DNA of 64,000 nucleotides, taken from NCBI GenBank assembly GCA_015063125.1, contig SUTB01000001.1, forward strand, positions 372,001 to 436,000. The letters are read 5' to 3'. The notes beneath the pieces are model-generated. The model was not told the origin of the DNA and did not search any database. It worked only from the letters and a program-made list of their open reading frames with translations. A program made the translations under genes and the position numbers. Source of the DNA: Thermoplasmata archaeon (GTDB lineage: Archaea > Thermoplasmatota > Thermoplasmata > Methanomassiliicoccales > Methanomethylophilaceae). How positions within the stretch are numbered: the stretch's first letter is position 1; every line of letters begins with the position of its first letter. Positions 1-64,000 of the stretch are shown here, one piece after another.

Positions 1-1
1 G

Positions 2-250
2 GTTCCGATACTCAAGAAGCATCATCTCTGGACACATGAGCTTGACTCGACCCGCGGTCTGACGGATGACTGGACGAAGGAGAAGATGTACTTCGACCGC
101 CACTATCTAAAACCATGGGCGGAGCTCGGCTGGGTCGAGAAAGGGGCGAGGTTCTATACGCCGACCGAAGCGGGTAGGGATGTCATCCACATGTTCTACC
201 GCGGAGGAGAGCATGAGCAACACCAAAAGACTATTTCCGAATCGAATTGA
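2..250 (+). CDS. CARF-wHTH regulator (DUF6293-like), C-terminal part only
   Basis: An open frame enters from the left edge and stops with TGA at 248-250, giving 82 residues. It resembles the C-terminal winged-helix half of the two full-length relatives at 6074-6991 and 62237-63076: a basic linker containing DDWTKEK, then FDRHYLKPWAELGWVEKG, then YTPTEAGRDVIHMFYR, matching LEPMMKKGWIVKN...ITPEGEAIIDIYHG. The family couples an N-terminal Rossmann-like CARF ligand-sensing domain with a DNA-binding winged helix; the sensing part would lie left of the window. Homology is judged by eye. It is the third member of this family in 64 kb. Confidence 0.72.
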   Translation, partial: VPILKKHHLWTHELDSTRGLTDDWTKEKMYFDRHYLKPWAELGWVEKGARFYTPTEAGRDVIHMFYRGGEHEQHQKTISESN

Positions 251-421
251 AACATTTAAATTCCTTATAAACTATCCTGTTTCAGGAAAGTTCAGCTGTA
301 ATCTGCTTTCTGTCAGGGGCGTGTGCCTGCTGGTATCCCATCCCTATCCGGCATGCGCCCTACCAACTCGATTTATATCCAAAAGTCTATTCGCTAATCA
401 ATATGCCGAGCAGAGGGGGAA

Positions 422-679
422 ATGGGCCGCTTATCGTACGAGATCACAGACGACAACAGGAGACGCTTGGAGATACTCAGGGCGTTCTCCGTCATCAACA
501 GGCAGAGCCCCACGCTGCAGGACCTCGTGAACGAGTCGATAGAGGAGTTCTTCATCGATGCCTACAACAGGTACTGCGAGCAGTGCTCCCCCAACGATTT
601 CCTGAAGGCCGCGATGGAGGAGATGCTGCCGGAATACATCCATACAACGGCCGACACTCCTCTGATAGCATTAAAATAA
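422..679 (+). CDS. Small unknown protein
   Basis: An 85-residue frame starting ATG after a purine-rich stretch (gagcagaggggga) and ending TAA. Codon third positions are GC-rich like genuine genes here. Residues 7-45 read as an amphipathic helix followed by LQDLVNESIEEFF, which is suggestive of a ribbon-helix-helix type DNA-binding protein but I see no clear family signature. It lies 23 nt upstream of the repeat protein at 702 on the same strand, so the two may be co-transcribed. Function unknown. Confidence 0.55.
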   Translation: MGRLSYEITDDNRRRLEILRAFSVINRQSPTLQDLVNESIEEFFIDAYNRYCEQCSPNDFLKAAMEEMLPEYIHTTADTPLIALK

Positions 680-701
680 GGTTTTCACGTGCTTTTTCCT
701 C

Positions 702-1916
702 ATGTCAGAAGAAAAGAAGGTGTCCGAATGGGAGGAATTGGGGAAGCTGTCCCATGAAGAACTGGTGATAGAGTGCGCCCATCAGAGGTATCTGATGGAA
801 AGCCTGAAGGCCAATCTCACTATGCTTGCGTACGACGAGGGCAACTGGTACGACAAGGGGGATGTCAAAGTCGCACCCGATGAATGGGCCAGATGCATCC
901 TGAGGTATCTTCTGGACAGGCCCGAGAGATACAAGTGCGTCGATGCCGCGGAGATGGAGGTCCTCGGACTGGATTACCGCATTTGCGACCACACATTCGA
1001 GGAATACTGCAAGGCCACGGGATACCTCCCGGATTACACGGACGAACCGATAGAGCATCCCCGCATAACCGTATGGGAGGAGATGGATATGCTGAGCGAT
1101 GAGGAACTGATCATCCAGATCGTGAAGACGAAGAAGGGGCTGAGGACTCTGAGAAACCTGTTCCCTCGTCTCTACGACGATACGACATGCTGCGTGTATC
1201 CCCAGTATCCTCCGAAGAGATGGTTGATGCTCATCATCGGCTATCTGCGCAGAAAAGGGATGAGCGACGGGGAGATCGAGGACAGGTTGGCGACATACGG
1301 GGTCATGGAATACAATTTCAGGGACTATACCGAAGATCCGGAATACGACATCTCCGAGCTATTGGAAGATGATTACGAAAGCCCTAAGCAGGAGGGTGTC
1401 AAGCACATCCTCGGGAAACCGCTGGTCAAGGTCACAGGCTATCCGGACATCCCCATCCCGGAAGATATAGCCGTCATGGGACACGACGACATGGTGGTGG
1501 AGATCGTGAAGCTGGCCAGGTACAGGTCGGATATCAGGCATATGCTCAGGGGAAAGGATAGGGAGGAGAACCTGTCCTCGTACGATTGGAACCTGTTCCC
1601 CCCGCACGACCGTTGGTACGGCTTGATAGAGTCCGGGCTGGATGGCGATGAGAAGGTGACGCATTACGGCGTCAGCAGCGGAACGTACTATGCGCATCAT
1701 CCAGAGGAGGAGAGATCGTATTTTGAGGACGGACTGGACAACGGTTTTAACGAGTACAGGGACATTGAGAGGGAGTTCTCCGCCGACCCTTGGAGGTTCC
1801 TCGACATGCAGGACGACGGTTTCCTGAGATACAAGATGACGGAGCTGAGGGAGCAGACGGATTCGATGAAGGAGCATATCAGGGCGATCGTCGGATACGG
1901 ACGTCTGTCTGAATGA
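702..1916 (+). CDS. Acidic internally repeated protein, function unknown
   Basis: 404 residues, strongly acidic, no signal peptide or membrane segment. The protein is built from repeated units: LSHEELVIECA (about residue 15), LSDEELIIQIV (about 132), MGHDDMVVEIV (about 261) and a weaker fourth copy MQDDGFLRYKM near the C-terminus (about 368). Each is followed about 12 residues later by a short L-R/K-x-L/M helix such as SLKANL, TLRNLF or DIRHML. I do not recognise a named family. The gene meets the truncated minus-strand gene at 1917-2108 tail to tail with no intergenic space, probably a rearrangement junction. Confidence 0.7.
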   Translation: MSEEKKVSEWEELGKLSHEELVIECAHQRYLMESLKANLTMLAYDEGNWYDKGDVKVAPDEWARCILRYLLDRPERYKCVDAAEMEVLGLDYRICDHTFEEYCKATGYLPDYTDEPIEHPRITVWEEMDMLSDEELIIQIVKTKKGLRTLRNLFPRLYDDTTCCVYPQYPPKRWLMLIIGYLRRKGMSDGEIEDRLATYGVMEYNFRDYTEDPEYDISELLEDDYESPKQEGVKHILGKPLVKVTGYPDIPIPEDIAVMGHDDMVVEIVKLARYRSDIRHMLRGKDREENLSSYDWNLFPPHDRWYGLIESGLDGDEKVTHYGVSSGTYYAHHPEEERSYFEDGLDNGFNEYRDIEREFSADPWRFLDMQDDGFLRYKMTELREQTDSMKEHIRAIVGYGRLSE

Positions 1917-2108
1917 TCGGTGCACCTCGTCAAGACCGCTCCAGTCATCAGCTTCTTCGAAGAACTCGCAATCGTCCCTCTGATCGACCAGAGCCATCGT
2001 ATCCAACGTGATACCTCCGCCGGACCTATCTATGGAGAATATGTAGCATCTGGCCTTGCCTCCTTTGGTCGTTCCCCAGCAGTTTGCGCATTCATGGCAT
2101 AATGACAT
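1917..2108 (-). pseudogene. Cys-rich small protein gene, 3' end lost
   Basis: From the ATG at 2106-2108 the minus strand encodes about 64 residues of normal-looking coding sequence starting MSLCHECANCWG, with further Cys in KARCYIF and DDCEFFEE. The CxxCxxC spacing suggests a metal-binding (zinc or Fe-S) microprotein. The frame has no stop of its own: it runs on antisense through the neighbouring repeat-protein gene to 1359, where composition stops looking coding. The simplest reading is that its 3' end was removed when the two genes were brought together. It could instead be a genuinely overlapping gene of 249 residues, which I think unlikely. Confidence 0.45.
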
Positions 2109-2337
2109 GTTATCACTATATCGAGACGGATTGGCTCTATCTGAATGTAATGGTCTTCAGCATTAAATAGAAAGTGCCGCAGTCCGAATGCCGTGATAAA
2201 GGTTGAAATCACTGCCGAGATGGAACAATATCAAGATAAGATTCTTTCAGTGACGTCTGTCTATCAAACAAGTTTCATTATCTGACACCCCACCCCTTCT
2301 TGGTTTCAACTGGCCAAGATTTCTTTCCCAAAGATTC

Positions 2338-3057
2338 CTAATAAATCAGCCTATCTGCCGCCAACTTGGGCCATATATCAACGATTCTATCATCGAAGGG
2401 GTGTTTAGACATCCATTTCTTGAATTGTTCATCATGACCTTGAGAGGATTTCATGTTCTGTTGCCTAAGATGAAGGATCTCATGATATACGATGTGATTT
2501 AGGATTCTGGGATCCTATTCTTGACAATCCAGATAATCCGATATCCCTACTACCCTCCATTCCCCGTGACATAGGCCTAGAAGTTCATGGTCGTCATAAC
2601 ATGCCCATGTGAACCTGGCATTGCGGATATCCTCATAGGTTATCAAACCTGTGAACAATAATTTCTTCACTTCATTCATCAAATCCTTATAATTCCCAAG
2701 GGGAGTTCCTTTGTATTCAGGATTTCTGGATATAAATGCAGATTGGATTTCTCTCAATGTCTCCTTGGAATCGATATACATAAGAACGGATTCCGGAATG
2801 GATCTTTCTCCGGCGATATATCTGCGCTCTATCTGGAGTACAAGATCCCACAGGGTATTATCAGGAACTAACTCCAGATAATCGCATATGAAAATATCCC
2901 ACCTGCCATCTGATGTTATCTTGAGATCGTAGTAATAGGGTTGATCCATCAGAAATACCCTGTATGAATTACAAAAAGACAGGGTGCGACCTTTGAAACG
3001 GCACGTGATGTCCTTCGCTTTTGTAACAAGATCAATTGATTGATTATCACAAATCAT
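2338..3057 (-). CDS. SprT-like zinc metalloprotease with in-frame TAG at codon 181
   Basis: Read through the TAG at 2515-2517, the frame gives 239 residues. The first 180 are clearly homologous to the protein at 39533-40273 (shared SDYL/CDYL...PDN, GxYxDLN/MN, F/LxxGLI, and VVG/WIS..LD). The catalytic zinc signature lies after the TAG, in the same frame: VYHEILHLRQ with H192, E193 and H196, then GHDEQFKKW and KHP, the usual third-ligand region. The relative is 246 aa, so the read-through length fits the family and the 180-aa product lacks the active site. The frame ends at another TAG (2338-2340). The start ATG overlaps the upstream TGA at 3054-3057 (ATGA coupling). Either UAG is decoded here, as pyrrolysine in Methanomassiliicoccales, or this is a recent nonsense pseudogene. 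Confidence 0.75.
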
Positions 3058-3731
3058 TCCTTTTTCTCACGGTTGCTGCGGTCATAGAAGTAGAATAAAT
3101 CTGCAGTCTTTTTATCAGGGTACATCCTGTGATAATAATCCAAACGCTGACGTTCTTCGAATGACATAAGCGATTCAGGATACTGGGATTCCCTCCACAG
3201 ATACCCTTTCGATTCTTCATTATGTACGCTGGTCGATCCAGTTGATGAGCTGCTGGAGTCCTCGCTGATTCTACCAGTCGATCCAGTTGATGAGCTGCGA
3301 TAATTATCGGTTGTTCCACCGGTTTCCCAAGATCTCTTCTTTTTGTTTTTAGAGTGGGATCTTTCTCCATAGTAGATCGAATCACCTTTACGACCTGTAA
3401 CACGTTTTTTGTGCTTGCCATGAATATCGATTTCACGAGAGAGGTCCCAACAAGCAATGATACAGGCCAGAGGCCAGATAGCTACAACCTTGGACTCGAG
3501 ATTGTCCCCTAACAGTACGAAAAAAAGAGCACCAACCAAACACATTATAATGGGGTATTTGAGTTCCAGCGTCCTGTATGAAATATAAGCTACAATCAAT
3601 GAAGGGATCAAGATAAATGCCCATAACAAAACTAGATTGCCTATTTCAGAGTAACCATCCAGCACCGAACTTACAGTACCTATCGATAGTAAAATGATGC
3701 TGCCAATGAAATAAATGATGGCAATTTTCAT
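3054..3731 (-). CDS. Membrane protein with C-terminal LMSFEE motif
   Basis: 225 residues. Three or four hydrophobic segments occupy residues 1-105 (IAIIYFIGSIILLSIGTV, LVLLWAFILIPSLIVAYI, IIMCLVGALFFVLLG, AIWPLACIIACW). A basic, Ser/Gly/Thr-rich linker with two SSSTGSTG-type repeats follows (about 110-175). The C-terminal 40 residues contain PESLMSFEERQRLDYYHRMY, closely matching the end of the MORN protein at 4277, so this tail is a shared small domain. The gene is translationally coupled to the zincin gene downstream (ATGA). AT-richer than the flanking genes. Function unknown; a membrane-anchored partner of the zincin is a reasonable guess. Confidence 0.65.
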   Translation of the reverse strand: MKIAIIYFIGSIILLSIGTVSSVLDGYSEIGNLVLLWAFILIPSLIVAYISYRTLELKYPIIMCLVGALFFVLLGDNLESKVVAIWPLACIIACWDLSREIDIHGKHKKRVTGRKGDSIYYGERSHSKNKKKRSWETGGTTDNYRSSSTGSTGRISEDSSSSSTGSTSVHNEESKGYLWRESQYPESLMSFEERQRLDYYHRMYPDKKTADLFYFYDRSNREKKE

Positions 3732-4276
3732 AATTCTGTATAAGATAGCACAAATTTATTGTTTTCTTGACTTCGACACTAGCAAATTCAGTCTTTTCTG
3801 ATCATATTTAAGCAGATATGCTCAGGCCTATCGGGTCTGAAGAAGGTCACCAGGAAAGTGAGCATCAAGTGCAGGTTCCTGTTCCTGCAGCTCCTTTGTA
3901 CGTTGTTCAAAGGTTACGCACTGACAGAGTCCTGAGCGCAGCTCAGGACCGATAAGAGTGGCGAAGAGTCCCCATTTTATATGCTACTACTCAGTGGAAA
4001 CTCCCGCCGCCCTCCGGATTTAATTCGCCGTTTATGGTTTTATTCCCGTGCAGACCCGTCATGAAGGGCTGTTGAAAGGCCGTCCTGTGAAAGAACGATG
4101 GGCATCTTCGTATCATTGGTGGGGGACGTTCAGAGTAATCGCGAAACTTTGAATCCACTGTCTCATGTATTTGTTTTTTTCAATCATTATTAAATTTGAA
4201 TTCTTCATTTAGACTTTCATTTAGATTGTTCGTACGGATGAAATGTGGACTTTTTCCATCATTGATAGGTGTTAAT
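3732..4276. other. 545-nt spacer without a convincing gene
   Basis: No frame here looks like a complete gene. It holds a near-perfect inverted repeat at 3929-3949 (stem GTCCTGAGC, loop GCA) that would form a hairpin, the AT-rich divergent promoter zone for the gene at 3731 near 3740-3770, and an AT-rich stretch at 4165-4200 ahead of the MORN gene. A short frame around 3805-3930 (SGLKKVTRKVSIKCRFLF) looks like decayed coding sequence but I cannot assign it. The block lies between accessory genes and may include old transposon debris. Confidence 0.5.
3929..3949. repeat. Inverted repeat / hairpin
   Basis: 9-bp perfect stem GTCCTGAGC with a 3-nt loop, in the spacer between two divergent accessory genes. 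No T-run follows, so a terminator is not shown; it could be a structured RNA element or operator. Confidence 0.5.
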
Positions 4277-5119
4277 ATGGATAATGCGCAATACATAGGA
4301 AATGAATCTAAATGTACGATTTATTGGGGAGATCCCATTACTGTTGATCTTGGTAAGATAACGAAAATCTCGTTCAATAAAGATGAGTACAGTATGTATT
4401 CGGGCAATCGTGTCAATGGCATTTGGAGGGTCCAATATTCTAATAACAGCAGTTATGATGGTGAAATGGTAAACGGAAAGAGAGAGGGCTTTGGCTATCT
4501 TATACACCGTGAAAAAGGTGAATACCATACTAAATATCGCGGTTTGTTCCATGCTGATGATCTCGTGATGGGTGAAACCCTAATAGTCTTCGATGGAGTT
4601 GGATTTTTGAAAGGTGAAGTGGATTCTGGAGCATTTGTCCGGGGGAAATTTGAACATTCAAATGGTGACATTCAGAGTGGTGAATGGAAAAAGGGAATTC
4701 AACACGGACAGTGTTTGTTGAATCTGGCTTCGAAGGACATCTGTTGGAAAGGGCAGTTCATCAATGGTATGCCAAACGGCCCTTGCGTGATGTCTAGGCC
4801 TAGTTCTGACCTTATACAATTCAGAGGCAATTTTTCTGATCCTGGAAATGCTTCTGGAGATCTTTTCGTTTGGGAAAACCACGAATGGGTTTGGGATTGT
4901 TCTGCAGATCTTGTTGATGGCGTAGTGGTTCCGCATAAAAATTCTGCAACAACTATCAGCGATACTAAATCGCCTGGTGTCAGGGAACATTTTGCTCCGG
5001 AACATTTGATGAGCTTTGAGGAGAAGCAATGTCTTGAACAATAGAGAAGATGGTTCGGTCAAGCAGATGCAGATATAGTCTGGCTTCAAAAACACCGCAA
5101 TAACGGGGCGCATCGTTAA
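4277..5119 (+). CDS. MORN-repeat protein with in-frame TAG at codon 256
   Basis: Starts at the ATG of MDNAQYIGNES. The middle carries MORN-type repeats (YDGEMVNGKREGFG at about residue 60, SGEWKKGIQHGQ near 133, WKGQFINGMPNGP near 158), beta-hairpin units known in other proteins as peptide- or lipid-contacting scaffolds. Near the end, PEHLMSFEEKQCLEQ matches PESLMSFEERQRLDY of the membrane protein at 3054-3731. A TAG stands at 5042-5044, but the frame continues for 24 codons to TAA at 5117-5119 and reads RRWFGQADADIVWLQKH, which aligns with HRMYPDKKTADLFYFYDR of the relative. The TAG aligns with a Tyr. The tail after TAG therefore looks like real protein. AT-rich compared with the core. Confidence 0.65.
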
Positions 5120-5162
5120 AGGAGGCTCGTTACGGATCAAAGCAGGGAGATTACTTCTCGTT

Positions 5163-5561
5163 TTGAAGGCTATCTGTTGGAATCCAGACGTCCATAAAGG
5201 GTATTCATCACCTCAGATTTCTGTTTTTTCAGGGTCCGATAAGCATAAGGCCTACCCCATGGTCATGAATACCTTGGAGGTGGTGGCTCATAACGCCATC
5301 CTGTTCAAAGATGCAGATAATCTGTCCGAGATCAACAAGATCCATCAGGACATCCGTATATTTATGGCCCCTTTCGAGGGAGTGTTCACCAAGTGGCTAC
5401 CATACTATCTCGCATGGTACAAATGGATCAGGACCTTCTCCCATAACGCACAGGTCACCATAAAGCAGATCGTTTCCGGCAGCCACATACACAAATGGCG
5501 TGAGATCCCCGAGATTCCGATACCTTTCCTCGATTCTGCCATGCAGCCCACCAAGTGCTGA
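5163..5561 (+). pseudogene. Transposase fragment (IS1595/ISXO2-like C-terminus)
   Basis: 132 residues, lacking the N-terminal zinc-binding part and most of the DDE core. The end reads INKIHQDIRIFMAPFEGVFT then WLPYYLAWYKWIRTF, matching the typical IS1595 ending (N-x-x-ES-x-F...GV...YL-x-x-YL-x-x-F-x-W). The usual N/H and E of the third catalytic region are not obvious, consistent with decay. The family is assigned by pattern from memory and needs a profile search. Confidence 0.55.
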
Positions 5562-5745
5562 TAATCCCTTGATACTACGGTCGGTAGGCCGTCTGAAAGT
5601 ATCCCAACCAGCTTACATTCTATGTGGAACACTACCTGATGTGCCTCAAATTAGGTCTGAGGGCCTACCTCGGATCCATCTCCGCAGGCTGTTTATTCGT
5701 AAGCGACCCCCAATGGTTTTCTCAACGACCGGGTCACGGAGTCAT

Positions 5746-5770
5746 ACCAACACGCTGGTCACTAAGCTCA
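5746..5770 (-). repeat. IS terminal inverted repeat (right end)
   Basis: 25 bp, read on the minus strand beginning TGAGCTTAGTGACC and ending GTGTTGGT. It is identical over that length to the left end of the small element at 9184 and differs by one base from its right end at 9363-9388. Confidence 0.75.
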
Positions 5771-5814
5771 ATTCCGATTGATAAATGCAATCAAGTTAAC
5801 TAAGTTAATCAGGA

Positions 5815-5836
5815 TAACATTTCTAACTTCGTTCCG
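5815..5836. repeat. TAACATTTCTAACTTCG motif, copy 1
   Basis: About 22 bp upstream of the small gene at 5861. A near copy occurs at 8012-8032 (one or two C/T changes) and its 3' half, CTAACTTCGCTCCG, recurs at 8761-8774. All three are inside the IS-bounded block and lie in intergenic DNA, so they may be operators or promoter elements. Confidence 0.45.
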
Positions 5837-5860
5837 TTCTTATTCCTTCCTTCCATCAAT

Positions 5861-6055
5861 ATGATTGAGAATACTATCGATCACTATCCGGATGAATCTT
5901 TCAGAATGGACTGCTACGGGGAGCTTTCCGGAAAACAATACTGGGACCCGATGGCATTGGAATTACACCGTGCCTGCAGCGAGCATAGGGGGATTTCCAA
6001 AGTTGTCCTATCCGAATTGAAGGCAAAGTTCCTCGACCAACCGTTAAAAGAATGA
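5861..6055 (+). CDS. Small unknown protein
   Basis: 64 residues, MIENTIDHYPDESF start, TGA stop, 18 nt ahead of the CARF regulator at 6074 on the same strand and probably in one transcript with it. The sequence contains a predicted helix around MALELHRACSEHRGIS. No family recognised. First gene of the IS-bounded cargo block. Confidence 0.5.
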   Translation: MIENTIDHYPDESFRMDCYGELSGKQYWDPMALELHRACSEHRGISKVVLSELKAKFLDQPLKE

Positions 6056-6073
6056 AACAGAATACACGATACG

Positions 6074-6991
6074 ATGCCGAAGTACACCATATATGAGATC
6101 GAGGAACCCGATGATCAGGATATGTCCGATGATTCATGCACCATGGCCAGCATGGCCCAACCGCGGATAATATCCGGGAGGAAAGAGCGCATAGTCATCG
6201 CCTGCGTCATGATGGACGTCCCGATGGTCGTAGAACCGGCCCTGTACTATCAGGCGGATACGGTCCATCTCATACACTTCGACAGGAACCACAGGGACGA
6301 TTCCAGCAAGATCTACATAGATTTCTTCAAGGAAGCCCGCAGACAGCTGTATGACAGGTCGGAGGCCGAGGTCGAGGAGCACAACGCCAACGTCTATGAT
6401 TTCCATACGATGATGCGCACGATCCTCGAGATAATCGCCGAGGACCGCAGGAGGACCGGGGGCATAATGGATGTGTACGTGAACATCTCGTCCGGGACCA
6501 CGGAGTACTCGGCAGCGGCCATGCTGGTGTGCATGCAGAACAAGAGCCTGACGGCCTTCACTGTGAGGACGGACGTGTACACCCTTGGCAGGGACAGGAT
6601 AATGGAACTTCTATACAAGGATGGAAAGCCCTTAGGTTTCTCGACCAAGGTGGAGGAGCCTCGGATGGTGGTCACGTTCGACCCGGACAAGCAGGATGCG
6701 CAGCTCGTGGCATGCCTCGGAGTGCTGAAGCAGGAACAGTCCAGGAAGAGGAACGTCTACGCCTCGGATATTATCAACGGCCTGAAGATCATCGGTGCAT
6801 GGAATTACGAGCCGGACAGGAAGAGGGGCAGGACGAGCGACGAACAGAAGGAGCTCATGCACCTGAAGAGGGCCTATCTTGAACCCATGATGAAGAAGGG
6901 CTGGATCGTCAAGAACGAGCTGATGAAGGGCAGATGGGACATAACGCCCGAGGGAGAGGCCATAATCGACATCTACCACGGGCTGGAATGA
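6074..6991 (+). CDS. CARF-wHTH transcriptional regulator (DUF6293 / HFX_2341-like)
   Basis: 305 residues. An N-terminal Rossmann-like sensing domain (about residues 30-165) includes RKERIVIACVMMD, the strand-loop YYQADTVHLIHF and the signature DVYVNISSGTTEYSAAAM, the usual nucleotide-ligand loop of this family. A C-terminal winged helix follows (about 200-305: VYASDIINGLKIIGAW, LEPMMKKGWIVKN, ITPEGEAIIDIY). CARF domains bind cyclic oligonucleotides in type III CRISPR systems, but no CRISPR genes are in the window, so the ligand is unknown. The start could be the later Met at 6143. The gene ends 4 nt from the end of the convergent PD-(D/E)XK gene at 6996; the pair looks like defence cargo. Confidence 0.78.
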   Translation: MPKYTIYEIEEPDDQDMSDDSCTMASMAQPRIISGRKERIVIACVMMDVPMVVEPALYYQADTVHLIHFDRNHRDDSSKIYIDFFKEARRQLYDRSEAEVEEHNANVYDFHTMMRTILEIIAEDRRRTGGIMDVYVNISSGTTEYSAAAMLVCMQNKSLTAFTVRTDVYTLGRDRIMELLYKDGKPLGFSTKVEEPRMVVTFDPDKQDAQLVACLGVLKQEQSRKRNVYASDIINGLKIIGAWNYEPDRKRGRTSDEQKELMHLKRAYLEPMMKKGWIVKNELMKGRWDITPEGEAIIDIYHGLE

Positions 6992-6995
6992 CCGA

Positions 6996-7952
6996 TCAAT
7001 CGTATTTGGTGAATGTTTCCTTGAACTTGATGCATTCTTCTGCAAGCCATTTACATAGGCTGTCATGAGTTTCTTTGGCACGCACTGGCCTTGTATATCT
7101 GATGCGTGAGGCCTTTTTGTTCTCTAGAGGTTGCCATTCAGGATCCAGACCCAATTCGGCATTTATCTCTTCCTTGTGTTCCTCGAATTTGTAGTAGAGA
7201 TCCATATTATCGGGTATATACACCTCAACTGCCACTTCCGTTATCCTTTCTGCTCCGAAAATGAGAGGGGATACAGAGTAACCCTTAAGCCCTTTAGAGA
7301 AACCAAGAGCATAGCTGGATACGGCTGAGCGTGAGTTCGATCCAGGAAATACTTTCAGGAATTCCTTGTGTCCGGAGATGTATTTGATGAACTCATCCCA
7401 AAACTCATAACGGATGTCTGATCCCTTCCCTTTTGAAGGATCCAGAGCCTGTTTGAGAGCATTCGGCCTCTGTACTATGTTGAACCTCGGTGCTACTTGG
7501 GATTCGCCAATCCTCCACAGCTCTAGTTCCACCAAATAGAAGCTCTTCTCCGACATGTTGTTGTTCAACCATTCGACGGTAGCTGAATGTTCATCTAATG
7601 CTTTCTCGACAATCCAGATTACGCAATCAGCATCGCGGATGGCCGCATACGTCAATGCTTTACCGATGTGGTCGTGGTCGCTGTTGCCAAATTTATTCTC
7701 GATGATGACCCTTGAATTTGCGTCATCTATGAAGGTTCCAATGATATCAGCTCTGAAACGACCGGCATTTGCCTCTCTGTCATCCGGATGAATCTGAGGG
7801 ATGCCCAATGAATCGGTAAGAAAATCAAGATTGTCCTCTTCAAAAAGCCAATCTGAGAAACTTGTTTCTCCTTCCCAGTACTCTTTGATATCGTTATTGC
7901 ACCTTTCGAGTTGTCCCAGAGGTTTTCCTACGGTGGGTTTTCCATTGGCCAC
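6996..7952 (-). CDS. PD-(D/E)XK nuclease-family protein (DUF4268-like)
   Basis: 318 residues. The nuclease core is visible: AGRFRADIIGTF (catalytic D, about residue 70), then RVIIENKFGNSDHDHIGKALTYAA (E-x-K at about residues 86-88, with the diagnostic SDHDHIGK), then CVIWIVE. This matches the PD-(D/E)XK plus DUF4268 architecture common in defence islands and near restriction systems. The C-terminal half (about 165-318) is the DUF4268-like region with IRYEFWDEFIKY. Divergent from the zinc protein at 8143 and convergent with the CARF regulator. Cytoplasmic. The biological target is unknown. Confidence 0.78.
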   Translation of the reverse strand: MANGKPTVGKPLGQLERCNNDIKEYWEGETSFSDWLFEEDNLDFLTDSLGIPQIHPDDREANAGRFRADIIGTFIDDANSRVIIENKFGNSDHDHIGKALTYAAIRDADCVIWIVEKALDEHSATVEWLNNNMSEKSFYLVELELWRIGESQVAPRFNIVQRPNALKQALDPSKGKGSDIRYEFWDEFIKYISGHKEFLKVFPGSNSRSAVSSYALGFSKGLKGYSVSPLIFGAERITEVAVEVYIPDNMDLYYKFEEHKEEINAELGLDPEWQPLENKKASRIRYTRPVRAKETHDSLCKWLAEECIKFKETFTKYD

Positions 7953-8011
7953 TATGCTCGCCCCAACTATACATAGCGGGTCTTTGAGCCTTTAAACGTT
8001 TTCATAGAATG

Positions 8012-8032
8012 TAACATTTCTAACTTTGCTCC
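8012..8032. repeat. TAACATTTCTAACTTTG motif, copy 2
   Basis: Second copy of the motif at 5815-5836, here in the divergent promoter region between the PD-(D/E)XK gene and the zinc protein gene. It directly precedes a TATA-like ATTTAAAT (about 8033-8040). Confidence 0.45.
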
Positions 8033-8142
8033 ATTTAAATACCATCTTTTAGATATCCGAGGATGGTCAGAATGTACGGGAAGAAGATGAGAATAGTATG
8101 GATGTACAACTGCAACACCAATGCAGAAAGGGGACAATGACC

Positions 8143-8523
8143 ATGGGTGAAGGGTACATGATTCATTGTGAGAGATGCGGCACTTTAAAAGAAGACGTGC
8201 TGATCGGTGGCGGTATGATTCCGCCGGAGAATCTCAGGCAGGAGATAATGGAAGGGAGATTCGGATTGGATGCGAAGGAGATCATGCTGGAGCACCCCGA
8301 CTGGCCGTACTATGTCGATCATTTGCCGTTCAGCTGCTCCTGCAACTACAAGACGAGCTTCCCTGTCGTGGTATTCTTCACGGATGATGGGAAGGAGATC
8401 AGGTGCGACAGACATAGGTGCAGTAAATGCGGCAAGGTCATGAGAGCTGATTCCTGGGGCGAACCTATATGCTGGAAGTGCGGTGGACACGTCACGATAA
8501 TCCCGACAATGTTGTGGGATTGA
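8143..8523 (+). CDS. Zinc-ribbon protein, unknown function
   Basis: 126 residues from the ATG at 8143 (MGEGYMIHCERCG); the frame is open from 8098 and the Met at 8158 is also possible. Cys pairs occur at CERCG near the N-terminus, FSCSC in the middle and a C-terminal pair of knuckles CSKCGKVM...CWKCGGH, the pattern of a rubredoxin-like or ribbon zinc site. The body GRFGLDAKEIMLEHPDW is helical. Part of the IS-bounded cargo block. No named family recognised. A strong hairpin follows at 8593. Confidence 0.6.
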   Translation: MGEGYMIHCERCGTLKEDVLIGGGMIPPENLRQEIMEGRFGLDAKEIMLEHPDWPYYVDHLPFSCSCNYKTSFPVVVFFTDDGKEIRCDRHRCSKCGKVMRADSWGEPICWKCGGHVTIIPTMLWD

Positions 8524-8592
8524 CGGCATCTGGTCAACGGGAGAGAAGTCATCTGAATCCCTGAATGCCTGGCTAGATTAAGAAGAACTGAG

Positions 8593-8632
8593 CAGTGAAT
8601 TCGGAATTAATCGCCTAATTCCGAATTCACTG
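8593..8632. terminator. Long perfect hairpin
   Basis: 17-bp perfect stem (starts CAGTGAATTCGGAATTA) with a 6-nt loop ATCGCC. It lies 70 nt after the zinc protein gene, so it most likely ends that transcript, though it has no T-tract and could be a transposon-derived palindrome. Confidence 0.6.
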
Positions 8633-8760
8633 CATTCACCCTCAGAAACCTGGTTTCGCATTAAGTACATTTATACACTGTACTCATTGAAAGACAGTAC
8701 ACTATGTGTAACAACAATCGCTATGATCTAGAATTGTTATTACGTCCCATACTAACAAAA

Positions 8761-8774
8761 CTAACTTCGCTCCG
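8761..8774. repeat. CTAACTTCGCTCCG motif, copy 3
   Basis: Third, shorter copy of the motif at 5815 and 8012, upstream of the gene at 8876. Confidence 0.4.
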
Positions 8775-9183
8775 AACAAATAGACTGGTGATATCATGTA
8801 CACATGGCACGTTCGGAGGATACGTTCAGAAGGGTTCTGACAATACTTTACAGGGATTAGGACTTATGCCTGTCTATGTACTCTTTGGATGACGATCCGT
8901 ATCGCAAGAGTGTATGCCTCAGGACAGCGATGGACATACGGTCCTTCGTATACAGGCTCAGCGAATCGGAGCAGTCTATGCCAATCCATCTGAGAAAAAG
9001 TATGGACAAGAGCCTGTTTGAATCTAAGGACATCATAAGGAAGGACAGCATGATGCTCGTCGGCCTGTGCTCTACGGTCGGAGGGCCGCTCACGGAGAAT
9101 CCTTTGTTCCCTGTGGATTGGAAGATTATACGGCAGACCTATGCACGTATGTGCGGAGTTTATTCAGGATACCGTTCCGATTT

Positions 9184-9656
<473 letters not shown>

Positions 9657-9672
9657 TTATTGACCTTGGGGT

Positions 9673-10533
9673 TTGGATATCTTGACAGACGATGAAGAGA
9701 AACCGAAACGTGATTGGGATGATTTCAGTGATCTTGATAATGAGCAACCGAAAGAAGCGACGAATGCCTCCGAAGTGGCAACAGCCGCCTTGCCAGCATT
9801 GAAAGGGATGCTCTCAGAGTATACGATATTGCCGATAAAGGCTACCGAAGAGGAAAAGACGGCCGGCCTAGCGAATCCATCCCTCCTACCGTTGGTTGGA
9901 GGAGTCATCGCTCTGTTGATCATCATTCTTCTCAGAGTTGTGGAAGCCTTAGAGGACTCTTTGGGTATTATGATGGGTCCGTTCTTCGCGATATTGGTCC
10001 TGGCCCTGCCATTGATCCTATTCAGATTCGAATTCTTCGGGTCCATGGTCAGATTCGGTCACGCGATCTTTCCTGAATCTTCAGAGGGCACGGGAGTCCC
10101 GATAGCAGGCATAGGGTTGTCCATCTTCGCTCTTGGCGGAAGCATGATCCTGTACGTGATGCTGGCCGGATTCATCGGCACATTCTTCTTAGGACTCATA
10201 GCAGCACTCACAGAGATATGCGTGCTGAATGCATTGGTATCAGCGAACGCATGGGCGAATGGAAAAGGGCTCAACGTAGTGTCGCTGGTCGTGACCCTCA
10301 TCTGTACAGTATTGGCTTCTTTGATATGGATGGTGATCAATGGCGACATAACGATGTCTGTGATTATTGCGGCCGCTGTACTTTCAATACTCTCCACCCT
10401 GTGTGGAATCGTTGTTGCGGCCATATCCAAGAAAAAGTTGGGCGAGGTCACTACCGATGCTATCGGCGCATCGGTAGAGCTGAGCAGACTATGGATTATC
10501 GGTTTTGCGATAATAGGCGTGATGCTCTTCTAA
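9673..10533 (+). CDS. CobS-like integral membrane protein, active site degenerate
   Basis: 286 residues, TTG start after GGGG. An acidic N-terminus (1-40) is followed by ALKGMLSEYTILPIKA, which resembles the opening of adenosylcobinamide-GDP ribazoletransferase (CobS), then about six membrane helices. The end reads KLGEVTTDAIGASVELSRL, matching the CobS C-terminal signature (GGxTGDxLGAxxE). The central motif of CobS (DGLADT-x-DG and the R-x-x-IM-x-DSR-x-G stretch) is replaced by EFFGSMVRFGHAIF and GTGVPIAG, so it may not catalyse cobamide synthesis. It is followed by a strong terminator hairpin. It stands alone, with no other cobalamin genes nearby. Confidence 0.6.
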   Translation: MDILTDDEEKPKRDWDDFSDLDNEQPKEATNASEVATAALPALKGMLSEYTILPIKATEEEKTAGLANPSLLPLVGGVIALLIIILLRVVEALEDSLGIMMGPFFAILVLALPLILFRFEFFGSMVRFGHAIFPESSEGTGVPIAGIGLSIFALGGSMILYVMLAGFIGTFFLGLIAALTEICVLNALVSANAWANGKGLNVVSLVVTLICTVLASLIWMVINGDITMSVIIAAAVLSILSTLCGIVVAAISKKKLGEVTTDAIGASVELSRLWIIGFAIIGVMLF

Positions 10534-10539
10534 ACAAAA

Positions 10540-10588
10540 TCGAGTAGGGTAACCGACATGATTTTACATCATGTCAGACCCTACTCGA
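10540..10588. terminator. Strong bidirectional terminator hairpin
   Basis: Long stem: CGAGTAGGGT pairs with ACCCTACTCG, then GACATGAT pairs with ATCATGTC around the loop TTTAC, with a small asymmetric internal bulge (AACC/AG). It lies 7 nt after the CobS-like gene. Confidence 0.75.
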
Positions 10589-10787
10589 TCAATCCCTTTC
10601 TGTTATGATGACCGTCTTCAATCTGTTCAAACCTGTGAGGTGGTCGGATTAATTAGGAAACACAGTTGCTGTCAATAATAGTTGGTCCTATGGAATCCGA
10701 ACGAGACAATCGAACGGATAGTTCATTGGCTGGCAGATTTCGATGCTCGCCTCTAAATATCGAATGATCCTGAGGAAGGACGATTGA

Positions 10788-11543
10788 ATGGATATCGATA
10801 CGGATTTCGACTTCACAACCGACTCCCGTGCATTCTGGGACGGATTCTGGACGCACAAGGGCGGATTGGGCCACGGGAATTCGGACCCAGATCTGGAGAG
10901 CCCCACTTTAAGACGTTACCACAGCACCCTCTGGCATCGCCCGCTACCGAACGGAGAGATGTTCGACATAATGGAATGGTACGGGAACGACTACATAAGA
11001 TACAGGGGCTGGCATCTGGGAAGCGATTCCATTACCACCGGTTTCAGAAACGGGAGGTGCCGCAGGCTCATCGAGGAAGTTCAGGATTCCTTCGACGATC
11101 CGGAGGACTACTATCCATGGATGGAATCCTTCATAAGAAGGACTTACACCATCGGAGGCTCCATCATATTCCCGAAGCACAAGGCTAGCATGAATCAGAT
11201 GAGGGGCACCATCAGGCAGATATCGGACCGTTGGGACTTCACTCTGGAATGCATCAGAAGATACTATGCGGGGGAATGCAGCCCGCTTATGGACTGCATA
11301 CGGAGGGATTCGTGGTTCTTCGACTTATTCGTGGACTTCAAGGGCTATGTAGATTTCTTCCTTCTCCAGGACTGCGTATCGAGCGACTACAGCAAGGTGG
11401 AATTATGGCTGGATACCGAGCTCTTCGCACAGGATCCTTTTCCCAAGGATGTCGATGAGTACATGCATTGGATCGATAAGAGTCTGGATTTCGTCGGAAG
11501 AAGGAACCGGAGAATCAAGGAACTGGCTGCGAGGATGCCATGA
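10788..11543 (+). CDS. DUF6994-like protein
   Basis: 251 residues. The start MDIDTDFDFTTDSRAFWDGF together with ESPTLRRYHSTLWHRPLPNG and later LGSDSITTGF fits a family of uncharacterised cytoplasmic proteins (DUF6994 as I remember it) recognised by the D-x-D-x-D-F...SPTLRRYHxxLWxxPLPNG pattern. The remainder (IRRTYTIGGSIIFPKHK, ISDRWDFTLECIRRYYAG) is also typical of that family. Function is unknown. It overlaps the next gene by ATGATG and is probably translationally coupled to it. Confidence 0.65.
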   Translation: MDIDTDFDFTTDSRAFWDGFWTHKGGLGHGNSDPDLESPTLRRYHSTLWHRPLPNGEMFDIMEWYGNDYIRYRGWHLGSDSITTGFRNGRCRRLIEEVQDSFDDPEDYYPWMESFIRRTYTIGGSIIFPKHKASMNQMRGTIRQISDRWDFTLECIRRYYAGECSPLMDCIRRDSWFFDLFVDFKGYVDFFLLQDCVSSDYSKVELWLDTELFAQDPFPKDVDEYMHWIDKSLDFVGRRNRRIKELAARMP

Positions 11544-11812
11544 TGAGCTCTATAGAAGTCGTGAAGAAGGAGCTCCATCCCTGGACATCGTCCTCAGGGG
11601 AGGTACGTTATTACGTCAACAATTGGTTCGACCTTATAGGGGATGTCCTCGAATCCTTCTCCCAGAACGAATGGAACGCTCCGTCTATGGACAAGATAAA
11701 GAGGGCCAAGGTGTGGCTCGACTCCTCCGCCCATGTGCACGTGGACGGTCTGAAAGACGAGCTGACCGTCGAGATTATCAGAAACAATCTCGAGGATAGG
11801 TTCTTCCAGTAA
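11540..11812 (+). CDS. Small unknown protein
   Basis: 90 residues; its ATG at 11540 overlaps the TGA of the DUF6994-like gene, so the two form a coupled pair. A predicted helix at IEVVKKELHPW is followed by YYVNNWFDLIGDVLESF. No family recognised. TAA stop, followed by an AT-rich spacer with a promoter. Confidence 0.55.
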   Translation: MMSSIEVVKKELHPWTSSSGEVRYYVNNWFDLIGDVLESFSQNEWNAPSMDKIKRAKVWLDSSAHVHVDGLKDELTVEIIRNNLEDRFFQ

Positions 11813-11841
11813 GAGCTCTAACTATTATTTGTTTGTTCTTC

Positions 11842-11852
11842 TATATAAAATT
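11842..11852 (+). promoter_or_regulatory. TATA box of the surface-protein operon
   Basis: TATATAAAATT inside an AT-rich tract between 11820 and 11865, the only such tract before the 17-kb plus-strand operon that begins at 12059. Start of transcription would be near 11870, leaving about 190 nt of untranslated leader. The leader contains a long-range stem CATCCGTT (11987-11994) with AACGGATG (12025-12032), so leader structure may matter. Confidence 0.5.
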
Positions 11853-12058
11853 ATATTTTAGTTGCTCACGGATTGCCTGCACTTCAATGCATTACAGGCG
11901 CTTGCGCGGCATTTTCCGAGGTTCATATTCCGAATAGGCATAGACCTCCTCATGGAACCCTCTGACTTCCCTAAAAGCAGGTGCAGCCCATCCGTTTGGT
12001 CGGAGGGTCCCAAGGCGGTCCGCGCAACGGATGCTCCGTCGTTTCTGCATCAGGGGGA

Positions 12059-12844
12059 ATGCCCCTGAGGACCATCAGCGCGGCCGCCGCAACCATCCTT
12101 CTGATAACCGTCGCGCTCGGGGTGCTGGTGACAGTGATGATCCCTGTCCCTAACCAGGAGGCGGCGGAGAACGCACTGGACTATGCCGGAGAGCATGACA
12201 GCACATACGTCTGGGAATGCCCGAACCGTTTCGGTACCGGACACCATCGGGAATCGATAGTCCTGGATATCTCCGAGGAAGAGTTCATGGATTCGATATC
12301 CAGAGGCATCCTCAGATTCGGTACGGCGGGGATCCATGCGCCCGTGAGGCTCATCGACCCCGAGGACAAGTATGTCATGCAGGTGGCCGACCATATCGTC
12401 TCGGTCACCGAGGGATATACCGAGGACAGGCGGATAGATGCCGCTCTGAATTTTGTGCAGACGTCGATCCGTTACACACACGATTTCCTCATGTACGGCA
12501 CGGATGACTTCTGGGCCTCCCCGCTGGAGACATTGTATCTACACAGAGGGGACTGCGAGGATACGTCCGTGCTGCTGTGCTCGATTTATCTGGCCATGGG
12601 CTATGATGCCGTTCTCCTCGACTTCCCCGGCCACGAGGCCGTCGGCGTATTCTGGAAGGATACGGACGAGTACCTGTTCTGCGAGACCACCTACAACAGC
12701 CCGAAACATGCGGGATACGAAGGTCCGGAGTGGACTGATCTGACGCCGAACGTCTACCGTTACGGCGACATCTCCGCATTCGAGCCGTTGGCGGGATTCT
12801 TCGCGGCATACAGGAACCTGATCCATGAGGTCACGGGGACCTGA
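12059..12844 (+). CDS. Secreted/membrane-anchored transglutaminase-like protein
   Basis: 261 residues from ATG 12059 (MPLRTISAAAATILLITVAL), an N-terminal signal or anchor helix that fixes the start better than the upstream ATG at 11981. The core has the transglutaminase-like thiol site: Cys in LHRGDCEDTSVLLCSIYLAMG, His in DFPGHEAVGVFW and an acidic residue in LFCETTYN. Proteins of this superfamily cleave or cross-link peptides outside the cell. Being the first gene of an operon with four large secreted repeat proteins, it may process or cross-link them. The preceding IRYTHDFLMYGTDDFWASPL is typical of archaeal members. Confidence 0.75.
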   Translation: MPLRTISAAAATILLITVALGVLVTVMIPVPNQEAAENALDYAGEHDSTYVWECPNRFGTGHHRESIVLDISEEEFMDSISRGILRFGTAGIHAPVRLIDPEDKYVMQVADHIVSVTEGYTEDRRIDAALNFVQTSIRYTHDFLMYGTDDFWASPLETLYLHRGDCEDTSVLLCSIYLAMGYDAVLLDFPGHEAVGVFWKDTDEYLFCETTYNSPKHAGYEGPEWTDLTPNVYRYGDISAFEPLAGFFAAYRNLIHEVTGT

Positions 12845-12864
12845 AAACCCGAGGAAATGATACC

Positions 12865-14496
12865 ATGAATGCTATATCAAGCAAGACAAGAGGGGCCTTC
12901 GCCGTTCTGGCCGTCATGCTGATGATCGTCGTTGCAACAGCACCCATGCTCCAGGAAGAGAGCGACGGTGCCAATGCGACGGCCAACGTCAACATCCAGC
13001 CCGGCCAGACATGGAGCTGGACCCCCACATTCACTTCGGGACTCACGCCCGTCGTGACAGTATCCGCAAGCGATTCGGGCATGCCTTCTGACAGCGCCAC
13101 ATTCTCTTCCAATTCCGGGAACGCGAGCGTATCAAACGGGAAGGTGACAGTCAATATCCCTTCTAGCTATGCGAAATCCGAATACTACGTGAAGGTCAAA
13201 GCTCAGACATCGCAGCCTACACAGATCGTCTACTACGAGATCACCTTCAAGGTTGCCAGCTTCTCCTTGTCATACAGCGCGGATTCTGTCGTGGCCAAGG
13301 TAGGAACTCCAATCACGAACATCACGCCGTCCGTCGGCGGAGGCGTGACCGCTTCGAGCTACACCATAAGCGGTTCGCTTCCGGCCGGAATGAGCTTCAG
13401 CACCTCTACGGGAGTTATCAGCGGTACGCCCACCGCGTACAAGGCCCAGACGAGCTACACCATAACCGCCACTTTGGCCACCACGCCTGTCCAGACGGTC
13501 TCCAAGACCATCTCGATAGGAGCTTTCACAGACATCTCCGCTTCGGATTACACCGTATATGCGATCGTCGGGGAGACCGACATCTCCGTCCCAGGGGTCA
13601 CTATGCCTAATGGAACCATACTTTCATCGATGGATCTGACCGCGACCAAGGACGGAAGCAGTGCTTCCGTATCTCCTGGGACCGCATACAACGGGATGAC
13701 CGTAGCGGCCGACACTGGAGCGGTATCTGGAATCCTGAGCACCGCGGGAACATATGTGTTCTCCGAGACCTACACGGCCACAGCAGCCACTGGAGGCTCT
13801 ACAGATTCTCGTACCGTAACCGTGGTCGCGGAGGACAGGGTAGCGATAAGCGGAGCCTTGTCCATGGATTCCTTCGCCGGACATTCGGATTCCATATCCC
13901 TGACCGAATCGGCAGGACCTTTCGGAGCCGTCTGGTCCATAGAATCCATAACAAAGAACAGCACCGCGATAACTTCAGGTTCCGACTTCGATTCCTTCAG
14001 CATCAGCGACGGAACCCTTACATCAGGCACAGGCACATCCGCGGGAATCTACGTCGTGACAGTCAAGCTGGCATCCGCCAATACTACGGTCAACACCAAC
14101 GGGGCCACCGGAGCCGCGCCGGCAGACAACTGCTCAACGAAGGAGATTACCGTCACAATAGCTGAAGCCATCGAGATCAACAATGCGAGGCCGATCTACT
14201 TCTTCGAAGCTACCAACAGGGTCTATGACGAGCTGAACCTCACGAGCAACATAGCTGGAGCGACGTTCTCCGTCGTATCGTACGGAGACGGTATCACATC
14301 GTCGAACATCAGCGTGGCATCCGACGGTAAGGTCACACCCGGAACTTCCGCTCTGACCGCTGGGGAATACACCGTTACCATAGCGGCGCAGGACCCTATC
14401 AATCCTGCCAACAGCGTCACCGAGACCCTGAACGTCAAGGTCGTGGCCGTCCTGGACTTCGCCAACGCTCCCAGCGTGGGTATCATCGGGGAGTGA
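12865..14496 (+). CDS. Secreted Ig-like surface protein
   Basis: 543 residues. Signal peptide at 1-36 ending APMLQEESDGANA. Residues about 130-215 form a putative Ig (He_PIG-like) domain: VGTPITNITPSVGGGVTASS, then GSLPAGMSFSTSTGVISGTP. Further beta-sandwich units follow, rich in Ser/Thr/Gly (TSAGTYVFSETYTA, TGTSAGIYVVTVK, LTAGEYTVTI). The C-terminus has no membrane segment and ends FANAPSVGIIGE, nearly identical to the end of the protein at 16373. Coupled closely to its neighbours (20 nt and 4 nt gaps). Probable role: cell-surface or particle-surface adhesin. Confidence 0.75.
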   Translation: MNAISSKTRGAFAVLAVMLMIVVATAPMLQEESDGANATANVNIQPGQTWSWTPTFTSGLTPVVTVSASDSGMPSDSATFSSNSGNASVSNGKVTVNIPSSYAKSEYYVKVKAQTSQPTQIVYYEITFKVASFSLSYSADSVVAKVGTPITNITPSVGGGVTASSYTISGSLPAGMSFSTSTGVISGTPTAYKAQTSYTITATLATTPVQTVSKTISIGAFTDISASDYTVYAIVGETDISVPGVTMPNGTILSSMDLTATKDGSSASVSPGTAYNGMTVAADTGAVSGILSTAGTYVFSETYTATAATGGSTDSRTVTVVAEDRVAISGALSMDSFAGHSDSISLTESAGPFGAVWSIESITKNSTAITSGSDFDSFSISDGTLTSGTGTSAGIYVVTVKLASANTTVNTNGATGAAPADNCSTKEITVTIAEAIEINNARPIYFFEATNRVYDELNLTSNIAGATFSVVSYGDGITSSNISVASDGKVTPGTSALTAGEYTVTIAAQDPINPANSVTETLNVKVVAVLDFANAPSVGIIGE

Positions 14497-14500
14497 CGGC

Positions 14501-16363
14501 ATGAAGGGAACCCATGCAACAACGGCCATACTGGCCGTCATGGTATTGGCATTGGCCGCATTCGTGCCCCTCATGGCCGAATCCAGCGATGCGGCAGGAG
14601 AGCCCGACCTCTCCATTTACAGATACACGCCCAAGCTCACGATGACCTCCGACAACTTCGGTGCGGTCAAGTACATAGTCTGGGATTTCGGCGACGGCAC
14701 CGTGCTGGACGGAAGATGGGAATACTACATCGAGAAGCAGGAGAACGGAGAGTCGCTCTCCGCCGATATCGTAAGCGGGATCAACGCCTACAAGGCCCTT
14801 CTCGCCCAGAACGGCAATTCTCTGATCGTCACAACGCACACATACGCCCAGAAAGGGACTTACACGGCCACCGCTGTGGCGATGAACCCTCTAGGATACG
14901 TCCCCGAGGGAGGGACCGCATACGACGGCGTTCTCAACACCGACTATACAGGATACAACGGGGGAATGAGTAACCCCGCTTCAGCTGACATCACAACACC
15001 TTCGGATTCCAGTATGGAGACATCCGAATTCAAAGCGATCGCGGGAAGCTGGTGCAGGGTCAACTACATCGTGGAGGTCAAGGGATACCCAACGATTACT
15101 TTCGACACCAAGGGCGGTTCCGCGATCGCCCCGATGGAGGTCCAGAACACCTTCGAATACACTGTGGCCACTCAGCCCGCTGATCCTACCAAGGACGGAT
15201 GCGCGTTCAACGGCTGGTTCACGGACTCGGCCTGCACCCAGGCATATGACTGGAGCCTGAAGGTCACTCAGCCGATGACCCTCTACGCCGGATGGACATC
15301 CACGGGAGAGGAGGAGTACGACCACATCATCACCTACAAGGACGGAACGACGGTTCTGGGAACCCAGAACGCCAAGAGCAATGTCAACGGCAGTGTAAAC
15401 GTCCAGATCTCACAGGACGATCCCACCAAGGACAACAAGGAGTTCCTGGGCTGGATCGCCAACCCCGGCGATACTCCTGTCAAGAAAGGGGCCACCGTGA
15501 GCGTGCCCGTTACAGGCCTTACGCTCAACGCCAGCTGGGGAGAGCCCGCCGTGACCTACACCCACACCATCAGCTATTCCGCAAACGGCGGAACGGGAAC
15601 GATGACTCCCAAGACCATAACCGACAGCATTAGCGGGAACACCCCGATGGTGCTGGACAACAACGGCTTCACCTACGAGAACCAACGTTTCGTCGGTTGG
15701 AAGGTAGGGAACGACGTATACCAGCCCGGTGCTCAGATCCAGGTCGGAGGCAACTCCACCGTCACCGCGACGGCACAGTGGGAGGAGACATCCGCTCCGG
15801 TGACCACGATAACGGTGTATGTGGACGGCCAGGCCCGTGTATTCAATGCAGGCCAGACTGTATCCGATATCGTCAAGCCCGTTCAGGCAGGGTACACGTT
15901 CGATGGATGGTATGCCGAATCCGGATTCAGGACCAGGGTTTCGGACACTACCGAGCTGACCGACGACATGCACGTCTTCTCAAAGATGACCAGGAACGCG
16001 GAGCCCTCCACAGGGATAATCGTCAAAGTTGACGGGAAGAACGTAAGATTCGATTCAGGGAAGAAGGTCTCCGACATCGAGAAGCCCATCAGGAACGGAT
16101 TCGCTTTCGAGGGATGGTACTCCGATGCGGAGCTGAAGAACAAGCTGGAAGACGGCACGGTGCTGACAGACGGGATGACCGTATATTCCAAGATGGTCGA
16201 GAGCCCCGATAATGACGATGATCTGATCCCATACATCGTCATCGTCATAGGCATCGCCATCGCCATAATCGGACTGTTCGTGCATCCTGTTGTTCTGATC
16301 ATCGGAATCGCTGTAGCCGCATTCGGCGGTCTCAACCTGTTCGATATCATCGATCTGATATGA
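14501..16363 (+). CDS. Surface protein with PKD-like and five InlB B-type repeats, C-terminal anchor
   Basis: 620 residues. Signal peptide 1-29 ending AESSDAA. A PKD-like domain lies at about 45-135 (YIVWDFGDGTVLDG, YAQKGTYTATAVA). Listeria-Bacteroides (InlB B) repeats follow, each ending F-x-GW...: CAFNGWFTDSAC, EFLGWIANPGD, RFVGWKVGND, YTFDGWYAESGF, FAFEGWYSDAEL. The C-terminus carries two hydrophobic helices (IPYIVIVIGIAIAIIGLF and VVLIIGIAVAAFGGL), so it should be membrane-anchored, unlike its two neighbours. Such repeats are frequent in adhesin-like proteins of gut methanogens. Starts 4 nt after the previous stop. Confidence 0.8.
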   Translation: MKGTHATTAILAVMVLALAAFVPLMAESSDAAGEPDLSIYRYTPKLTMTSDNFGAVKYIVWDFGDGTVLDGRWEYYIEKQENGESLSADIVSGINAYKALLAQNGNSLIVTTHTYAQKGTYTATAVAMNPLGYVPEGGTAYDGVLNTDYTGYNGGMSNPASADITTPSDSSMETSEFKAIAGSWCRVNYIVEVKGYPTITFDTKGGSAIAPMEVQNTFEYTVATQPADPTKDGCAFNGWFTDSACTQAYDWSLKVTQPMTLYAGWTSTGEEEYDHIITYKDGTTVLGTQNAKSNVNGSVNVQISQDDPTKDNKEFLGWIANPGDTPVKKGATVSVPVTGLTLNASWGEPAVTYTHTISYSANGGTGTMTPKTITDSISGNTPMVLDNNGFTYENQRFVGWKVGNDVYQPGAQIQVGGNSTVTATAQWEETSAPVTTITVYVDGQARVFNAGQTVSDIVKPVQAGYTFDGWYAESGFRTRVSDTTELTDDMHVFSKMTRNAEPSTGIIVKVDGKNVRFDSGKKVSDIEKPIRNGFAFEGWYSDAELKNKLEDGTVLTDGMTVYSKMVESPDNDDDLIPYIVIVIGIAIAIIGLFVHPVVLIIGIAVAAFGGLNLFDIIDLI

Positions 16364-16372
16364 GGTGATAGG

Positions 16373-18172
16373 ATGTTTTCAAGAAAGAATCTGAAAACCA
16401 TCCTCGCCATAGCGGCATTGGCTGTGCTGGCGGCCTTTGCGTGCTGCATGATCGCCGATTCCGAGGATTCGGATGCCGCAGTCAGCGGAACCCCGGGATC
16501 CACCGTATCGCTCACATGGCATACTCTGGACGAGGACATGGATGTCAGCCGTTTCGTCAAGATTGACTCCATATTCGGATGGGAGGAAAGCCCTACCGTC
16601 ACGAAGAGCGGATCCAATGCGAGGATAACGATCCCCGCCAATGCCGCTAACGGAACCTACACATACATCGAGAGTTGCGTGAATCCCGAGAACGGGGATG
16701 AGATCGATTATTACTCCCAGACGTTCACAGTCACTGGACAGAAGGGAACATCGACTTCGAACCCATATACAGGGTCCGTAGCATCCCCATCATCCGTCGG
16801 ATGCTATCAGAACCTCTCGAAGACTGTCTACGTATCCGCCGGTTCCTCTGTGGACATCAAATTCCTTCAGTGGAACAGGGAGAGCAAGGACACCCTTACC
16901 GTTACCAGCGGTTCGGGGCTTTCCATCAGCACCGTCAACAGTTACACCAAGAAGGTCTCAGGATCCCTGTCCTCCGATGCAACCATAACTGCAAAGACGT
17001 GGGACACCAACGCGTATAAGACTGTGACCATTACCCTCAAATCGGTAGGTTCCCAGAGCTCAGAATACACCTGCTATCTGTACTACAACGCCAACGGCGG
17101 ATCAGATGCACCGAGCACCCAATCCTATACGGGGACATCTACATCCAACCATAGCTTCACCGTGGCATCGGGGACACCGACCAGATCGGGATACGATTTC
17201 CTGGGATGGTCTACCAGCAGCTCGGCGACGTCCGCCAGCTACTCTTCAGGTGATCCGATATCCGTTTCATACAACGGCTCGAAGACCCTGTATGCGGTAT
17301 GGCAGGAGAAGGTCACCAGCTACTCGATCACCGTGTACAAGGGCAATTGGTATTCGTTCAAGTGGGTCGGAGGGTCCGATTCCACCACTTACACGACTAC
17401 CAGCCACACCTACACGGTAGCATCTGGAACGAGCTTCGACATAGACTGGTACGGGAAATCCAGCGAATCCGGCAGCGGAACGGGCTACACGTACACGACC
17501 ACGTATTCTTCGAGCAACTACAACATGGCCACATCGCAGTACGGCACAAGCCTCGGGGATTCCGTCACCATCACCAAGACGGCCAAGTACTACCCCGCGG
17601 TCCAGATGACCTCGGAGACCGTGTACACCTACAGCTACACGATCAAGTACAACGCCAACGGGGGGAGCGGAGCGCCCGGGAACACAACGGGAACATCGTC
17701 ATCGACGACCAAATCGATGACTCTGGCCTCGACGACACCGACCAGATCCGGATACACCTTCCAGGGATGGTCAGAATCGTCCACGGCCACGAGTGCGACC
17801 TACAGCGCGGGAGGAACGTACTCCTTCGATTACGGAACGACCAACCTGTACGCCGTGTGGAAGCAGTCAAGCCTGACCATAGGCTCGGTCTCCAAGCAGT
17901 ACGCCGTAGTGGGGCAGGGTGTATCGTTCACGGCCACATGCAGTCCGTCGAACGTATCGGTCAGCTATGCGAAGTCGAACGCATCCAGCGGTCTGACCGT
18001 GAGCATAAGCGGCTCGACCATCACATGCAACGCCTCCGTAGCGGGAACGTATACCTTCACTCTGACAGCCAGCGCTTCGGGATATTCATCCTCCAGCACG
18101 ACCGTTACGGTGCAGTTCGTTCCCGTGCTGGCGTTCACCAATGCTCCGAGCATAGGGGTGATCGGCTCATGA
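16373..18172 (+). CDS. Secreted surface protein with two InlB B-type repeats
   Basis: 599 residues; ribosome site GAGGTGATAGG just ahead of the ATG. Signal peptide 1-38 with a double Cys (FACCMIADSEDSDAA). Two InlB B repeats: YYNANGGSDAPS...YDFLGWSTSSSATSA and KYNANGGSGAPG...YTFQGWSESSTATSA, separated by a Thr/Tyr-rich stretch. The final domain (about 500-599) is Ig-like and ends FTNAPSIGVIGS, matching the end of the 12865 protein. No C-terminal membrane segment. Predicted extracellular; how it stays attached is not evident. Confidence 0.78.
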   Translation: MFSRKNLKTILAIAALAVLAAFACCMIADSEDSDAAVSGTPGSTVSLTWHTLDEDMDVSRFVKIDSIFGWEESPTVTKSGSNARITIPANAANGTYTYIESCVNPENGDEIDYYSQTFTVTGQKGTSTSNPYTGSVASPSSVGCYQNLSKTVYVSAGSSVDIKFLQWNRESKDTLTVTSGSGLSISTVNSYTKKVSGSLSSDATITAKTWDTNAYKTVTITLKSVGSQSSEYTCYLYYNANGGSDAPSTQSYTGTSTSNHSFTVASGTPTRSGYDFLGWSTSSSATSASYSSGDPISVSYNGSKTLYAVWQEKVTSYSITVYKGNWYSFKWVGGSDSTTYTTTSHTYTVASGTSFDIDWYGKSSESGSGTGYTYTTTYSSSNYNMATSQYGTSLGDSVTITKTAKYYPAVQMTSETVYTYSYTIKYNANGGSGAPGNTTGTSSSTTKSMTLASTTPTRSGYTFQGWSESSTATSATYSAGGTYSFDYGTTNLYAVWKQSSLTIGSVSKQYAVVGQGVSFTATCSPSNVSVSYAKSNASSGLTVSISGSTITCNASVAGTYTFTLTASASGYSSSSTTVTVQFVPVLAFTNAPSIGVIGS

Positions 18173-18195
18173 GCGGAGGGCTCTGAAACCTGAAA

Positions 18196-18213
18196 GGAGG
18201 GGGAGACCCCTCC
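18196..18213 (+). promoter_or_regulatory. Hairpin containing a ribosome-binding sequence
   Basis: GGAGGGG (18196-18202), loop GAGA, CCCCTCC (18207-18213), followed by AAAGGGGG and the ATG at 18231. The GGAGG is sequestered in the stem while a second purine tract lies downstream, so the element could tune translation of the 856-aa surface protein or partially terminate transcription. Confidence 0.45.
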
Positions 18214-18230
18214 CAAAGGGGGTTCTTATC

Positions 18231-20801
18231 ATGAAGAAAGCCATCATCCTGGCGATATTGGCAGCAACGATGCTGTCTGTCTGTCTGATCCCGGGGGAAT
18301 CCGATGCATCCTATTCGATAACCTACGGATCTGATTCCGTGGGGGCGGAGAAGATCGTATTCGATTCCAACGGGGGCAGCGGGGGATACGCACAGTACGT
18401 GCTGAACGGGAACCAGACATTCTTTCCGACGGAGTACAAGGAATCTGGATTATCCAACTCGACCTATTCCCAGATATTGAAGGACGGATACGTCCTCCTG
18501 GGATGGAGCGAGAGCAGGACTTCCTCGATTCCCCAGTATTATCCGGGTCAGTCCAACACGGTGACTTCCGACAGGACGTTCTATGCGGTCTGGCAGGATC
18601 TGACCTACGACTGTATCGAGAGGTTTGGAGGTTCCTCCGACGATCTGGATTGCGAGGCCCAGCACATCCTTACGACTAGGAACGGCAGTGTAACGCTCAC
18701 CGTCAATGATGAGACTGGCTCCTATGCGCTCATGCGCTCGGCTATCGAGAGGGGGACCATGAGGTACATCCTCACTGTCACACACGACGGCCAATCGGTA
18801 TCGTCGACAGCGAACGACAGGAACACGACCATATCCGCGGATTGGGTAACACTCTCGATATCCAACAGCGGAACCTTCGGATTTTCGGGCACGCCCGCTT
18901 CCGTTGGGGTCTACTGCATACAGGTGGAGATGCTGACCAAGGGTCTGGGCGGTTCGTACGGCGACCTGGAGGATCTGTTCTGCAGATGGTACGTATCCGT
19001 TGCCGATTCCGGGAGCGATTCATCGAACATCATGCACGCTACCTACGAGGGGGAGGACATAGGATACGGGCCTTTCCACACCGCTGTGAAGCTACCCGAT
19101 TCCGTCTCCCTGAGGCAGAAGGGGTGGAACGTCACGGTGGACGGCTCCCCGGCCATATTCCCTGTAGGGGGCTCATACACCCTGGTGAAGAAGGAGACGG
19201 TGCTGTCTGTCAGCGAATACACATTCGACGAGGTATCTGCCGCCGGAATAGCGGGTGTGATAGCGTACAACGCCAACGGAGGCTCGTACACAGGGGCTTT
19301 CGCCGAGCTTGTACCGATTGACGGATACCAGGGGCTGAAGAGCGGTTCGATCGTATCCAAGGAAGGATACGACTTCCTGGGCTGGAATCCCACGGGTTCC
19401 CCAGACAATCCCATCTTCCCCATCGGATATCTGTACGACATAGTCGACGGATATACAGAGCTGAAAGCAGTCTGGGTGCAGTCCCCCACGAGCACGTTCA
19501 AGGTGCACATGGAGAATCCTTCCGACGGGAACCAGAACTCGTCCTTCGATGCAGTGGCCGGATATAGGTACATGCTGCCTGTCCACGGCTTCGAGGTATC
19601 CGGCTATGATTTCATCGGATGGTCGGGTACCAAGCATGCGATGGGAACGGGCTCCGCCGATCTGGACGAGAGCTTCACAGCTGACGGGTCATGCACGTAC
19701 TACGCAGTATACAGGCCGCTGACGTACAGCTTCTCCATTCACTACGAAGGGGGAGCCGGAAGCGGACAAATGCCCGACCAGACCGCCGAATCCACATCGG
19801 TGCCCTACTACATGACGATCCTGGGATCGGTCTTCACTCTCGACGGATACGAGTTCATCGGGTGGGCGCAGAGCAAGTTCGCCGACTGCCCGTCGTTCCA
19901 AGAGGGGGACGCATACCGCTTCACGGAATCGGGAACGGTCACTCTATATGCGGTTTGGAAAGAGAGGATCGATATCCCCGACACTACCGAGGACATGAAG
20001 TATCTCTACACCCTTCTGTTCGTGGCAAACGGGCAGGATGCGACGAATATCCCGTCAGGGACGTATCGGATTACATCCGAGACAACAGAATCGTTCTACG
20101 TGCCGTCTACGGCCCCTCAAAGAGAGGGCTACAGGTTCATGGGATGGTCCGAGACCGCCACTGGTCTTGCGTTGTACGAGCCGGGAGCGAAGATCACTCT
20201 CCGTATCGATGGCGGGCAGACATCCGCTACCCTGACGCTGTACGCTGTCTGGGAATCTTCCAACCCTCATTCGGGGGACGGTACCGAGCATACGGTCACG
20301 TTCGTAGGGGAATCGGGGACTCTGAGGACTTCCACGGTCAGGAGCGGCAACTCCGTGGGGCAGATATCGGCTCCTGCAAAGGAAGGATTCGCATTCCTCG
20401 GATGGTACCGCGATTCGTCGAAGTGGGATTTCGCATCCCCTGTGACATCGGACATGACGCTGACGGCGATGTATCTGAAGGTCTTCCATCTGGAGCCCGA
20501 CGGGTGTAATGTGAAGGTGGTCATGGACTGCTCCGCCAGCTCTGTGAGCGTAGCGTTCTCCGACGGATTCTCCGCATCGTATGATTCGACTGCGATCCCA
20601 GGGCACGAGGTCCCGGCAGGCACGGGTTCCGTTTCGGTCACGGCCGTGACGGATTCGGGAACATATTCGGCGGTTTGCCACTACACTGCCAACGGCCAAG
20701 AGGAGGACGAGACATCGGAAGGATTCGATTGGATCCTCGCAGGCATCATAGCGGCCTTATCGGCAGCCGTGGTGCTGGTGGCGTGGAGGTTCCTGCTATG
20801 A
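18231..20801 (+). CDS. Large surface protein with six InlB B-type repeats, C-terminal membrane anchor
   Basis: 856 residues. Signal peptide 1-23 ending IPGESDAS. Six Listeria-Bacteroides type units can be counted by their F/L-x-GW turn: YVLLGWSESRTS, YDFLGWNPTGSP, YDFIGWSGTKHA, YEFIGWAQSKFA, YRFMGWSETATG and FAFLGWYRDSSK, most followed 20-30 residues later by TLYAVW or a variant. A single C-terminal helix WILAGIIAALSAAVVLVAW ends with RFLL. Overlaps the next gene by ATGA. Likely an extended, membrane-anchored adhesin. Confidence 0.8.
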   Translation: MKKAIILAILAATMLSVCLIPGESDASYSITYGSDSVGAEKIVFDSNGGSGGYAQYVLNGNQTFFPTEYKESGLSNSTYSQILKDGYVLLGWSESRTSSIPQYYPGQSNTVTSDRTFYAVWQDLTYDCIERFGGSSDDLDCEAQHILTTRNGSVTLTVNDETGSYALMRSAIERGTMRYILTVTHDGQSVSSTANDRNTTISADWVTLSISNSGTFGFSGTPASVGVYCIQVEMLTKGLGGSYGDLEDLFCRWYVSVADSGSDSSNIMHATYEGEDIGYGPFHTAVKLPDSVSLRQKGWNVTVDGSPAIFPVGGSYTLVKKETVLSVSEYTFDEVSAAGIAGVIAYNANGGSYTGAFAELVPIDGYQGLKSGSIVSKEGYDFLGWNPTGSPDNPIFPIGYLYDIVDGYTELKAVWVQSPTSTFKVHMENPSDGNQNSSFDAVAGYRYMLPVHGFEVSGYDFIGWSGTKHAMGTGSADLDESFTADGSCTYYAVYRPLTYSFSIHYEGGAGSGQMPDQTAESTSVPYYMTILGSVFTLDGYEFIGWAQSKFADCPSFQEGDAYRFTESGTVTLYAVWKERIDIPDTTEDMKYLYTLLFVANGQDATNIPSGTYRITSETTESFYVPSTAPQREGYRFMGWSETATGLALYEPGAKITLRIDGGQTSATLTLYAVWESSNPHSGDGTEHTVTFVGESGTLRTSTVRSGNSVGQISAPAKEGFAFLGWYRDSSKWDFASPVTSDMTLTAMYLKVFHLEPDGCNVKVVMDCSASSVSVAFSDGFSASYDSTAIPGHEVPAGTGSVSVTAVTDSGTYSAVCHYTANGQEEDETSEGFDWILAGIIAALSAAVVLVAWRFLL

Positions 20802-22666
20802 ACGGCAAGGCCTTCGCTTTCTTGGCCATGGGGCTGATGCTCATGGCCTCCTGCGGCGGAATAATCGTCCTCGACGACGAGAGGGAGCCCGACGGCTTCC
20901 CCCCGCTCATCGTAGCCATATTGGTGAGCGGTGCGGTTGGGGGTGTCGGCGGATGGACCCTGCATGACTATCTCGATTCCGATTCCGACCAGTCGCAGGA
21001 GTATCTCAGGCTGGCTTCCGCCAACAACATCTCCGACGTGATGTCCGTGGCCTCGGTGTTCACCGCGAACTCCAACAGCAACTACGCACAGCTATGGGGG
21101 ATGACCAAGGAGCATTGGATAAGGCAGGCGGAGCTGGAAGCGTTCGCCCAATGGTCCTCGGGCAAGAGGTATTCCGCTGATGCCGTCATGGAAGGATCCT
21201 CGGTCTACGAGAACAATTCCGTGATGACGGCCAATGCCGTCGCACAGATCGATTCGTTCCTCGGCGAGGTATCCGATAAGGCCTCTAAATGGGGCGGCGA
21301 GGACACATACGCAGGGAAGATGAGTATCGGATTCTCTCTGGACAATCGCTCCTTCCAGACAGCTGGAGGATTCGATGCTAGGCTTCTGTCATTGGTCCAG
21401 ATAAACGGTAGCGGCAGGGTGTACATCGGGAATGTAGACGAGAACTGCATCGTAACGTCCGATTCCTACTCTCCGTCGTACATAGTGAACTACGGCCCCA
21501 GGACCGTCATCACCGGGAACGGGTCGAGCTATGCGATTGAGAGCGGGATGACCTTTGTCGACGACATCTACTCGATAGATGGCCACAAAAGGATGTCCTC
21601 CGGGGTCTTCACCGTCACGGATGCCGTTCTCGGAGGTGATTCCCTGTCATCGGTTATCGGAGGGGCACAGCTCAGATCGGCTCTGTCTTTCGATATCGGC
21701 GGTCATCTCCGCTATGCCGTCCTGGACGGGGATTCCGTGAGATGCGATTCCGTCGCTTACGGTTCTGCCTCGTTCAAGGCGGAGGCCTCAGACATCCCCG
21801 ACGGGAAGAGCAATCCCGATCCCGTAGATCTGATGCCGGTGCTCAAGGCGTACCAGAAGCTCCTCGACAGGCTGTACTGGACAACGGTATCGGCCAACAA
21901 TGCCGCCGGGGCGGTATGGGATATCTACGACAGGGCGGATGCCAAGGATTACGGCGTGACCACGCTCATGGCATCCAACGTCTACGATTCCTTCGTACTG
22001 TCTGAGAGCATGAACGAGATCCTTTCCCTGTCGGCGATGCAGCAGCTGGCGGAATACTACGACATCCATTCCGACGATCTAACTGATCTCCAAATAGGCC
22101 TGTACGCCGACGATATGGACGCCCCATTCGTAAGAGGTTCCATAATCGACAGGTTCGGGAACACGGTCTACGAAGATGTGGTCTTCACCCCGTTCTTCCA
22201 GACGGATGATGTCACATTGCAGAGGGGAACCGACCATAACGTCGATCAGAACACTTTCGTTGCGGTATGGCATGACGGCATGGAGCTGAACGCTTGGTAT
22301 CGGGATTCCATGTCCACATCCGATTATGAGACGGTGTTCATCGAAGTGGGATACGTCCTCAGGATCACCCAGCTGGCGCAGTGCGACTCCCAGGGGATGC
22401 ACAACCAGTCCTCGATAGACTTCAAGGTCACGAAGGTCAGGTACATCGATCCCGGGAGAGCCGATCTCACGGAGGATATCTCGTTCCAGAGGACAGCCAA
22501 GAACGTTCTCCAATCCCTTTGCATCGTCATAGGGGCGATTCTGATTGGAGCCGGGGCCCTGAGGAAGCAGTACCTGTCTGTAGTCCTGGGCATGGCTCTG
22601 GTGGTGTTCGCTGTTCTGTTCGCCGACCCTGTGTGGGCATGGCTGACCGCTCTGAGGGTATGGTGA
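20798..22666 (+). CDS. Membrane protein with large outer domain, unknown
   Basis: 622 residues from the ATG that overlaps the previous TGA. N-terminal hydrophobic segment with a lipobox-like LMASCGG, then VAILVSGAVGGVGGWTL; a large middle domain (about 60-560) rich in Ser/Asp with no recognised family; C-terminal membrane helices (LCIVIGAILIGAGAL, VVLGMALVVFAVLFA). Position directly after the surface-protein genes and before a small membrane protein suggests an assembly or export role. It could be a structural membrane protein of a virus-like element; that is inference. Confidence 0.65.
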   Translation: MNGKAFAFLAMGLMLMASCGGIIVLDDEREPDGFPPLIVAILVSGAVGGVGGWTLHDYLDSDSDQSQEYLRLASANNISDVMSVASVFTANSNSNYAQLWGMTKEHWIRQAELEAFAQWSSGKRYSADAVMEGSSVYENNSVMTANAVAQIDSFLGEVSDKASKWGGEDTYAGKMSIGFSLDNRSFQTAGGFDARLLSLVQINGSGRVYIGNVDENCIVTSDSYSPSYIVNYGPRTVITGNGSSYAIESGMTFVDDIYSIDGHKRMSSGVFTVTDAVLGGDSLSSVIGGAQLRSALSFDIGGHLRYAVLDGDSVRCDSVAYGSASFKAEASDIPDGKSNPDPVDLMPVLKAYQKLLDRLYWTTVSANNAAGAVWDIYDRADAKDYGVTTLMASNVYDSFVLSESMNEILSLSAMQQLAEYYDIHSDDLTDLQIGLYADDMDAPFVRGSIIDRFGNTVYEDVVFTPFFQTDDVTLQRGTDHNVDQNTFVAVWHDGMELNAWYRDSMSTSDYETVFIEVGYVLRITQLAQCDSQGMHNQSSIDFKVTKVRYIDPGRADLTEDISFQRTAKNVLQSLCIVIGAILIGAGALRKQYLSVVLGMALVVFAVLFADPVWAWLTALRVW

Positions 22667-22670
22667 TACC

Positions 22671-22889
22671 GTGGATTTCGAGGAGATCGGTTCCATGCTG
22701 GACTCCGCTGAGGATCTGTACTCCGCGGTGGAGCCCTATATCGAATGGGCCAGGTCCAACTGGATGGCCCTGGTCCTGACGGGAGAGATCCTCGGAGCCG
22801 TCGTAGCCATCAAGTTCGGACGCTACAGGCTGGGCCTCGGCTGGCTGGTCGCCGCTCTTGCCACTATCTGGATGGGTGGTATGGGATGA
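22671..22889 (+). CDS. Small membrane protein
   Basis: 72 residues, GTG start 5 nt after the previous stop. Acidic N-terminus MDFEEIGSMLDSAEDL then two hydrophobic helices (MALVLTGEILGAVVAI and LGWLVAALATIWMGG). Overlaps the next gene by ATGA. Unknown function; size and layout recall holin- or membrane-structural proteins but nothing specific is visible. Confidence 0.6.
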   Translation: MDFEEIGSMLDSAEDLYSAVEPYIEWARSNWMALVLTGEILGAVVAIKFGRYRLGLGWLVAALATIWMGGMG

Positions 22890-23113
22890 TAACCGAATAC
22901 CGCAACGAGAAGGCCGCCAAGGCCCCGGGCCTATGGTACACCTACACTTACGACAACGGCCTCAGGGTGACCTTTGCCGAATACCAGGGGGATCTGGGCG
23001 AATTGGAGGAGCTGGGCAGGAGGCTGTCCAGACAGAAGAGGAGAGAGGTCAGGATGAGGGTCCACGACCATAACGGTCTCGACCGCATACACGCCATCTT
23101 CCATTGCAGATGA
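22886..23113 (+). CDS. Small basic protein, unknown
   Basis: 75 residues. ATG overlaps the upstream TGA. Contains LWYTYTYDNGLRVTFAEYQG followed by a basic helix LEELGRRLSRQKRREVRMRVH. No Cys, no membrane segment. No family recognised. Part of the coupled gene string. Confidence 0.55.
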   Translation: MITEYRNEKAAKAPGLWYTYTYDNGLRVTFAEYQGDLGELEELGRRLSRQKRREVRMRVHDHNGLDRIHAIFHCR

Positions 23114-23151
23114 AACGATAACCAAACTCTTTCGACGAAGAAGGTGAGACA

Positions 23152-23223
23152 ATGATATTCAAGAGAAGATGCGGAGGGGACTGCGAGAGCTGCCGTCTCG
23201 GATGCAGAGGGAAAGGGGACTAG
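23152..23223 (+). CDS. 23-residue Cys-rich microprotein ending in TAG
   Basis: Preceded by AAGGTGAGAC at a good distance, ATG 23152 opens MIFKRRCGGDCESCRLGCRG followed by KGD and TAG. Four Cys in C-x3-C-x2-C-x3-C could bind one zinc or an Fe-S cluster. The TAG (23221-23223) is in frame with the next gene at 23242, so reading UAG as an amino acid would fuse the Cys motif to the 86-residue protein (116 aa in all). The TAG also overlaps the GGAGGT ribosome site for that next gene, so plain termination and restart is equally possible. Confidence 0.5.
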   Translation: MIFKRRCGGDCESCRLGCRGKGD

Positions 23224-23241
23224 GAGGTTCCCGTAAGGAAC

Positions 23242-23502
23242 ATGAACACCGCCCCGAGGGGCACAGATCCCGACGATCTCAGGAAGTTGCAGGGATTCCT
23301 CTCCGAGAGGTACGATTCGCAGTCGCTGATGCTAGCGGTCATCTCGATGTACGGCCAGGGATACATCCGCGAGTACGGGATGGCCAATGCCATGGAGTCC
23401 TATCTGGACAACATAGCCGAGGATATGAGGCTTAGGATAACCAGAGAGGACATCCGCAAGATAGCGGATGCGGTCATCCAGCGCGGGGACATAACCTACT
23501 GA
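23242..23502 (+). CDS. Small helical protein, unknown
   Basis: 86 residues beginning MNTAPRGTDPDDLRKLQGFL; ribosome site GGAGGT 13 nt upstream. Predicted all-helical (SQSLMLAVISMYGQGYIREY, NAMESYLDNIAEDM). Possible in-frame N-terminal extension across the TAG at 23221. No family recognised. Confidence 0.55.
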   Translation: MNTAPRGTDPDDLRKLQGFLSERYDSQSLMLAVISMYGQGYIREYGMANAMESYLDNIAEDMRLRITREDIRKIADAVIQRGDITY

Positions 23503-23511
23503 GGCGATGAT

Positions 23512-24327
23512 ATGGCGACAAGATGCAACATCATCGTCGGCGACAGGCAGTTCTACCACCATTGGGACGGATATCCCGACGGGGTCGGAGCCGATCTGGC
23601 CTATTTCGTGGCGAACATCAACGCTTCGAGCGACCCTCCCAGCCTCAAGGCCATAGCCGACAGCATATCGGAATCGGGGATTATCGGAAGGCTGCATACG
23701 GGCGACGGCAGGGACAGATCGTATGAGCCCGAGGCGTTCGGACTGCATTCCGATATCGAATACCTGTACCTGATCGACGGGAAGAAGGGCGATTACAAAC
23801 TGTACCGCGTGGATGTCTGGGAATACATCCAGTCCACGCCGTTCGAGGGAAGCCATTGGGAGCACCCGTTCTTCTCCTACAGCCTATCGGCATTGAAGAA
23901 GAGGTTCGAGACTGCCGAATACGAGGTCCAGCTACCAACCGTAGATGTGCCCGAGAAGGAAAGGATCTACGCATGCACCGGGATTCTGAGCCACGACGAG
24001 GCAAGATACTGCGGGATGAAGGAGGATCTGGGATACGGCGAGAGGGAATACGGCACGGGTTTCGTCCGTGTCAGGAACGGGAAGGGAAGCGCCAAGGAAT
24101 ATCCGAACTGTCCGAAATGCAACGGATTCACCGGTCCCCAGGACTTCAAATCCAACGGAGTCGAGAACGGATGCTACTACGAATCGTACAAGTGCCCGAT
24201 CTGCGGGGAGAGGTTCTCCGTGACCTACGACACTCCCGACGATTCAGGCAGCTGGACTGTGGATTCGCAATCCGTCAAGAAGCACACGGGATGGAGGAAG
24301 TACCTTTTCAGGAGGTGGGCGAGATGA
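23512..24327 (+). CDS. Phage/plasmid-type HWDGYPDGVG protein with zinc ribbon
   Basis: 271 residues. The start MATRCNIIVGDRQFYHHWDG followed by YPDGVGADLAYFV is a recognisable pattern of uncharacterised proteins common in phages and plasmids (MATRxxI...YxHWDGYPxxxGxxL). Residues about 200-250 add a zinc ribbon (CPKCNGF...CPICGER). Ends with a basic tail. The stop overlaps the next start. Function unknown; its presence supports a mobile-element origin of the operon. Confidence 0.65.
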   Translation: MATRCNIIVGDRQFYHHWDGYPDGVGADLAYFVANINASSDPPSLKAIADSISESGIIGRLHTGDGRDRSYEPEAFGLHSDIEYLYLIDGKKGDYKLYRVDVWEYIQSTPFEGSHWEHPFFSYSLSALKKRFETAEYEVQLPTVDVPEKERIYACTGILSHDEARYCGMKEDLGYGEREYGTGFVRVRNGKGSAKEYPNCPKCNGFTGPQDFKSNGVENGCYYESYKCPICGERFSVTYDTPDDSGSWTVDSQSVKKHTGWRKYLFRRWAR

Positions 24328-24623
24328 CGACCGTCAAGTGTCCCGCCTGCAAGAGATACGGGGAATACGATTGGCATGATGAGGTTCAGCAGGGCCACGG
24401 TTCTCTGGAATTCTCCGAATACGGGTTCGATAAGGGGGAAGCTTGGGAGACCTTCAAGGCCGTCTGCCCCCACTGCTCGGAATCGTTCGACTACTACGAG
24501 GTCTACAGGTTCGACCATTTCGAATCTTCCAACGGCTACGAGGAGGAGCGCTACACCCAGAAGAATCTGGATGATGCCGCGAGAAGGATGAGGTCCGCCT
24601 CGATGAACAGGAGGCTGAGATGA
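24324..24623 (+). CDS. Zinc-ribbon protein
   Basis: 99 residues from the ATG overlapping the previous TGA. Two knuckles: VKCPACKRYGEYDWHD near the N-terminus and AVCPHCSESFDYYEV in the middle, spaced as a single ribbon with an insertion. Acidic, with a short helical tail. Second of four consecutive zinc-binding proteins in the operon. Role unknown. Confidence 0.6.
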   Translation: MTTVKCPACKRYGEYDWHDEVQQGHGSLEFSEYGFDKGEAWETFKAVCPHCSESFDYYEVYRFDHFESSNGYEEERYTQKNLDDAARRMRSASMNRRLR

Positions 24624-24892
24624 TGTCATGCCCATATTGCAGATCCAGGAAGGTGCGCGAGGAGCGCACAGTCAGGACATACGACCTCCCGGACGAATGG
24701 GTTGCCATCAACAATGTCCAGTGCGGGAAGTGCGGATGCTGCTACTCCAAGACAATCCGCGACAACCTCCGCACGGGAAGAAGAAGGGTCGTGGTCAGCA
24801 AGGGCTCCGGCTATGCATCCGTCCCTTCCAGGAATGTCAAGAGGAGCATCAGACAGAGGATACGCGACCTCCGCCTGCGCAGGAGGTGGTGA
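24620..24892 (+). CDS. Basic zinc-ribbon protein
   Basis: 90 residues, coupled to the upstream gene by ATGATG. MMSCPYCRSRKVREERTVRT carries the first CxxC and NVQCGKCGCCYSKTI the second, followed by a very basic tail (RRRVVVSKGSG, VKRSIRQRIRDLRLRRRW). The charge suggests nucleic-acid binding. No family recognised. Confidence 0.6.
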   Translation: MMSCPYCRSRKVREERTVRTYDLPDEWVAINNVQCGKCGCCYSKTIRDNLRTGRRRVVVSKGSGYASVPSRNVKRSIRQRIRDLRLRRRW

Positions 24893-24893
24893 T

Positions 24894-25823
24894 ATGTCCT
24901 GCCCTATATGCGGACTGCCACATCACCAGTACTACATCGGGAAGCTCGGCGCTTATACCGTAGTTAGATGCGGAGGGTGCGGATACCAGTACTATGGCGA
25001 CTGCTACGACGATAACGTCGAAGTTGACTATTCCAAGAAGCCCGTCAGGTCGAACTCTGAATGGGGATCCTTCAGATACGACGGAGACAAGGACATGAAG
25101 GTCCTCAGGAAGAGGGCCGAGGGCGCTGTTCGCTACTTCAACAACGGGAAACCGAGGGTGGACATGCAGACGCACATCTTCGGATACCCGTTCTCCATAA
25201 TAGACAACGGTAGACTGAAGGACAACGAGAGGGCGTACAAAGGCAACGTTATCATCCGCTCCCTGTCCTATCACGACCGCGGAGTCTATGCAGGCAACGT
25301 CACCCTGTCCTACGACGACGATTACAACGACGGCAGGGGACAGGGTGGCGCAGGCGCGATAATCCTGGACAAGGTCACCGATGTAAGGATTGACGGCGAT
25401 TATCTTGTGATCTCTGGTCAGAAAGGAAGGGAGCAGGCATCCTACCGCTACCTCATACAGGAGCGCGAGGACGACAAGCCGTTCGTGAAGCCGATCCCGA
25501 AAGGCCAGAGGGCCCCTGTTACAGAAGAGAGGCCTCACAGCGTCCAGCCTAAAGAGAGCAGGCCGGAGAAGAAGCCCAAGGGGATACAGACCAGGCTGAA
25601 TCCGAAGCCGGAACCCAAGTCTGCCTCCAAAAAGGAGGCGAAGCCTAAGAGATTCCTGCCGGCCAAGAAAGCCAAGGAGCTGGTGTACGAGGTAAGGGCC
25701 GGCGGGAAGGTCGAGGGGAGCTTCTCATCCAAGGCCAAAGCGGAGGCTCTGAAGAGGGAGCTGAAAGCCAGAGGCATCAAGGCCAGGATCTGCGGGGTGT
25801 TCTGCCGATGTCAGCCAGACTGA
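24894..25823 (+). CDS. Zinc-ribbon protein with C-terminal YEVR/FSSKAKA domain
   Basis: 309 residues from ATG 24894, which follows AGGAGGTGGT. N-terminal ribbon CPICGLPHHQYY...VVRCGGCGYQYYGD; a beta-rich middle (VIIRSLSYHDRGVYAGNVTL, AGAIILDKVTDVRIDGDYLV); a long basic Pro/Lys linker (about 205-265); and a C-terminal module LVYEVRAGGKVEGSFSSKAK that recurs at the N-terminus of the protein at 27609. The ORF is open from 24702, but that part lies inside the previous gene in another frame. Function unknown. Confidence 0.62.
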   Translation: MSCPICGLPHHQYYIGKLGAYTVVRCGGCGYQYYGDCYDDNVEVDYSKKPVRSNSEWGSFRYDGDKDMKVLRKRAEGAVRYFNNGKPRVDMQTHIFGYPFSIIDNGRLKDNERAYKGNVIIRSLSYHDRGVYAGNVTLSYDDDYNDGRGQGGAGAIILDKVTDVRIDGDYLVISGQKGREQASYRYLIQEREDDKPFVKPIPKGQRAPVTEERPHSVQPKESRPEKKPKGIQTRLNPKPEPKSASKKEAKPKRFLPAKKAKELVYEVRAGGKVEGSFSSKAKAEALKRELKARGIKARICGVFCRCQPD

Positions 25824-26149
25824 GGAAGAGGGAGATGGACCTGGCCAGGCGCATCGCTTCTTTCGTAGCGGATTACGATACCTACGGATTCGTCGACCAG
25901 ATGGAGACGGGCGAGACATTCGCCGAGGGGATCGAGAGGCTTGCCCATGACACCTACGTTCTGATGGAAGAGGGGGATTTCGATTCCATCCTGTCATGGA
26001 TAGAGGAGGATTCCATCGACCACGACCCGAGGATGCTCCAGGAGTTCCGGGCGATGAGCAGGGAGCTGGACGAGATAAAGGAGCTCCGCGGCAAAACGAT
26101 TCTGAGAAACGCTTCAATGAAGAGAAAGGGGATGATTACATGCAATTGA
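25808..26149 (+). CDS. Small helical acidic protein
   Basis: 113 residues; overlaps the end of the previous gene by 16 nt. Helical throughout (LRKREMDLARRIASFVADYD, ETFAEGIERLAHDTYVLMEE). No motifs recognised. Its last codons overlap the start of the DUF2958-like gene at 26140, so all three are coupled. Confidence 0.55.
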   Translation: MSARLRKREMDLARRIASFVADYDTYGFVDQMETGETFAEGIERLAHDTYVLMEEGDFDSILSWIEEDSIDHDPRMLQEFRAMSRELDEIKELRGKTILRNASMKRKGMITCN

Positions 26150-26511
26150 TGACACCAGAGATAGAGAAGGCCCTGAGGAGATACCCTCTCTACTCCCAGG
26201 ACGGGAAGGGAGGGGATTCGAAGATCGTCGTGAAATACTTCGGAGGAAGCGCTGCGACATGGCTTGTGACCGAAGGGGAGCCGATGAAGAACGGGGATTG
26301 GATGCTCTACGGATTCGCCACTCTCGGCCTGCCGGACGATTTCGCGCCCGGGAAGCTGCTGTGGGAATGGGGATACGTGACCCTGAGGCAGCTGCAGGAG
26401 CTGAGGCTGCCGCCCTTCGGCCTGGGCGTGGAAAGGGACATAATGATAGAGCCCGGGAAGCACAGGGTGAAGGACGAGGTCTTCATGTGCCGCCAATACG
26501 GAGGCGATTGA
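26140..26511 (+). CDS. DUF2958-like protein
   Basis: 123 residues. MQLMTPEIEKALRRYPLYSQ then VKYFGGSAATWLVTEGEPMK and DWMLYGFATLGLPDDFAPGK, with LGVERDIMIEPGKH later, fit the DUF2958 pattern (L-T-x-E...YSQD...VKYFxPxxxxTWLxTE...DWxxFG...GLGxERDxxF). That family is found on plasmids, integrative elements and phages; function unknown. The start overlaps the previous gene by 10 nt. One of the better pointers to the nature of this operon. Confidence 0.72.
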   Translation: MQLMTPEIEKALRRYPLYSQDGKGGDSKIVVKYFGGSAATWLVTEGEPMKNGDWMLYGFATLGLPDDFAPGKLLWEWGYVTLRQLQELRLPPFGLGVERDIMIEPGKHRVKDEVFMCRQYGGD

Positions 26512-26886
26512 ATGGATCCAGAAGAATCGCAGACGGGCATATCCACAGGGAAACGTATCCGCCATGCTGAGCCCGGGCCAATCCCCCAGGGGGACCCGCT
26601 TCCGGACCTTGTACCTCATTCGTGTTGCGAAGATATAAAGCTAACAACTACCGAAAAAGCCGAATCGTGGACCTGGGTTCTCTGTCCTTCCCCTGCCTCC
26701 GACTATCCTGTGGAGTTCTGCGGGTCAGAGGAGGAGATGGAAAAGGCCGGGCTCAGTCTCCTGAGGAGATACATGAAGCACTCCGGGATATCGTCGCTCA
26801 CAGTCTGGACAGGATATTCCTGGAGGAAGCACGGGGAGCCGTATTGCACGATAACCGAATCCGGCAGGAAGGGGGTGCCGGCATGA
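26512..26886 (+). CDS. Unknown protein
   Basis: 124 residues; ATG directly follows the previous TGA (TGAATG). N-terminal 45 residues look disordered and Pro-rich (HAEPGPIPQGDPLPDLVPHS). The rest is a compact domain, TWVLCPSPASDYPVEFCGSE then MEKAGLSLLRRYMKHSG. The last codon overlaps the start of the next frame (ATGA at 26883), which supports the unusual start proposed there. No family recognised. Confidence 0.55.
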   Translation: MDPEESQTGISTGKRIRHAEPGPIPQGDPLPDLVPHSCCEDIKLTTTEKAESWTWVLCPSPASDYPVEFCGSEEEMEKAGLSLLRRYMKHSGISSLTVWTGYSWRKHGEPYCTITESGRKGVPA

Positions 26887-27107
26887 TTTAGAATGGTAGG
26901 AGCTACAGTAAGGGCCAGATCATCCCCGAGGAGCTGTACGAGGATTACATTGACATAGCCTACGGGGTCGGACACGATCTGAAGGTGACCAGGCTCTGGA
27001 AGGATTCCTACGAGAGGGGGTTCGTATGCCCTGACGGAGAGGGGAGATGGCATGCTTTCGCCTATGACGGCAGGAAGTATCGTTTCCTGGGCACTTTCTC
27101 CGATTAG
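26883..27107 (+). CDS. Small protein gene with TAG at codon 3
   Basis: ATG 26883-26885 overlaps the previous TGA, exactly as most other genes of this operon do, and is followed by ATT and then TAG (26889-26891). After the TAG the frame is open and looks fully coding for 71 codons: NGRSYSKGQIIPEELYEDYI, YGVGHDLKVTRLWKDSYERG, then WHAFAYDGRKYRFLGTFSD, ending at a second TAG (27105-27107). No ATG, GTG or TTG occurs near the start of the open part, so translation of this protein seems to require reading the codon-3 TAG. The second TAG is again in frame with the next gene. If not decoded, this is a pseudogene inside an otherwise intact operon. Confidence 0.5.
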
Positions 27108-27110
27108 GAT

Positions 27111-27509
27111 GTGTTCGAGGCTGAGGAAGAGAGCTGGGAGGAATACAGGGACAGGCTTATGGCTGAGGCGGACGGGATGTCCGCGACCGAGGCCGTAGAT
27201 ACCCTCCGCGCCTTGTATGTCGATCCTCGTTCCAAGAATGAATGGACGGAAGCGGGATTGGATATGGCCAACGATCCCGAATGCCTGAGATGGTTCTCGG
27301 ACTACTGGTCATATGTGAGATGGAACGAGCACGGGAACGAATGCAGTCTGTCCGAGGTAGGTTTCGGGGGATTCGTGGACACGATACTCCGTCCGGAGGA
27401 TTTCAAGGGATACCTGCAGGAAGGGGACAACAGAGAGGGGAGAGAGCTGGCCGACAGGCTGGAGGAGCTGAACAGGAAGTATACGAAGAAAGGAGGTAGG
27501 AGAAGATGA
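27111..27509 (+). CDS. Acidic helical protein, unknown
   Basis: 132 residues from GTG 27111, only one codon after the in-frame TAG at 27105. Read through, it would form the C-terminal part of a 208-residue protein with the preceding frame. Contains ESWEEYRDRLMAEADGMSAT and a C-terminal basic end (KYTKKGGRRR). No recognised family. The upstream sequence has only a weak ribosome site (TTAGGAT), which slightly favours the read-through model. Confidence 0.5.
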   Translation: MFEAEEESWEEYRDRLMAEADGMSATEAVDTLRALYVDPRSKNEWTEAGLDMANDPECLRWFSDYWSYVRWNEHGNECSLSEVGFGGFVDTILRPEDFKGYLQEGDNREGRELADRLEELNRKYTKKGGRRR

Positions 27510-27604
27510 GAAGGGACCTCGACGAGAGGGAGACGGACGACGGCCTGGACATAACCGACCGCGAGCTGGACTACGGCATCTGGGACGACCTGAGGGACAA
27601 GTGA
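27506..27604 (+). CDS. 32-residue acidic microprotein
   Basis: ATG overlaps the upstream TGA (ATGA) and is preceded by AGGAGGTAGGAG. It reads MRRDLDERETDDGLDITDRE then LDYGIWDDLRDK. It is too short for family assignment, but the ribosome site, the coupling and the tight fit between its neighbours (next GTG 5 nt after its TGA) make it a likely gene. Confidence 0.5.
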   Translation: MRRDLDERETDDGLDITDRELDYGIWDDLRDK

Positions 27605-27608
27605 TACC

Positions 27609-28802
27609 GTGAAGAGAACAGAGATGATCTACGAGGTCAGATACGACGGGAACGTGCTGGCGCAGTTCTCGTCGGAATCCAAGGCCAAGAAGGAGCTGAA
27701 AAGGCAGAGGAAGAGGTATCCAGATGCAAGGGTTTACTCAAGATGGATAGAGGCGTCGAAGATAAAGGAGGATAAGAGGCCCAGATTCGGGAGGAAGAGG
27801 TCGCCGAACAGGGAGACGAGAGGAGTGGGCGCTGTTGGGAAGGTCAGACCGTACACCAAGGTCAACGCCTATCTGTCAACCAAAGGTCTGGCGCTTGTTG
27901 AGAGGGACATGACATTCCAGGACCTATACACAGCGATAGTTATCGACCTGAGGACGATGGAAGGGACCCTTGGAGAATGCAGGGGAAGGAAGGCCGCCCT
28001 GCTCAAAGGGATAGAGGAGGCCATGGACCATCCCTGCATCACCGTGAGGTATCTGGAGGGTATACTGAAGGACACAGAGAAGAGGCATTCGAGGCCGGAA
28101 CCTGCCGAGAGGTGGATAGATTCGATGGGCTGGGAGGTATCGGCGGAAGCCGCGGAAGAGTTCGCAAGATACTGGAAGTCCCTGAACGAGCCTTTCTTCC
28201 TGGCGGCGTTCAGGAACGGCAGGCCGTGCGATCCCGATACGAGGGATTCCGACCTGTCCGTTCAGCCGACCGAGTCGGGATTGGCCCTGTGTTACCGCGA
28301 AATAGAGGATGAGAAGGTGTACTTCGTGCTGAAGGACATCGACTGGGTGGAGATCAAGGGCGGGAAACTGGAGATATTCGGCAGGCTGAAGGACGGCTCG
28401 CAGGCCGTGAGGTCCTTCGGATTGGACGTATCCGCCGTGCACAAACCGACGGCCGAGATAGGATTCAGGGAGGGATGGTACAGGGTGAACAAGGGATTCC
28501 TGGTGTTCATCCAGCGTTCCTCCGAGAGGCTGGAGGAGGAATACAGAGGGGAATACGACGGATATATCGATTATTCCGCCGTGTATCCTCAGTTCTCCGG
28601 CTACGCCATGGACGGAGGCCTGATAGCCCACAGGACAGGCCAGTCGGAGGAGGAGTTCCTGAGGGAGCACTTCGATGCGAGGGATTCAGAATACATTGAG
28701 ACGGCGGATCCGTTGCTGATAAGGGAAGCTTTCGATAGGAATGATGCGACGGCGTTGGGCAGGATAATGTCCAGATACCCAAAGATGGCGGTGGTTTCGT
28801 GA
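27609..28802 (+). CDS. Unknown 397-aa protein with N-terminal YEVR/FSS module
   Basis: GTG start. Residues 5-45 (MIYEVRYDGNVLAQFSSESK) repeat the C-terminal module of the protein at 24894. A basic linker follows (about 48-85), then an all-alpha and mixed domain: MTFQDLYTAIVIDLRTMEGT, EAMDHPCITVRYLEGILKDT and, later, ALCYREIEDEKVYFVLKDID. No catalytic motif seen. The end overlaps the next gene (GTGA). Cytoplasmic by composition. Confidence 0.58.
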   Translation: MKRTEMIYEVRYDGNVLAQFSSESKAKKELKRQRKRYPDARVYSRWIEASKIKEDKRPRFGRKRSPNRETRGVGAVGKVRPYTKVNAYLSTKGLALVERDMTFQDLYTAIVIDLRTMEGTLGECRGRKAALLKGIEEAMDHPCITVRYLEGILKDTEKRHSRPEPAERWIDSMGWEVSAEAAEEFARYWKSLNEPFFLAAFRNGRPCDPDTRDSDLSVQPTESGLALCYREIEDEKVYFVLKDIDWVEIKGGKLEIFGRLKDGSQAVRSFGLDVSAVHKPTAEIGFREGWYRVNKGFLVFIQRSSERLEEEYRGEYDGYIDYSAVYPQFSGYAMDGGLIAHRTGQSEEEFLREHFDARDSEYIETADPLLIREAFDRNDATALGRIMSRYPKMAVVS

Positions 28803-29230
28803 TATTCGGAAAGAAAAGGAGAAAGGAATCTCCTGCTGATTACGTGTTTGGCAGCCCTTACGGTTTCCACGGAAGCTATCTGTTTGATGACGGCACATTT
28901 GGATACATAGCCGATCCGGAATTCGATCCCGAGGAATTCGCCCTCGACGACGCGGTCTACGTAGATGATGAGCTATACATCGACGGGAAGCACGCAATCG
29001 GCAATCTGTACATCGACCGCTGGACCAAGGAAGGGGAATTCATCCAGGGCGGCTGCTTCCTGTATTTTGACGAGGAGACCATGAGGGATTACTGCGACAG
29101 GAACGGTGAGCCGTATCCCGTCAAGAGGATTCCTGACGAAGTGATCGAAGCATTCGAGGCAGGGGACCAGAAGATATTGAAAAGGCTGAGGTGGAAGGTC
29201 AGAGAGCTGAAGGGGGTGAGATTGGTGTGA
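28799..29230 (+). CDS. Acidic unknown protein, last gene of the operon
   Basis: 143 residues, GTG start overlapping the previous TGA. Contains YGFHGSYLFDDGTFGYIADP and EFALDDAVYVDDELYIDGKH, then a helical C-terminus ending VRELKGVRLV. No family recognised. The next gene is on the opposite strand, so this closes the 17-kb operon. Confidence 0.55.
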   Translation: MIFGKKRRKESPADYVFGSPYGFHGSYLFDDGTFGYIADPEFDPEEFALDDAVYVDDELYIDGKHAIGNLYIDRWTKEGEFIQGGCFLYFDEETMRDYCDRNGEPYPVKRIPDEVIEAFEAGDQKILKRLRWKVRELKGVRLV

Positions 29231-29252
29231 TACCAGGGGGCCTTTGGCCCTA

Positions 29253-30155
29253 TCACGCCGCTTTGAATGCCTTCTCAGCGAAGATCCTGAAGTATTCCAA
29301 ATCGTCGTAGCTTCTGATGATGAACATGGAATCAAGAGGAGCATCGTTATGGGTATCGGGTCTGGGGACCACATTCCCGTCCCCGTACATGGAAGGTTTC
29401 CCTAAGAAGAACACATGTAACTCCGGCCCCATTTTCTTCGGATAGCAGCGGATGACCGTAGTCTTCTTCTTCCAGTATCCGACGTATTTCGAACTGGGCA
29501 TCAGCCTGATGTTAGTGGACGGCTCGATCCTTCTCACTATGTCCTCCATCGTATCTAGCCAAGAGACGATTTGATTGCTCCAATGCATCGAGGGGTAATC
29601 GACGTATTCTACCGTATCCATCGGCCTGAAAGGCTCAGATTCTTTCAAACCTTCGGGAGCCAGCAGGATATTGTTTTTCAAACAGACACCGAGTATGTCC
29701 ATCATATCGTATATACAGGGGAGCAGTACCTTGCAGCGCCTTTTCTCCGAATCGTTGGCGTTGGCTTCAGTTGTCGTTTTGGTTATGTTCCTATACCTGT
29801 CGGAATCATCGATCTGACCTTTGATGCAGTGCTCCAAATACTCAGCCATACCACCGTTGAAGGAGTTCTTTCCCGTAACCTGCAAGATGAAGCAACTATT
29901 CCACTCCACACCCTGATCCTCGTGGTCCGTGGGCCTGTTCTTTGTGCCGTTGGATGACTTGCCGACATACAGGCAATCCCTGTTCTGCCCGTCCTTTCCG
30001 GACAGGATGTAGACGAGATGTTTGTTATCGATATTGATCGAATAGCTCTTGGATTTCATCAGCCCATATGGTATTCTGTTCACTTGCAGCTCCATGAAAT
30101 CCTTCTTTACCTCTACGCAACCGTCCGAATGGTACGATACCTGGTATTCTTGCAT
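29253..30155 (-). CDS. GIY-YIG-like protein with DUF5655-like C-terminus
   Basis: 300 residues. Residues about 47-115 resemble a GIY-YIG nuclease fold: LVYILSG (the GIY strand), DCLYVGKSSNGTKNRPTDHE (the YIG strand with downstream R and H) and GGMAEYLEHCIKG (candidate catalytic E). The C-terminal 90 residues (YVGYWKKKTTVIRCYPKKMG, PELHVFFLG, FIIRSYDDLEYFRIFAEKAF) match the DUF5655 pattern found fused to nuclease-like and mobile-element proteins. Likely a DNA-processing or defence protein; catalytic competence is uncertain. Lies alone on the minus strand. Confidence 0.58.
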   Translation of the reverse strand: MQEYQVSYHSDGCVEVKKDFMELQVNRIPYGLMKSKSYSINIDNKHLVYILSGKDGQNRDCLYVGKSSNGTKNRPTDHEDQGVEWNSCFILQVTGKNSFNGGMAEYLEHCIKGQIDDSDRYRNITKTTTEANANDSEKRRCKVLLPCIYDMMDILGVCLKNNILLAPEGLKESEPFRPMDTVEYVDYPSMHWSNQIVSWLDTMEDIVRRIEPSTNIRLMPSSKYVGYWKKKTTVIRCYPKKMGPELHVFFLGKPSMYGDGNVVPRPDTHNDAPLDSMFIIRSYDDLEYFRIFAEKAFKAA

Positions 30156-30336
30156 CGGCTATCGGGTGAGTGATCGAAAAGAGATCATAATAATGTGTCG
30201 ATCATCTCCAATTGGAATGATTGCTCCTTCGGACACTCAATATGATATGAATCAGAAGCCAGACATTTGAACAAAGAAGAAACGTTTAAACCCAATTCAG
30301 ATAACGGTTATAAAGGAGCACAGACGCTTTTATCCC

Positions 30337-30591
30337 ATGGCCCATCAAATCGATTTACCGATCAGCACATTGGCCTCCGTCATAGAGGGCTACATATCCG
30401 AAAATGCCGAAAGGTTCGCACGGGAGATACTGGACGATCTCTATGTTCAATGCATCGCGGAGAATCACTGCTCTAAGCAAGATAACGACGGTGCGGAGAT
30501 CGTCATAAGGATAAAGGTCCCCGGCACGGCCGAATGCGATCGGCTTGCAGTATCGGGCGAGATTAGCAACATCTCTTTTCCCAGCGATTGA
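30337..30591 (+). CDS. Small protein, paralogue of the 48044 gene
   Basis: 84 residues. ISTLASVIEGYISENAERFA and IRIKVPGTAECDRL align with the 87-residue protein at 48044-48307 (IASGIEGYLESERENIID, EFYIPNPEECHNRL). Both start with an amphipathic helical half and end with a beta-like half containing P-x-x-x-EC. A TATA-like TTTAAAC lies at about 30283. Function unknown; a toxin-antitoxin partner or regulator role is not shown. Confidence 0.55.
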   Translation: MAHQIDLPISTLASVIEGYISENAERFAREILDDLYVQCIAENHCSKQDNDGAEIVIRIKVPGTAECDRLAVSGEISNISFPSD

Positions 30592-30753
30592 CGGTCTATT
30601 AAGGCGACATGCGTTGTTACGGACACGGGATTTGGGGCCTCTGTGCATCATTTCATAAGAGGAATGATAAACCAGCAGGATATGCTCTATCTGAGCGTTC
30701 TGTAGAAGATAAGGACGGCTAGTGCTGTACAGCACATCGAAGCGGGTGGTCGG

Positions 30754-31458
30754 ATGAGGACGGTACAAGAGTATCTTAAGGAGTTGGACAAGGACAGGCT
30801 GATCTCCATATACATGGAGGAGCACAAGGACTACTACATAGTGGACTGCACAGATAAGGGCAGGACCATCCGGGATATAACCGACAGATTGCAGAATGTC
30901 CTTTCCGGATTCATCGACAGGCTCCGCACGATCCGGATAACGGAACCGGAGGACGGGAAAAAATGCATACTGCTGGCCCATAGGTCGCTCAACGATGATT
31001 GGCATGATATGGAATTCTCGCTGGTCCATGCAGATGAGGTTCTTAACGATCCCGATAATGCGGAGGCGTACGGTTACGAGGTATGTTATCAGTCGGAGGT
31101 CATGGGATACCTTGTTTCCGATGCCCCTCTGACCCAACGGTACATCTACCATCTAATTGTGGATGTACTGCACGAGACGTCGTTCTACGGATTCAACGAG
31201 GAAGAACTCGAGGACGTCAGATCGAGTCTTGAGAACCTGTCGTTTGATGAAGAACACGATGCAATCAGCTACGATGAGTTCTTGAAGAGTACCCTGGAAG
31301 ACAAGGACGACTACGACAGGGGCATATTCCTGGACAAACCGTCGGAGGATGAGAAGGGTCTCTTGAACGAACTCCATGAGGTCGAACACAGATACCGCGA
31401 TTACTGTTTCAGGAAGGAACTGGCGATACTGAGGGCTGATTTGCAAAGGAACAGCTGA
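30754..31458 (+). CDS. Acidic unknown protein (DUF6557-like?)
   Basis: 234 residues, MRTVQEYLKELDKDRLISIY at the start, which resembles the opening of DUF6557-type proteins, with YLVSDAPLTQRYIYHLIVDV in the middle and an acidic helical C-terminus. No membrane segment or catalytic motif. Preceded by a 160-nt spacer. The family link is tentative. Confidence 0.5.
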   Translation: MRTVQEYLKELDKDRLISIYMEEHKDYYIVDCTDKGRTIRDITDRLQNVLSGFIDRLRTIRITEPEDGKKCILLAHRSLNDDWHDMEFSLVHADEVLNDPDNAEAYGYEVCYQSEVMGYLVSDAPLTQRYIYHLIVDVLHETSFYGFNEEELEDVRSSLENLSFDEEHDAISYDEFLKSTLEDKDDYDRGIFLDKPSEDEKGLLNELHEVEHRYRDYCFRKELAILRADLQRNS

Positions 31459-31799
31459 GGATCCCTTCTTTGACCTCGATATCAGCTTGTTGCATAAGTA
31501 AGGCTTTATGCGTTTTGTTACTGGTCATTTGTAAAGATGTCCACCTTTCATCAGAATAGAGTGACCTCTCGCCTACCCCTAAATACCATCCGTCCGATGC
31601 ATATCCGCAGAAACGTCGGATTATCTTCAAAAGGAATGTTGAGAGAAGGTATTATTTTATATGAGCATTGGGAACATTTGGGTATGACAATGGTCTAATC
31701 TGGAACAGTGTCAGCTACTGCTGGATGACATTTACAAATACTGGAAGATACAGATAAGCTTTGAACAAAATCAGAAACTTCCTTGAAGAGGAAACGCTA
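31459..31799. other. Intergenic region at the left side of the R-M cassette
   Basis: 341 nt. It holds the left copy of the promoter/leader repeat (about 31558-31645), which here is not followed by a gene, then AT-rich sequence reaching the 3' end of the R-M gene. No convincing gene on either strand. Confidence 0.5.
31558..31645 (+). repeat. Promoter/leader repeat, left orphan copy
   Basis: About 88 nt containing CTAAATACCATCCGTCCGAT and GCATATCCGCAGAAAC, then GGAATGTTGAGAG. The same sequence with few changes sits at 34560-34648 directly in front of the operon starting at 34649. Here no gene follows, only AT-rich DNA of the R-M cassette. Confidence 0.7.
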
Positions 31800-34490
31800 T
31801 CATGGTTCACGATCATCTTCATCATCCAAACCGACTCTGACATCCCCCTGATCCTCTTCACATTGATCGATTTCTGCATCGAATAACAACAGTTGTTTTT
31901 GTAATTCTCTTTGGGATTCAAATGCATATTCTTTAGACTCAATAATTGCTTTAATCATGTTTCTTTGAACTTGTTTATCGGCCGGATATGATACTATTAA
32001 TAATTCGAAATCTTGTTCTTGCGTACGTCTGCGGTTGCTGTGTCCCGTTGTTATAGCTCTAAAAGCCCGCATATAATACCTACTACGTAACAAAATTGCA
32101 AGGAAGTCAGGATCAATTTCATCATTTGTAATTCTATATACAGGATATTCTTTAGTAACGATGGCTCCATCAAATTCTTTAGGAACCACGGCAATACAAC
32201 CTTTCCATAGGTCTATGCCGGAGTAGACAACATCTCCTTCATGAGCTACGAACCATTTAGAGGGAGAGTCTTCAAAATACATCCCTAACCATTCCGGAGG
32301 ATTATTTCCTTTTCCAGCAGCTCTTCTACGTAACGTGCCGGTTTGAGATATAGTCAGTACAGTAACTTCAACGTCTGGATTATCTTCAGGATGAATTTGC
32401 TCTAGACGTCTAGTCATCAATTCTGTAATGGGGCGAGATATCCACCCAGATCTCTGTATCTGTCTTTCTTGAAGCTTGAACAGATGGTATTTTGGATCTA
32501 AACGATGGCTTGAATGACTCGACCATATTTCTTCAATCGATAAGGATGATGTATTAGCACTAGTTGGCATAAAGTGATTTGGATCAGAAATGAAGGAACG
32601 ATAATCTCCTAAAATGGACCCGTCTTGATTTGTGGCCAGTTTGCCGTTATCTTCTCCGTTATACAGATCATTCTTTTTTGAAGGTAATCCAGTTGTTGTA
32701 TACCCTATGTTACTTGCTTCTGAGAAGAATACCCTGTATGAGTTAGAACATAGCGCCTCGTATATTGGGTCTTTGGCACCCCCAGACACACAATCCTCGT
32801 AGTCTGAATCAAATTGCTGCTTTTCGTCATTTGTAAATTTTTGGAAGAACAGGACAGAAGTTTTGTTTTGTGCACCAGATCTTCTGAAGGCGTAGTCTGG
32901 TAATGAAACGACAGCGAGAATTTTGCCATTTCTGACTAAGTATTCACGAGTAGCAGTAGCGCTATCTTTTCCCTGATTGTTCAACACACCATCAGGTAAA
33001 ACGAAACCTAGTCTTCCTCCAGGCACTAGCATATTAATGGCTTTTTCTAATATGATTATCTCAGATTCGATTTTGGTTTTACCTTTTCCCAGGACAAAAT
33101 TGTTCAGACTGTTTTTACCAAGCTGATCCTCATCACCATCTTTGATGCTATCTCCAAAAGGGGGATTTCCAACAACGACATCAAAATTGTTGGATATCTG
33201 TTGGAGTCTCGGCTTAGTGAAACTTAGTGATAAGCAGCTGCGATCTCCTTCGATATTCGTGTGACCATCATGGTGAAGAAGAAGATTGATCTTACATATT
33301 CTGGCAAGTATCTCGTGTATTTCTATACCATAGACCTTTTGGAGGGCGAAATCTGTTTTGATACGATTCAATTCTGAGCGACCGGCAAATTCTACCTCTA
33401 TATTATTCCAGACTTGTAATAAAACTTCTAGAAGAAAACCTCCACTACCACATGTTGGATCGATGACATACTCATTATGGTTGATATCAAGCATCGACAC
33501 AGTGAACCTTGCAATTGGGCGCATAGTAAAATATTGACCTAACTCACCGCGGAAAACAGATCCGAAGAATATTTCAAAGGCCATGCCAATGTTGTCTACT
33601 GTTGTATCTGTGATGGAGATGTCCTGAAGTATTCCTACTATCTCGAATATCTTATTGTCAGATATCTGAATAGTAGAATCGGGCGGAAATATAGATGAAT
33701 CGACCTTTATTGCTTGTTTAAATAGGGTATGTATACGAGTTGCAACAACGCTAGCAGGTTCTCCTGTTCCAATCTGGAATTTTCTCGGTTCACCATTGGG
33801 TGTGTTACGTTCATCCTCTACTTTAGCTAGCATCAATTTACTCCATTCATCAAAAGATTGGAGGGGATCTCTCTTTCCGCCAGCCCAGATGGTAGAGTGA
33901 GCTCTTTTGACTTTGGATTCTAAGACCTTAGTTGATACAGGCGTAATATCTGTTCCATTAGGGCCTGCAATATAGGTATATTTGGGTACATTTCCATAAT
34001 TTATTGGAACGGAATCTCTGTTTCCTTTAATATTGTCTTTGCGTTCGGTCGCAGGATAGTTCTGGATATCATATAATTTCGAGATTTTTCCATCATCATA
34101 TAATCCCAAATTCGCACGTAGTGAATTTGCATTACCAAATAGTTGTTCAATCCCTTGCAAACGTTCACTACTTGTGAGTTCTGAATGTTTATTCTCAACG
34201 ACAAGATATGGTGTTTTACATGATTCTTCGGCATAAACAACGATATCTGCAAAATCATTAGGCGTACGGCGTGGAACTTCAACCTCTGTCCTCATACGTT
34301 TTGGAGAATAGTGTTTATTCAATATCAGAAAAGCAATAGTTCTAGCCCGTACTTGTTCTTCGGGATCGGTTAATACATAAGACTTTTCTTGGTTAAGGTG
34401 GTAGGTAATCCTACCCCCTTTTATAGACACTATGCCCCTTTCAATGGCATTCTTGATCAAAGAATCTTCTAAAACCCGGTTGATGTCCAT
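31800..34490 (-). CDS. Single-chain restriction-modification-specificity enzyme (Type I/IIG-like)
   Basis: 896 residues. N-terminal HSDR_N-like nuclease domain (about 20-160: DFADIVVYAEE...PYLVVENKHSE gives the D...E-x-K site). An N6-adenine methyltransferase domain follows (about 290-600) with motif I DPTCGSGGFLLEVL (about 342) and motif IV NPPFGDS (about 440). A C-terminal HsdS-like target-recognition half begins near 680 (ISRPITELMTRRLEQIHPED, VLTISQTGTLRRR, DLWKGCIAVVPKEFDGAIVT) and ends in a helix. One polypeptide could therefore cut, methylate and recognise DNA. Markedly AT-rich against its neighbours, flanked by repeat copies, no partner genes: probably acquired by horizontal transfer. 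Confidence 0.85.
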   Translation of the reverse strand: MDINRVLEDSLIKNAIERGIVSIKGGRITYHLNQEKSYVLTDPEEQVRARTIAFLILNKHYSPKRMRTEVEVPRRTPNDFADIVVYAEESCKTPYLVVENKHSELTSSERLQGIEQLFGNANSLRANLGLYDDGKISKLYDIQNYPATERKDNIKGNRDSVPINYGNVPKYTYIAGPNGTDITPVSTKVLESKVKRAHSTIWAGGKRDPLQSFDEWSKLMLAKVEDERNTPNGEPRKFQIGTGEPASVVATRIHTLFKQAIKVDSSIFPPDSTIQISDNKIFEIVGILQDISITDTTVDNIGMAFEIFFGSVFRGELGQYFTMRPIARFTVSMLDINHNEYVIDPTCGSGGFLLEVLLQVWNNIEVEFAGRSELNRIKTDFALQKVYGIEIHEILARICKINLLLHHDGHTNIEGDRSCLSLSFTKPRLQQISNNFDVVVGNPPFGDSIKDGDEDQLGKNSLNNFVLGKGKTKIESEIIILEKAINMLVPGGRLGFVLPDGVLNNQGKDSATATREYLVRNGKILAVVSLPDYAFRRSGAQNKTSVLFFQKFTNDEKQQFDSDYEDCVSGGAKDPIYEALCSNSYRVFFSEASNIGYTTTGLPSKKNDLYNGEDNGKLATNQDGSILGDYRSFISDPNHFMPTSANTSSLSIEEIWSSHSSHRLDPKYHLFKLQERQIQRSGWISRPITELMTRRLEQIHPEDNPDVEVTVLTISQTGTLRRRAAGKGNNPPEWLGMYFEDSPSKWFVAHEGDVVYSGIDLWKGCIAVVPKEFDGAIVTKEYPVYRITNDEIDPDFLAILLRSRYYMRAFRAITTGHSNRRRTQEQDFELLIVSYPADKQVQRNMIKAIIESKEYAFESQRELQKQLLLFDAEIDQCEEDQGDVRVGLDDEDDREP

Positions 34491-34559
34491 TGTATACAGG
34501 TCCGGGATAGGATACTAGAATAACAATCTATTTATTAAAAGCACCAGAAACAGGGTTAT

Positions 34560-34648
34560 TCGACTTCTAGCCTATCACTAAATACCATCCGTCCGATGCA
34601 TATCCGCAGAAACCTCGGAGGATCCGTCTTGAGAAGGAGTGTTGAGAG
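34560..34648 (+). repeat. Promoter/leader repeat, right copy
   Basis: Nearly identical to 31558-31645 over CTAAATACCATCCGTCCGAT and GCATATCCGCAGAAAC, ending AAGGAGTGTTGAGAG just before the ATG of the gene at 34649. It should contain the promoter and ribosome site of the second operon. A more divergent third relative precedes 39533. Confidence 0.7.
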
Positions 34649-34909
34649 ATGGAATCATTCGACTTCGGCATATACGATATGCTGGGAATGGACGCCGATC
34701 CGTTCAGGAACGGCAGGGACTGCTGCTGCATCGTGCACACGAGCGCGGGCAGGTACAGGCAGGCGTTGAACGAATTGAGGGAAGGGAAAGATCACGCACC
34801 CTCCCTTCTGGACGAACTGGAAGCGAGCTTCAAGGATATCCTGTCCGCAGGATACAGGATGAGCTGTGTCTGGGCAAAGCTGTACTACGTTCTGGAGATG
34901 GTTGCATGA
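34649..34909 (+). CDS. Small unknown protein, first gene of second operon
   Basis: 86 residues; ATG just after the leader repeat (AAGGAGTGTTGAGAG). MESFDFGIYDMLGMDADPF then DCCCIVHTSAGRYRQALNEL with three adjacent Cys, helical C-terminus. Ends in an ATGA overlap with the next gene. No family recognised. Confidence 0.58.
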   Translation: MESFDFGIYDMLGMDADPFRNGRDCCCIVHTSAGRYRQALNELREGKDHAPSLLDELEASFKDILSAGYRMSCVWAKLYYVLEMVA

Positions 34910-35667
34910 CCGCCCTGGAGGAATTCTACGACAGCTATCTGCATTATAGCGTGGCGCAGAGGCTGTTCGAGGACACATGCAGGCAGCTCAGGGACTGCAA
35001 AGGAACACTGGACGAGAGACAGGCCTTGGTCGACGAGACGCTCAGGTTGGCCATGTGCGTGACCGACAACGTGGACGAGACCGAGGGACTGATAGCGGAT
35101 ACGATAGAGTTCATACAGTCCGAGGACGGGGATCCCGACCTTCTGGAAGCGATATCGCTGATATCCAACAACCTGAAGGAGGACAGGGCGAGGGCCAACA
35201 GCTACAGCAACTTCATCACGTACAGGAGGATCGGCAACTACGAGAGGAAGCCCAGGAAGCCCCAGATAGCGAATCCGTTCGTCATGATGATGGACGATGC
35301 GCCCGTGGAGGCCATAGTCGTTCCACCCGTAGAGGTCCAGCCCGACCCGGAACCTATCTACGATGATGGAACGGAACCAATCGGGGCATCGGAGGATGCT
35401 TCAGAAGAACCCGAGCCGATCCCGGGGAACGAACCCGAAGAGAGCGATCCGGAGCATCCTCAGGAAGAGGAGATCGGATGTCCGGAAACGGAAGAGGCAT
35501 CCGAACCAGAGAATGAACCGGCTGATTCGGATCCTGAAACCGATGATGGGGAATCGAACAGGAATCCCCTCGCCGTGGAGACGGAAAGGCTCACCTCGAA
35601 GGAACAGGATAAGAAACCGAAGAAGAAGCGCAAGGGCCTGCTGGGAAGGAGGCGATTGCATGATTGA
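34906..35667 (+). CDS. Acidic protein with long charged tail
   Basis: 253 residues from the ATG overlapping the previous TGA. A helical N-terminal domain (1-110: QRLFEDTCRQLRDCKGTLDE, ATLISNN-type helices) is followed by a disordered Glu/Pro/Asp-rich tail (about 130-230) and a basic end KKPKKKRKGLLGRRRLHD. Coupled to the membrane protein downstream. Similar acidic-then-basic tails are seen in proteins that bridge membranes and nucleoprotein, but function is unknown here. Confidence 0.6.
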   Translation: MTALEEFYDSYLHYSVAQRLFEDTCRQLRDCKGTLDERQALVDETLRLAMCVTDNVDETEGLIADTIEFIQSEDGDPDLLEAISLISNNLKEDRARANSYSNFITYRRIGNYERKPRKPQIANPFVMMMDDAPVEAIVVPPVEVQPDPEPIYDDGTEPIGASEDASEEPEPIPGNEPEESDPEHPQEEEIGCPETEEASEPENEPADSDPETDDGESNRNPLAVETERLTSKEQDKKPKKKRKGLLGRRRLHD

Positions 35668-36589
35668 AGCCGTTCTGCCCATCCTCCTGGCGTTCGTCTC
35701 CCTCGGAGCGTTCGAGCTGGGAGGCAGGGTAAGGGACATCATACATGTCGTGATGCCGTTCAAAGACCCGATCACTCTCATCCTATTCGCCTTAGCCCTA
35801 TCCCCCGTGGCCCTGTGGGTGTCAGGGATAGAGCTGATCGACCCTACGGATATCTGGTATCTCGCTTTCGTGGTAGCGTTCGTGTCATGCTATTCGCTTG
35901 CCTATATAAAGGGGGAGCTGAACATGGCGTACATCAACGTCCATACCATCATAAGCGACGAGTTCCCGGGCGGGGCGCAGCATGTGAAACCCGTCGTCTA
36001 CTATTGGGACAGGGACGGGAACCAATGTCTTCAGGAGCAGTCCTTCAAGGAGATCCTGAAGACGGTGATATTCGGGATACGCTCGCCTCTCAGATTGGAT
36101 ACGGGGATGATAAGGAGGACCAGGCCGGTGTTCGTGCAGAAGATCCTCTACCCCATGGTGGCCGTCGAGGCCATAGACGTCGTGGAGGAGAAGATAACCG
36201 AGTTCGAGGTAAGGAGATGGTTCCTAAGGTTCAAGGTTAGGTCATATTCGTACATCCCGGCTCCGTCGTGCATAGACACTACGCAGCAATGGCTGGTATC
36301 CGCATACAACCAGGAGAACCTCACCAAGGAGCTCACCAGGAAGGAGGCCCAGCTGCTGGAAACCAAAACTACAGCGATGTCCTCGTTCTACGCCAAATCG
36401 GCCGATCTCCTGGTGGAGATGATAAACGACAGGACACCCGGAGCGGAGGTGTATCAGGATGTCATAGACAGGCTGGCCCCCGACCCGAGGATGATGGCGA
36501 TACACACCGAGGACAAGAAGCCCGATCTGGCCGTGGAGCCGAAGAGGAGGAGGGGATTCCTCAGAAGGAGGAAGGAGGCGGAGGAATGA
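35660..36589 (+). CDS. Membrane protein of the motor-ATPase cluster
   Basis: 309 residues; overlaps the previous gene by 8 nt. Three hydrophobic helices in the first 90 residues (IEAVLPILLAFVSLGAFEL, PITLILFALALSPVALWV, IWYLAFVVAFVSCYSLAYI), then a cytoplasmic-type domain with VFVQKILYPMVAVEAIDVVE, a coiled coil (ELTRKEAQLLETKTTAM) and a basic C-terminus. Probably the inner-membrane partner of the ATPase encoded at 37793, judged from operon context only. Confidence 0.62.
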   Translation: MIEAVLPILLAFVSLGAFELGGRVRDIIHVVMPFKDPITLILFALALSPVALWVSGIELIDPTDIWYLAFVVAFVSCYSLAYIKGELNMAYINVHTIISDEFPGGAQHVKPVVYYWDRDGNQCLQEQSFKEILKTVIFGIRSPLRLDTGMIRRTRPVFVQKILYPMVAVEAIDVVEEKITEFEVRRWFLRFKVRSYSYIPAPSCIDTTQQWLVSAYNQENLTKELTRKEAQLLETKTTAMSSFYAKSADLLVEMINDRTPGAEVYQDVIDRLAPDPRMMAIHTEDKKPDLAVEPKRRRGFLRRRKEAEE

Positions 36590-37458
36590 TGGACTTCCAG
36601 CAGAATCAGGAACCGCCTGCGGGAGCGGGATCCCTCCCGGATTCCAACACCGCCGAGGCGATACTCTACGGACCGTCCTACTCTTGGATAAAATCCGCAT
36701 TGTGGGTATGGGACGAGATGGAGGACTACCTCCTGAGGAAAGCGGATTCCCTGGAGAGCCAGATAATGGACAGGGAATGGGCGTACAAAGTGATGGTGTC
36801 CAACCGTTACCTCATATTCGCACGCTCCCCGCCCGTCAACGAAGTGTCGCATCTCAAGGACCTCTTCACTCTGAGGGCGCTGTGCAAATGCATCGCGGGG
36901 ATACAGAAGATCGGCGAGTACAGGAGGCAGAACCTGGCATGGGCGAGGATGAAGGGCATAGAGCAATACGTCGGATCCATGGCCGGAAGGGGGATAAGCG
37001 AGGCGGAATGGAAGGCCGCTACAGCATCATACAACATGGAACCGATCACATACGACTATGTCCATGGTTTGGTGCCCAGCATGATGCCCGGAGAGCTTAT
37101 AGATTGGGACGAGGCCCTGAAGGACCTGATGGGTGGCAAGGAGTACGATTCCCTGGTCAACAAGATCTTCGGCATCGACGTATCGGATGTTCCCGTATCC
37201 GAGGAATCAGAGTCCGAGAGGACAGAGGAGGAATCTCCGGCCGAGGAATCAGACGATCCCTCCGTCTCCGACGGATTCTGGCTGGGATTCGGTCCCCTGA
37301 TGGGCGAGATGTTCCCGGACTTCGTCCAGGATGCCATGGATTCCTTGGCCGTATCGGACGACGAATGCTCCAAGGCAGCCGAGTTCTGGGATACTCTGGA
37401 CGTGGACAACCGCGGCGTAATCGACCAGCTCATAGAATTCTTGGAGGCGATGGCATGA
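36586..37458 (+). CDS. Unknown acidic protein
   Basis: 290 residues, ATG overlapping the upstream TGA. Largely helical; a conserved-looking core around ILYGPSYSWIKSALWVWDEM and FTLRALCKCIAGIQKIGEYR, then an acidic Ser/Glu linker (about 205-230) and a C-terminal helical part (DGFWLGFGPLMGEMFPDFVQ). No catalytic motif. Coupled on both sides by ATGA. Confidence 0.58.
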   Translation: MMDFQQNQEPPAGAGSLPDSNTAEAILYGPSYSWIKSALWVWDEMEDYLLRKADSLESQIMDREWAYKVMVSNRYLIFARSPPVNEVSHLKDLFTLRALCKCIAGIQKIGEYRRQNLAWARMKGIEQYVGSMAGRGISEAEWKAATASYNMEPITYDYVHGLVPSMMPGELIDWDEALKDLMGGKEYDSLVNKIFGIDVSDVPVSEESESERTEEESPAEESDDPSVSDGFWLGFGPLMGEMFPDFVQDAMDSLAVSDDECSKAAEFWDTLDVDNRGVIDQLIEFLEAMA

Positions 37459-37796
37459 ATCCAAGGTTCGTCCCGAAGTTCAAGGAGACCATCAACGACA
37501 TGAACAACGAGTACCGCAACCTCCTGAGGGCGTTCAAGGTCAAGGATACGAGGGTGGAGTACCTGAACACGTTCGAGCAGGCTCTCGCTTTGAATCTAAG
37601 CTTCCCGCTCTGGGAGAACGAGAGGTACTTCAGGATAACCACGAAATACCCTCTGCCGGAGGAGGGGTACACGTCCCTCCAGAAGTTCAAGCTGTACCTC
37701 ATGCTGTACTTCTACGTCATGAGGGACGCCGGGCTCCTGAACAGGGAGGCGGAGCTGCAATATTCCGACGATAATCCCATGGAGGCCTTCTCATGA
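37455..37796 (+). CDS. Small unknown protein
   Basis: 113 residues, helical, MNPRFVPKFKETINDMNNEY start, KFKLYLMLYFYVMRDAGLLN near the end. ATG overlaps the previous TGA and its own TGA overlaps the ATPase start. No family recognised. Confidence 0.58.
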   Translation: MNPRFVPKFKETINDMNNEYRNLLRAFKVKDTRVEYLNTFEQALALNLSFPLWENERYFRITTKYPLPEEGYTSLQKFKLYLMLYFYVMRDAGLLNREAELQYSDDNPMEAFS

Positions 37797-38803
37797 AGAT
37801 CAACAGGGACTTCATCGACCGCTTCGTCAGCGGGATCCTCAAGCCCGGGGCCGTGATCGTATCATACGGGATGAGGGGCGGCGGGAAGACGCATTGCGCC
37901 GTATCGTTCTGCCAGAGGATGATTAACCATGAGTATCCAAGCGCCCCGAAGCATGTCGTTCTGATCACGAATGTCATATTCGTGAAGAGGACGGAGAGCG
38001 GATTCGTGACGGAATCCCCGCCCGGTGTGCATACGATTCATTCCATGAAGGAGATCTTCCCGATAGTCGTATACACCCTGGAGAGGTATGGGAGGAAGGA
38101 TACCATGGTGATCCTCCTGCTGGATGAGGCCCAGAACTTCCTTCTAGGGGACATGAACAACGTGGGCGACATGGCATCCAGCATGAAGAAGTTCTGCGGG
38201 ATCATCAGGAAATTCAATCTGTGCCTGTGGCTGCTGTCCCCGGCGATGAGGAATCTGGGGCCGGCATTCAGGAACTTCCTGGATGCGGATTCCGATCCCG
38301 GGAACGTGAACTGCACCTTCCAGAAGGACAACGCAAGGGCCAAGCGCATCATCGAGAAGCACAAGCTGGAGCTGGACCCCAGGTCGCTGGTCTTCGTGAA
38401 GCCGGGGATGAACGCAGGGGAGAGGTACCTTCCCGTGCCCACATCCTCTTGGACGAGGGACCCGGATACGCTGGAGGTGGGGGAATATGCGTACGATAAT
38501 CTATCATCCGCGGATTTTGTCGTGGGAGATTTCCCGTTCCATGAGTTCGTCCAGTACATATCTGGAAAGTCAAGCTACGACATGATCTCGGGGATAAAGG
38601 AGTTCTACGAGATGCTGGAGGATCGGGATGAGGATGCGCCCGTATCGGATGGAAGGATGACAGAGCAGGATGCGGTCAGAGCATACTACGGGAAGCTTCT
38701 GGAAGCCGGGGTGGAGAAGAAGATTCTCGGGAAGGTGTTCGCTCGTGACACCCGCACTCTCGACAAATGGGCAGGCATCGATACCTCGAAGAATAAAGGA
38801 TGA
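37793..38803 (+). CDS. P-loop motor-type ATPase (Zot / HerA-FtsK-like)
   Basis: 336 residues. Walker A GMRGGGKT (residues 26-33), Walker B ILLLDEAQ (about 107-113) with the DEAQ typical of Zot and related packaging or secretion ATPases, then LCLWLLSPAMRNLG as a plausible sensor strand. The C-terminal 60 residues are helical, with a possible DNA-binding end (AYYGKLLEAGVEKKILGKVF). Such ATPases pump DNA into virions, extrude filamentous particles or drive conjugation. Cluster with a membrane protein and acidic proteins supports an export or packaging motor. A terminator hairpin follows. Confidence 0.72.
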   Translation: MKINRDFIDRFVSGILKPGAVIVSYGMRGGGKTHCAVSFCQRMINHEYPSAPKHVVLITNVIFVKRTESGFVTESPPGVHTIHSMKEIFPIVVYTLERYGRKDTMVILLLDEAQNFLLGDMNNVGDMASSMKKFCGIIRKFNLCLWLLSPAMRNLGPAFRNFLDADSDPGNVNCTFQKDNARAKRIIEKHKLELDPRSLVFVKPGMNAGERYLPVPTSSWTRDPDTLEVGEYAYDNLSSADFVVGDFPFHEFVQYISGKSSYDMISGIKEFYEMLEDRDEDAPVSDGRMTEQDAVRAYYGKLLEAGVEKKILGKVFARDTRTLDKWAGIDTSKNKG

Positions 38804-38827
38804 CCGAACGCATCGGTCTCCCCCTTA

Positions 38828-38846
38828 CCCCCTCGGAAAGAGGGGG
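38828..38846 (+). terminator. GC-rich hairpin after the ATPase gene
   Basis: CCCCCTC, loop GGAAA, GAGGGGG, 25 nt after the ATPase stop. No long T-run, but the position fits a transcript end. A TATA-like sequence follows at once. Confidence 0.55.
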
Positions 38847-38856
38847 GGATTAGATA

Positions 38857-38866
38857 GATATATACA
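38857..38866 (+). promoter_or_regulatory. TATA-like element
   Basis: GATATATACA in AT-rich sequence after the hairpin, a likely promoter for the gene at 39094 or for a leader transcript. The 230-nt stretch between it and that gene holds no convincing gene. Confidence 0.35.
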
Positions 38867-39093
38867 CGCCGCGGGAAGCAGCTGATGCGTGCATGCGGTT
38901 TATCTGGGTGCACTTATCCAACTGCATGGGGAAAAGGCAGGTTTCGACTATCCGGAACAGGCTCTTACATGCTGTTTACCGTCATCATTGCGTCATCCAG
39001 CGTTGTTAGACTTTTATCCTTATTCGTTCTTCCTACTCCTGTAACATCATTCACTTTCGACAGACAGACTAGGTGTAGAGGAGACGTGGAAGA

Positions 39094-39315
39094 ATGGAAA
39101 AAGAAAGAGTCGTCGAGTTTTTCAAAAGCAATTTCTTCCCTGACACCTATGACGCAATATATCAGGGAAAATGGAATGGATTTGATGTTTATTCGCCCAG
39201 GTACCCAAAAGGCCTTCGTCTGGGTGAGTACAACTTCGGAATTGTTAAAGAAAATCTGATTCGGATGGCCACTCTTGATGAAGCGCTCAGCATTAATGAT
39301 GAGCTCGATTTATAA
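39094..39315 (+). CDS. Small unknown protein
   Basis: 73 residues, preceded by AGAGGAGACGTGGAAGA. MEKERVVEFFKSNFFPDTYD then WNGFDVYSPRYPKGLRLGEY; resembles a compact alpha-beta domain. TAA stop. AT-richer than the operon genes around it. No family recognised. Confidence 0.55.
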   Translation: MEKERVVEFFKSNFFPDTYDAIYQGKWNGFDVYSPRYPKGLRLGEYNFGIVKENLIRMATLDEALSINDELDL

Positions 39316-39457
39316 CCACGGGGGCTTGGCCTGACAGGCGAGACCTTTCATTTTGCATTTCTTCTATAGGAAAGAACACATCTACTCTGACATTCTTAGG
39401 CTTTGAGTAGACATGAGTTTGGAATCTCTTGAAATCTTTGAAACCGCAATATATGCA

Positions 39458-39531
39458 GACCTCTCACCTACCCTTATCTATCAGTAAAACCCATTATCCA
39501 TCGCAGGAACGACGGTAGCATCCGAACAGGA
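39458..39531 (+). repeat. Promoter/leader repeat, divergent third copy
   Basis: GACCTCTCACCTACCCTTAT, then TATCCATCGCAGGAACGACGG and GGATGTGAGAC, in the same order and spacing as the copies at 31558 and 34560. It directly precedes the gene at 39533. Confidence 0.5.
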
Positions 39532-39532
39532 T

Positions 39533-40273
39533 GTGAGACACATGTGGAAAAGGAAGACCGTCAGCGATGGGATAACCATCGCAACGTTCAACAGCAAGAA
39601 CCGTACAGTATCCGACCAGCATCTTACCCAGATTTTCGCCGATGTCGGAAGGAGATACGGATACGACGATGTGGGAGCGGAATTCTCCCCCCTGACAGAT
39701 TTCAAGGTCAGATGGCAGCGCACCTCTGAATGGATCCGTTTCCAGATATCCGACTATCTGGACCGCGCCCCCGACAACATACTCGTGGGTCTCGCGGACG
39801 TATTGTATGCGAAGATCAGAGGAGAGGACAAGGAATACGACGAGGCCTTCATCAGGTACGTAACCGATGAATCCGTCGCCGGACCGAACCAGAAGGACTT
39901 CCTCAGCAGGTCCAGGAACCTGGGGGGATCCTCCGTCGGGGATTACCACGATTTGAACGACTGCGTTAACCGTCTGAGGGACGAAGGATTAATTCCAGAC
40001 GACCTCCAGTGCGAGCTCCGCTGGGATTCCAGCCCCGGAGGCAAGGCCGCAGGATGCTCCGTCCTCCAGAGGGTGGTATGGGTCAGCAGGGCACTGGACC
40101 AGAAAGGCGTTCCCGAGAACGTGCTGGACTATTGCGTGTACAGCATGCTCTGCCATCTGATGGTCGGATTCACCGGACGTCAGGACGAGGCGGAGCACAG
40201 GAGATTGGTGTCCAGATACCCCATGCAGGCCGATGCGGAGGAATGGCTCTACAGGCAGGACCTGTACCTCTGA
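39533..40273 (+). CDS. SprT-like zincin homologue, catalytic motif degenerate
   Basis: 246 residues from GTG 39533 (or ATG 39542). Homologous along its length to the read-through zincin at 2338-3057: ISDYLDRAPDNILVGLADVL, VGDYHDLNDCVNRLRDEGLI, VVWVSRALDQKGVPENVLDY. Where the relative has VYHEILHLRQ this protein has VYSMLCHLMV, so the first His and the Glu of HExxH are lost and it is probably not a protease. First gene of a run that also contains two intact HExxH proteins. Might have become a binding or regulatory protein. Confidence 0.65.
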   Translation: MRHMWKRKTVSDGITIATFNSKNRTVSDQHLTQIFADVGRRYGYDDVGAEFSPLTDFKVRWQRTSEWIRFQISDYLDRAPDNILVGLADVLYAKIRGEDKEYDEAFIRYVTDESVAGPNQKDFLSRSRNLGGSSVGDYHDLNDCVNRLRDEGLIPDDLQCELRWDSSPGGKAAGCSVLQRVVWVSRALDQKGVPENVLDYCVYSMLCHLMVGFTGRQDEAEHRRLVSRYPMQADAEEWLYRQDLYL

Positions 40274-40277
40274 GACC

Positions 40278-41138
40278 ATGTCATCCGTGTTCCGTAGGAG
40301 GGACATCCCCGTCGGAGAAGACGGATACGTGCCCTTCGATTCGATCGTCCAGAGATTTCATCAGGCAGGGGACCTCAGGGATTCCGATTCGACCGAACCG
40401 ATAGTGCTTCCCAACCGCCTCACACCCGAGCAGATCGCTGATTGGTGGGATGATCCATCAATATGCGACGTCGAGGGCGTGGATACGGAGGATTCGGACA
40501 TCTATTCCGTCCCTCTTTCCATCAGGGGAAGGAAGAGGAGGGCGCTGAAGAGGATCGCCGTATTGGCCGACAAGAAGGAGAGCGACCGCATCAAGAAGGT
40601 GCTAGCCGATAGCTTCACGGCAGAGGAGCTGGAGGAGATGGCCGGCGGGGAATCCCTCATGGTATCGACCAAGCCCCATCTGAGGGACTGCACAGGGTTC
40701 TACCTGAGGAAGCAGGAAACCGTTCCTGTTCCGCAGATCGTCCTGGAAGAAGGGACGACGGACGACGGCATCGTGCACGAAGCGGTGCACCATCTCCGTG
40801 TGAAGGAAGGGAGGTCCTCATTCCCTACGGTCAACGGCATCCTCCATCCGTCATATCGCAGCCTGCCCAAACCGGAAAGGTCGGCGATAATCGGAAGGGA
40901 GGAGAAGGAGACCGTGGCGGAGACCATCGCCAGGACCAAGGTCGATCCGATGGAATCCGGATACTACGAGCGCATCCCGGGGATGCCATCCAGATCGGCA
41001 TACCTCCATGACCAGCAGGTCATCAGCGGGTCGAGGGCCCTGAAGGGCAAGGCAGCGATAAAGGCGGTGCAGGACAACTACGACCGCACGTCGATCTCCA
41101 GGGCGATAATCTCTGGAAACAGGAAGGGGAGAAGATGA
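40278..41138 (+). CDS. Minimal zinc metalloprotease-like protein (HExxH)
   Basis: 286 residues, ATG 5 nt after the previous stop. H167-E-A-V-H171 in GIVHEAVHHLRVKEGRSSF is a zincin site; EKETVAETIARTKVD about 50 residues later offers the third ligand. The region around it (KPHLRDCTGFYLRKQ...PQIVLEEG) is shared with the 422-aa protein at 41984, so the two are paralogues. No signal peptide. It may process an element-encoded structural or surface protein. Overlaps the next start by ATGA. Confidence 0.68.
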   Translation: MSSVFRRRDIPVGEDGYVPFDSIVQRFHQAGDLRDSDSTEPIVLPNRLTPEQIADWWDDPSICDVEGVDTEDSDIYSVPLSIRGRKRRALKRIAVLADKKESDRIKKVLADSFTAEELEEMAGGESLMVSTKPHLRDCTGFYLRKQETVPVPQIVLEEGTTDDGIVHEAVHHLRVKEGRSSFPTVNGILHPSYRSLPKPERSAIIGREEKETVAETIARTKVDPMESGYYERIPGMPSRSAYLHDQQVISGSRALKGKAAIKAVQDNYDRTSISRAIISGNRKGRR

Positions 41139-41425
41139 GGCATCGCAGGATGGAGAGGCCGGAGGAGGATCCGAAAGGGATACTCACAGCCGTCCGCGAC
41201 TTCAACCAGCATTCAGGACCCGCCAGGCTCTTCTACAACCGTAATTCGAGGACGTTCTACGTGAACGTCTACGAAATGGGATACGACAGATGGTTCGGGG
41301 ACTTGTGCAACGGCCTGGATATAGTGGAGCTATACCGCAAGACATCGGAGTTCCCCGACGTGAAGATAACGGCCGAGGAGCTGATGAGGATGGAATCGGA
41401 GATCCTGCCCTATTCGGTGTGGTGA
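41135..41425 (+). CDS. Small unknown protein
   Basis: 96 residues, ATG overlapping the previous TGA. GPARLFYNRNSRTFYVNVYE then WFGDLCNGLDIVELYRKTSE. No Cys cluster or membrane segment. Next gene starts 2 nt after its TGA. No family recognised. Confidence 0.55.
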   Translation: MRHRRMERPEEDPKGILTAVRDFNQHSGPARLFYNRNSRTFYVNVYEMGYDRWFGDLCNGLDIVELYRKTSEFPDVKITAEELMRMESEILPYSVW

Positions 41426-41427
41426 GC

Positions 41428-41979
41428 ATGAACAGACGCGATACGTTGGACGCGATGAACCTGGGCATATCGGCGGCATCCCTTGGTGTCGGGATTTTGG
41501 CATTATGCCTGAACGAGAAGAAAGGTGATCAGATGGCGAACAAGATAGACAGCAGCAAGTATTCCTCGCGCAAGGATCTGAAGAAGGCCTACGCGAAGGA
41601 GATCAAGAGGACCGCCGTGTCCGAGATAGGGTACACGGGCACGGTCATCGTCCTCAACGAGAAAGGGGAACCGACGACATACGGATTGGTCCCCTTGGAG
41701 AACAGGAAGATAACAAAGGAGAGGACTCAGAAGCCCAAATCACAGGGCTCCTGGGTCGCCATGGAGATCAACTCCAGGAGCGGAGGGGACAGGCAGGCCA
41801 TTGTCTGCTCATCCAAGGAGGAGGCCAAGAGCAGAGCATTATCCATGAAGAAGGCCCATCGCAAGGGCTCCAAGCAGTCGAAGAACTGCATCCAGGGGTA
41901 CACGAGGGCGGATACCTCTAGAACGATAGATGTGGCCGACCTCTTCAACGGAGAGGGCGGCACTGTATACAGGGTGTGA
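41428..41979 (+). CDS. Basic protein with N-terminal hydrophobic helix
   Basis: 183 residues from ATG 41428. Residues 8-27 (AMNLGISAASLGVGILALCL) form one hydrophobic helix, followed by a very basic domain (SRKDLKKAYAKEIKRTAVSE, KERTQKPKSQGSWVAMEINS, MKKAHRKGSKQSKNCIQGYT). A membrane-tethered nucleic-acid-binding protein is plausible. Internal Met at 41533 is an alternative start that would drop the helix. Confidence 0.58.
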   Translation: MNRRDTLDAMNLGISAASLGVGILALCLNEKKGDQMANKIDSSKYSSRKDLKKAYAKEIKRTAVSEIGYTGTVIVLNEKGEPTTYGLVPLENRKITKERTQKPKSQGSWVAMEINSRSGGDRQAIVCSSKEEAKSRALSMKKAHRKGSKQSKNCIQGYTRADTSRTIDVADLFNGEGGTVYRV

Positions 41980-41983
41980 TGGA

Positions 41984-43252
41984 ATGAAGATATTCAGATA
42001 CATGAAGAGACCCCTGGTCTCGTCGGAGAACAGGAAAGCGGCGAATCAGGTGGCATACACAAGGAAGGGAACGGACATAGTCGAGACTCTGGGAAGCGGA
42101 ACGGCTTCGAGAAGGAAGATCCCGACCGTATGGGTCACCGCGAAGAACGGACAGAAGTGGGAGATCCCCGTGGACCCCAAGACGGGAAGGGTCCCGGACG
42201 AGTACCTCTACGCGAGATTCCTGGCAACGCATCAGGGCTCCCGCAACGGAAGGGAGAGGAACATCCTCATCGACATCGGGAAGGATGCGGATATGCTGCA
42301 TGAGATCCCTGCCGGAGGATTCACTCCCCAGCAGCTCATCGAGACCGGCTGGTGGCAGGGCGTGAACGAATCCGACATCATCGGAATAGACGACACGGGA
42401 GCGTTGGCATTCGCCAGGGAGCTGGAAGCCGCTGCTAAATCCGCTCAGGCGCAGGGAAAGAAGATGATCTTCCTCATGCCTGAGGAATCGGCCGAGAGGG
42501 CAAGGCAGATACTCTCCAAGGACTTCAACGCCTCCGAAATCAAGAAAGCCGTGAGGAACGGAGGAATCATCATCAAGGAGGGCAACCCGGGAAGGGGGGC
42601 CTCCGGATGCTACGTTTCCATGCAGGAATCCTCATCGCTGAAGACCCCTGTGATCATCCTGGGAAAGGACTGGAACGAGGAGACGCTGGTCCATGAGTTC
42701 ACGCATCACCTCAGACATGTCGATGAGACGAGGGGAGGACTCACAAGGACCCCGCTGAAGCTCAACGAGAACGGGGAGAGAATCTCATCGACCAGATACG
42801 CCCCGAAGGAGTACAACTCCGCATTGAATCTCGAGGAGGCCTCTACGGTCGCTGAATCATTGGTAAGGATACAGGCCCCGTCAGCCGGAGCCAACGGATA
42901 TTATGCCGCAACGACCGTCCACGGCGATACTCCTTACAAGAGGTATCTGCACGACAGGGACATAATGGTCCCCGGCGGTTCCCAGCCCCTCAGAGGCCAC
43001 AGAGCGGAGAGGCAGGTGGTCCAGAAGTTCGGCGAGACCTCGATCTCCCACATGGGATACTACCGTCCCGGATCCAATGCCGGAAGGTATCTGGAGGAGA
43101 GGAAGGCGAAAGGCAACCTTCCCGTGGCATCGAAGCCTTCCAAGAAGAAGAAAGCACCCGATATGACGGGTTTCGGAACCAAGGGTCCCGGGATGGTGGG
43201 TGCCGAAGCATCGAAGAGCAAGAACAGGAGGGCCACTAAAGCAAGAAGATGA
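41984..43252 (+). CDS. HExxH metalloprotease-like protein
   Basis: 422 residues. Catalytic H237-E-F-T-H241 in ETLVHEFTHHLRHVDETRGG; LNLEEASTVAESLVRIQ supplies the likely Glu ligand. The C-terminal part (LHDRDIMVPGGSQPLRGHRA) parallels LHDQQVISGSRALKGKAA of the paralogue at 40278. N-terminal 120 residues are separate (TVWVTAKNGQKWEIPVDPKT, then RNILIDIGKDADML). Ends with a basic tail. Followed by a terminator hairpin, so it is the last gene of the second operon. Confidence 0.68.
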   Translation: MKIFRYMKRPLVSSENRKAANQVAYTRKGTDIVETLGSGTASRRKIPTVWVTAKNGQKWEIPVDPKTGRVPDEYLYARFLATHQGSRNGRERNILIDIGKDADMLHEIPAGGFTPQQLIETGWWQGVNESDIIGIDDTGALAFARELEAAAKSAQAQGKKMIFLMPEESAERARQILSKDFNASEIKKAVRNGGIIIKEGNPGRGASGCYVSMQESSSLKTPVIILGKDWNEETLVHEFTHHLRHVDETRGGLTRTPLKLNENGERISSTRYAPKEYNSALNLEEASTVAESLVRIQAPSAGANGYYAATTVHGDTPYKRYLHDRDIMVPGGSQPLRGHRAERQVVQKFGETSISHMGYYRPGSNAGRYLEERKAKGNLPVASKPSKKKKAPDMTGFGTKGPGMVGAEASKSKNRRATKARR

Positions 43253-43266
43253 CCGTCCGATAAACC

Positions 43267-43291
43267 GAGGCGCTGGGCTTCCCAGCGCCTC
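43267..43291. terminator. Terminator hairpin
   Basis: 11-bp stem GAGGCGCTGGG with loop CTT and CCCAGCGCCTC, followed by CTCTTT. It ends the plus-strand operon shortly before the convergent gene at 43360. Confidence 0.75.
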
Positions 43292-43359
43292 CTCTTTCAG
43301 CTATTCGCACACATAAGGCGGTTCAATAAATTGCAAACCGATCAGTTGTCAATCAGCAC

Positions 43360-44082
43360 CTACATCATCAGATCCCCTACTTCCCTTGGGGTGCCGTAAG
43401 CAATCTGCTGGATGATGAAGAATTCGTCTACAGTCATGGGAACGACGAACTCATGTTGCAAAGGCCCTCTCCTATCGTGCTCAGGCACTTCGCATACTCC
43501 GACCTTGAACTTCACGTATCTGTCCTCTTCATCGTCTTTGCTATCCAGAGAATCTAGGAAAGCTTTTGCTATAGCCTTATCATCGCCGAATCTGTCGATC
43601 AGCCGCCCATATTCATAATCCGAAAGCTTGATCGAGAGTTCTACCCCTTCGACCTTCTTCAGCGGCACATCGGACTTCCTGAGATCCTCCAGAATGTATG
43701 TCATTTCCTTGGGGTCGTAGCAATAGGTTGCGACGATATCAGGCTGTATGTCGCATTCGTAGCGGTTGTCACCCAGATCGCGCTCGTTATGCTCCACGGG
43801 CATCATGACGGTATAGCCGCTCAGATATGCTTCCAGAGACCACAAGCCCTTAGAATCCGGGTATTCGGCTAATAACTCCTTCTCGGCCTCGAGAAATCTA
43901 TCTGTTTCCATCACACAAGGGCCCTCGCCCTCATCCCACTCGGTGCCGAACCCGAATGCGGGGTGATCGGGATCGGGTACGGGCTTCCAATCGGAGAATG
44001 TGCAGTCATCGTACCGTATGCGGTATCTGCAGCGTATCTTTCCGATCATTGATGACGAGTCCTCGAACATATCCTGGACCAC
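43360..44082 (-). CDS. Unknown protein, paralogue of the 46924 gene; TAG stop
   Basis: 240 residues. It shares with the 251-residue protein at 46924-47679 the opening CRYRIRYDDCTFSDWKPVPD (RYKVRYSDGSVSDWMLIPD), the centre YLSGYTVMMPVEHNE (YLSGYAVTMPVEYNE) and the end EFFIIQQIAYG (EFFAFQQIAYG). The stop is TAG (43360-43362); read-through adds only VLIDN before TGA, matching VGVLSQ at the same place in the paralogue. The pair brackets the reverse-transcriptase gene. No known domain recognised. Confidence 0.65.
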   Translation of the reverse strand: MVQDMFEDSSSMIGKIRCRYRIRYDDCTFSDWKPVPDPDHPAFGFGTEWDEGEGPCVMETDRFLEAEKELLAEYPDSKGLWSLEAYLSGYTVMMPVEHNERDLGDNRYECDIQPDIVATYCYDPKEMTYILEDLRKSDVPLKKVEGVELSIKLSDYEYGRLIDRFGDDKAIAKAFLDSLDSKDDEEDRYVKFKVGVCEVPEHDRRGPLQHEFVVPMTVDEFFIIQQIAYGTPREVGDLMM

Positions 44083-44177
44083 TGTTGATGAGTATTAGAA
44101 CATTTCCGAATCCCGAGCCCTATATGCATAATGGTGCACAGTGTTTGCCTTTTTTTTACGACCTGGATATATCCGCC

Positions 44178-46646
44178 ATGGAATCAAACCATAGCATAAA
44201 GGATCCTGGTCTGGAGCTACGCTGGAAGACCATCGATTGGGAAGCAGTTGAAGACCGTGTCGAGACGATGAGAAGGAACATCTCTCTGGCCACGATGGAT
44301 AGGGATTTCGAACTCGCGGAGAATCTCGTGGACAATTTCATGAGATCCGTGGATGCCCACCTGATAGCCGTCAGGTCCGTTACTTCCAAGGACGCGACTA
44401 AAGAAGTGGGGCTGGGAGAAGCCTGGGAAACGGATTCGGACAGGATGCGTGCGGTTCTCGTCCTCGATCCCGACAATTACAGATCCGACCCGGTGCAGAC
44501 GTACAAGGCCTTCGAACCCAGAACGAAGAAGGACAGGTGGTTCACCATACCCACATTCTACGACCGTGCGATGCATGAGCTGATGAACATGGCGGCCGTA
44601 TCATACATGGAACCCCTTCTGGACAAAAGGATGTTCTCCGTACGCGACGGCAGATCTGTAGCCGATGCCGTCACCGAGCTGAAGTATATCCTGACCGGAC
44701 AGGGGTCTCCGGAATGGATAGTCAAATTCGATGTCAAATCATTCTACGACACCATCTCGCACCAATGGCTGAAAGAGAACTTCCCCATATTCCCCGAGAT
44801 GGTGGCAGCTCTTCTTTCGGCGGATAAGTATCTGAAAGGGTCCGGCGAGGAGATCGAATGGACGAGCGGAATCAGTACAGGAGACAGGTTCAGCCCAGCA
44901 TTATCCAGATGGACGCTCAACGGAGTAGAGGGTCTTTTCAGGGACACGGACGATCCGATGAACGGCATCGCATTGGCCTGGGTGGACGACATAATCGTTA
45001 CGGCAAGGACAAGACGCCAGGCCGAGGATATGATGTCCAAGATGGTGGATTTCCTGGCCGAACGCGGTCTGACGCTAAACATGCAGAAGAGCATGGTCAC
45101 CAACATCCGCGAGGGAGTGGATTGGCTAGGTTTCAGCTTCAAGAAGGTCGGGGAAGGTATAGTCATCACCCCCTCGAAGGATTCTCTCCAGGACTACATC
45201 GCCGAACTGAAGGATATCATCGACAGCGCCATGTCCGTCGGGCAGATGATAAAGTCCGTGAACGACAAATACCGCGGATTCAAGTCGCAGTATCGGATCG
45301 CGGATCTCTCCGAATGCGCCAAGGATATCGACGATAAGGTATTCACGATGGCCATAAACGCGGCCCCCAGGCTAGCACACGTCACCAATGAACAGGCGCT
45401 ATCCAGATTCATCGGCAAGGACGAGAGGGGCCAGATCTTCAGGATGGATGAGAAGAGGTACATAAAGCGTGTCTCCGATATCCGCAGGGTGCCCCACGAG
45501 AGGCTGTTCCTGAACGCCATCCCGCTGGTCAATAAGCAGTACTTTACGGAAAGGAGCGAGCGCCTGAAGATCATGAAAGTGTCCACGAAATATGCTGGGA
45601 TGATGGATTCCCAGAGGGACATATGCCCATACTGCGGACTTCTGATACGCTATTTCGAGGAACGCGAGATCGTTGAGGGAGGATCGGGAAAGAGGTATGC
45701 TCACAGCTTCTGTGTCAAGGAGGAGGCAATCCTATCGATGACCCCGCCCGAAAAGGAGCCGATCCCTATCTCCGAATCGAGTACTCCGCTGCCGTCCGAA
45801 CCTGCAGAAACTCACCAGGATGCCCAGGACCAATCGGTTCTGAGCCTGGACGAATTCGTCACATCCGTATCCGAAGCCGTCAAAGATAGGAAGATTGAGG
45901 AGAAAGAGACCGAGACCAAGGCTGAACAGACCGCTAAAAAGGAATGGGGCACGGATATGGATAGTCTCCTGAATTACCTGGAGGACAAGAAGAGATACGG
46001 CCATACGTTCATTCACATATCCAAGATCCAATACCATTCTGGACGCAAACTTCCCCCGGAAGCATTCACCAACGATATCTGGTGGTACAAAGTGGGGAAG
46101 GATTCGATGAATAAGATGCTTGCCAAAGGCGGCTGGTATGTGGAACGTGTCGATACGAAGATGAATCTCGTATGGTTCGCTGTGGGGAAGATAACCTGGA
46201 AGGTATCGGAGGCGGAACAGGCATTCATCCTGAGAAGCTCCGGGCCGGATGCGGCCGTCTATTGCAGACAAAGGGATGAAAGGGTGGCGAGATCGGAGAT
46301 GCGCCCATTCACAGAATATCTCGTCAGTTGCGACATGGATCAGCTGAAACTGACGGTTGCGGATATAGAGAAGATACTCGGGTATCCTCTGCCAGCGGGA
46401 GCATCTAACGAACATTGGTGGAGGACCCGCAAGACGAACCATATCCTGACAGCGATCGAGGATGCTGACTGGACGAAAGTGGAGTACGTTCACGGCTCGC
46501 ATATAATCATAGCAAGAGTGGCCAAGATGCCTGAACCCGGTCGCGGGAACGTTGTGCTGGGCGATCTCAGGAACAAGAAGTACCTGATCGATGCCATAAA
46601 TGTAAGGTTCCCCAATCCAGATTCGGAGGATTCCCAATTCTTCTGA
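44178..46646 (+). CDS. Group II intron-type reverse transcriptase fused to two DUF7662-like domains
   Basis: 822 residues from ATG 44178; the frame is open from 43956 but earlier codons lie opposite another gene. The RT core (about 60-340) has VTSKDATKEVG, RWFTIPTFYDRAMHELMNMA, the first catalytic Asp in VKFDVKSFYDTISHQWL (about 184), ISTGDRFSPALSRW in place of QGGxxSP, WVDDIIVTAR in place of YADD (about 268) and VDWLGFSFKKV. A maturase-like thumb follows, then a degenerate HNH/zinc knuckle (CPYCG...HSFC, about 483-515), a charged linker, and two copies (about 594-669, 710-781) of a domain with LP-x-x-A/F...WW and GW/ADWTKVEYV, resembling DUF7662. No intron RNA is visible around it, so it is a free-standing RT, a type often recruited to defence. 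Domain naming of the C-terminus is from memory. Confidence 0.78.
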   Translation: MESNHSIKDPGLELRWKTIDWEAVEDRVETMRRNISLATMDRDFELAENLVDNFMRSVDAHLIAVRSVTSKDATKEVGLGEAWETDSDRMRAVLVLDPDNYRSDPVQTYKAFEPRTKKDRWFTIPTFYDRAMHELMNMAAVSYMEPLLDKRMFSVRDGRSVADAVTELKYILTGQGSPEWIVKFDVKSFYDTISHQWLKENFPIFPEMVAALLSADKYLKGSGEEIEWTSGISTGDRFSPALSRWTLNGVEGLFRDTDDPMNGIALAWVDDIIVTARTRRQAEDMMSKMVDFLAERGLTLNMQKSMVTNIREGVDWLGFSFKKVGEGIVITPSKDSLQDYIAELKDIIDSAMSVGQMIKSVNDKYRGFKSQYRIADLSECAKDIDDKVFTMAINAAPRLAHVTNEQALSRFIGKDERGQIFRMDEKRYIKRVSDIRRVPHERLFLNAIPLVNKQYFTERSERLKIMKVSTKYAGMMDSQRDICPYCGLLIRYFEEREIVEGGSGKRYAHSFCVKEEAILSMTPPEKEPIPISESSTPLPSEPAETHQDAQDQSVLSLDEFVTSVSEAVKDRKIEEKETETKAEQTAKKEWGTDMDSLLNYLEDKKRYGHTFIHISKIQYHSGRKLPPEAFTNDIWWYKVGKDSMNKMLAKGGWYVERVDTKMNLVWFAVGKITWKVSEAEQAFILRSSGPDAAVYCRQRDERVARSEMRPFTEYLVSCDMDQLKLTVADIEKILGYPLPAGASNEHWWRTRKTNHILTAIEDADWTKVEYVHGSHIIIARVAKMPEPGRGNVVLGDLRNKKYLIDAINVRFPNPDSEDSQFF

Positions 46647-46651
46647 TACAA

Positions 46652-46674
46652 TCCGTGTCTCCATGCGGGACACG
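46652..46674. terminator. Hairpin after the RT gene
   Basis: CCGTGTC, loop TCCATGCGG, GACACGG, a few nt after the RT stop. It may terminate the transcript or be part of a structured RNA linked to the RT. Confidence 0.5.
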
Positions 46675-46711
46675 GCCCTTCCTTCAAAAAGAGGCGGAAA
46701 CATCAGGCGCG

Positions 46712-46837
46712 TCAGAAGCTCATCTCGAACCTCATCTCCAGCGGCTGGCCGCAGACCATGCATCTGCTAAATGGATTGAGCTCGTCGTTCTCTGTTCCGC
46801 AGTGCCTGCAAGCGCATTACCCTTTGCCCTCCCGCAT
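46712..46837 (-). pseudogene. Zinc-ribbon microgene with nonsense codon
   Basis: 42 codons, the same length as the intact copy at 47836-47961. It reads MREGKG, TAA, then CACRHCGTENDELNPFSRCM, VCGQPLEMRFEMSF. Codon 7 is TAA where the intact copy has AAA. All four zinc-binding Cys lie after the stop. No other in-frame start is near, so this copy is most likely dead. Confidence 0.6.
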
Positions 46838-46923
46838 ATCTTCTGATCATTTGGGTTAGCGTGTAGTGTCCTAAGTACGGGCTGCAATAACAATCACGAC
46901 AATGCAACCGAATCAGCAGCGGT

Positions 46924-47679
46924 TCAATGCTTGTAAGCCTTCGGTCCACGATTCTGCTTCTGCGAAAGCACGCCAACCAATACGTCGGCCGGATCCCTGC
47001 TGGGACCGTAGGCGATCTGCTGGAAAGCGAAGAACTCGAGCAGATCCATATCCAGAACAAGGCTCTCGGCGTATTCTTCTGATAGGTTCTCGGCCTTGGT
47101 CCTGCTTACTTCATACGTGTAAGGGTCCGATTTAATGGAATCAAGAATGAGATCGAAAGCCCTGTCCCAGAAATCGCCTTCAATCTGCTCCTTGTTCATA
47201 AAATCGCGGACCTTCCGATGCTCATCGCGAGTCAGCCTCATCTCCACCGTGGCCCCCAGAACTCCGGGGTGCTTCTCGGCATCCCTTATGATACCATCCA
47301 GAATAAATGCTTCATTCTCGCGGTCGAAATGGTAGTTCATTCTCCATTCCGGGCTGAGATCGCATTGGAATACATCCTTGGAGACCATCTTTTCGTTATA
47401 TTCGACAGGCATCGTTACGGCGTATCCCGACAGATAAGAAAGCACAGAGTCGGCCTTATCATAGACTTCCGGGTATGTTTTCAACGCCAGGAGGTCTCTC
47501 TTAAATCCTTCTGTCTCCTTTATCCATGGAGGGATGTCCAAATCATCCCAATCGGGGCCCCACAGGAATGAAGGATGGCGGGGATCCGGTATGAGCATCC
47601 AATCCGAGACGGATCCGTCAGAGTATCTGACCTTGTATCTGGTACGGATGCTATCTATATCCGGATCTTTCCCTGACAT
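46924..47679 (-). CDS. Unknown protein, paralogue of the 43360 gene
   Basis: 251 residues. MSGKDPDIDSIRTRYKVRYS then SVSDWMLIPDPRHPSFLWGP, YLSGYAVTMPVEYNE, EFFAFQQIAYGPSRDPADVL. It shares these blocks with the protein at 43360-44082. Acidic, cytoplasmic by composition. It and the zinc-ribbon microgene are present as two sets around the RT gene, suggesting duplication of a small module. Confidence 0.65.
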   Translation of the reverse strand: MSGKDPDIDSIRTRYKVRYSDGSVSDWMLIPDPRHPSFLWGPDWDDLDIPPWIKETEGFKRDLLALKTYPEVYDKADSVLSYLSGYAVTMPVEYNEKMVSKDVFQCDLSPEWRMNYHFDRENEAFILDGIIRDAEKHPGVLGATVEMRLTRDEHRKVRDFMNKEQIEGDFWDRAFDLILDSIKSDPYTYEVSRTKAENLSEEYAESLVLDMDLLEFFAFQQIAYGPSRDPADVLVGVLSQKQNRGPKAYKH

Positions 47680-47835
47680 GTTATCGTTTTACAAACACAG
47701 CTGTTGCATATCAGTTTTGTCCCCCATATGCCCGCTCGCCCACAGGCATACGTTCCATAATTCTCCATGGAATGACAGCGACAACTTTTCGTACAATGCT
47801 TGGACGCTACGGCCATAAAGTGGATGTGTGCCCCC

Positions 47836-47961
47836 TCAGAAAGCCATTTCGAACCTCATCTCCAGCGGCTGTCCGCATACGATGCATCTGCTGAAAGGAT
47901 TCAGTTCGTCGTTCTCTGCGCCGCAATACTTACAAGTGCATTTTCCCATATCCTCAACCAT
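47836..47961 (-). CDS. 41-residue zinc-ribbon microprotein
   Basis: MVEDMGKCTCKYCGAENDEL then NPFSRCIVCGQPLEMRFEMA F. Cys pattern CTCKYC...CIVC is a complete one-zinc ribbon. A nonsense-bearing copy lies at 46712. It may be co-transcribed with the 251-aa gene 156 nt downstream. Function unknown; a nucleic-acid or protein adaptor is typical for such ribbons. Confidence 0.62.
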   Translation of the reverse strand: MVEDMGKCTCKYCGAENDELNPFSRCIVCGQPLEMRFEMAF

Positions 47962-48043
47962 ATCTCCCGATTATTTAGGCTGGCGTGTAGGTGTAAAGTT
48001 GACAGTTTTACTTTTGCACCCGCTCTGCTCCAGCCTATAAAAA

Positions 48044-48307
48044 TCATCGGAAATCAGCTCGCTCCATGTACTCGAGCCTGTTGTGGCATTCCTCCGGATT
48101 AGGGATGTAGAACTCTACGACGACCTTGCCCAATTCCTCTCCCGGGGTACGGTGGTAGTCCGCGTACGATTCGAACTGGATCTGCTTTAGCACCTGCTGT
48201 GTGAGACGGTCTATGATGTTCTCCCTCTCGCTTTCCAGATATCCCTCGATCCCGGAGGCGATCTGTTCCTGCAACCATTCCATGTCTTTGTGGATGACCT
48301 TTGTCAT
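48044..48307 (-). CDS. Small protein, paralogue of the 30337 gene
   Basis: 87 residues: MTKVIHKDMEWLQEQIASGI, EGYLESERENIIDRLTQQVL, then VVVEFYIPNPEECHNRLEYM. See the 84-residue relative at 30337-30591. An amphipathic helix followed by a beta-like end. Unknown function. Confidence 0.58.
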   Translation of the reverse strand: MTKVIHKDMEWLQEQIASGIEGYLESERENIIDRLTQQVLKQIQFESYADYHRTPGEELGKVVVEFYIPNPEECHNRLEYMERADFR

Positions 48308-48367
48308 GCCCCTTATCCAACGCTTTGCGGATTTAACTCTTCGCGCATTTTCTAAGATTTAGGGTTC

Positions 48368-49012
48368 TTAGGTAATCGAGAGAATGCGCTCATTTATGCA
48401 GCGATAGACCTCGGAGACACGTTTCCCCAAGGGTGTGAGCGAATACCTCTTCTCATGCCTGCCTTCAACGCTGTCGGTGATCAGAACCAGGCCCTCCTCC
48501 AACATCAGATTCAGCAGCCTCGTCACATATTCGTGGTTTCTGATATGCGTGAGAATCTCCTTCTGGACGACGTGGTCCTTGCCGTCCAGGATAAGGAATA
48601 CCGTCTCCGCGTGTTTCCGATCTATGCTCTTGCCGGACAGCTCGGAGCCGGGGGAAACGAGGAGGTCCACCATGGAGAACAGCAATGCGGCTTCCTTTCC
48701 GAGGGGAGTCAGGGAGACAAGTATGCGCTTGTGTCCGTCTCTGGAGTCGGTCATCTCGATAAGCCCGTCGTCTCTCATCGATTCCAGCCTCTTGCGGAGA
48801 GTCTGAGTGTGGTTGACGATCGGCAGGAGATCCTTCAGAATCAGCGGAGTCCCGGATTGGTTCAGAGCGAGGAGTATCCCTATTGTGTGGCCCTCGCCGA
48901 TGCTCGTGAAGAAATCCGGATCCCTCAAACTATCGGTTCTCCGAACCCTTTTGAGCGTAATAATACTAATCCGCCGGCTCACGGAAGAAGAAAGCCCGTT
49001 GATTACGGGCAT
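48368..49012 (-). CDS. Double winged-helix transcription regulator
   Basis: 214 residues. Two similar winged-helix units: HTIGILLALNQSGTPLILKD...LRKRLESMRDDGLIEMTDSR...SLTPLGKEAALLF and KHAETVFLILDGKDHVVQKE...VTRLLNLMLEEGLVLITDSV...SLTPLGKRVSEVY. The internal duplication (GLIEMTDS/GLVLITDS, LTPLGK twice) is clear. Cytoplasmic DNA-binding protein, MarR/PadR-like. It is divergent from AbrB and the integrase, so it may control the integrase operon from the shared AT-rich promoter region at 49020-49190. Confidence 0.72.
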   Translation of the reverse strand: MPVINGLSSSVSRRISIITLKRVRRTDSLRDPDFFTSIGEGHTIGILLALNQSGTPLILKDLLPIVNHTQTLRKRLESMRDDGLIEMTDSRDGHKRILVSLTPLGKEAALLFSMVDLLVSPGSELSGKSIDRKHAETVFLILDGKDHVVQKEILTHIRNHEYVTRLLNLMLEEGLVLITDSVEGRHEKRYSLTPLGKRVSEVYRCINERILSIT

Positions 49013-49142
49013 TCGACCCCGATAAAGTTGGATGTTACCACCTAATATCGTATAATTTTGTATATTTTGTATTGGAAATAGTTGCTACTTAAACCGCTAA
49101 ACACCCTTTGTAACTGGTCATAGTTACGTAAAATAACAAATT

Positions 49143-49152
49143 CTTTATATAC
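49143..49152 (+). promoter_or_regulatory. TATA box for the abrB-integrase operon
   Basis: CTTTATATAC about 45 nt before the ATG at 49197, in an AT-rich region shared with the divergent regulator gene. Confidence 0.55.
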
Positions 49153-49196
49153 TACACGATACGTTAGCAACTCTGCCCGTGGAAGAGGTAGCAACC

Positions 49197-49424
49197 ATGA
49201 AATGCATAACAAGCAGCACATATCCCGCGAAGGTCGTGAAGTCGGGAAAGGTCAAGTACGTGGCCATCCCGGCGAACGTCCTTCACAGGATGGGACTCGA
49301 GGAGGGAGACCTTCTCGACGTGACGATATCCTTCCCGAAGATGGAAGAATACGACATGGAGACCCTCAGGAGCCTGAGGGACACAGACAATACGAACAAG
49401 AGGAGCAGAAGAGAATCGGAATGA
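49197..49424 (+). CDS. AbrB/SpoVT-type DNA-binding protein
   Basis: 75 residues from ATG 49197, chosen over the in-frame GTG at 49179 because AGAGGT sits 7 nt upstream. AKVVKSGKVKYVAIPANVLH followed by RMGLEEGDLLDVTI is the swapped-hairpin AbrB fold (K-x-G-x-x-x-I-P...L-x-x-G-D). C-terminal acidic then basic tail. Small AbrB proteins act as dimeric transcription factors or antitoxins. It lies 58 nt upstream of the integrase and is likely its regulator. Confidence 0.78.
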   Translation: MKCITSSTYPAKVVKSGKVKYVAIPANVLHRMGLEEGDLLDVTISFPKMEEYDMETLRSLRDTDNTNKRSRRESE

Positions 49425-49482
49425 AATGTAACGGCCCGCCCGCGAGTGGAATCTTGAGCGGACCGACCACAGAGTAGATACT

Positions 49483-51087
49483 ATGGCAGTAGAAGTAAGG
49501 GAAAGAGTCTATTTAAACCCGAATATAAGGTCGGTAGACATCGTCGAAGAGTACGTCCTGGAGACAGGGACCTATTCTCAGACGGTAATCCAGACAGAGG
49601 ATCTGGAAGCATTTTTGGAACACCTGAGGGGCCTTAGGCTGTCCGAGAAGACGGTCAACGGCTACAGGAAGAGCGTGAACCTATGCATGTCCATGCTGAA
49701 CACGGGCATACACAATGTGAACGAGGACGAGTTCAGAGAATTGGCCGAAAGGCTTTATTCAACGAGGGAGCGCTCCTATGCGAAGAACATCATCACGAGA
49801 TTCGGCAGGTACTACAGGTTCTGCAACGGGATCGACCCGCCGGACATAGGGGACGGGAGAAGGACAATGGAATCTATAGGCTCTAAGGCCAATTCCATGT
49901 GCAACCTCCTCCCTGATAAGGTGGCCGAGTTCAGGGCATTCCTGTCGGAGGATCACACCGAGAGTACCGTCAACACGATAATCGACCACATCACCAGGTG
50001 CCTGATGATAATCTATACGGACAGAGGTTTCGTGGATATCCGGAAGATCGACGAGCAGACGATATTCGCTCTGGATAGGAAGCTGGAGGGCCTCAAATGG
50101 GATTACCGCAGGGCCATCCTCAGATCTCTGGGGGATTTCGTCTTCCATTTCACGGGGAACAATCCGTACTATCTGTTCATGGAGGATTCAGACAGGAGGA
50201 AGAAGAAAGAATGCCGTTTCGATCCTCAGGTCGACGAATATCTCGGAACGATCTGGAAGAGGAACAGGAAGAAGACCACGATCAGTTCCAAGAGGAAGAA
50301 CATCATCAGGATGGTGCGGATCATGGATGAGGTGTTCGGGGAGATCCCCTTGGAGGAAGTGAGCCCGTACCAGATCATGGACCTGAGATATCACTTCGAC
50401 GGGCTCAAGGACACAACGGTATACAAGTACGTGACCGATTTCTGCGATTTCATAGAGCACGTAACGGGTAACGACCTTCTCAGGCAATGCCAGTTCGAAT
50501 GGAACCTCGACGAGTCCGTGGAGAGGAAGTGGATATTCAGAGAGGAATGGGAGAAGCTGAAGGCCGAGGCGGATCCGATGGAACTGCTGATTCTGTTCCT
50601 CGGTGCTGGCCTGGGTCTGAGAAGGGCGGAGATAGCTGGAATACGGCTCCAGGATATCGAGGGCGACAGGCTCACGGTGTGGGGCAAAGGTGTCGGGAAA
50701 GGGAAGAAAGCGGTGTTCTCTCTGAGACCGAAGGTCAGGGAGGCTCTGGACAGATATCTGGAGATCAGGTCCAAGACTGTCTCGAGATACGGCGATTCAT
50801 CCGACGGCAGGCTGTTCATCAACGGTTCCAACTACAGGGGCAGGGCGATGACTCCCGATGCCATAGGGCAGATCGTGAGGAGGCTGGGGAAGAGGGTCGG
50901 GGTCGACCTGTCGACTCACAGTCTCCGCAGGTTCTTCTGCATGACGATGTATGACAGCAAGACGGACGAGTTCGTGATACAGAGGAAGATGCGTCACAGC
51001 AGCATCGAGATCACCCGCAACCACTACCTGTACGTGGATCCGAGGAAGATGGCTCTGGCCGACGATATGACTCAGGATGGCTTGTAA
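49483..51087 (+). CDS. Tyrosine recombinase (integrase), 534 aa
   Basis: Catalytic residues: Arg in GAGLGLRRAEIAGIRL (about 377), H-x-L-R in THSLRRFFCMTMY (about 477-480), H/R in KMRHSSIEITRNHYLYV with the nucleophilic Tyr near 515. The catalytic domain starts at about 340. The 340-residue N-terminal part is long for the family and seems to contain two core-binding modules (SEKTVNGYRKSVNLCMSMLN and SSKRKNIIRMVRIMDEVFGE). Ends with TAA. It marks the right side of the accessory region; the next gene is core. I could not find the attachment site. Confidence 0.82.
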   Translation: MAVEVRERVYLNPNIRSVDIVEEYVLETGTYSQTVIQTEDLEAFLEHLRGLRLSEKTVNGYRKSVNLCMSMLNTGIHNVNEDEFRELAERLYSTRERSYAKNIITRFGRYYRFCNGIDPPDIGDGRRTMESIGSKANSMCNLLPDKVAEFRAFLSEDHTESTVNTIIDHITRCLMIIYTDRGFVDIRKIDEQTIFALDRKLEGLKWDYRRAILRSLGDFVFHFTGNNPYYLFMEDSDRRKKKECRFDPQVDEYLGTIWKRNRKKTTISSKRKNIIRMVRIMDEVFGEIPLEEVSPYQIMDLRYHFDGLKDTTVYKYVTDFCDFIEHVTGNDLLRQCQFEWNLDESVERKWIFREEWEKLKAEADPMELLILFLGAGLGLRRAEIAGIRLQDIEGDRLTVWGKGVGKGKKAVFSLRPKVREALDRYLEIRSKTVSRYGDSSDGRLFINGSNYRGRAMTPDAIGQIVRRLGKRVGVDLSTHSLRRFFCMTMYDSKTDEFVIQRKMRHSSIEITRNHYLYVDPRKMALADDMTQDGL

Positions 51088-51218
51088 CTTAAACAAATTA
51101 CGAACCGCAGAGATGGGACTGCGGGATTAATATATCACAAACTTCTCTTTACTTTTGGAATGTTGAGGATGGCGATTCATCCGTTTGCATTCATATATGG
51201 CTGATTAGAAATGGATTT

Positions 51219-51237
51219 CCGACCCCGGAGGGGTCGG
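51219..51237 (-). terminator. Terminator of the parvulin gene
   Basis: 8-bp stem CCGACCCC, loop GGA, GGGGTCGG, 9 nt beyond the stop of the minus-strand parvulin gene. Confidence 0.7.
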
Positions 51238-51246
51238 TAAAGTGGT

Positions 51247-51528
51247 TCATTTCTGATCGTTGATCATTATTATATGGTAGCCGAATTCCGTCTTGACGGG
51301 TCCGACGACCTGGCCTTTCTGTCCTTCGAAGCATGCCTTCTCGAATTCGGGGACCATCTCGCCTTTGCCGAACCATCCCAGGTTGCCACCCTTGGACTTG
51401 CTGGGGCACTTGGAGAACCTCTTCGCCAGTCCCGCGAAGTCCTCGCCCTTGGAAAGGCGAATCATGATTCCTTCTGCGTCCCTGGCGTTGGATACCAGTA
51501 TGTGTGATGCATTGACTGATTTGACCAT
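51247..51528 (-). CDS. Parvulin-type peptidyl-prolyl isomerase
   Basis: 93 residues, full-length for single-domain parvulins. NASHILVS (HxxH/S strand), FAGLAKRFSKCPSKSKGGNL, GWFGKGEMVPEFEKACF and KTEFGYHIIMI are the conserved PpiC blocks. Catalyses cis-trans isomerisation of peptidyl-prolyl bonds in the cytoplasm. First core gene to the right of the integrase. Confidence 0.9.
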   Translation of the reverse strand: MVKSVNASHILVSNARDAEGIMIRLSKGEDFAGLAKRFSKCPSKSKGGNLGWFGKGEMVPEFEKACFEGQKGQVVGPVKTEFGYHIIMINDQK

Positions 51529-51553
51529 GATGCATGCATCCCCTTCTAGTATA

Positions 51554-53089
51554 TCAGGGCGACGGGATGATTTCGGTCAGCTTCTTGTCGACATGGCCGA
51601 CGATCCACCAGACGGGCTTCATGGCTGAGGCGCAGCTGCTGCCGTGTGAGCATACCGAGAAGTATTTGACCTCGGTGAACAGCGATTCAACCACACGGAC
51701 GAAGTTCTCCTCTCCGTTGTCTATGAGGAATTGGCGCACATCATCGTCACCGAGCTTGGGGCTCACCAGATCCGATTTGGTCGCGACGACTGCGAAAGGA
51801 ACGTCAGTGACGGTGCCGGGACCGATGTTCCTGATGGTTGTGTAGATGTAATGGAAGCAGTCGAAGACGTCGTGGGGCATCTCCCTCTTGACCTCCCTGT
51901 TGAAGGACATGGGATCGAATGTGAAGATGAATCCGTTGGTGTAGTTGTAGTACTCCTCGAAGATGACCTTGTTGACCGAGGGCTGGAATTCGACTCCGGA
52001 GATATCGTTGAAGATGATCTCCCTGTCCTGCAGTCCTAGGGACCTCAGGAATATGACCTGTGAATCCTGCTCTCCGGGGATGGTCCTCGGAGCGTAGTCC
52101 TTGGCTGCTATGGCATCCTTGGACAGTCCCGCTGACGGGCTGTCCACGGTTATGTCCACGATCCTGGCGTTATGCGTTATCGTCTCGACGGCCGCCAGCA
52201 TGAGCGAGGTCTTCCCGGTTCCTGTTCCCCCTATGAAGGAGATGGTTATGGGCAGTGCCTCTCTTGTCTGGATCTGCTTCCTGCAGTGGGGGCAGAGCGT
52301 AGTGAGGTTGCCTCTCTTTCCGCTCTCGCATGATATGTCATGGCCTTTGTTGCAGGTGTGATACTTGTACCCATAGATGTTAGGAACAGGATAGTCCAGC
52401 AGCAATCCGCATCTGCATTTCACGATAGGCCTGTCGAAGGCCATCTTACAGTGGGGGCAGACACCGTACTCGGTGTTCTTCTTGTACTCCTTCTCCTCTT
52501 TCTTGGCGTAGGTGTTGATCTTCGACGAGATCACCATCTTCGCTACCAGGAATGGGATGATGAGATAGATCGAGATCATGATCGACCAGGGCAGGTACAT
52601 GAATATGGGCAGTATCGGCAGTATGACCAACGGTTTGGACTTGTTCCAAGCTCCGATGATGAGTCCCCAGGGCTGAAGCACGCACTTGAGGAGCGCACGG
52701 GGTCTGTGGGTCCAGAGGTATTGCGCCGGGTTGGTGTCGCCGCTGCAGTCATTTATCGACTTGGACATGAAACCGAACGCGGCCAGAATGAATCCGAAGA
52801 GGATCATGACCATCTTGATGTAGAACGCTACACCGCCGAGGCCAGGCACATAGCCCAATAAGGTGTCCAAGACAGTTTCGTAAAGGCCTTTCTCCATCGA
52901 TAAGGAATCGATAAGTGCCTTGGTCAGATCTATGCCCAGATTGTCCAGGCCCATAGGCGCGAATATGAAGATATGTATGCTGTGGTCCCCTACCACATAG
53001 TTCTGCAGCGTCAGAAAGAAGCAGAGTCCAGCATACACGAGTGCAATTGCTGAGACGACCGATGAGATCGTCTTGTTCATCCCATTCAT
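51554..53089 (-). CDS. Membrane protein with zinc ribbons and a P-loop GTPase-like domain
   Basis: 511 residues. N-terminal hydrophobic helices (1-30 and about 80-110, 160-190), two zinc ribbons (CPHCKMAFDRPIVKCRCG, HTCNKGH...LCPHCRKQ), then from about 280 a P-loop domain: FIGGTGTGKTSLMLAA (Walker A), DREIIFNDISGVEF (Walker B-like), FIFTFDPMSF and VVATKSDLV (an NKxD-like TKSD). This resembles the TRAFAC-clade GTPase-like domain described in membrane proteins of archaea and bacteria. Role unknown, possibly signalling or trafficking at the membrane. Confidence 0.72.
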   Translation of the reverse strand: MNGMNKTISSVVSAIALVYAGLCFFLTLQNYVVGDHSIHIFIFAPMGLDNLGIDLTKALIDSLSMEKGLYETVLDTLLGYVPGLGGVAFYIKMVMILFGFILAAFGFMSKSINDCSGDTNPAQYLWTHRPRALLKCVLQPWGLIIGAWNKSKPLVILPILPIFMYLPWSIMISIYLIIPFLVAKMVISSKINTYAKKEEKEYKKNTEYGVCPHCKMAFDRPIVKCRCGLLLDYPVPNIYGYKYHTCNKGHDISCESGKRGNLTTLCPHCRKQIQTREALPITISFIGGTGTGKTSLMLAAVETITHNARIVDITVDSPSAGLSKDAIAAKDYAPRTIPGEQDSQVIFLRSLGLQDREIIFNDISGVEFQPSVNKVIFEEYYNYTNGFIFTFDPMSFNREVKREMPHDVFDCFHYIYTTIRNIGPGTVTDVPFAVVATKSDLVSPKLGDDDVRQFLIDNGEENFVRVVESLFTEVKYFSVCSHGSSCASAMKPVWWIVGHVDKKLTEIIPSP

Positions 53090-53136
53090 GCGTTCTGTAT
53101 TAGGGAGGGAGTTTATATTAGGTGGGTGAGGTCGGT

Positions 53137-54153
53137 TCAGGGTCTCTCAACAGAACCGTCGGGTCTGTGCAGTTCCCTGCCCATCTCTATGGGGTTGGTG
53201 ACGTCCATGATCTTCCAGGGCCATTCCTGGAATTCGTTGATCCTGATCTCATCCATGGACTTCCTGACTGTGTCGAGATCCTCCAGGATGACCGGTCCGA
53301 ATGCCGCCTGCTTCTCGCCGATGGGTTTCCCTTCGAGTATCCAGATCTCGGATTCCTCTTCGCCGTTCACCACTCTCAGATCGGTGTTCGGTTTCATCTT
53401 GAACCTGAGGTTCGGCTTCACCTGAGTCCCGTCCAGGTCGATGGTCTTTCCGGAAAGGTAGTACAAGTTGCGTCCGATATCCCCATCCAGCTTATCCAGC
53501 TCGAATACGGATCCGGGCTGCATGATGACCTTCATGATCCTGACGGAGTTCTCCGCCTTGGCCCAGGAGCCCTCATTGGGAGAGTACAGGGATTTGCCGC
53601 AGTATTCGCCGCAGTACAGAGTCACCGTCACGCCATCCTTCTCGATAACAGGGACGGATTCGGACCATGTGTTATTCACCTGGATGCCCTTGTTCTTCCT
53701 GTCGATCGGGATGTTTACCATGATCTGCGTGATGTGTACCGGATTGTTGTTCTCCTGGTCCAGAAGGGGATACATCTCACAGTGCTCATACCTGCTCGAT
53801 GCTAACGTCCACTGTATGTCTCCGTTGCCGTAGCGCCCATAGTTCTTCTCTGTATCGAAGTGGTCCACGAAACCTTTCTCCGCTATCGATATGGTCTCGT
53901 AGCCCCAGTGGGCGTGCATAGGGAATCCCGGAACCACCCTGCCGTGGTACATCCTGAATCCGTACCTCTCCTGATAGTCCCTGCCGAGGTTCCTGCCCCT
54001 TATCATCTCCAGCGGGGGAGCCATCTGTGCGTTGCCCTTGGGATACTCATCGTGGTGGTGCGAGACGAATGTGAAAGGATCGTCACCGGACCAGTGGATG
54101 TTGATATCCACGATTTTCTGGACCGTTTTGGGCTTCTTCGATAGCAGGAACAT
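53137..54153 (-). CDS. Pirin-like cupin protein
   Basis: 338 residues. The double cupin with PMHAHWGYETISIAEKGFVD, DTEKNYGRYGNGDIQWTLAS and RYEHCEMYPL corresponds to the pirin metal site (HxHxxxET...H...GDxQWM...xHxE). Longer than typical pirins (about 230-290 aa) owing to a C-terminal extension. Pirins are Fe-dependent cytoplasmic proteins with regulatory or quercetinase activity; the substrate is unknown here. Confidence 0.78.
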   Translation of the reverse strand: MFLLSKKPKTVQKIVDINIHWSGDDPFTFVSHHHDEYPKGNAQMAPPLEMIRGRNLGRDYQERYGFRMYHGRVVPGFPMHAHWGYETISIAEKGFVDHFDTEKNYGRYGNGDIQWTLASSRYEHCEMYPLLDQENNNPVHITQIMVNIPIDRKNKGIQVNNTWSESVPVIEKDGVTVTLYCGEYCGKSLYSPNEGSWAKAENSVRIMKVIMQPGSVFELDKLDGDIGRNLYYLSGKTIDLDGTQVKPNLRFKMKPNTDLRVVNGEEESEIWILEGKPIGEKQAAFGPVILEDLDTVRKSMDEIRINEFQEWPWKIMDVTNPIEMGRELHRPDGSVERP

Positions 54154-54214
54154 GACAACCGCATGAACTATTCAGGATAAATCCGTTGTCGCTGGACCAA
54201 GGAAATGGAAGGGA

Positions 54215-55237
54215 TCAGTCGAGGTTGTAGTAGGTGCGTCTGCCGTCCATGTTGATCCTCTCAAGCCCCATCCTGGAATCGATCTCCTCGAGGATGGAGA
54301 CGAGGCTGTCGCGGTCATCGGTCTCCGTGGCGAGTCTGAGCCTGTATTCGCGGCAGCGGTGGCAACCGGAGACGAACTTCGGCGCTATGCTCCTAAGTTT
54401 CCTGATCCCGGTATCCTCACCCTTCTCCGCTATGATGGCATCCGCCAGCTGTATGCACCATTCGATCTGCTGGTGGACGGTGGGATTCTCCAATCTTTTC
54501 CCGGTTTTGTAGAACTCGTCTATCTGGGTGCAGAGGAAGGGATTGCCTACCCCTCCTCTTGCGACCATCACGGCAGTGGCCTTTGTCTTCTCCATCGCGT
54601 CGACGGCATCGTCCAGCAGATAGATGTTGCCTGATATGATCAGCGGCACGGACATATGTTCCTGCAGTCCTGCGATGGTTTCGAAATCAGGTTTCCCGCT
54701 GTATCCCTGGTCTTTGGTGCGAGCATGCACGGTGATGGCATCCACATCAGCGGATTCCAGTTCCGAGATGACATCCACGTAGTTCATATGTCCACGGTCT
54801 GAACCGAGGCGGATCTTCGCAGTGACCGGTTTTCCGGTGAGTTCCTTCACCTTCCTCATGATCTCACCGCACAGTTCCGGATCCTTCATCAGTACCGATC
54901 CAGCTCCGCTGTGCAGTATCTTGTGAACCGGACATCCCATGTTGATGTCGAAGAAATCAATGTTCTCGTTGTGATCCAGGGCCTTGACGGCAGCCTTGGC
55001 GATGTCATCCGAGGAATGGCCGAAGAGCTGGAGTCCAGTAGGATAGTTCCTTCCGAACTCGACGTATTCGGATGTTTTGAGATCAGAGTTAAGAAGACCG
55101 ACAGCAGACGTCATCTCCGTCATCGATACGGCAACCCCGAAGGGTTTCATGAAGTCCCTGTAACTGCTGGATGTGTATCCAGACATCGGCCCCAGCACCA
55201 CTGGGCCATCGATCCCGATATCTCCGATCTTCCACAT
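54215..55237 (-). CDS. dus: tRNA-dihydrouridine synthase
   Basis: 340 residues. Starts MWKIGDIGIDGPVVLGPMSG YT; FMN-binding TIM barrel with DINMGCPVHKIL and the catalytic Cys of the GCP motif, SGAGSVLMKDP, KIRLG, ITVHARTKDQGYSG, ISGNIY and MVARGGVGNPFL. These are the DUS signature blocks. Reduces uridines in tRNA D-loops using flavin. Downstream gene on the same strand follows within 10 nt in the transcription order (NIF3-like gene upstream at 55242). Confidence 0.9.
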   Translation of the reverse strand: MWKIGDIGIDGPVVLGPMSGYTSSSYRDFMKPFGVAVSMTEMTSAVGLLNSDLKTSEYVEFGRNYPTGLQLFGHSSDDIAKAAVKALDHNENIDFFDINMGCPVHKILHSGAGSVLMKDPELCGEIMRKVKELTGKPVTAKIRLGSDRGHMNYVDVISELESADVDAITVHARTKDQGYSGKPDFETIAGLQEHMSVPLIISGNIYLLDDAVDAMEKTKATAVMVARGGVGNPFLCTQIDEFYKTGKRLENPTVHQQIEWCIQLADAIIAEKGEDTGIRKLRSIAPKFVSGCHRCREYRLRLATETDDRDSLVSILEEIDSRMGLERINMDGRRTYYNLD

Positions 55238-55241
55238 CGTA

Positions 55242-56204
55242 TCAGTTTCTGCTGAAGCGTGTGAAGCCGGAGCAGGGAATCACTTCGATGCCCTCCTTCT
55301 CCCACAGGTCGCATATTAGGTTGACACCTATGGAGTCGGAGCACATGTGGCCTGAGATCACCAGGTTGATGCCTGCCTCCTTGGCAGCATCGTAATGCTC
55401 ATCAGGATAGTGCATCGCAACGATGGTGTTAACTCCTGCATCGGCGAGGGACTTGTAGGTCTCTTTGGAGAACGAGGTGCCTCCGTTCATCTTCACCATG
55501 ATCTTACCGCATTCATCCTCCGGAGATCCTCTCAGTATGATGGGCGGACTGTTGCATCTGGTCGCTTCGCGTGCCTCGGGTTCCTTTAGAAGTGAATCGA
55601 TGATATCTCCGAGGGTTGCGGGCTGTTCCTCCCTCATCTTGTTGACCATGAACTCCTCCACCATGTTGTCGGCGGGAGCGTGTATGTTGAACAGCGGGAT
55701 GTCCAGTATTCTGGCGGCATCAGCGGCCTGGTTGTAGTTGTATCCCTGCATCCCTCTCAGGACGTGTTCCATCCTGTCCTTCACCAGTTCATAGGCCTTG
55801 TCCTTCGGTACGCCCATGTTCTCGAACATGGCAGTCATCTGCATCATGACTTCGGGGAAGCATGTCTTCGAGGTCCCCAACGGGTGATGGGCGACGACCG
55901 CATCGATCCTTTCCCCTCTCTCCCTGAGCCTGTCTGCTAGGAGTATCTCGGAAGGAGTTATGTCGATCCCCCACATGAAGCGTTCGGCATCCAGTTCCTT
56001 GGCCTTCTCGGCACCGACTGAGAACCTTGAATCCGCATAGGGATTCCACAGCCTTTCCTGGTCGAACAGCTCCTTGAAGCCGTCGGACATGGACTCATAG
56101 CATTCTCTGGCGTCCGAAAGGATCCTCTGAACTTCTTCCCGAGGACGCAGGTCCCTCTTCATCCCGGCTTCGACGCCCATCCTGTAGGCCTCGTAGATCT
56201 TCAT
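55242..56204 (-). CDS. NIF3-like metal-binding protein
   Basis: 320 residues from ATG 56202-56204 (MKIYEAYRMGVEAGMKRDLR); the frame extends 48 codons further upstream but that part lies in the promoter region. IDAVVAHHPLG carries the conserved HH metal motif of the NIF3/YbgI family, FNIHAPADN gives the second site and ISGHMCSDS the C-terminal one. Proteins of this family bind two metals; some are GTP cyclohydrolase-like, function generally unclear. Ends 4 nt from the dus start, so the two are co-transcribed. Confidence 0.78.
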   Translation of the reverse strand: MKIYEAYRMGVEAGMKRDLRPREEVQRILSDARECYESMSDGFKELFDQERLWNPYADSRFSVGAEKAKELDAERFMWGIDITPSEILLADRLRERGERIDAVVAHHPLGTSKTCFPEVMMQMTAMFENMGVPKDKAYELVKDRMEHVLRGMQGYNYNQAADAARILDIPLFNIHAPADNMVEEFMVNKMREEQPATLGDIIDSLLKEPEAREATRCNSPPIILRGSPEDECGKIMVKMNGGTSFSKETYKSLADAGVNTIVAMHYPDEHYDAAKEAGINLVISGHMCSDSIGVNLICDLWEKEGIEVIPCSGFTRFSRN

Positions 56205-56301
56205 GTGCTCTGGAATGGGCAAGAACCGTTTATAGCTTGGCTTGTGCTCTAAAATATTATAATAACGTCCAGCGATACACACTTCCGTAACAGGTGAGCG
56301 T

Positions 56302-57453
56302 ATGTCCAAGACGTATGAGCAGATTAACGAGAAGATCCGTTCCGGCAAGGCGGTGGTCTACACCGCAGAGGAGGTCATCGACCTCGTTAGGAAGAAAGGA
56401 TCCGAGAAGGCAGCTGAAGAGGTAGATGTTGTAACCACCGGAACCTTCGGCGCCATGTGTTCATCCGGAGCATTTCTCAACTTCGGACATGCAACCCCGC
56501 CCATACGCATGGCAGAGATAAGACTCAACGACGTCCAGGTGGACGGAGGTCTGGCCGCAGTGGACACGTTCATCGGTGCCACAGCCACGGTACCGGGAGC
56601 CGCCGGAGGGTACGGAGGAGCTCACGTCATCGAGGACCTCATCGCAGGTAAGAAGATCCATCTCCATGCGTGGGGACCTGGAACCGACTGCTATGTGAGG
56701 AAGGATATCGATACCTACATCACCCTCGATGACATCAACGACGCATACCTGTACAATCCCCGCAACTGTTATCAGAACTACGGGGTGGCAACCAACACTT
56801 CGGACAAGACCATCTACACCTACATGGGAAAGCTTCTTCCCAAGATGAAGAACGCTTCCTACAGTTCCGCCGGACAGCTGTCCCCGTTGCTGAACGATCC
56901 CCATCTGGAGACCATCGGAATGGGAACGAGGATCTTCCTAGGGGGAGGAGAGGGATACGTGGCCTGGCCCGGAACACAGTTCAAGACCAATGTCGAGGAG
57001 GTCAACGGAGTCCCGATCGCAGGTTCCAGGACGCTTGCTCTGATCGGCGACATGAAGCAGATGGACTCCAAGTACGTCCGCGGACTGGACATCACCGGAT
57101 ACGGAGTCTCCATGGCAGTCGGTATCGGTGTACCGATACCAATCCTCAACAAAGGCATCATCGAGCGTTGCGCCATATCCGACGACATGATCTTCGCGGA
57201 CATGGTGGACTACAGCCAGCCCATCGACAGGCCGCCCATGGCCAGATACAGCTACGCACAGCTCAGGTCGGGCAAGGTGGAGTACGAGGGCAAGACCATC
57301 AGGACATCATCCATGTCCTCCTACGCCGGCGCGAAGGAGGTGGCGGCGAAGCTGAAGGATTGGATAGAGCACGGCGAGTTCCTGCTCAACCAGCCCTGTC
57401 TTTCGTTCCCAACGGATGTGAAGCTCAAGAAACTACAGGAGAGGGGGTGCTGA
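56302..57453 (+). CDS. Homocysteine biosynthesis protein (DUF39, MA1821 type)
   Basis: 383 residues. TTGTFGAMCSSGAFLNFGHA, RLNDVQVDGGLAAVDTFIGA, YGGAHVIEDLIAGKKIHLHA and GMGTRIFLGGGEGYVAWPGT are the DUF39 blocks. In methanogens this protein, with its ferredoxin-type partner, makes homocysteine from aspartate semialdehyde and sulfide. Conserved Cys in MCSSGAF is the probable sulfur-carrying residue. One nucleotide separates it from the partner gene at 57455. Confidence 0.9.
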   Translation: MSKTYEQINEKIRSGKAVVYTAEEVIDLVRKKGSEKAAEEVDVVTTGTFGAMCSSGAFLNFGHATPPIRMAEIRLNDVQVDGGLAAVDTFIGATATVPGAAGGYGGAHVIEDLIAGKKIHLHAWGPGTDCYVRKDIDTYITLDDINDAYLYNPRNCYQNYGVATNTSDKTIYTYMGKLLPKMKNASYSSAGQLSPLLNDPHLETIGMGTRIFLGGGEGYVAWPGTQFKTNVEEVNGVPIAGSRTLALIGDMKQMDSKYVRGLDITGYGVSMAVGIGVPIPILNKGIIERCAISDDMIFADMVDYSQPIDRPPMARYSYAQLRSGKVEYEGKTIRTSSMSSYAGAKEVAAKLKDWIEHGEFLLNQPCLSFPTDVKLKKLQERGC

Positions 57454-57454
57454 A

Positions 57455-57859
57455 ATGGATAAGAAGTACAAGATCGAGTTCGACGACACCAACGTCCAGC
57501 AGTCCGTCGCTTACATTCTAGTCACGGAGTTCGACCTCAAGCCGAACGTCCTGAAGGCCGAGATCGACGGAGACGGAAGCGGAGTCATGATCCTGGCCCT
57601 TGAGGGGGATGAATCGAAGCTCAAGGCAGCAGAGAACAGGCTCAGGGATGAAGGCTTCACCATCAGCGAGATGGCAAAGCGCATCTCCCGTGACGAGGAC
57701 AAATGCTGGAGCTGCGGCGCATGCGTCTCCATCTGCCCGGTCATGTGTTTCGAATTGGACCCTATCACCTGGGAGCTCAAGATCGATAACAGCAAGTGCA
57801 TCTCCTGCGGATCCTGCATCAACGCCTGTTCCGTCCACGCTCTGAGCCTCCACATATGA
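57455..57859 (+). CDS. NIL-domain 2[4Fe-4S] ferredoxin (MA1822 type)
   Basis: 134 residues. N-terminal NIL ligand-binding domain (1-75) and two 4Fe-4S motifs: CWSCGACVSICPVMCFE and CISCGSCINACSVHAL. Acts with the DUF39 protein encoded just upstream in sulfide assimilation to homocysteine, probably supplying electrons. Its TGA overlaps the start of the UPF0280 gene (ATGA), so the three form one operon. Confidence 0.9.
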   Translation: MDKKYKIEFDDTNVQQSVAYILVTEFDLKPNVLKAEIDGDGSGVMILALEGDESKLKAAENRLRDEGFTISEMAKRISRDEDKCWSCGACVSICPVMCFELDPITWELKIDNSKCISCGSCINACSVHALSLHI

Positions 57860-58551
57860 GGACAACATTCCGGTACAAGGAGACGATCGTCACAATCGTC
57901 TGTGAACAAGAATTCGTCAAGGTTGCCAAGGATGCCATATTCGAGGCGAGGTCGATCATTGAATCGAAGGTCGCGGCCGATCCTTTCTTCCAGCTTACCT
58001 ACGACCCCTATCCAGTCGATCCCGGGGATGATGAGCTGATAAGGAGGATGTCTTCCGCATCCGTTCTCTCGGGTGTGGGGCCGTTCGCCGGAGTCGCCGG
58101 TGCTGTAGCTGTTCATGCTGTCGAGATGATGAGGGACGCTGGGGCTTCCGAGGCCATTGTCGAGAATGGAGGCGATATAGCATTCCTTTCGGACAGGACC
58201 GTACCCATAGGACTCTTCGCCGACCACCCTGTGCTCAAGGATGTGGCTTTCAACATATCATCCGAGGGGATAACAGGCATATGCTCCTCATCCGCAAAGA
58301 TCGGGCCGTCGGTCTCCCTTGGGAACTCCAATGTGTGCACCGTATTCTCGGACGATGTCATCTTGGCGGATTGCTGTGCAACGGCACTGGGCAACCTCGT
58401 TAAGGACGAAACGTCTCTGGCGGAATCGCTAGAAACCATTGGTTCCATCGAAGGCGTCAAAGGATGCCTCGCATGTGTGGGCGACAAGGTCGCGATGTTC
58501 GGAGACGTGCCTGAGATGATTAAATCCAAGGTCAATGTGGGCCAGTCATAA
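57856..58551 (+). CDS. UPF0280 family protein
   Basis: 231 residues, start ATG overlapping the previous stop. MRTTFRYKETIVTIVCEQEF, SGVGPFAGVAGAVAVHAVEM, AIVENGGDIAF and ATALGNLV are UPF0280 hallmarks; the fold is related to ApbE-type proteins. In methanogens it clusters with the homocysteine genes as here, which hints at a role in sulfur metabolism or flavin/thiol transfer, not proven. Confidence 0.87.
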   Translation: MRTTFRYKETIVTIVCEQEFVKVAKDAIFEARSIIESKVAADPFFQLTYDPYPVDPGDDELIRRMSSASVLSGVGPFAGVAGAVAVHAVEMMRDAGASEAIVENGGDIAFLSDRTVPIGLFADHPVLKDVAFNISSEGITGICSSSAKIGPSVSLGNSNVCTVFSDDVILADCCATALGNLVKDETSLAESLETIGSIEGVKGCLACVGDKVAMFGDVPEMIKSKVNVGQS

Positions 58552-58598
58552 AGGGAAAACTAAATACCTCTATGTTCTCAAAAGGACGAGGTTACAAT

Positions 58599-59144
58599 AT
58601 GTCAAAGATCGTAGCAGTGGTTTCAAGCCCCAGGAAAGGAGCCAACTCCGAGACAATCCTCAATGCCATGGTCGATGCAGCGAAGGGAAAGGGACACGAT
58701 GTCCAGGTCTTCAACGTTGCGGCGCTCAAGGACAGAAGGGGATGCATCGCATGTATGGGATGCAAGAAGGCAGGAAAGTGCGTTCTCAAGGATGAGCTCA
58801 CCCCCGTTCTCGACGCCATCAGGGAAGCTGACGGAGTCATCCTTTCGACAGCCGTCTACTTCGGACAGCCCACAGGACAGTACAGACTTCTGGAGGACAG
58901 GTTCTTCAGTTTCATCGACGGATCCTTCAACCCCAACATCACACCCAAGAAGCTTGCAGTAATTGTTACCGCAGGATCCTCTGGAGCAGAGGACCTGGCC
59001 AACCAGATCACAGGACGCATGGTGTCATACTTTAAGTTCGAACCCATCGGCAACGTGACAATGGTAGACGGAAACCCTCCGCATGCAGCTGAGCAGAACC
59101 CCGAGATCCTTGCCAAGGCTGGCGAGATCGGAAGTAGGTTCTGA
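58599..59144 (+). CDS. Flavodoxin-fold NAD(P)H-dependent FMN reductase
   Basis: 181 residues from ATG 58599, 7 nt after GAGGT. VAVVSSPRKGANSETILNAM is the FMN phosphate loop (SxRxxxNS-type), GCIACMGCKKAGKCVLKDEL the conserved CxxC...C region of iron-sulfur flavoprotein-like members, DGVILSTAVYFGQPTGQYRL the active loop. Cytoplasmic redox enzyme. Confidence 0.88.
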   Translation: MSKIVAVVSSPRKGANSETILNAMVDAAKGKGHDVQVFNVAALKDRRGCIACMGCKKAGKCVLKDELTPVLDAIREADGVILSTAVYFGQPTGQYRLLEDRFFSFIDGSFNPNITPKKLAVIVTAGSSGAEDLANQITGRMVSYFKFEPIGNVTMVDGNPPHAAEQNPEILAKAGEIGSRF

Positions 59145-59183
59145 TAACAATCATTTACGTGCCTTCGGGCACGGCCCCCTTTT

Positions 59184-59852
59184 TCAGGAATGATCCTTCC
59201 AGGTCTGCCAATATATGGCTGTACCCTGACCATCCTTCGGTTCGGGCGTAGGATAAGAATCAATCTTGATCGTAGCAACCTGAGGGAACTTGTTCCTTCT
59301 GGAGATCATGAACTGGTTGAGCGGTGCCGGCTCGGTGGTCAAGGCCCTGCCGTCCATCATAATCTTGACGCACCCAGCGTTGAGGTCCACGCCCAGCATC
59401 GAAGAGATCTTCTGCCCCAGCTGGTCACCCCTTTCCGTGGCTGCCATAGCAACGACCGCAGGCGAAACGCGGTCGATTATGTCGCAGAGGGTGATGGAGT
59501 AGACGTTGGAGTCGTAGCATTCAGAGTCCTTGTCTCTGACGTGGTAGATGCTTCCCACACCGCAACCGAAGATCTTCGGATACAACGATTTCAGTTCCGG
59601 CCCACCGAACAGCACTGCGAAGGTGCGTCCCTTGTTTATTCTGCATACCTCGTCGAGTACCTGCATGCTGGCATCCGATATCCTGGCCCCATCGGGGCAG
59701 TGATAGACCTCAAGCCAGACAAGGGCGCCATCAGCTACGGATTGGTCAAGGCTGTACCTATCCAACATGCCTGGCGGCAATTCGTTGTCGTCCCTGCCGT
59801 CACCGGTAGAGCATGAGGAACACGAGGAACAGGATCCTCCGCTGCAACCCAT
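59184..59852 (-). CDS. Stand-alone ETF-alpha N-terminal-like domain with Cys-rich head
   Basis: 222 residues if it starts at the Met of MGCSGGSCSSCSSCSTGDG; an upstream in-frame Met (59882) adds 10. The head has four Cys in GSCSSCSSC style, suggesting metal or Fe-S binding. The rest resembles the N-terminal (AMP/FAD-proximal) domain of electron-transfer flavoprotein alpha: VWLEVYHCPDGARISDASMQ, FAVLFGG, VAMAATERGDQLGQKISSML, LNAGCVKIMMDG, QVATIK. The FAD-binding C-terminal domain is absent and no beta subunit is adjacent, so electron transfer by the normal mechanism is unlikely. Confidence 0.7.
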   Translation of the reverse strand: MGCSGGSCSSCSSCSTGDGRDDNELPPGMLDRYSLDQSVADGALVWLEVYHCPDGARISDASMQVLDEVCRINKGRTFAVLFGGPELKSLYPKIFGCGVGSIYHVRDKDSECYDSNVYSITLCDIIDRVSPAVVAMAATERGDQLGQKISSMLGVDLNAGCVKIMMDGRALTTEPAPLNQFMISRRNKFPQVATIKIDSYPTPEPKDGQGTAIYWQTWKDHS

Positions 59853-60038
59853 CTCAGGCCCTCCCAGAGGTAAAGATGCCATTCATGCTAAAACATATCC
59901 GTTTCAGTATTTCTACGATGAGGTAGCATCTATAGGAATCAACTGTTACCTATTATGTATCCAGTTTTAACAACGTATAAAAGCGTAGCAACGCAATCCG
60001 ATATGCGTTCTGATATCGATTATCAGGGGTGTCAACTG

Positions 60039-60830
60039 ATGAAATTCGAAAACGTATTGGTCCCCATCGATGGTAGCCCCCTTTCAGAGGTGGCAGTCGA
60101 TCTGGCAGTTCATTCTGCAGGCACTTTCGCCTCTCACATAACCTTTGTCTATGTTGTTGATGTCACAGAGTACAACAGATTCGGTAACATCGATGGTGGG
60201 GCGATGATCTCATTCAGGATGAAGACTGAAGGTAACATGTTCCTCGAGAATGCAGCCCATGTAGCAAGGCAGGCCGGTCTGGAGGTTGATACCAAGCTCA
60301 TCGAGGGCGTTCCAGAAGAGATCCTAATCGAGCTCTCCAAAGAAGTCGATATGTTGATCATGGGAGTCACCGGAAAGAGTTCTGGATACGGCCGTGTCGG
60401 AGGAACTGCGAGAAAAGTCATCGAGGGTGCGTACTGCCCCGTGCTGACATTGAAATCAGGATCCAAGAGGATTGAGGAAATTCTTCTTCCCGTCTCTGGA
60501 ACGCACGCTGCAGCCATCGATATCGCAATCGAGACCGTCAAGCGCATCAATGGAAGGCTGACAGTATTCTCTGTCAAGCACGGCGATTATGATGCAGAGT
60601 CCGTGGTAAAGGAAGTTGCAGATAAATGTTCAGCTGCAGGCATCAATGTCGCGACCGAGATCGCTACCGGAGATGCTGCCGATACGATCATCTCCAAATC
60701 CGGAATGTATGACCTGGTCATCATGGGTACGGATGGACGCTCTGGACTGAAGAAGATCCTGAACGGAAGTATCGCCGAGAAGGTCATGATTCATGCATCA
60801 TGCCCCGTGACGATCATCAGAGAGAGGTAA
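60039..60830 (+). CDS. Universal stress protein, two USP domains
   Basis: 263 residues from ATG 60039 (MKFENVLVPIDGSPLSEVAV). Two tandem USP units: the first with GVTGKSSGYGRVGGTARKVI, the second with GTDGRSGLKKILNGSIAEKV, each the G-x2-G-x9-G ATP loop. Cytoplasmic nucleotide-binding stress protein. Followed by a clear terminator. Confidence 0.9.
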   Translation: MKFENVLVPIDGSPLSEVAVDLAVHSAGTFASHITFVYVVDVTEYNRFGNIDGGAMISFRMKTEGNMFLENAAHVARQAGLEVDTKLIEGVPEEILIELSKEVDMLIMGVTGKSSGYGRVGGTARKVIEGAYCPVLTLKSGSKRIEEILLPVSGTHAAAIDIAIETVKRINGRLTVFSVKHGDYDAESVVKEVADKCSAAGINVATEIATGDAADTIISKSGMYDLVIMGTDGRSGLKKILNGSIAEKVMIHASCPVTIIRER

Positions 60831-60838
60831 AACCAATT

Positions 60839-60864
60839 CCCCGGTCCTCCGGGGTCTTTTTTTT
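60839..60864 (+). terminator. Terminator of the USP gene
   Basis: CCCCGG, loop TCCT, CCGGGG, then TCTTTTTTTT: the only hairpin in this window with a full T-run. Confidence 0.85.
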
Positions 60865-60901
60865 GATGGCTCCAGCTGTTCCCAGATGGATTTGAAGAAA
60901 G

Positions 60902-60978
60902 TGGAGCCGCCTCTGAGATTCGAACTCAGGACCTGCTGATTACAAGTCAGCCGCACTACCGGGCTATGCAAAGGCGGC
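60902..60978 (-). tRNA. tRNA-Thr (UGU)
   Basis: Cloverleaf read on the minus strand: acceptor GCCGCCT/AGGCGGC, anticodon arm GCTGA-CTTGTAA-TCAGC with anticodon TGT, T arm CTGAG-TTCGAAT-CTCAG, discriminator T and encoded CCA (60902-60904). No intron. The encoded CCA and compact structure are normal for archaea of this type. Confidence 0.93.
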
Positions 60979-61157
60979 AGGTAGTATTGCATGGTATAGA
61001 CACCTTGTTTATATGGCTTTGCACAGAATCCAATATTGTTATTGATAAAGCATCGGGAGCATCCAGCATGTCCATAGCGGATGTTTTCCTTATACGATAC
61101 TTATTTAATAGGCGACGCTATCGGCGCAGGTAGTTAATACCAATCACGGTGAACATC

Positions 61158-61856
61158 ATGGCAGACGCAAAGAAGCTCGTTCGCCTTTCCTATAAGGCAT
61201 ATCTCGCCGACGCTGACGAGAGACTGTACGACACAACAGACGCAGACGCAGCCAAGGAAGCTGGAATCTTCAACGAGAAGGTCACCTACGCCCCTATGGC
61301 ATACCTCTTCGGATCCAACACACTCTTCCCCGCACTCGCAACAGCAATCGAGTCGGCAGAGATCGGAAAGGAGACAACAATCACAATCCCCTGCGAGGAT
61401 GCAGCTGGAGCAAGGAACCCTAAGCTCATCGAGCTCCACCCCCTCAAGGAATTCTACAAGCAGGAGATCAACCCCTACCCCGGAATGAGTGTCTCCCTTG
61501 GAAACAGGAACGGAGTCGTCATGTCCGTCGCAGCAGGACGTGTAAAGGTCGATTTCAACAACCAGCTCGCTGGTCACGACCTGAAGTACACCTTCACAGT
61601 CACCGAGGAGATCACCGACAACGTGGCAAAGGCACTCGCAATCATCGAGCTCACCTCAGGAACATCCGAGGGATTCGCCGTTGCAGTTGAGGCGGACAAG
61701 GTCGTCGTTACCGAGGCCGAGGTCTGCAAGTTCGACCAGAACTGGGCAATCGCCAAGTACAAGATCGTCGCCGACCTGAGGGCAGCCTTCGGAGTCGACC
61801 GCGTCGAGTTCGTCCAGGTCTGGGATTCTGCAAAGAAGGAAAACAAGAAAGAGTGA
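61158..61856 (+). CDS. FKBP-type peptidyl-prolyl isomerase (archaeal long form)
   Basis: 232 residues from ATG 61158 (MADAKKLVRLSYKAYLADAD); nine nt upstream is another ATG. RLYDTTDADAAKEAG, PMAYLFG, IGKETTITIPCEDAAGARNP and VDFNNQLAGHDLKYTFTVTE match the SlyD-like archaeal FKBP with inserted flap (about 80-145). C-terminal extra domain (about 160-232) as in the 26-30 kDa archaeal group. Cytoplasmic chaperone and isomerase. Unusually strong codon bias (GCA, ATC, CTC), indicating high expression. Confidence 0.85.
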   Translation: MADAKKLVRLSYKAYLADADERLYDTTDADAAKEAGIFNEKVTYAPMAYLFGSNTLFPALATAIESAEIGKETTITIPCEDAAGARNPKLIELHPLKEFYKQEINPYPGMSVSLGNRNGVVMSVAAGRVKVDFNNQLAGHDLKYTFTVTEEITDNVAKALAIIELTSGTSEGFAVAVEADKVVVTEAEVCKFDQNWAIAKYKIVADLRAAFGVDRVEFVQVWDSAKKENKKE

Positions 61857-61858
61857 CG

Positions 61859-61876
61859 TTGGGGTTTACACCCCAA
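61859..61876 (+). terminator. Hairpin after the FKBP gene
   Basis: TTGGGGT, loop TTAC, ACCCCAA just after the FKBP stop. A second small hairpin GCCC-TTTA-GGGC follows at about 61902. Confidence 0.6.
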
Positions 61877-61938
61877 CTCCCCCAAAACTCTTTACCGCCC
61901 TTTAGGGCAAGTTTCTAACAAGTTTGATCCATCCATCA

Positions 61939-62085
61939 TCAGTCGAAGAACGCCACTATGGTGTTCAGCTCTCTGTTCCTATTACGATCGATACGGCATC
62001 CGTATTTGTCGTACTTCATGTAGTTCTGCTCTCTGATCCTGCTTGCAGGAAGAGGGGACAGTAGGGTCTGCTTGTAGCAACTCAT
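61939..62085 (-). CDS. 48-residue basic microprotein
   Basis: ATG at 62083-62085 is preceded by AGGTGA at ideal distance. It reads MSCYKQTLLSPLPASRIREQ, then NYMKYDKYGCRIDRNRNREL and NTIVAFFD. Two Cys, net positive. No family recognised; the ribosome site and coding-like codons make it a probable gene convergent with FKBP. Confidence 0.5.
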   Translation of the reverse strand: MSCYKQTLLSPLPASRIREQNYMKYDKYGCRIDRNRNRELNTIVAFFD

Positions 62086-62236
62086 TTTTTTCACCTGCAG
62101 TCTTGGGGGCTGCAATTACTATATCGGCGAAGAAATATAATAACATCAAATTGTAATTGTTGTAATTGTTGTTATTATTGTATATTGAGAGCGTGTTCAG
62201 AGCCTATGCTACAATAGGAAAGAAAAAAGGCGAGGA

Positions 62237-63076
62237 TCACTCGGTGTAGAAGGTGCTGATGATGTTGCGTCCTTCTTTGGTCAGAACGTACTTGGAATTG
62301 AGATCATCCTTTTCGACCCATCCATTCTCAAGCCACTTCCAGATGAAATCCCTCTGATAATACACCGCTTCGGTCTGGCGTTGAGTTGATTTGCGGTTGG
62401 GGTCCTTTATTTCGGTATCTCTGTACCAAACGCCCGCTTCCTTCAAGGCAGCGATCATCTTTCCACTGGTGACGGAGAGCCTTTCGTTGTTGCGGGTATC
62501 TAGTATCCTAAGTCCGCGAACGAGACGCTCATCAGGGATCTGTATCGAATAGCTCGGCAGCTGTCTTGGATCGTACGTCTCCTTCGTGAGGCCAACCGGT
62601 TTGCCGTCGATGAAATAGTTGCGGCGAACACCCTCATCGTTAACAGTGTAGGTTTTGGTGCCTACTGAGAAAGGAATCGTGCCGGGGACCATCATGGATG
62701 CGATAGCGGAAGCTGCCGCATATTCAGGCCCACCGGACGATATGTTGACATAGATCTCGCATTCCTCTCCGGATTCCAAGGCCGTGGAGTGTTCGGTCTG
62801 GATGATGTCCAGAACGGTCTTCAGCATCAGGGAGAAATCCGAGACCTTCTCAACGTGTTCAACGATCTCTACGGGGCGCGGCGACTTCTCTTTGATGATC
62901 TCGTTGACGCGGTCGTAGAATTCCTGATACACGTTGTTGCTCTGGCTGGTCGGGTCCCTCACATAGTGTATGATGTGGGCTCTGTTGATCTCATAGAATA
63001 AGATCGGATCGGTAACCTTGGTTGTCTCAAAGGTAACACAAGCCACCATTATCCTTTCTTTACGACCAGACTGCAA
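62237..63076 (-). CDS. CARF-wHTH transcriptional regulator (DUF6293-like)
   Basis: 279 residues from TTG 63076, or 270 from the ATG at 63049. N-terminal sensing domain with RKERIMVACVTFETTKVTDP, RAHIIHYVRDPTSQSN and the ligand-loop signature EIYVNISSGGPEYAAASAIA; C-terminal winged helix with GKMIAALKEAGVWYRDT, WKWLENGWVEKDDLNSKYVL and TKEGRNIISTFY. Full-length homologue of the 6074 gene. A TATA-like TTATATAC at about 63108-63115 places the transcript start near 63085, close to the TTG, so the mRNA would be nearly leaderless. Confidence 0.8.
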   Translation of the reverse strand: MQSGRKERIMVACVTFETTKVTDPILFYEINRAHIIHYVRDPTSQSNNVYQEFYDRVNEIIKEKSPRPVEIVEHVEKVSDFSLMLKTVLDIIQTEHSTALESGEECEIYVNISSGGPEYAAASAIASMMVPGTIPFSVGTKTYTVNDEGVRRNYFIDGKPVGLTKETYDPRQLPSYSIQIPDERLVRGLRILDTRNNERLSVTSGKMIAALKEAGVWYRDTEIKDPNRKSTQRQTEAVYYQRDFIWKWLENGWVEKDDLNSKYVLTKEGRNIISTFYTE

Positions 63077-63219
63077 AGCGCATCCCTATCTGTATGAATA
63101 CATTGCAGGTATATAATAACATTTATTACGTAATTTACAATCATTACAATTTAATGTTTATTTATTGCGGAGGCGCATATGATTTTTGCCGAAAGGCACA
63201 CGCATCCAAAACCACTTAA

Positions 63220-63238
63220 CCCGGTCTTCAGGACCGGG
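63220..63238. terminator. Hairpin 1 between regulator and tRNA-Arg
   Basis: CCGGTC-TTCAG-GACCGG type stem with flanking C/G pairs, no T-run. Confidence 0.45.
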
Positions 63239-63254
63239 CGTGCATCACCCATCC

Positions 63255-63275
63255 ACTCCCCACAAAGTGGGGAGT
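63255..63275. terminator. Hairpin 2 between regulator and tRNA-Arg
   Basis: 9-bp stem ACTCCCCAC, loop AAA, GTGGGGAGT, followed by CTTTC. Together with hairpin 1 it could insulate the tRNA promoter, or be the conserved arm of a small RNA. Confidence 0.5.
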
Positions 63276-63347
63276 CTTTCTCCAATGTTCAGTCGTCTGT
63301 GAGCTACCAAAATGCTTTTATGCGACTCTCATATAGTGGCATCCAAC

Positions 63348-63422
63348 GGACAGGTGGCCTAGCTTGGATATGGCGGCAGCCTCCTAAGCTGCAAGCCGAG
63401 GGTTCGAATCCCTCCCTGTTCG
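63348..63422 (+). tRNA. tRNA-Arg (CCU)
   Basis: Acceptor GGACAGG pairs with CCTGTTC (one G-U), anticodon arm GCAGC-CTCCTAA-GCTGC with anticodon CCT, T arm GAGGG-TTCGAAT-CCCTC, discriminator G. CCA is not encoded (GCCT follows). The 3' half is the probable integration target of the adjacent integrase. Confidence 0.93.
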
Positions 63423-64000
63423 CCTAGTCCAGCGGATGCTCTGGACTTCCTCGGAGCATCCCTTTCATCAGACGGATTCGCGGAGCAATCCGCGGATCCG
63501 TCGCCATACCACAGGTCAAGCGCACGGGAGACCGCCTGAGAACGGCGGACCCTGGCGTAGTATGTTTCCGTGACCCTGCTTGAGGCGTGTCCGAGTAGAA
63601 CGGACACGACCTCTATCGGCAGGCCCTCGTCCAGCATCATCTGACCGTACGTAGCACGGAGAACACGGTAATCGAAGGCGAAGCCAAGATCCTCACAGAT
63701 CCGGCGCCTCCAAACACCGAAAGCGTTTATCGAGTACGGAACACCTCCGTTATCGAAGAGGTATCCGTCAGGAATGGAAGACAAATACCTTGCGATGACC
63801 GGAACGAATTCGGGACGTACAGGAACTATCCTCGAATCCGTCCAGACACCGCGCCCTTTAGGGTTACCAATTATGACCTTATGATCGTTCAGATCGAAAT
63901 CCGATACATGCATCAGGCGCATCTCGTTCGTACGCGCGCCGGTAGCAAGGGCGACAACCGACGGCATCCAATGAAGCAAGGCATCAGAGGGAACGCTCTC
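63359..64000 (-). CDS. Tyrosine recombinase, C-terminal part, overlapping tRNA-Arg
   Basis: Runs off the right edge; the first visible codons read ESVPSDALLHWMPSVVALAT. Catalytic residues: Arg in ATGARTNEMRL, the YRVLRATYGQ box (H-x-x-R with the first His replaced), LLGHASSRVTETYYARV with H, R and the Tyr nucleophile. After the catalytic domain the frame goes on through the antisense of the tRNA-Arg 3' half (GGIRTLGLQLRRLPPYPS) and stops with TAG inside the tRNA. This is the arrangement of an island integrated in a tRNA gene, which should extend right of the window. Confidence 0.85.
   Translation of the reverse strand, partial: ESVPSDALLHWMPSVVALATGARTNEMRLMHVSDFDLNDHKVIIGNPKGRGVWTDSRIVPVRPEFVPVIARYLSSIPDGYLFDNGGVPYSINAFGVWRRRICEDLGFAFDYRVLRATYGQMMLDEGLPIEVVSVLLGHASSRVTETYYARVRRSQAVSRALDLWYGDGSADCSANPSDERDAPRKSRASAGLGEQGGIRTLGLQLRRLPPYPS

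Follow-up and report, generated by a model that had tools for sequence, protein, structure and literature searches.

An accessory SprT/YgjP-like zincin gene with two in-frame UAG codons, probably read as pyrrolysine, in a Methanomethylophilaceae archaeon

The present study analyzes a minus-strand gene in a 64,000-nucleotide stretch of contig SUTB01000001.1 (the window; assembly GCA_015063125.1) from a gut-type methanogen of the Methanomethylophilaceae. The open reading frame begins with an ATG at 3057 and runs for 180 codons to a TAG at 2517-2515, beyond which the same frame stays open for 58 codons (182-239) carrying the motifs VYHEILHLRQ and GHDEQFKKW, as a sequence-only reading of this DNA had described. 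The same reading took codon 240 as the end of the read-through product, which did not hold up, as codon 240 is itself TAG, the very codon for which read-through was being proposed, and the first in-frame TAA or TGA is the TAA of codon 260 (2280-2278). Across the resulting 259 codons no frameshift, TAA or TGA was found. The ORF that precedes the zincin (Table 1) is almost unique to the source genome and is a probable co-transcribed partner of it. A C-terminal LMSFEE(R/K)Q stretch is common to this ORF and to a neighboring one on the plus strand (4196-5044).

Table 1. Positions within the window of the zincin gene and associated features.
Feature	Position	Strand	Remarks
Zincin, full frame with TAG as sense	2278..3057	minus	259 codons, SprT/YgjP-like, ending at TAA 2280-2278; from frame and homology
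In-frame TAG, codon 181	2515..2517	minus	Predicted loop directly before the HExxH helix (183-201); AlphaFold model
Second in-frame TAG, codon 240	2338..2340	minus	Followed by 19 more codons
HEILH zinc-binding motif, codons 192-196	2470..2484	minus	H, E, L and H identical in 30/30 other HExxH members
His208 (GHDEQF), likely third zinc ligand	2434..2436	minus	H in 30/30 HExxH members
Upstream ORF, 225 aa	3054..3731	minus	Hydrophobic N-terminal half, possibly membrane; 4-base overlap with zincin start
Degenerate sister of the zincin family	39533..40273	plus	SMLCH in place of HExxH

The zincin has the HExxH motif and downstream His by which SprT/YgjP-like metallopeptidases are recognized (H192, E193, H196 and H208). 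Pfam matches were weak, either to SprT-like (PF10263, 22.3 bits, under the gathering cut-off of 25.6) or to YgjP-like (PF01863), and Foldseek placed the minigluzincins jannalysin and selecase first (PDB 4jix and 4qhg, E of about 0.04, probability 0.90-0.99), with a DNA-protein-crosslink protease entry, 6mdw, at E 0.11. SprT-like and YgjP-like peptidases and minigluzincins share HExxH and the downstream His with the zincin and include its best structural matches, but with a score below the Pfam SprT cut-off and a Foldseek E of only 0.04 it belongs to a separate Methanomethylophilaceae family, one matched in 30 of 31 genomes searched in the genus. The zincin protein found no relative of note in a PDB sequence search and none in a scan of viral contigs, and tblastn gave no phage match. 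In two loci examined the HExxH gene is preceded by what we take to be a gene for a YgiQ-like radical SAM protein. The protein encoded at 39533, with which the zincin had earlier been compared, is indeed kin to it but is not the proper comparator, being a degenerate sister whose zinc site is replaced by SMLCH; suitable comparators are HExxH copies within the genus, such as C4:627007 in the same genome. This sister family occurs genus-wide (39533-40273 and loci L041, L044 and L054-L081), HExxH is absent from the members examined, and this is possibly a family of dead enzymes. The end of the 39533 gene is overlapped by an ORF at 40233-41138 which has a HEAVHH motif of its own and only a weak match to the Pfam PmbA/TldD domain.

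At the local base composition, a run of 58 codons free of TAA and TGA has a chance probability of about 8%, so that little weight can be placed on the open frame by itself and the case rests on homology. A profile was built from HExxH relatives, with the window gene excluded along with its paralogue on C1 and the copy in G001. Codons 182-239 alone matched this profile with E=2.6e-15, and codons 1-180 with E=2.2e-29; the match of the part after the TAG thus reflects real homology as opposed to a chance open frame. The alignment shows no change at the catalytic residue E193 or at the zinc ligands H192, H196 and H208. An alternative explanation could be that this is an accessory gene in early decay, in which UAG is still translated as pyrrolysine, selection is slight, and the TAGs reflect relaxed constraint. 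The gene is divergent over its whole length (about 30% identity to relatives), near-invariant residues are altered (D187N, E216M, R206Q), and it is an accessory copy lying in an AT-rich stretch not found in G005, a genome of the same species. In the genome's other accessory HExxH copy, the C1 paralogue (C1:54161), TAG occurs twice and the frame appears to be shifted, its N-terminal match lying in another frame (a weak match, E=0.007), so that accessory copies in this genome probably do decay. Against decay are the uninterrupted 259-codon frame and the intact state of the HEILHLRQ helix and of each of the three zinc ligands, together with the observation that the part after the TAG has eroded no more than the part before it (BLOSUM ratio 2.0, compared with 1.35-1.8 in most members). 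On balance we consider early decay unlikely, though the strongest of the alternatives.

Comparison across homologues showed that the codon 181 TAG is private to this gene. It was found in no homologue, with V, I, L or M occupying the column in each of the other 30 HExxH members, and conservation of the TAG, for which an alignment of homologues had been proposed as a check, was not seen. TAGs in other members (the C1 paralogue, G008, G001 and G003) occur at different columns, with one shared by G001 and G003. The latter two are distant members (L040 and L041, respectively), and their TAG stands in a column where most relatives carry Q, E, R or A. Among matches to the family in the genus there were seven in-frame TAGs, one TAA and no TGA, a bias (7/8) with P of about 0.003-0.009 if the three stops are equally or nearly equally likely; counted by gene it is 5/6, with P of about 0.02-0.04. 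Such a bias is more in keeping with tolerance of a codon that is translated than with random nonsense mutation. It is also conceivable that the TAG arose by sequencing or assembly error, as this copy of the zincin is present in one assembly only, but errors would also have produced TAA and TGA, and with two TAGs here and two in the paralogue neither is seen; we regard error as very improbable.

The organism has the means to read UAG. In the source genome pylS (E=8.6e-78), pylB (E=2.3e-133), pylD (PylD_N, 2.3e-29), a tRNA-Pyl gene (pylT) with a CTA anticodon, and a pylC candidate adjoining pylB, identified by its ATP-grasp domain and position only, form one cluster beside an mtmB gene. The search for pyl genes that had been suggested therefore bore out a pyrrolysine-decoding organism, and in the genus the PylB model had a match in 31 of 31 genomes searched (27 above the cut-off). 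In-frame TAG was present, as positive controls, in two mtmB genes, two mttB genes and a dimethylamine methyltransferase gene. In the methylamine methyltransferases MtmB, MtbB and MttB pyrrolysine is conserved and catalytic. Their in-frame TAG is read as pyrrolysine, and such genes occur in this genome too, in contrast with the zincin, whose TAG position is private to one gene.

Use of TAG was measured on sampled stretches amounting to 384 kb of the genome, with 283 called ORFs, of which 248 end in TGA, 27 in TAA and only eight in TAG. Six of these eight apparently terminal TAGs actually lie inside five genes, core genes among them: two methyltransferase genes, a cobN-like gene (two TAGs), a thiF-family gene and a Na/Pi-cotransporter-PhoU gene. 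This leaves at most two possible true TAG stops, both on ORFs with weak coding scores. A survey of ORFs with TAG as sense yielded many antisense and 5′-extension artefacts, and only family-matched genes were counted. The cobN-like gene (G000:C4:174115-177843, read as L088:14112-17843) has in-frame TAGs at codons 172 and 421. The two TAGs are also present in its counterpart in the same-species genome (G005:C1:48718-52446, L133), with nine substitutions in 3.7 kb. In-frame TGA in cobN-like matches was checked in six cases, each of which proved to be the gene's true terminal stop. The thiF-family gene (L094:9524-10231) and the Na/Pi-cotransporter-PhoU gene (L095:35-1714) of this genome have one in-frame TAG each. 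Because TAG is rare at ORF ends and occurs inside recognizable genes in a genome with the pyl set, UAG behaves, as far as sequence can tell, as a sense codon in the source genome.

This has a bearing on the suggestion that the gene encodes either a pyrrolysine-containing or a UAG-gated protease. In a gated protease, termination would give an inactive form of 180 residues and the supply of pyrrolysine would set the amount of active enzyme. The TAG does separate the N-terminal part from the zinc site, so that termination at codon 181 would remove all zinc ligands. Against gating are the lack of this TAG in any homologue, sense use of UAG genome-wide (including the cobN-like, thiF-family and phosphate-transporter genes), RNA structure 3′ of codon 181 that was in no way unusual (z = -0.28), and the second TAG close to the C-terminus, where gating would be pointless. 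The gated half of the suggestion was thus not supported, and we think a switch of this kind very unlikely indeed. Partial termination at codon 181, with a short, zinc-free form made beside the full protease and activity set by pyrrolysine supply during growth on methylamines, would be just as unlikely. The other half stood, pyrrolysine at codon 181 being the most likely reading.

Our preferred interpretation, which we hold to be probable, is that the gene encodes an accessory SprT/YgjP-like zincin of about 259 residues, a working or near-working protein with pyrrolysine inserted at UAG. The source organism would insert pyrrolysine at UAG routinely with its tRNA-Pyl, and for that reason the ribosome would be expected to read codon 181 as pyrrolysine, probably codon 240 as well, and to make the whole protein, zinc site included. 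Binding of zinc and peptidase activity would be predicted for this protein. The UAG of codon 181 most likely goes back to a neutral substitution in a loop, which is possible because UAG is almost never a stop here. Weighing against the interpretation are the aliphatic column at codon 181 in relatives and the divergence of the zincin throughout. Pyrrolysine reportedly entered a tRNA-His guanylyltransferase by neutral evolution, a case said to have been studied experimentally by Heinemann and coworkers (Heinemann et al. 2009). Both are instances of in-frame UAG in a non-methyltransferase gene where a need for pyrrolysine is not evident, but that case is experimental while the zincin is known from its sequence.

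Within the same archaeal family, and likewise with pyl genes, Ca. Methanomethylophilus alvus has 1.6% TAG stops and 16 non-methyltransferase genes predicted to contain pyrrolysine (Borrel 2014, PMC4153887), ordinary genes such as those for Cas1, MtxX and DGGGP synthase among others. Common to both organisms are the great rarity of TAG as a stop and the occurrence of single genes with an in-frame TAG whose relatives lack it, whereas the zincin belongs to another gene family, is accessory and not conserved, and has two TAGs. Sense-read UAG in the zincin is most likely a known habit of this group and not a special switch. The zincin family joins the list of ordinary Methanomethylophilaceae genes with in-frame UAG, genes of a kind that annotation under the standard code cuts upstream of the active site. 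The finding suggests that UAG in Methanomethylophilaceae is accumulating in fast-evolving accessory genes.

Follow-up and report, generated by a model that had tools for sequence, protein, structure and literature searches.

Does the in-frame TAG at 5042–5044 terminate the MORN-repeat gene that opens at ATG 4277, or is it read as a sense codon and the protein continued to a later stop? Positions here refer to the window, that is, the whole stretch of 64,000 nucleotides that was analysed. The original prediction that this ORF runs past the TAG proved exact in its coordinates, with 24 open codons separating the TAG from a TAA at 5117–5119, and in the main product pyrrolysine is very probably inserted at TAG 5042. 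An alternative in-frame TTG start lies upstream at 4196, and Pfam detects MORN repeats (PF02493, E 4.5e-11) in three stretches of the 4277 ORF. The features of this gene, and of a nearby gene that carries a related tail, are as follows.

4277–5119 (+): MORN-repeat protein with the TAG read through, 280 residues up to the TAA
4748–4807 (+): best of the three MORN repeats (PF02493)
5000–5116 (+): C-terminal tail of the MORN protein, 39 residues, a predicted helical hairpin, with 14 residues before the TAG and 24 after it
5042–5044 (+): in-frame TAG, most likely pyrrolysine, opposite a Tyr codon (TAT) of the related tail that differs by a single base
5117–5119 (+): TAA, probable real stop, at the same end column as the related tail
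Tryptic peptide WFGQADADIVWLQK of the predicted read-through MORN product, which contains or follows residue 256, the TAG position
3054–3731 (−): tail-bearing protein of 225 aa, with a hydrophobic N-terminal half, a low-complexity middle and the sense-codon version of the tail
3057–3176 (−): related tail ESLMSFEERQRLDYYHRMYPDKKTADLFYFYDRSNREKKE of the 3054 protein

When the last 39 residues of the MORN protein were aligned with the last 40 of the 3054 protein, 14 identities were found in 40 columns with one gap. In this pairwise alignment TAG 5042 faces a Tyr encoded by TAT, and the C-termini of the two proteins, that of the MORN protein being taken at the TAA, fall in the identical column. 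This agrees with the earlier claim that the 24 post-TAG codons align with the 3054-protein tail with a single gap and the TAG opposite a Tyr. The motif LMSFEE is identical in both tails while five of its six codons differ, which indicates an old similarity maintained at the protein level and not a recent DNA copy. The 3054 protein, for which a Pfam search returned no match, had also been called a paralogue; this description did not hold, since the approximately 40-residue C-terminal tail is all that the two proteins have in common, and "shared C-terminal domain" is therefore the more exact term.

Taken by itself, the post-TAG match is weak. When the post-TAG peptide alone was compared with the other tail, unanchored shuffles gave p values of 0.13–0.27; anchored at the TAG column, the same peptide gave p values of 0.01–0.04 against shuffles and real post-stop peptides, for this one pair. 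The coincident frame end is a feature independent of the post-TAG alignment. When the TAGs of either strand were counted in about 227 kb of the genome, 3263 in total, 4.4% were found to have their next TAA or TGA at 23–26 codons, the range in which the stop of the 3054 protein predicts the end of the MORN frame, and between one and five, TAG 5042 counted among them, combine such a stop with the alignment score reached here, a joint count that depends on how gaps are penalised (two settings gave 2 and 5). The post-TAG codons of this single tail pair are saturated, with mostly non-synonymous differences, and dN/dS is uninformative for them.

Regarding structure, AlphaFold models of the two tails, built on these two sequences with the TAG read as Tyr, predicted a helical hairpin with a pLDDT of about 85–89 in its core; the full-length MORN protein reached a pLDDT of only 31.5. 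In the predicted hairpin TAG 5042 lies within the first helix, and the entire second helix is encoded 3′ of the TAG. The original prediction had also looked to homologues for a sense codon at the TAG position: the related tail provides a Tyr, and no further homologue of the MORN gene or its tail was detected in searches of the genus, the family, the order (147 genomes), GTDB representatives, IMG/VR, phages and plasmids. Two order-level matches, at E 0.03, were set aside as being at chance level. With neither a MORN homologue nor a third tail detected in these collections, the case for post-TAG conservation comes from a single pair of tails.

The genome (1.65 Mb in 8 contigs) carries pylT, which encodes tRNA-Pyl with a CUA anticodon, together with pylS, pylB, pylC and pylD, all in one cluster. 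The four protein-coding genes match their NCBIfam models (TIGR02367 for PylS, TIGR03910 for pylB, TIGR03909 for pylC and TIGR03911 for pylD), each over the curated cut-off, and the PylS ORF is devoid of the long N-terminal part of the full-length model. Two mtmB genes with an in-frame TAG adjoin the cluster, and a dimethylamine methyltransferase gene (Dimeth_Pyl) with an in-frame TAG is found elsewhere in the genome. These features suit a member of the Methanomassiliicoccales, probably of the Methanomethylophilaceae. TAG usage was evaluated in about 227 kb, comprising the window, the pyl region, one SprT region and seven 20-kb stretches, and confident ORFs were chosen with a simple codon-usage gene picker, which favours GC-richer typical genes and under-samples AT-rich stretches. 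The 197 confident ORFs obtained in this way end in TGA (169), TAA (23) or TAG (5). In four of the five TAG-ended ORFs (two MtmB, the dimethylamine methyltransferase and a PLP enzyme of Cys/Met metabolism), clear coding sequence follows the TAG, so that TAG scarcely ever terminates a gene in the sampled DNA; the fifth (43360–44082, minus strand) has no match in Pfam and overlaps another ORF, which leaves at most one doubtful case of a terminating TAG in about 193 confident ORFs. The PLP-dependent enzyme (PF01053, E 9.5e-133; G000:C1 near 105912–107207, minus strand) has its in-frame TAG at codon 302, inside the domain, and is likely a pyrrolysine-containing enzyme of core metabolism.

A further amber-interrupted gene was found in the vicinity of the MORN gene. 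The original prediction had placed amber codons in two neighbouring genes, and a second such gene does exist; it is not the 3054 gene, but a SprT-like gene of the metallopeptidase family located beyond it, with the following features.

2278–3057 (−): SprT-like (PF10263) gene with the TAG read through, 4 bases of which are shared with the end of the 3054 gene
2515–2517 (−): TAG at codon 181, within the SprT-like domain, V/I/L in homologues
2470–2484 (−): HEILH (HExxH) motif, lying wholly 3′ of the TAG
2338–2340 (−): second TAG, codon 240, past the conserved domain, where sense and stop are both possible

When read through, this gene matches PF10263 at 22.3 bits (E 1.3e-4), below the gathering score of 25.6 bits, and when cut at the TAG it has no match in Pfam, the family thus being detected only on read-through. 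Like other members of the SprT-like family, the window gene aligns over the domain and possesses the HExxH motif; it differs from them in its sub-gathering score and in requiring read-through of the TAG to encode that motif. SprT-like matches were found in 93 of 102 family genomes, its own included, and the best ones align across the TAG. In 29 aligned homologues the TAG column is occupied by V (23), I (5) or L (1), and the conserved HExxH sits 11 codons 3′ of TAG 2515. On this comparison, TAG 2515 would be a sense codon with a probability still higher than that of TAG 5042, and the SprT-like neighbour is the strongest local evidence for the predicted translation of TAG in this AT-rich stretch. 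The earlier implication that TAG 5042 is sense is supported by a complete pylTSBCD set, by the rarity of TAG as terminator and by the sense column occupied by the TAG of this neighbour. Another SprT-like gene in this genome (G000:C1 near 54116–54610, plus strand), possibly 5′ truncated, carries two in-frame TAGs at columns unlike those of the window copy. SprT-like homologues in three congeners (G008, G001 and G003) have one in-frame TAG apiece, which suggests that amber sense codons may be common across the genus.

In the mechanism proposed for TAG 5042, Pyl-tRNA(CUA), which PylS would load with the pyrrolysine that PylBCD synthesise, would vie with the release factor at UAG, a competition described as requiring no obligatory mRNA element (PMC9499178). 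Pyrrolysine would be inserted at 5042–5044 and translation would terminate at the TAA 5117–5119. The codon itself may have arisen from a Tyr codon in the helical-hairpin tail by a single base change, TAT to TAG, if the ancestral codon was that of the related tail, and such a substitution would presumably have been near-neutral, as has been argued for Ca. Methanomethylophilus alvus, where TAG rarely terminates (PMC4153887). The change would have been cheap, and hence would have persisted, because TAG has nearly no terminator duty in this genome; a special role of pyrrolysine at this position would not be required. We infer the probable incorporation of pyrrolysine from the machinery, the rare TAG stops, the other TAG-interrupted genes and the similarity of the tails.

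It is unlikely that TAG 5042 is instead a real stop, or one used most of the time, in a gene acquired horizontally, with the next 24 codons left over from a decaying tail and TAA 5117 serving as back-up. The weak similarity of the post-TAG peptide when taken alone would fit such a remnant, as would the AT-rich nature of a stretch that is missing from a same-species genome. The genome-wide TAG statistics may not fully cover the MORN gene, because it lies in this AT-richer stretch. Additionally, back-up UAA or UGA codons after UAG have been described in pyrrolysine-using archaea (PMC9499178), and a nearby TAA, which is also expected behind a genuine UAG stop, counts to that extent against translation of the TAG. 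However, at most one of about 193 sampled confident ORFs truly terminates at TAG, a TAG precedes the HExxH of the SprT-like gene in this AT-rich stretch, and the MORN frame ends where the related tail ends.

Very improbable is a regulated read-through in which tail-less and tailed MORN proteins are both made and the UAG acts as a switch set by the pyrrolysine supply. The competition between Pyl-tRNA and release factor by which UAG is decoded (PMC9499178) would allow it, and with the TAG so close to the C-terminus both forms could be stable; but a stop at the TAG would cut the hairpin predicted by AlphaFold in the middle of a helix, and the scarcity of TAG terminators points to decoding that is efficient and constitutive, an argument also made for Ca. 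M. alvus (PMC4153887). A sequencing or assembly error concealing a sense codon such as TAT at 5042 is scarcely plausible: the TAG is one base from the TAT of the related tail and the gene is known from one assembly, but in-frame TAGs also occur in the same genome where Pyl is expected and in paralogous SprT-like genes, and since in-frame TAGs are normal there, no error is needed to explain TAG 5042. The preferred reading is thus the translation of TAG 5042 as pyrrolysine.

The probable pyrrolysine at the MORN TAG can soundly be considered a fresh example of a known phenomenon, predicted for the order in 2014. In that year, Borrel et al. (PMC4153887) listed 16 predicted pyrrolysine-containing non-methyltransferase genes in the Ca. 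Methanomethylophilus alvus genome, which shares its cassette type with the present genome, seldom uses TAG as a stop (1.6% in Ca. M. alvus) and has in-frame TAGs in ordinary genes (Cas1, MtxX, a Fic protein and others) where homologues carry sense codons. The present case differs in that the MORN and SprT-like genes are absent from the table of 16, and in that the MORN comparison involves a domain in a neighbouring gene and no orthologue (PMC4153887). With MtmB, MtbB and MttB, of which MtmB and the dimethylamine methyltransferase occur in the genome of the window, the MORN gene would share an in-frame TAG decoded by the same machinery; their pyrrolysine is catalytic and conserved, whereas the MORN site is variable and its residue probably dispensable. 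Archaea that read all TAG codons as pyrrolysine (the "Pyl code") were reportedly described in 2025, and the practical absence of TAG as terminator in the approximately 227 kb sampled here resembles that situation. The MORN and SprT-like genes thus join the list of non-methyltransferase genes in which UAG is probably pyrrolysine. Both are truncated by standard annotation, the SprT-like one losing its HExxH, and gene callers and protein databases that deal with these archaea should by default treat TAG as sense.

The MORN-gene stretch has a GC content of 40–44%, against 52% for the window, and a DNA search with the first 13 kb of the window found no match in a same-species genome, so that the stretch is probably strain-variable and recently acquired. 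It may tentatively be proposed that, with no terminator role left to TAG, acquired AT-rich genes (the SprT-like, the tail-bearing hydrophobic and the MORN genes) have already gained amber sense codons, mobile genes being adapted to, or exchanged within, a Pyl-code gene pool. A minus-strand frame at 705–2108, whose TAG falls at codon 250, was discarded because it shadows the 702–1916 (+) ORF. The product of 6074–6991 (+) contains an HFX_2341_N domain (PF19810, E 1.4e-17) and weakly matches DUF6293_C, and its CARF-like Cas matches are at chance level only. Additionally, a 37-base stretch at window positions 5733–5769 has an exact match in another genome of the genus, and 32 of its bases are found in a second; 26 bases of it recur at 9183–9208 on the minus strand, constituting a dispersed repeat beside an apparently broken ORF at 5163–5781.

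Follow-up and report, generated by a model that had tools for sequence, protein, structure and literature searches.

The fusion gene and its carrier element

Within the 64 kb stretch of DNA that was analysed (the window), one gene joins a reverse transcriptase (RT) of the group II intron type to two DUF7662-like domains (Table 1). The unusual reading frame to which the original prediction had drawn attention was confirmed as an intact gene of 822 codons, and a further in-frame ATG lies upstream of its start, at 44124. The GC content by codon position (0.52/0.39/0.68) resembles that of the intact adjoining genes. The anatomy and origin of the fusion protein are well supported; it is real, unusual and apparently undescribed, and its function we infer.

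Table 1. Positions of the fusion gene, its domains and motifs, and selected features of the carrier element (window coordinates unless another locus is given).
Feature	Position	Strand	Residues	Support or remark
RT-DUF7662-DUF7662 fusion gene	44178..46646	+	822 aa	uninterrupted ORF
RVT_N / N-terminal extension and RT0	44223..44459	+	16-94	Pfam RVT_N 2e-11; acidic, relatives strongly basic
RT finger-palm domain RVT_1	44526..45137	+	117-320	Pfam 8e-25; AF2 pLDDT mostly 75-97
Motif A, FDVKSFYD	within RVT_1	+		contains D185
Motif B, GISTGDRFSPALS	44868..44906	+	231-243	replaces GTPQGGIISPxLA
Motif C, WVDD	44979..44990	+	268-271	replaces YADD
Thumb / X (maturase-type) region	45195..45377	+	340-400	basic charge gone; modelled by AF2
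D (DNA-binding) domain	45375..45617	+	400-480	alignment; still basic
Zinc-knuckle remnant of HNH endonuclease	45624..45713	+	483-512	CPYC...HSFC
DUF7662-like domain, copy 1	45945..46190	+	590-671	hhalign P 5e-6
DUF7662-like domain, copy 2	46299..46520	+	708-781	Pfam E 1e-4 in isolated tail; hhalign P 8e-9
Tyrosine integrase of element	49483..51087	+		Phage_integrase 7e-17; PHROG integrase 1e-32
Right attachment site, 47-bp repeat	51247..51293	+		partner at genome C4:350209-350255, outside window
Type III restriction genes	L061:14545-19025			element
Second type III methylase	L062:7526-9106			element
Type I/IIG-like methylase	31800-34490			element
PDC-S11/DUF4268 candidate	6996-7952			element
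PDC-S14 candidate	29253-30155			element
CARF/HFX_2341 proteins	6074-6991			element
DdmD-like helicase	L061:8093-11812	-	1239 aa	element; PADLOC 6e-23
Copies of duplicated unit	43360-44046, 46924-47679	-		fusion gene inside second unit
Copies of duplicated unit	46712-46866, 47836-47990			fusion gene inside second unit

The fusion gene is carried by an integrated element of ~73 kb, which spans positions 1-51293 of the window and C4:350209-372000 of the genome (L061 and L062). Its relatives and gene content mark the host as an archaeon, probably one resembling Methanomassiliicoccales. In a genome of the same species (G141) the empty site was found; there the sequences up to C4:350255 and from C4:423247 are contiguous and share the 47 bp. 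All window DNA to the left of the right attachment site is element DNA. The integrase gene adjoins this site, which lies at the 3' end of a gene identified by eye as peptidyl-prolyl isomerase-like.

A tandem duplication of small genes flanks the fusion gene, which was inserted between the two copies and reads in the opposite direction. Each duplicated unit comprises a short ORF for a zinc ribbon and a protein of ~240 aa and unknown function, whose paralogs are 31% identical, and neither the pair nor the fusion RT was found in the other 101 of the 102 genomes of the family. The sole long repeat near the fusion gene (46712-46866 / 47836-47990) was considered as the template/variable pair of a diversity-generating retroelement (DGR) and rejected: its copies differ by third-position changes without adenine bias, as in a plain duplication of a gene. 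It is quite improbable that the RT serves the replication, mobility or gene diversification of the element itself. The gene does lie close to the integrase (~3 kb) and to the attachment site (5 kb), but integration is already explained by the integrase and the nearby long repeat is not a DGR pair.

Two ORFs of unknown function (L061:7017-8096 and 5931-6788) follow the DdmD-like gene; together the three may form a plasmid-defence module like DdmDE, in an archaeal version whose partner is unusual. At window positions 12865-20801 (+) several large proteins are encoded in a row; they seem to have signal peptides, include He_PIG (Ig-like) and Listeria-Bacteroides repeat domains, and are probably surface proteins carried by the element. 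At window positions 63348-63424, near-identity to the same-species genome again breaks off, precisely where a tRNA gene ends (63424), which suggests that a second integrated element begins there.

Descent from group II intron proteins and changes in the RT

Residues 13-520 constitute a CL/IIB-type group II intron RT made up of finger, palm, thumb and D parts. The NCBIfam model group_II_RT_mat matched at 9e-43 (146.7 bits, under its 300-bit equivalog cut-off), and GIIM scored 14.3 bits, under the Pfam cut-off of 23. The nearest solved protein was 6me0_C, a maturase-RT from a group IIB intron of T. elongatus (phmmer 8e-43, residues 13-490), in an alignment that extends into the CPxCG of the HNH domain; the next best solved protein gave 3e-11, and GsI-IIC 1e-7. 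In a tree of 66 RTs, the phylogeny that had been proposed as a check, the fusion protein grouped with the CL-type clade (SH-aLRT 99). Its branch measures 5.19 changes per site, ~13 times longer than the median of 0.39. The support of 99 applies to the fusion protein together with the CL rows versus distant RTs and falls to 11 for the CL rows alone; the tree is compatible with a placement either inside the CL clade or just outside it.

AlphaFold2 (AF2), given an alignment with 63 group II relatives, modelled the RT, thumb and D domain with confidence (pLDDT mostly >85 up to residue 465, dropping in some loops and after that point) and the tail with low confidence. Among the matches listed, the model scored a Z of 33 over 402 residues against 6me0_C, 27 against GsI-IIC, 25 against G2L4, 21 against DRT9 and near 17 against retrons, a ranking that is partly built in because the alignment was composed of group II proteins.

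The closest sequences, five from the same archaeal family included, belong to ordinary introns (27-32% identity). Group II RNA (D1-D4 and/or D5/6) was detected at all five of the nearest family relatives (L003-L007). Around the fusion gene, intron RNA, domains V/VI included, is absent as predicted: no intron RNA was found among RNA families at gathering level in the whole 64 kb window, nor was group II RNA at E<=10 within 41500-49500, using the same library that finds it in L003-L007.

The catalytic aspartates D185, D270 and D271, which the original prediction had described as kept, are present in the fusion protein together with K304. The motifs read GISTGDRFSP and LAWVDD, and the substitutions that had been pointed out (TGDRFSP for QGGxxSP and WVDD for YADD) are correct and fall at near-invariant positions. 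The equivalents of Q234 and A269 are Q and A in 99/99 aligned relatives, and that of Y268 is Y in 96/99; the fusion protein has T, V and W, respectively. When highly conserved positions were defined as those with an identical state in >=95% of the 99 relatives (88 positions), 52 were kept by the fusion protein (41% changed), among them D185, D191, D270, D271, K304, G231, G235 and S239. The altered positions cluster in motif B (P233S, Q234T, G236D) and motif C (R267A, Y268W, A269V); further changes are found in motif A (I186V, G188S, F190Y) and in the thumb and D domain (Y371Q, W395A, H400A). Since Q234T and Y268W would remove residues that touch the template or primer, activity may be weak or absent.

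Group II proteins grip their intron RNA with the faces of the N-terminus/fingers and of the thumb, and use the D domain to bind the DNA target. Residues 13-389 of the fusion protein have a net charge of -3.7 per 100 aa, as compared to +7.3 ± 1.6 in the 99 relatives (minimum +2.4), a deficit of 6.9 SD. The charge of the 88 N-terminal residues 13-100 is -9.1 versus +14.4 per 100 aa in the relatives, that of the thumb 0.0 versus +12.5, and that of the D domain +9.9 versus +14.2. Because the RT core is acidic, the intron-RNA-binding surface has probably been lost, and the pattern would read as RNA binding lost and DNA binding kept.

The HNH site had been called degraded, and of it the zinc CxxC and HxxC pairs persist (C483 and C486 in CPYC 483-486, H509 and C512 in HSFC 509-512), while the catalytic His/Asn segment is missing in the alignment with the relatives' consensus. 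The CPYC aligns to the CPVCG of 6me0_C, and the zinc knuckle was modelled as beta-beta-alpha.

The fusion protein shares with the mobile group IIB/CL maturase-RT of Thermosynechococcus elongatus (PDB 6me0, 8fli) the order of parts from the N-terminal extension to the D domain, as well as the first zinc half of the HNH domain. It differs in the loss of the intron RNA and nuclease site, in its acidic RNA-binding faces, in the WVDD and TGD motifs and in the tandem DUF7662 tail. Among the features of a mobile group II intron, the group II type RT domain is present; surrounding intron RNA, a GIIM/X region with a basic surface and an active HNH domain are not, the last being no absolute criterion since many relatives lack the endonuclease (En). 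On these features, the fusion protein is not a member of the mobile introns. That it acts in trans as a maturase, splicing introns elsewhere in the genome, is a far-fetched reading: the RT, thumb and D domain folds are retained, but the basic N-terminus and thumb surface are lost, the maturase residues W395 and H400 are both now Ala, and GIIM falls below the cut-off.

The DUF7662 tail and the search for a second fusion

Two DUF7662-like copies had been proposed for the C-terminal part, and profile comparison of the tail supported both. Copy 2 was matched by Pfam at 22.4 of the 26 bits of the curated DUF7662 (PF24698) cut-off; copy 1 gave no Pfam match to DUF7662 and was recognised by hhalign. 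With a profile built from eight archaeal DUF7662 domains, hhalign scores were 33.2 for copy 1 and 45.6 for copy 2, as compared to maxima of 15.5 for 60 shuffles of copy 1 and 18.2 for 169 pieces of ordinary group II proteins. Since both scores lie above these maxima, the likeness of the two copies to DUF7662 is, at the level of sequence, more than chance.

DUF7662 was found above the cut-off in 7/400 genomes of the class, in proteins of 160-390 aa where it is partnered with SHOCT, DUF6884 or a weak GIY-YIG match (E 0.028). It is fused to an HNH endonuclease on a Paraburkholderia plasmid, and occurs in viral contigs as free 80-90-aa proteins. The DUF7662 proteins examined elsewhere in archaea and bacteria were fused to nuclease-type domains or free-standing, with no RT fusion among them. 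Their conserved WW and G[WY] blocks are also seen in the two copies of the fusion protein, which differ from them in being divergent and in tandem. A by-eye likeness to a PD-(D/E)XK nuclease (FDFVS...GDAK) in the second domain of L037, L038, L040 and L041 was set aside, as Pfam names nothing there.

In the predicted model of a free-standing DUF7662 copy (pLDDT 82), one helix and one strand are followed by three helices and then two strands. Most of the top PDB matches of the model were winged-helix DNA-binding proteins (RepE, Pi, CtsR and PurR), at insignificant scores (RepE best with Z 5.5; Foldseek best E 0.3). Because of this fold trend and the nuclease partners, we take winged-helix-like DNA binding as a lead for DUF7662. 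The literature searched contained no mention of DUF7662, and this would be the first functional lead for a domain of unknown function that recurs beside nucleases.

The original prediction held that the architecture had no described precedent, and a search for the same fusion in other archaea and beyond agrees with this. With the full protein or its C-terminal part as the query, no second RT-DUF7662 fusion was found in the family (102 genomes) or order (147), in samples of the class (400 genomes) and phylum (389), or in narrow scans of viral contigs, phages, plasmids and GTDB contigs; the GTDB full-protein scan consisted of six exact peptides, so distant relatives could escape it. Among the sequences searched, the fusion is one of a kind, and with one example there is no relative for dN/dS or conserved-neighbour comparison. 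A lone plasmid match of the tail (H41), under an RND transporter, looks like chance. A 670-aa RT of the same genus (L168) was rejected as a relative of the fusion, being intron-linked, RT-dead and without the tail.

Relation to domesticated and defence RTs and possible function

Domesticated group II-like RTs have repeatedly given rise to new biology, including RNA spacer acquisition, end joining and phage defence, and the fusion protein is a further variant of them. G2L4 RTs are defined by YIDD in motif C (PMC4244168, PMC12337344); they contain an insertion of 9 aa in RT3a and lack the D and En domains, and with the I of motif C they anneal strands in preference to extending primers (PMC12337344). 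The fusion protein resembles them in its group II ancestry, the absence of an intron, its fast evolution and a bulky aliphatic side chain in motif C, and by analogy it likely shares their working principle on DNA ends. None of the features that define G2L4 (YIDD, the 9-aa RT3a insertion before motif B, the absence of D and En) was found in it; it has WVDD, an RT3a insertion of 2 residues, a D domain and the added DUF7662 pair.

G2L3/UG10 RTs carry V in motif C, as YVDD (PMC4244168), and are intron-free and maturase-type, with UG10 linked to a primase domain (PMC4244168; PMC8934634). The fusion protein is likewise intron-free and maturase-type with V in motif C, but has W in place of Y. The PADLOC model UG10_large gave 33 bits, far below the group II models, and the defining features of UG10 were not seen; the best UG model in PADLOC gave 63 bits. 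For the DRTs that have NCBIfam models, no cut-off was reached (Drt3a 41.5/200, Drt2 24.8/390, Drt4 12.8/450), and the best DRT model matched at 1e-10. Judged by these comparisons, the fusion protein lies outside G2L4, UG10 and the tested DRTs; no known defence-RT model claims it, and the expectation that it would not fall into a known defence clade has held.

We tentatively favour, at somewhat less than an even chance, a domesticated, intron-free group II-like RT that was re-targeted to DNA and serves defence or the repair of DNA. What the sequence shows is descent from a mobile intron protein of the CL/IIB type, with loss of the intron RNA, of the basic RNA-binding surface of the fingers and thumb, and of the HNH nuclease; the polymerase aspartates and the basic D domain were retained. 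In the nuclease's place it gained the tandem DUF7662 pair. Enzymatic activity, DNA binding by this pair and the biological role are inferred: the two modules are probably winged-helix-like DNA binders, which together with the D domain would hold the enzyme on double-stranded, broken or foreign DNA. The altered active site, with V for A in motif C and T for the invariant Q in motif B, would then extend DNA 3' ends. The V, together with the missing Gln of motif B and Tyr of motif C, would alter contacts with the template and primer, and synthesis would be short, annealing-dependent or poorly templated, like end joining by G2L4 RT or the non-genomic DNA made by defence RTs. As the gene is carried on an integrative element with many defence genes, selection would most likely favour it for defending or repairing the element and its host; this context is common to every gene of the element.

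The interpretation offered in the original prediction is partly supported: it stands as regards a free-standing, group II-derived RT with no second example. The antiviral role that it proposed is a possibility suggested by the defence-rich mobile element and by analogy. The kept D domain and the DUF7662 modules would be explained no less well by DNA-end processing of the G2L4 kind. If the favoured reading is true, the fusion protein would be an archaeal case of a single polypeptide that has traded its RNA partner and nuclease for a tail that binds DNA, and the motif C change (A to V/I) would hit the same residue that in G2L4 shifts the balance away from primer extension and towards strand annealing. 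A wider proposal, which we consider rather doubtful, is that of an archaeal class of DNA-guided RTs in which a DUF7662 tail replaces the intron RNA and endonuclease for finding DNA, with a role in end repair or antiviral synthesis and spread by integrative defence elements.

It is unlikely that the protein is a DRT-like antiviral RT that makes cDNA on phage infection, perhaps with an unrecognised ncRNA, and whose DUF7662 pair senses or delivers the cDNA. Like the DRT, UG and Abi RTs, it was recruited to a defence-rich mobile setting, as the element holds type III and type I/IIG restriction genes, a DdmD-like gene, PDC-S11, PDC-S14 and CARF proteins, and PADLOC RT models match its RT domain. 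It differs from them in that no DRT or UG model threshold is reached and no known effector domain or ncRNA was found. There is also no effector gene in an operon with it, the neighbours being on the other strand, and the flanks showed no structured RNA above shuffles (z between -0.15 and 1.69). A retron msr-msd RNA beside the gene was sought by Rfam match and as an unusually stable flank and was found by neither, many retron RNAs being absent from Rfam.

A decaying group II intron protein, with its intron lost, its ORF drifting and an accidental fusion, is improbable. The 41% of highly conserved positions that changed would be in keeping with decay, as would RT-dead or truncated group II proteins at two loci of the same genus (L168 and L171). 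On the other hand, the 822 codons are without a stop and have a codon-position GC like that of intact genes, the charge shift is directional and region-specific with the D domain spared, and two domains were gained, unlike decay. The L168 protein keeps 60/86 conserved positions yet has lost a catalytic Asp, whereas the fusion protein keeps 52/88 yet has all catalytic residues. Chance retention of the three Asp at ~60% conservation would be about 0.2, so this is a supporting point rather than proof.

At L171:1151-2086 (genome G180), a free-standing, truncated and dead group II-type RT of 311 aa with an intact start was observed, and no intron RNA was detected at this locus. At L168:753-2765 (genome G429), the intron-linked group II ORF of 670 aa contains no stops, has lost the motif A Asp and reads YADM in motif C; D5/6 RNA lies just downstream, and the protein is a candidate RT-dead maturase.
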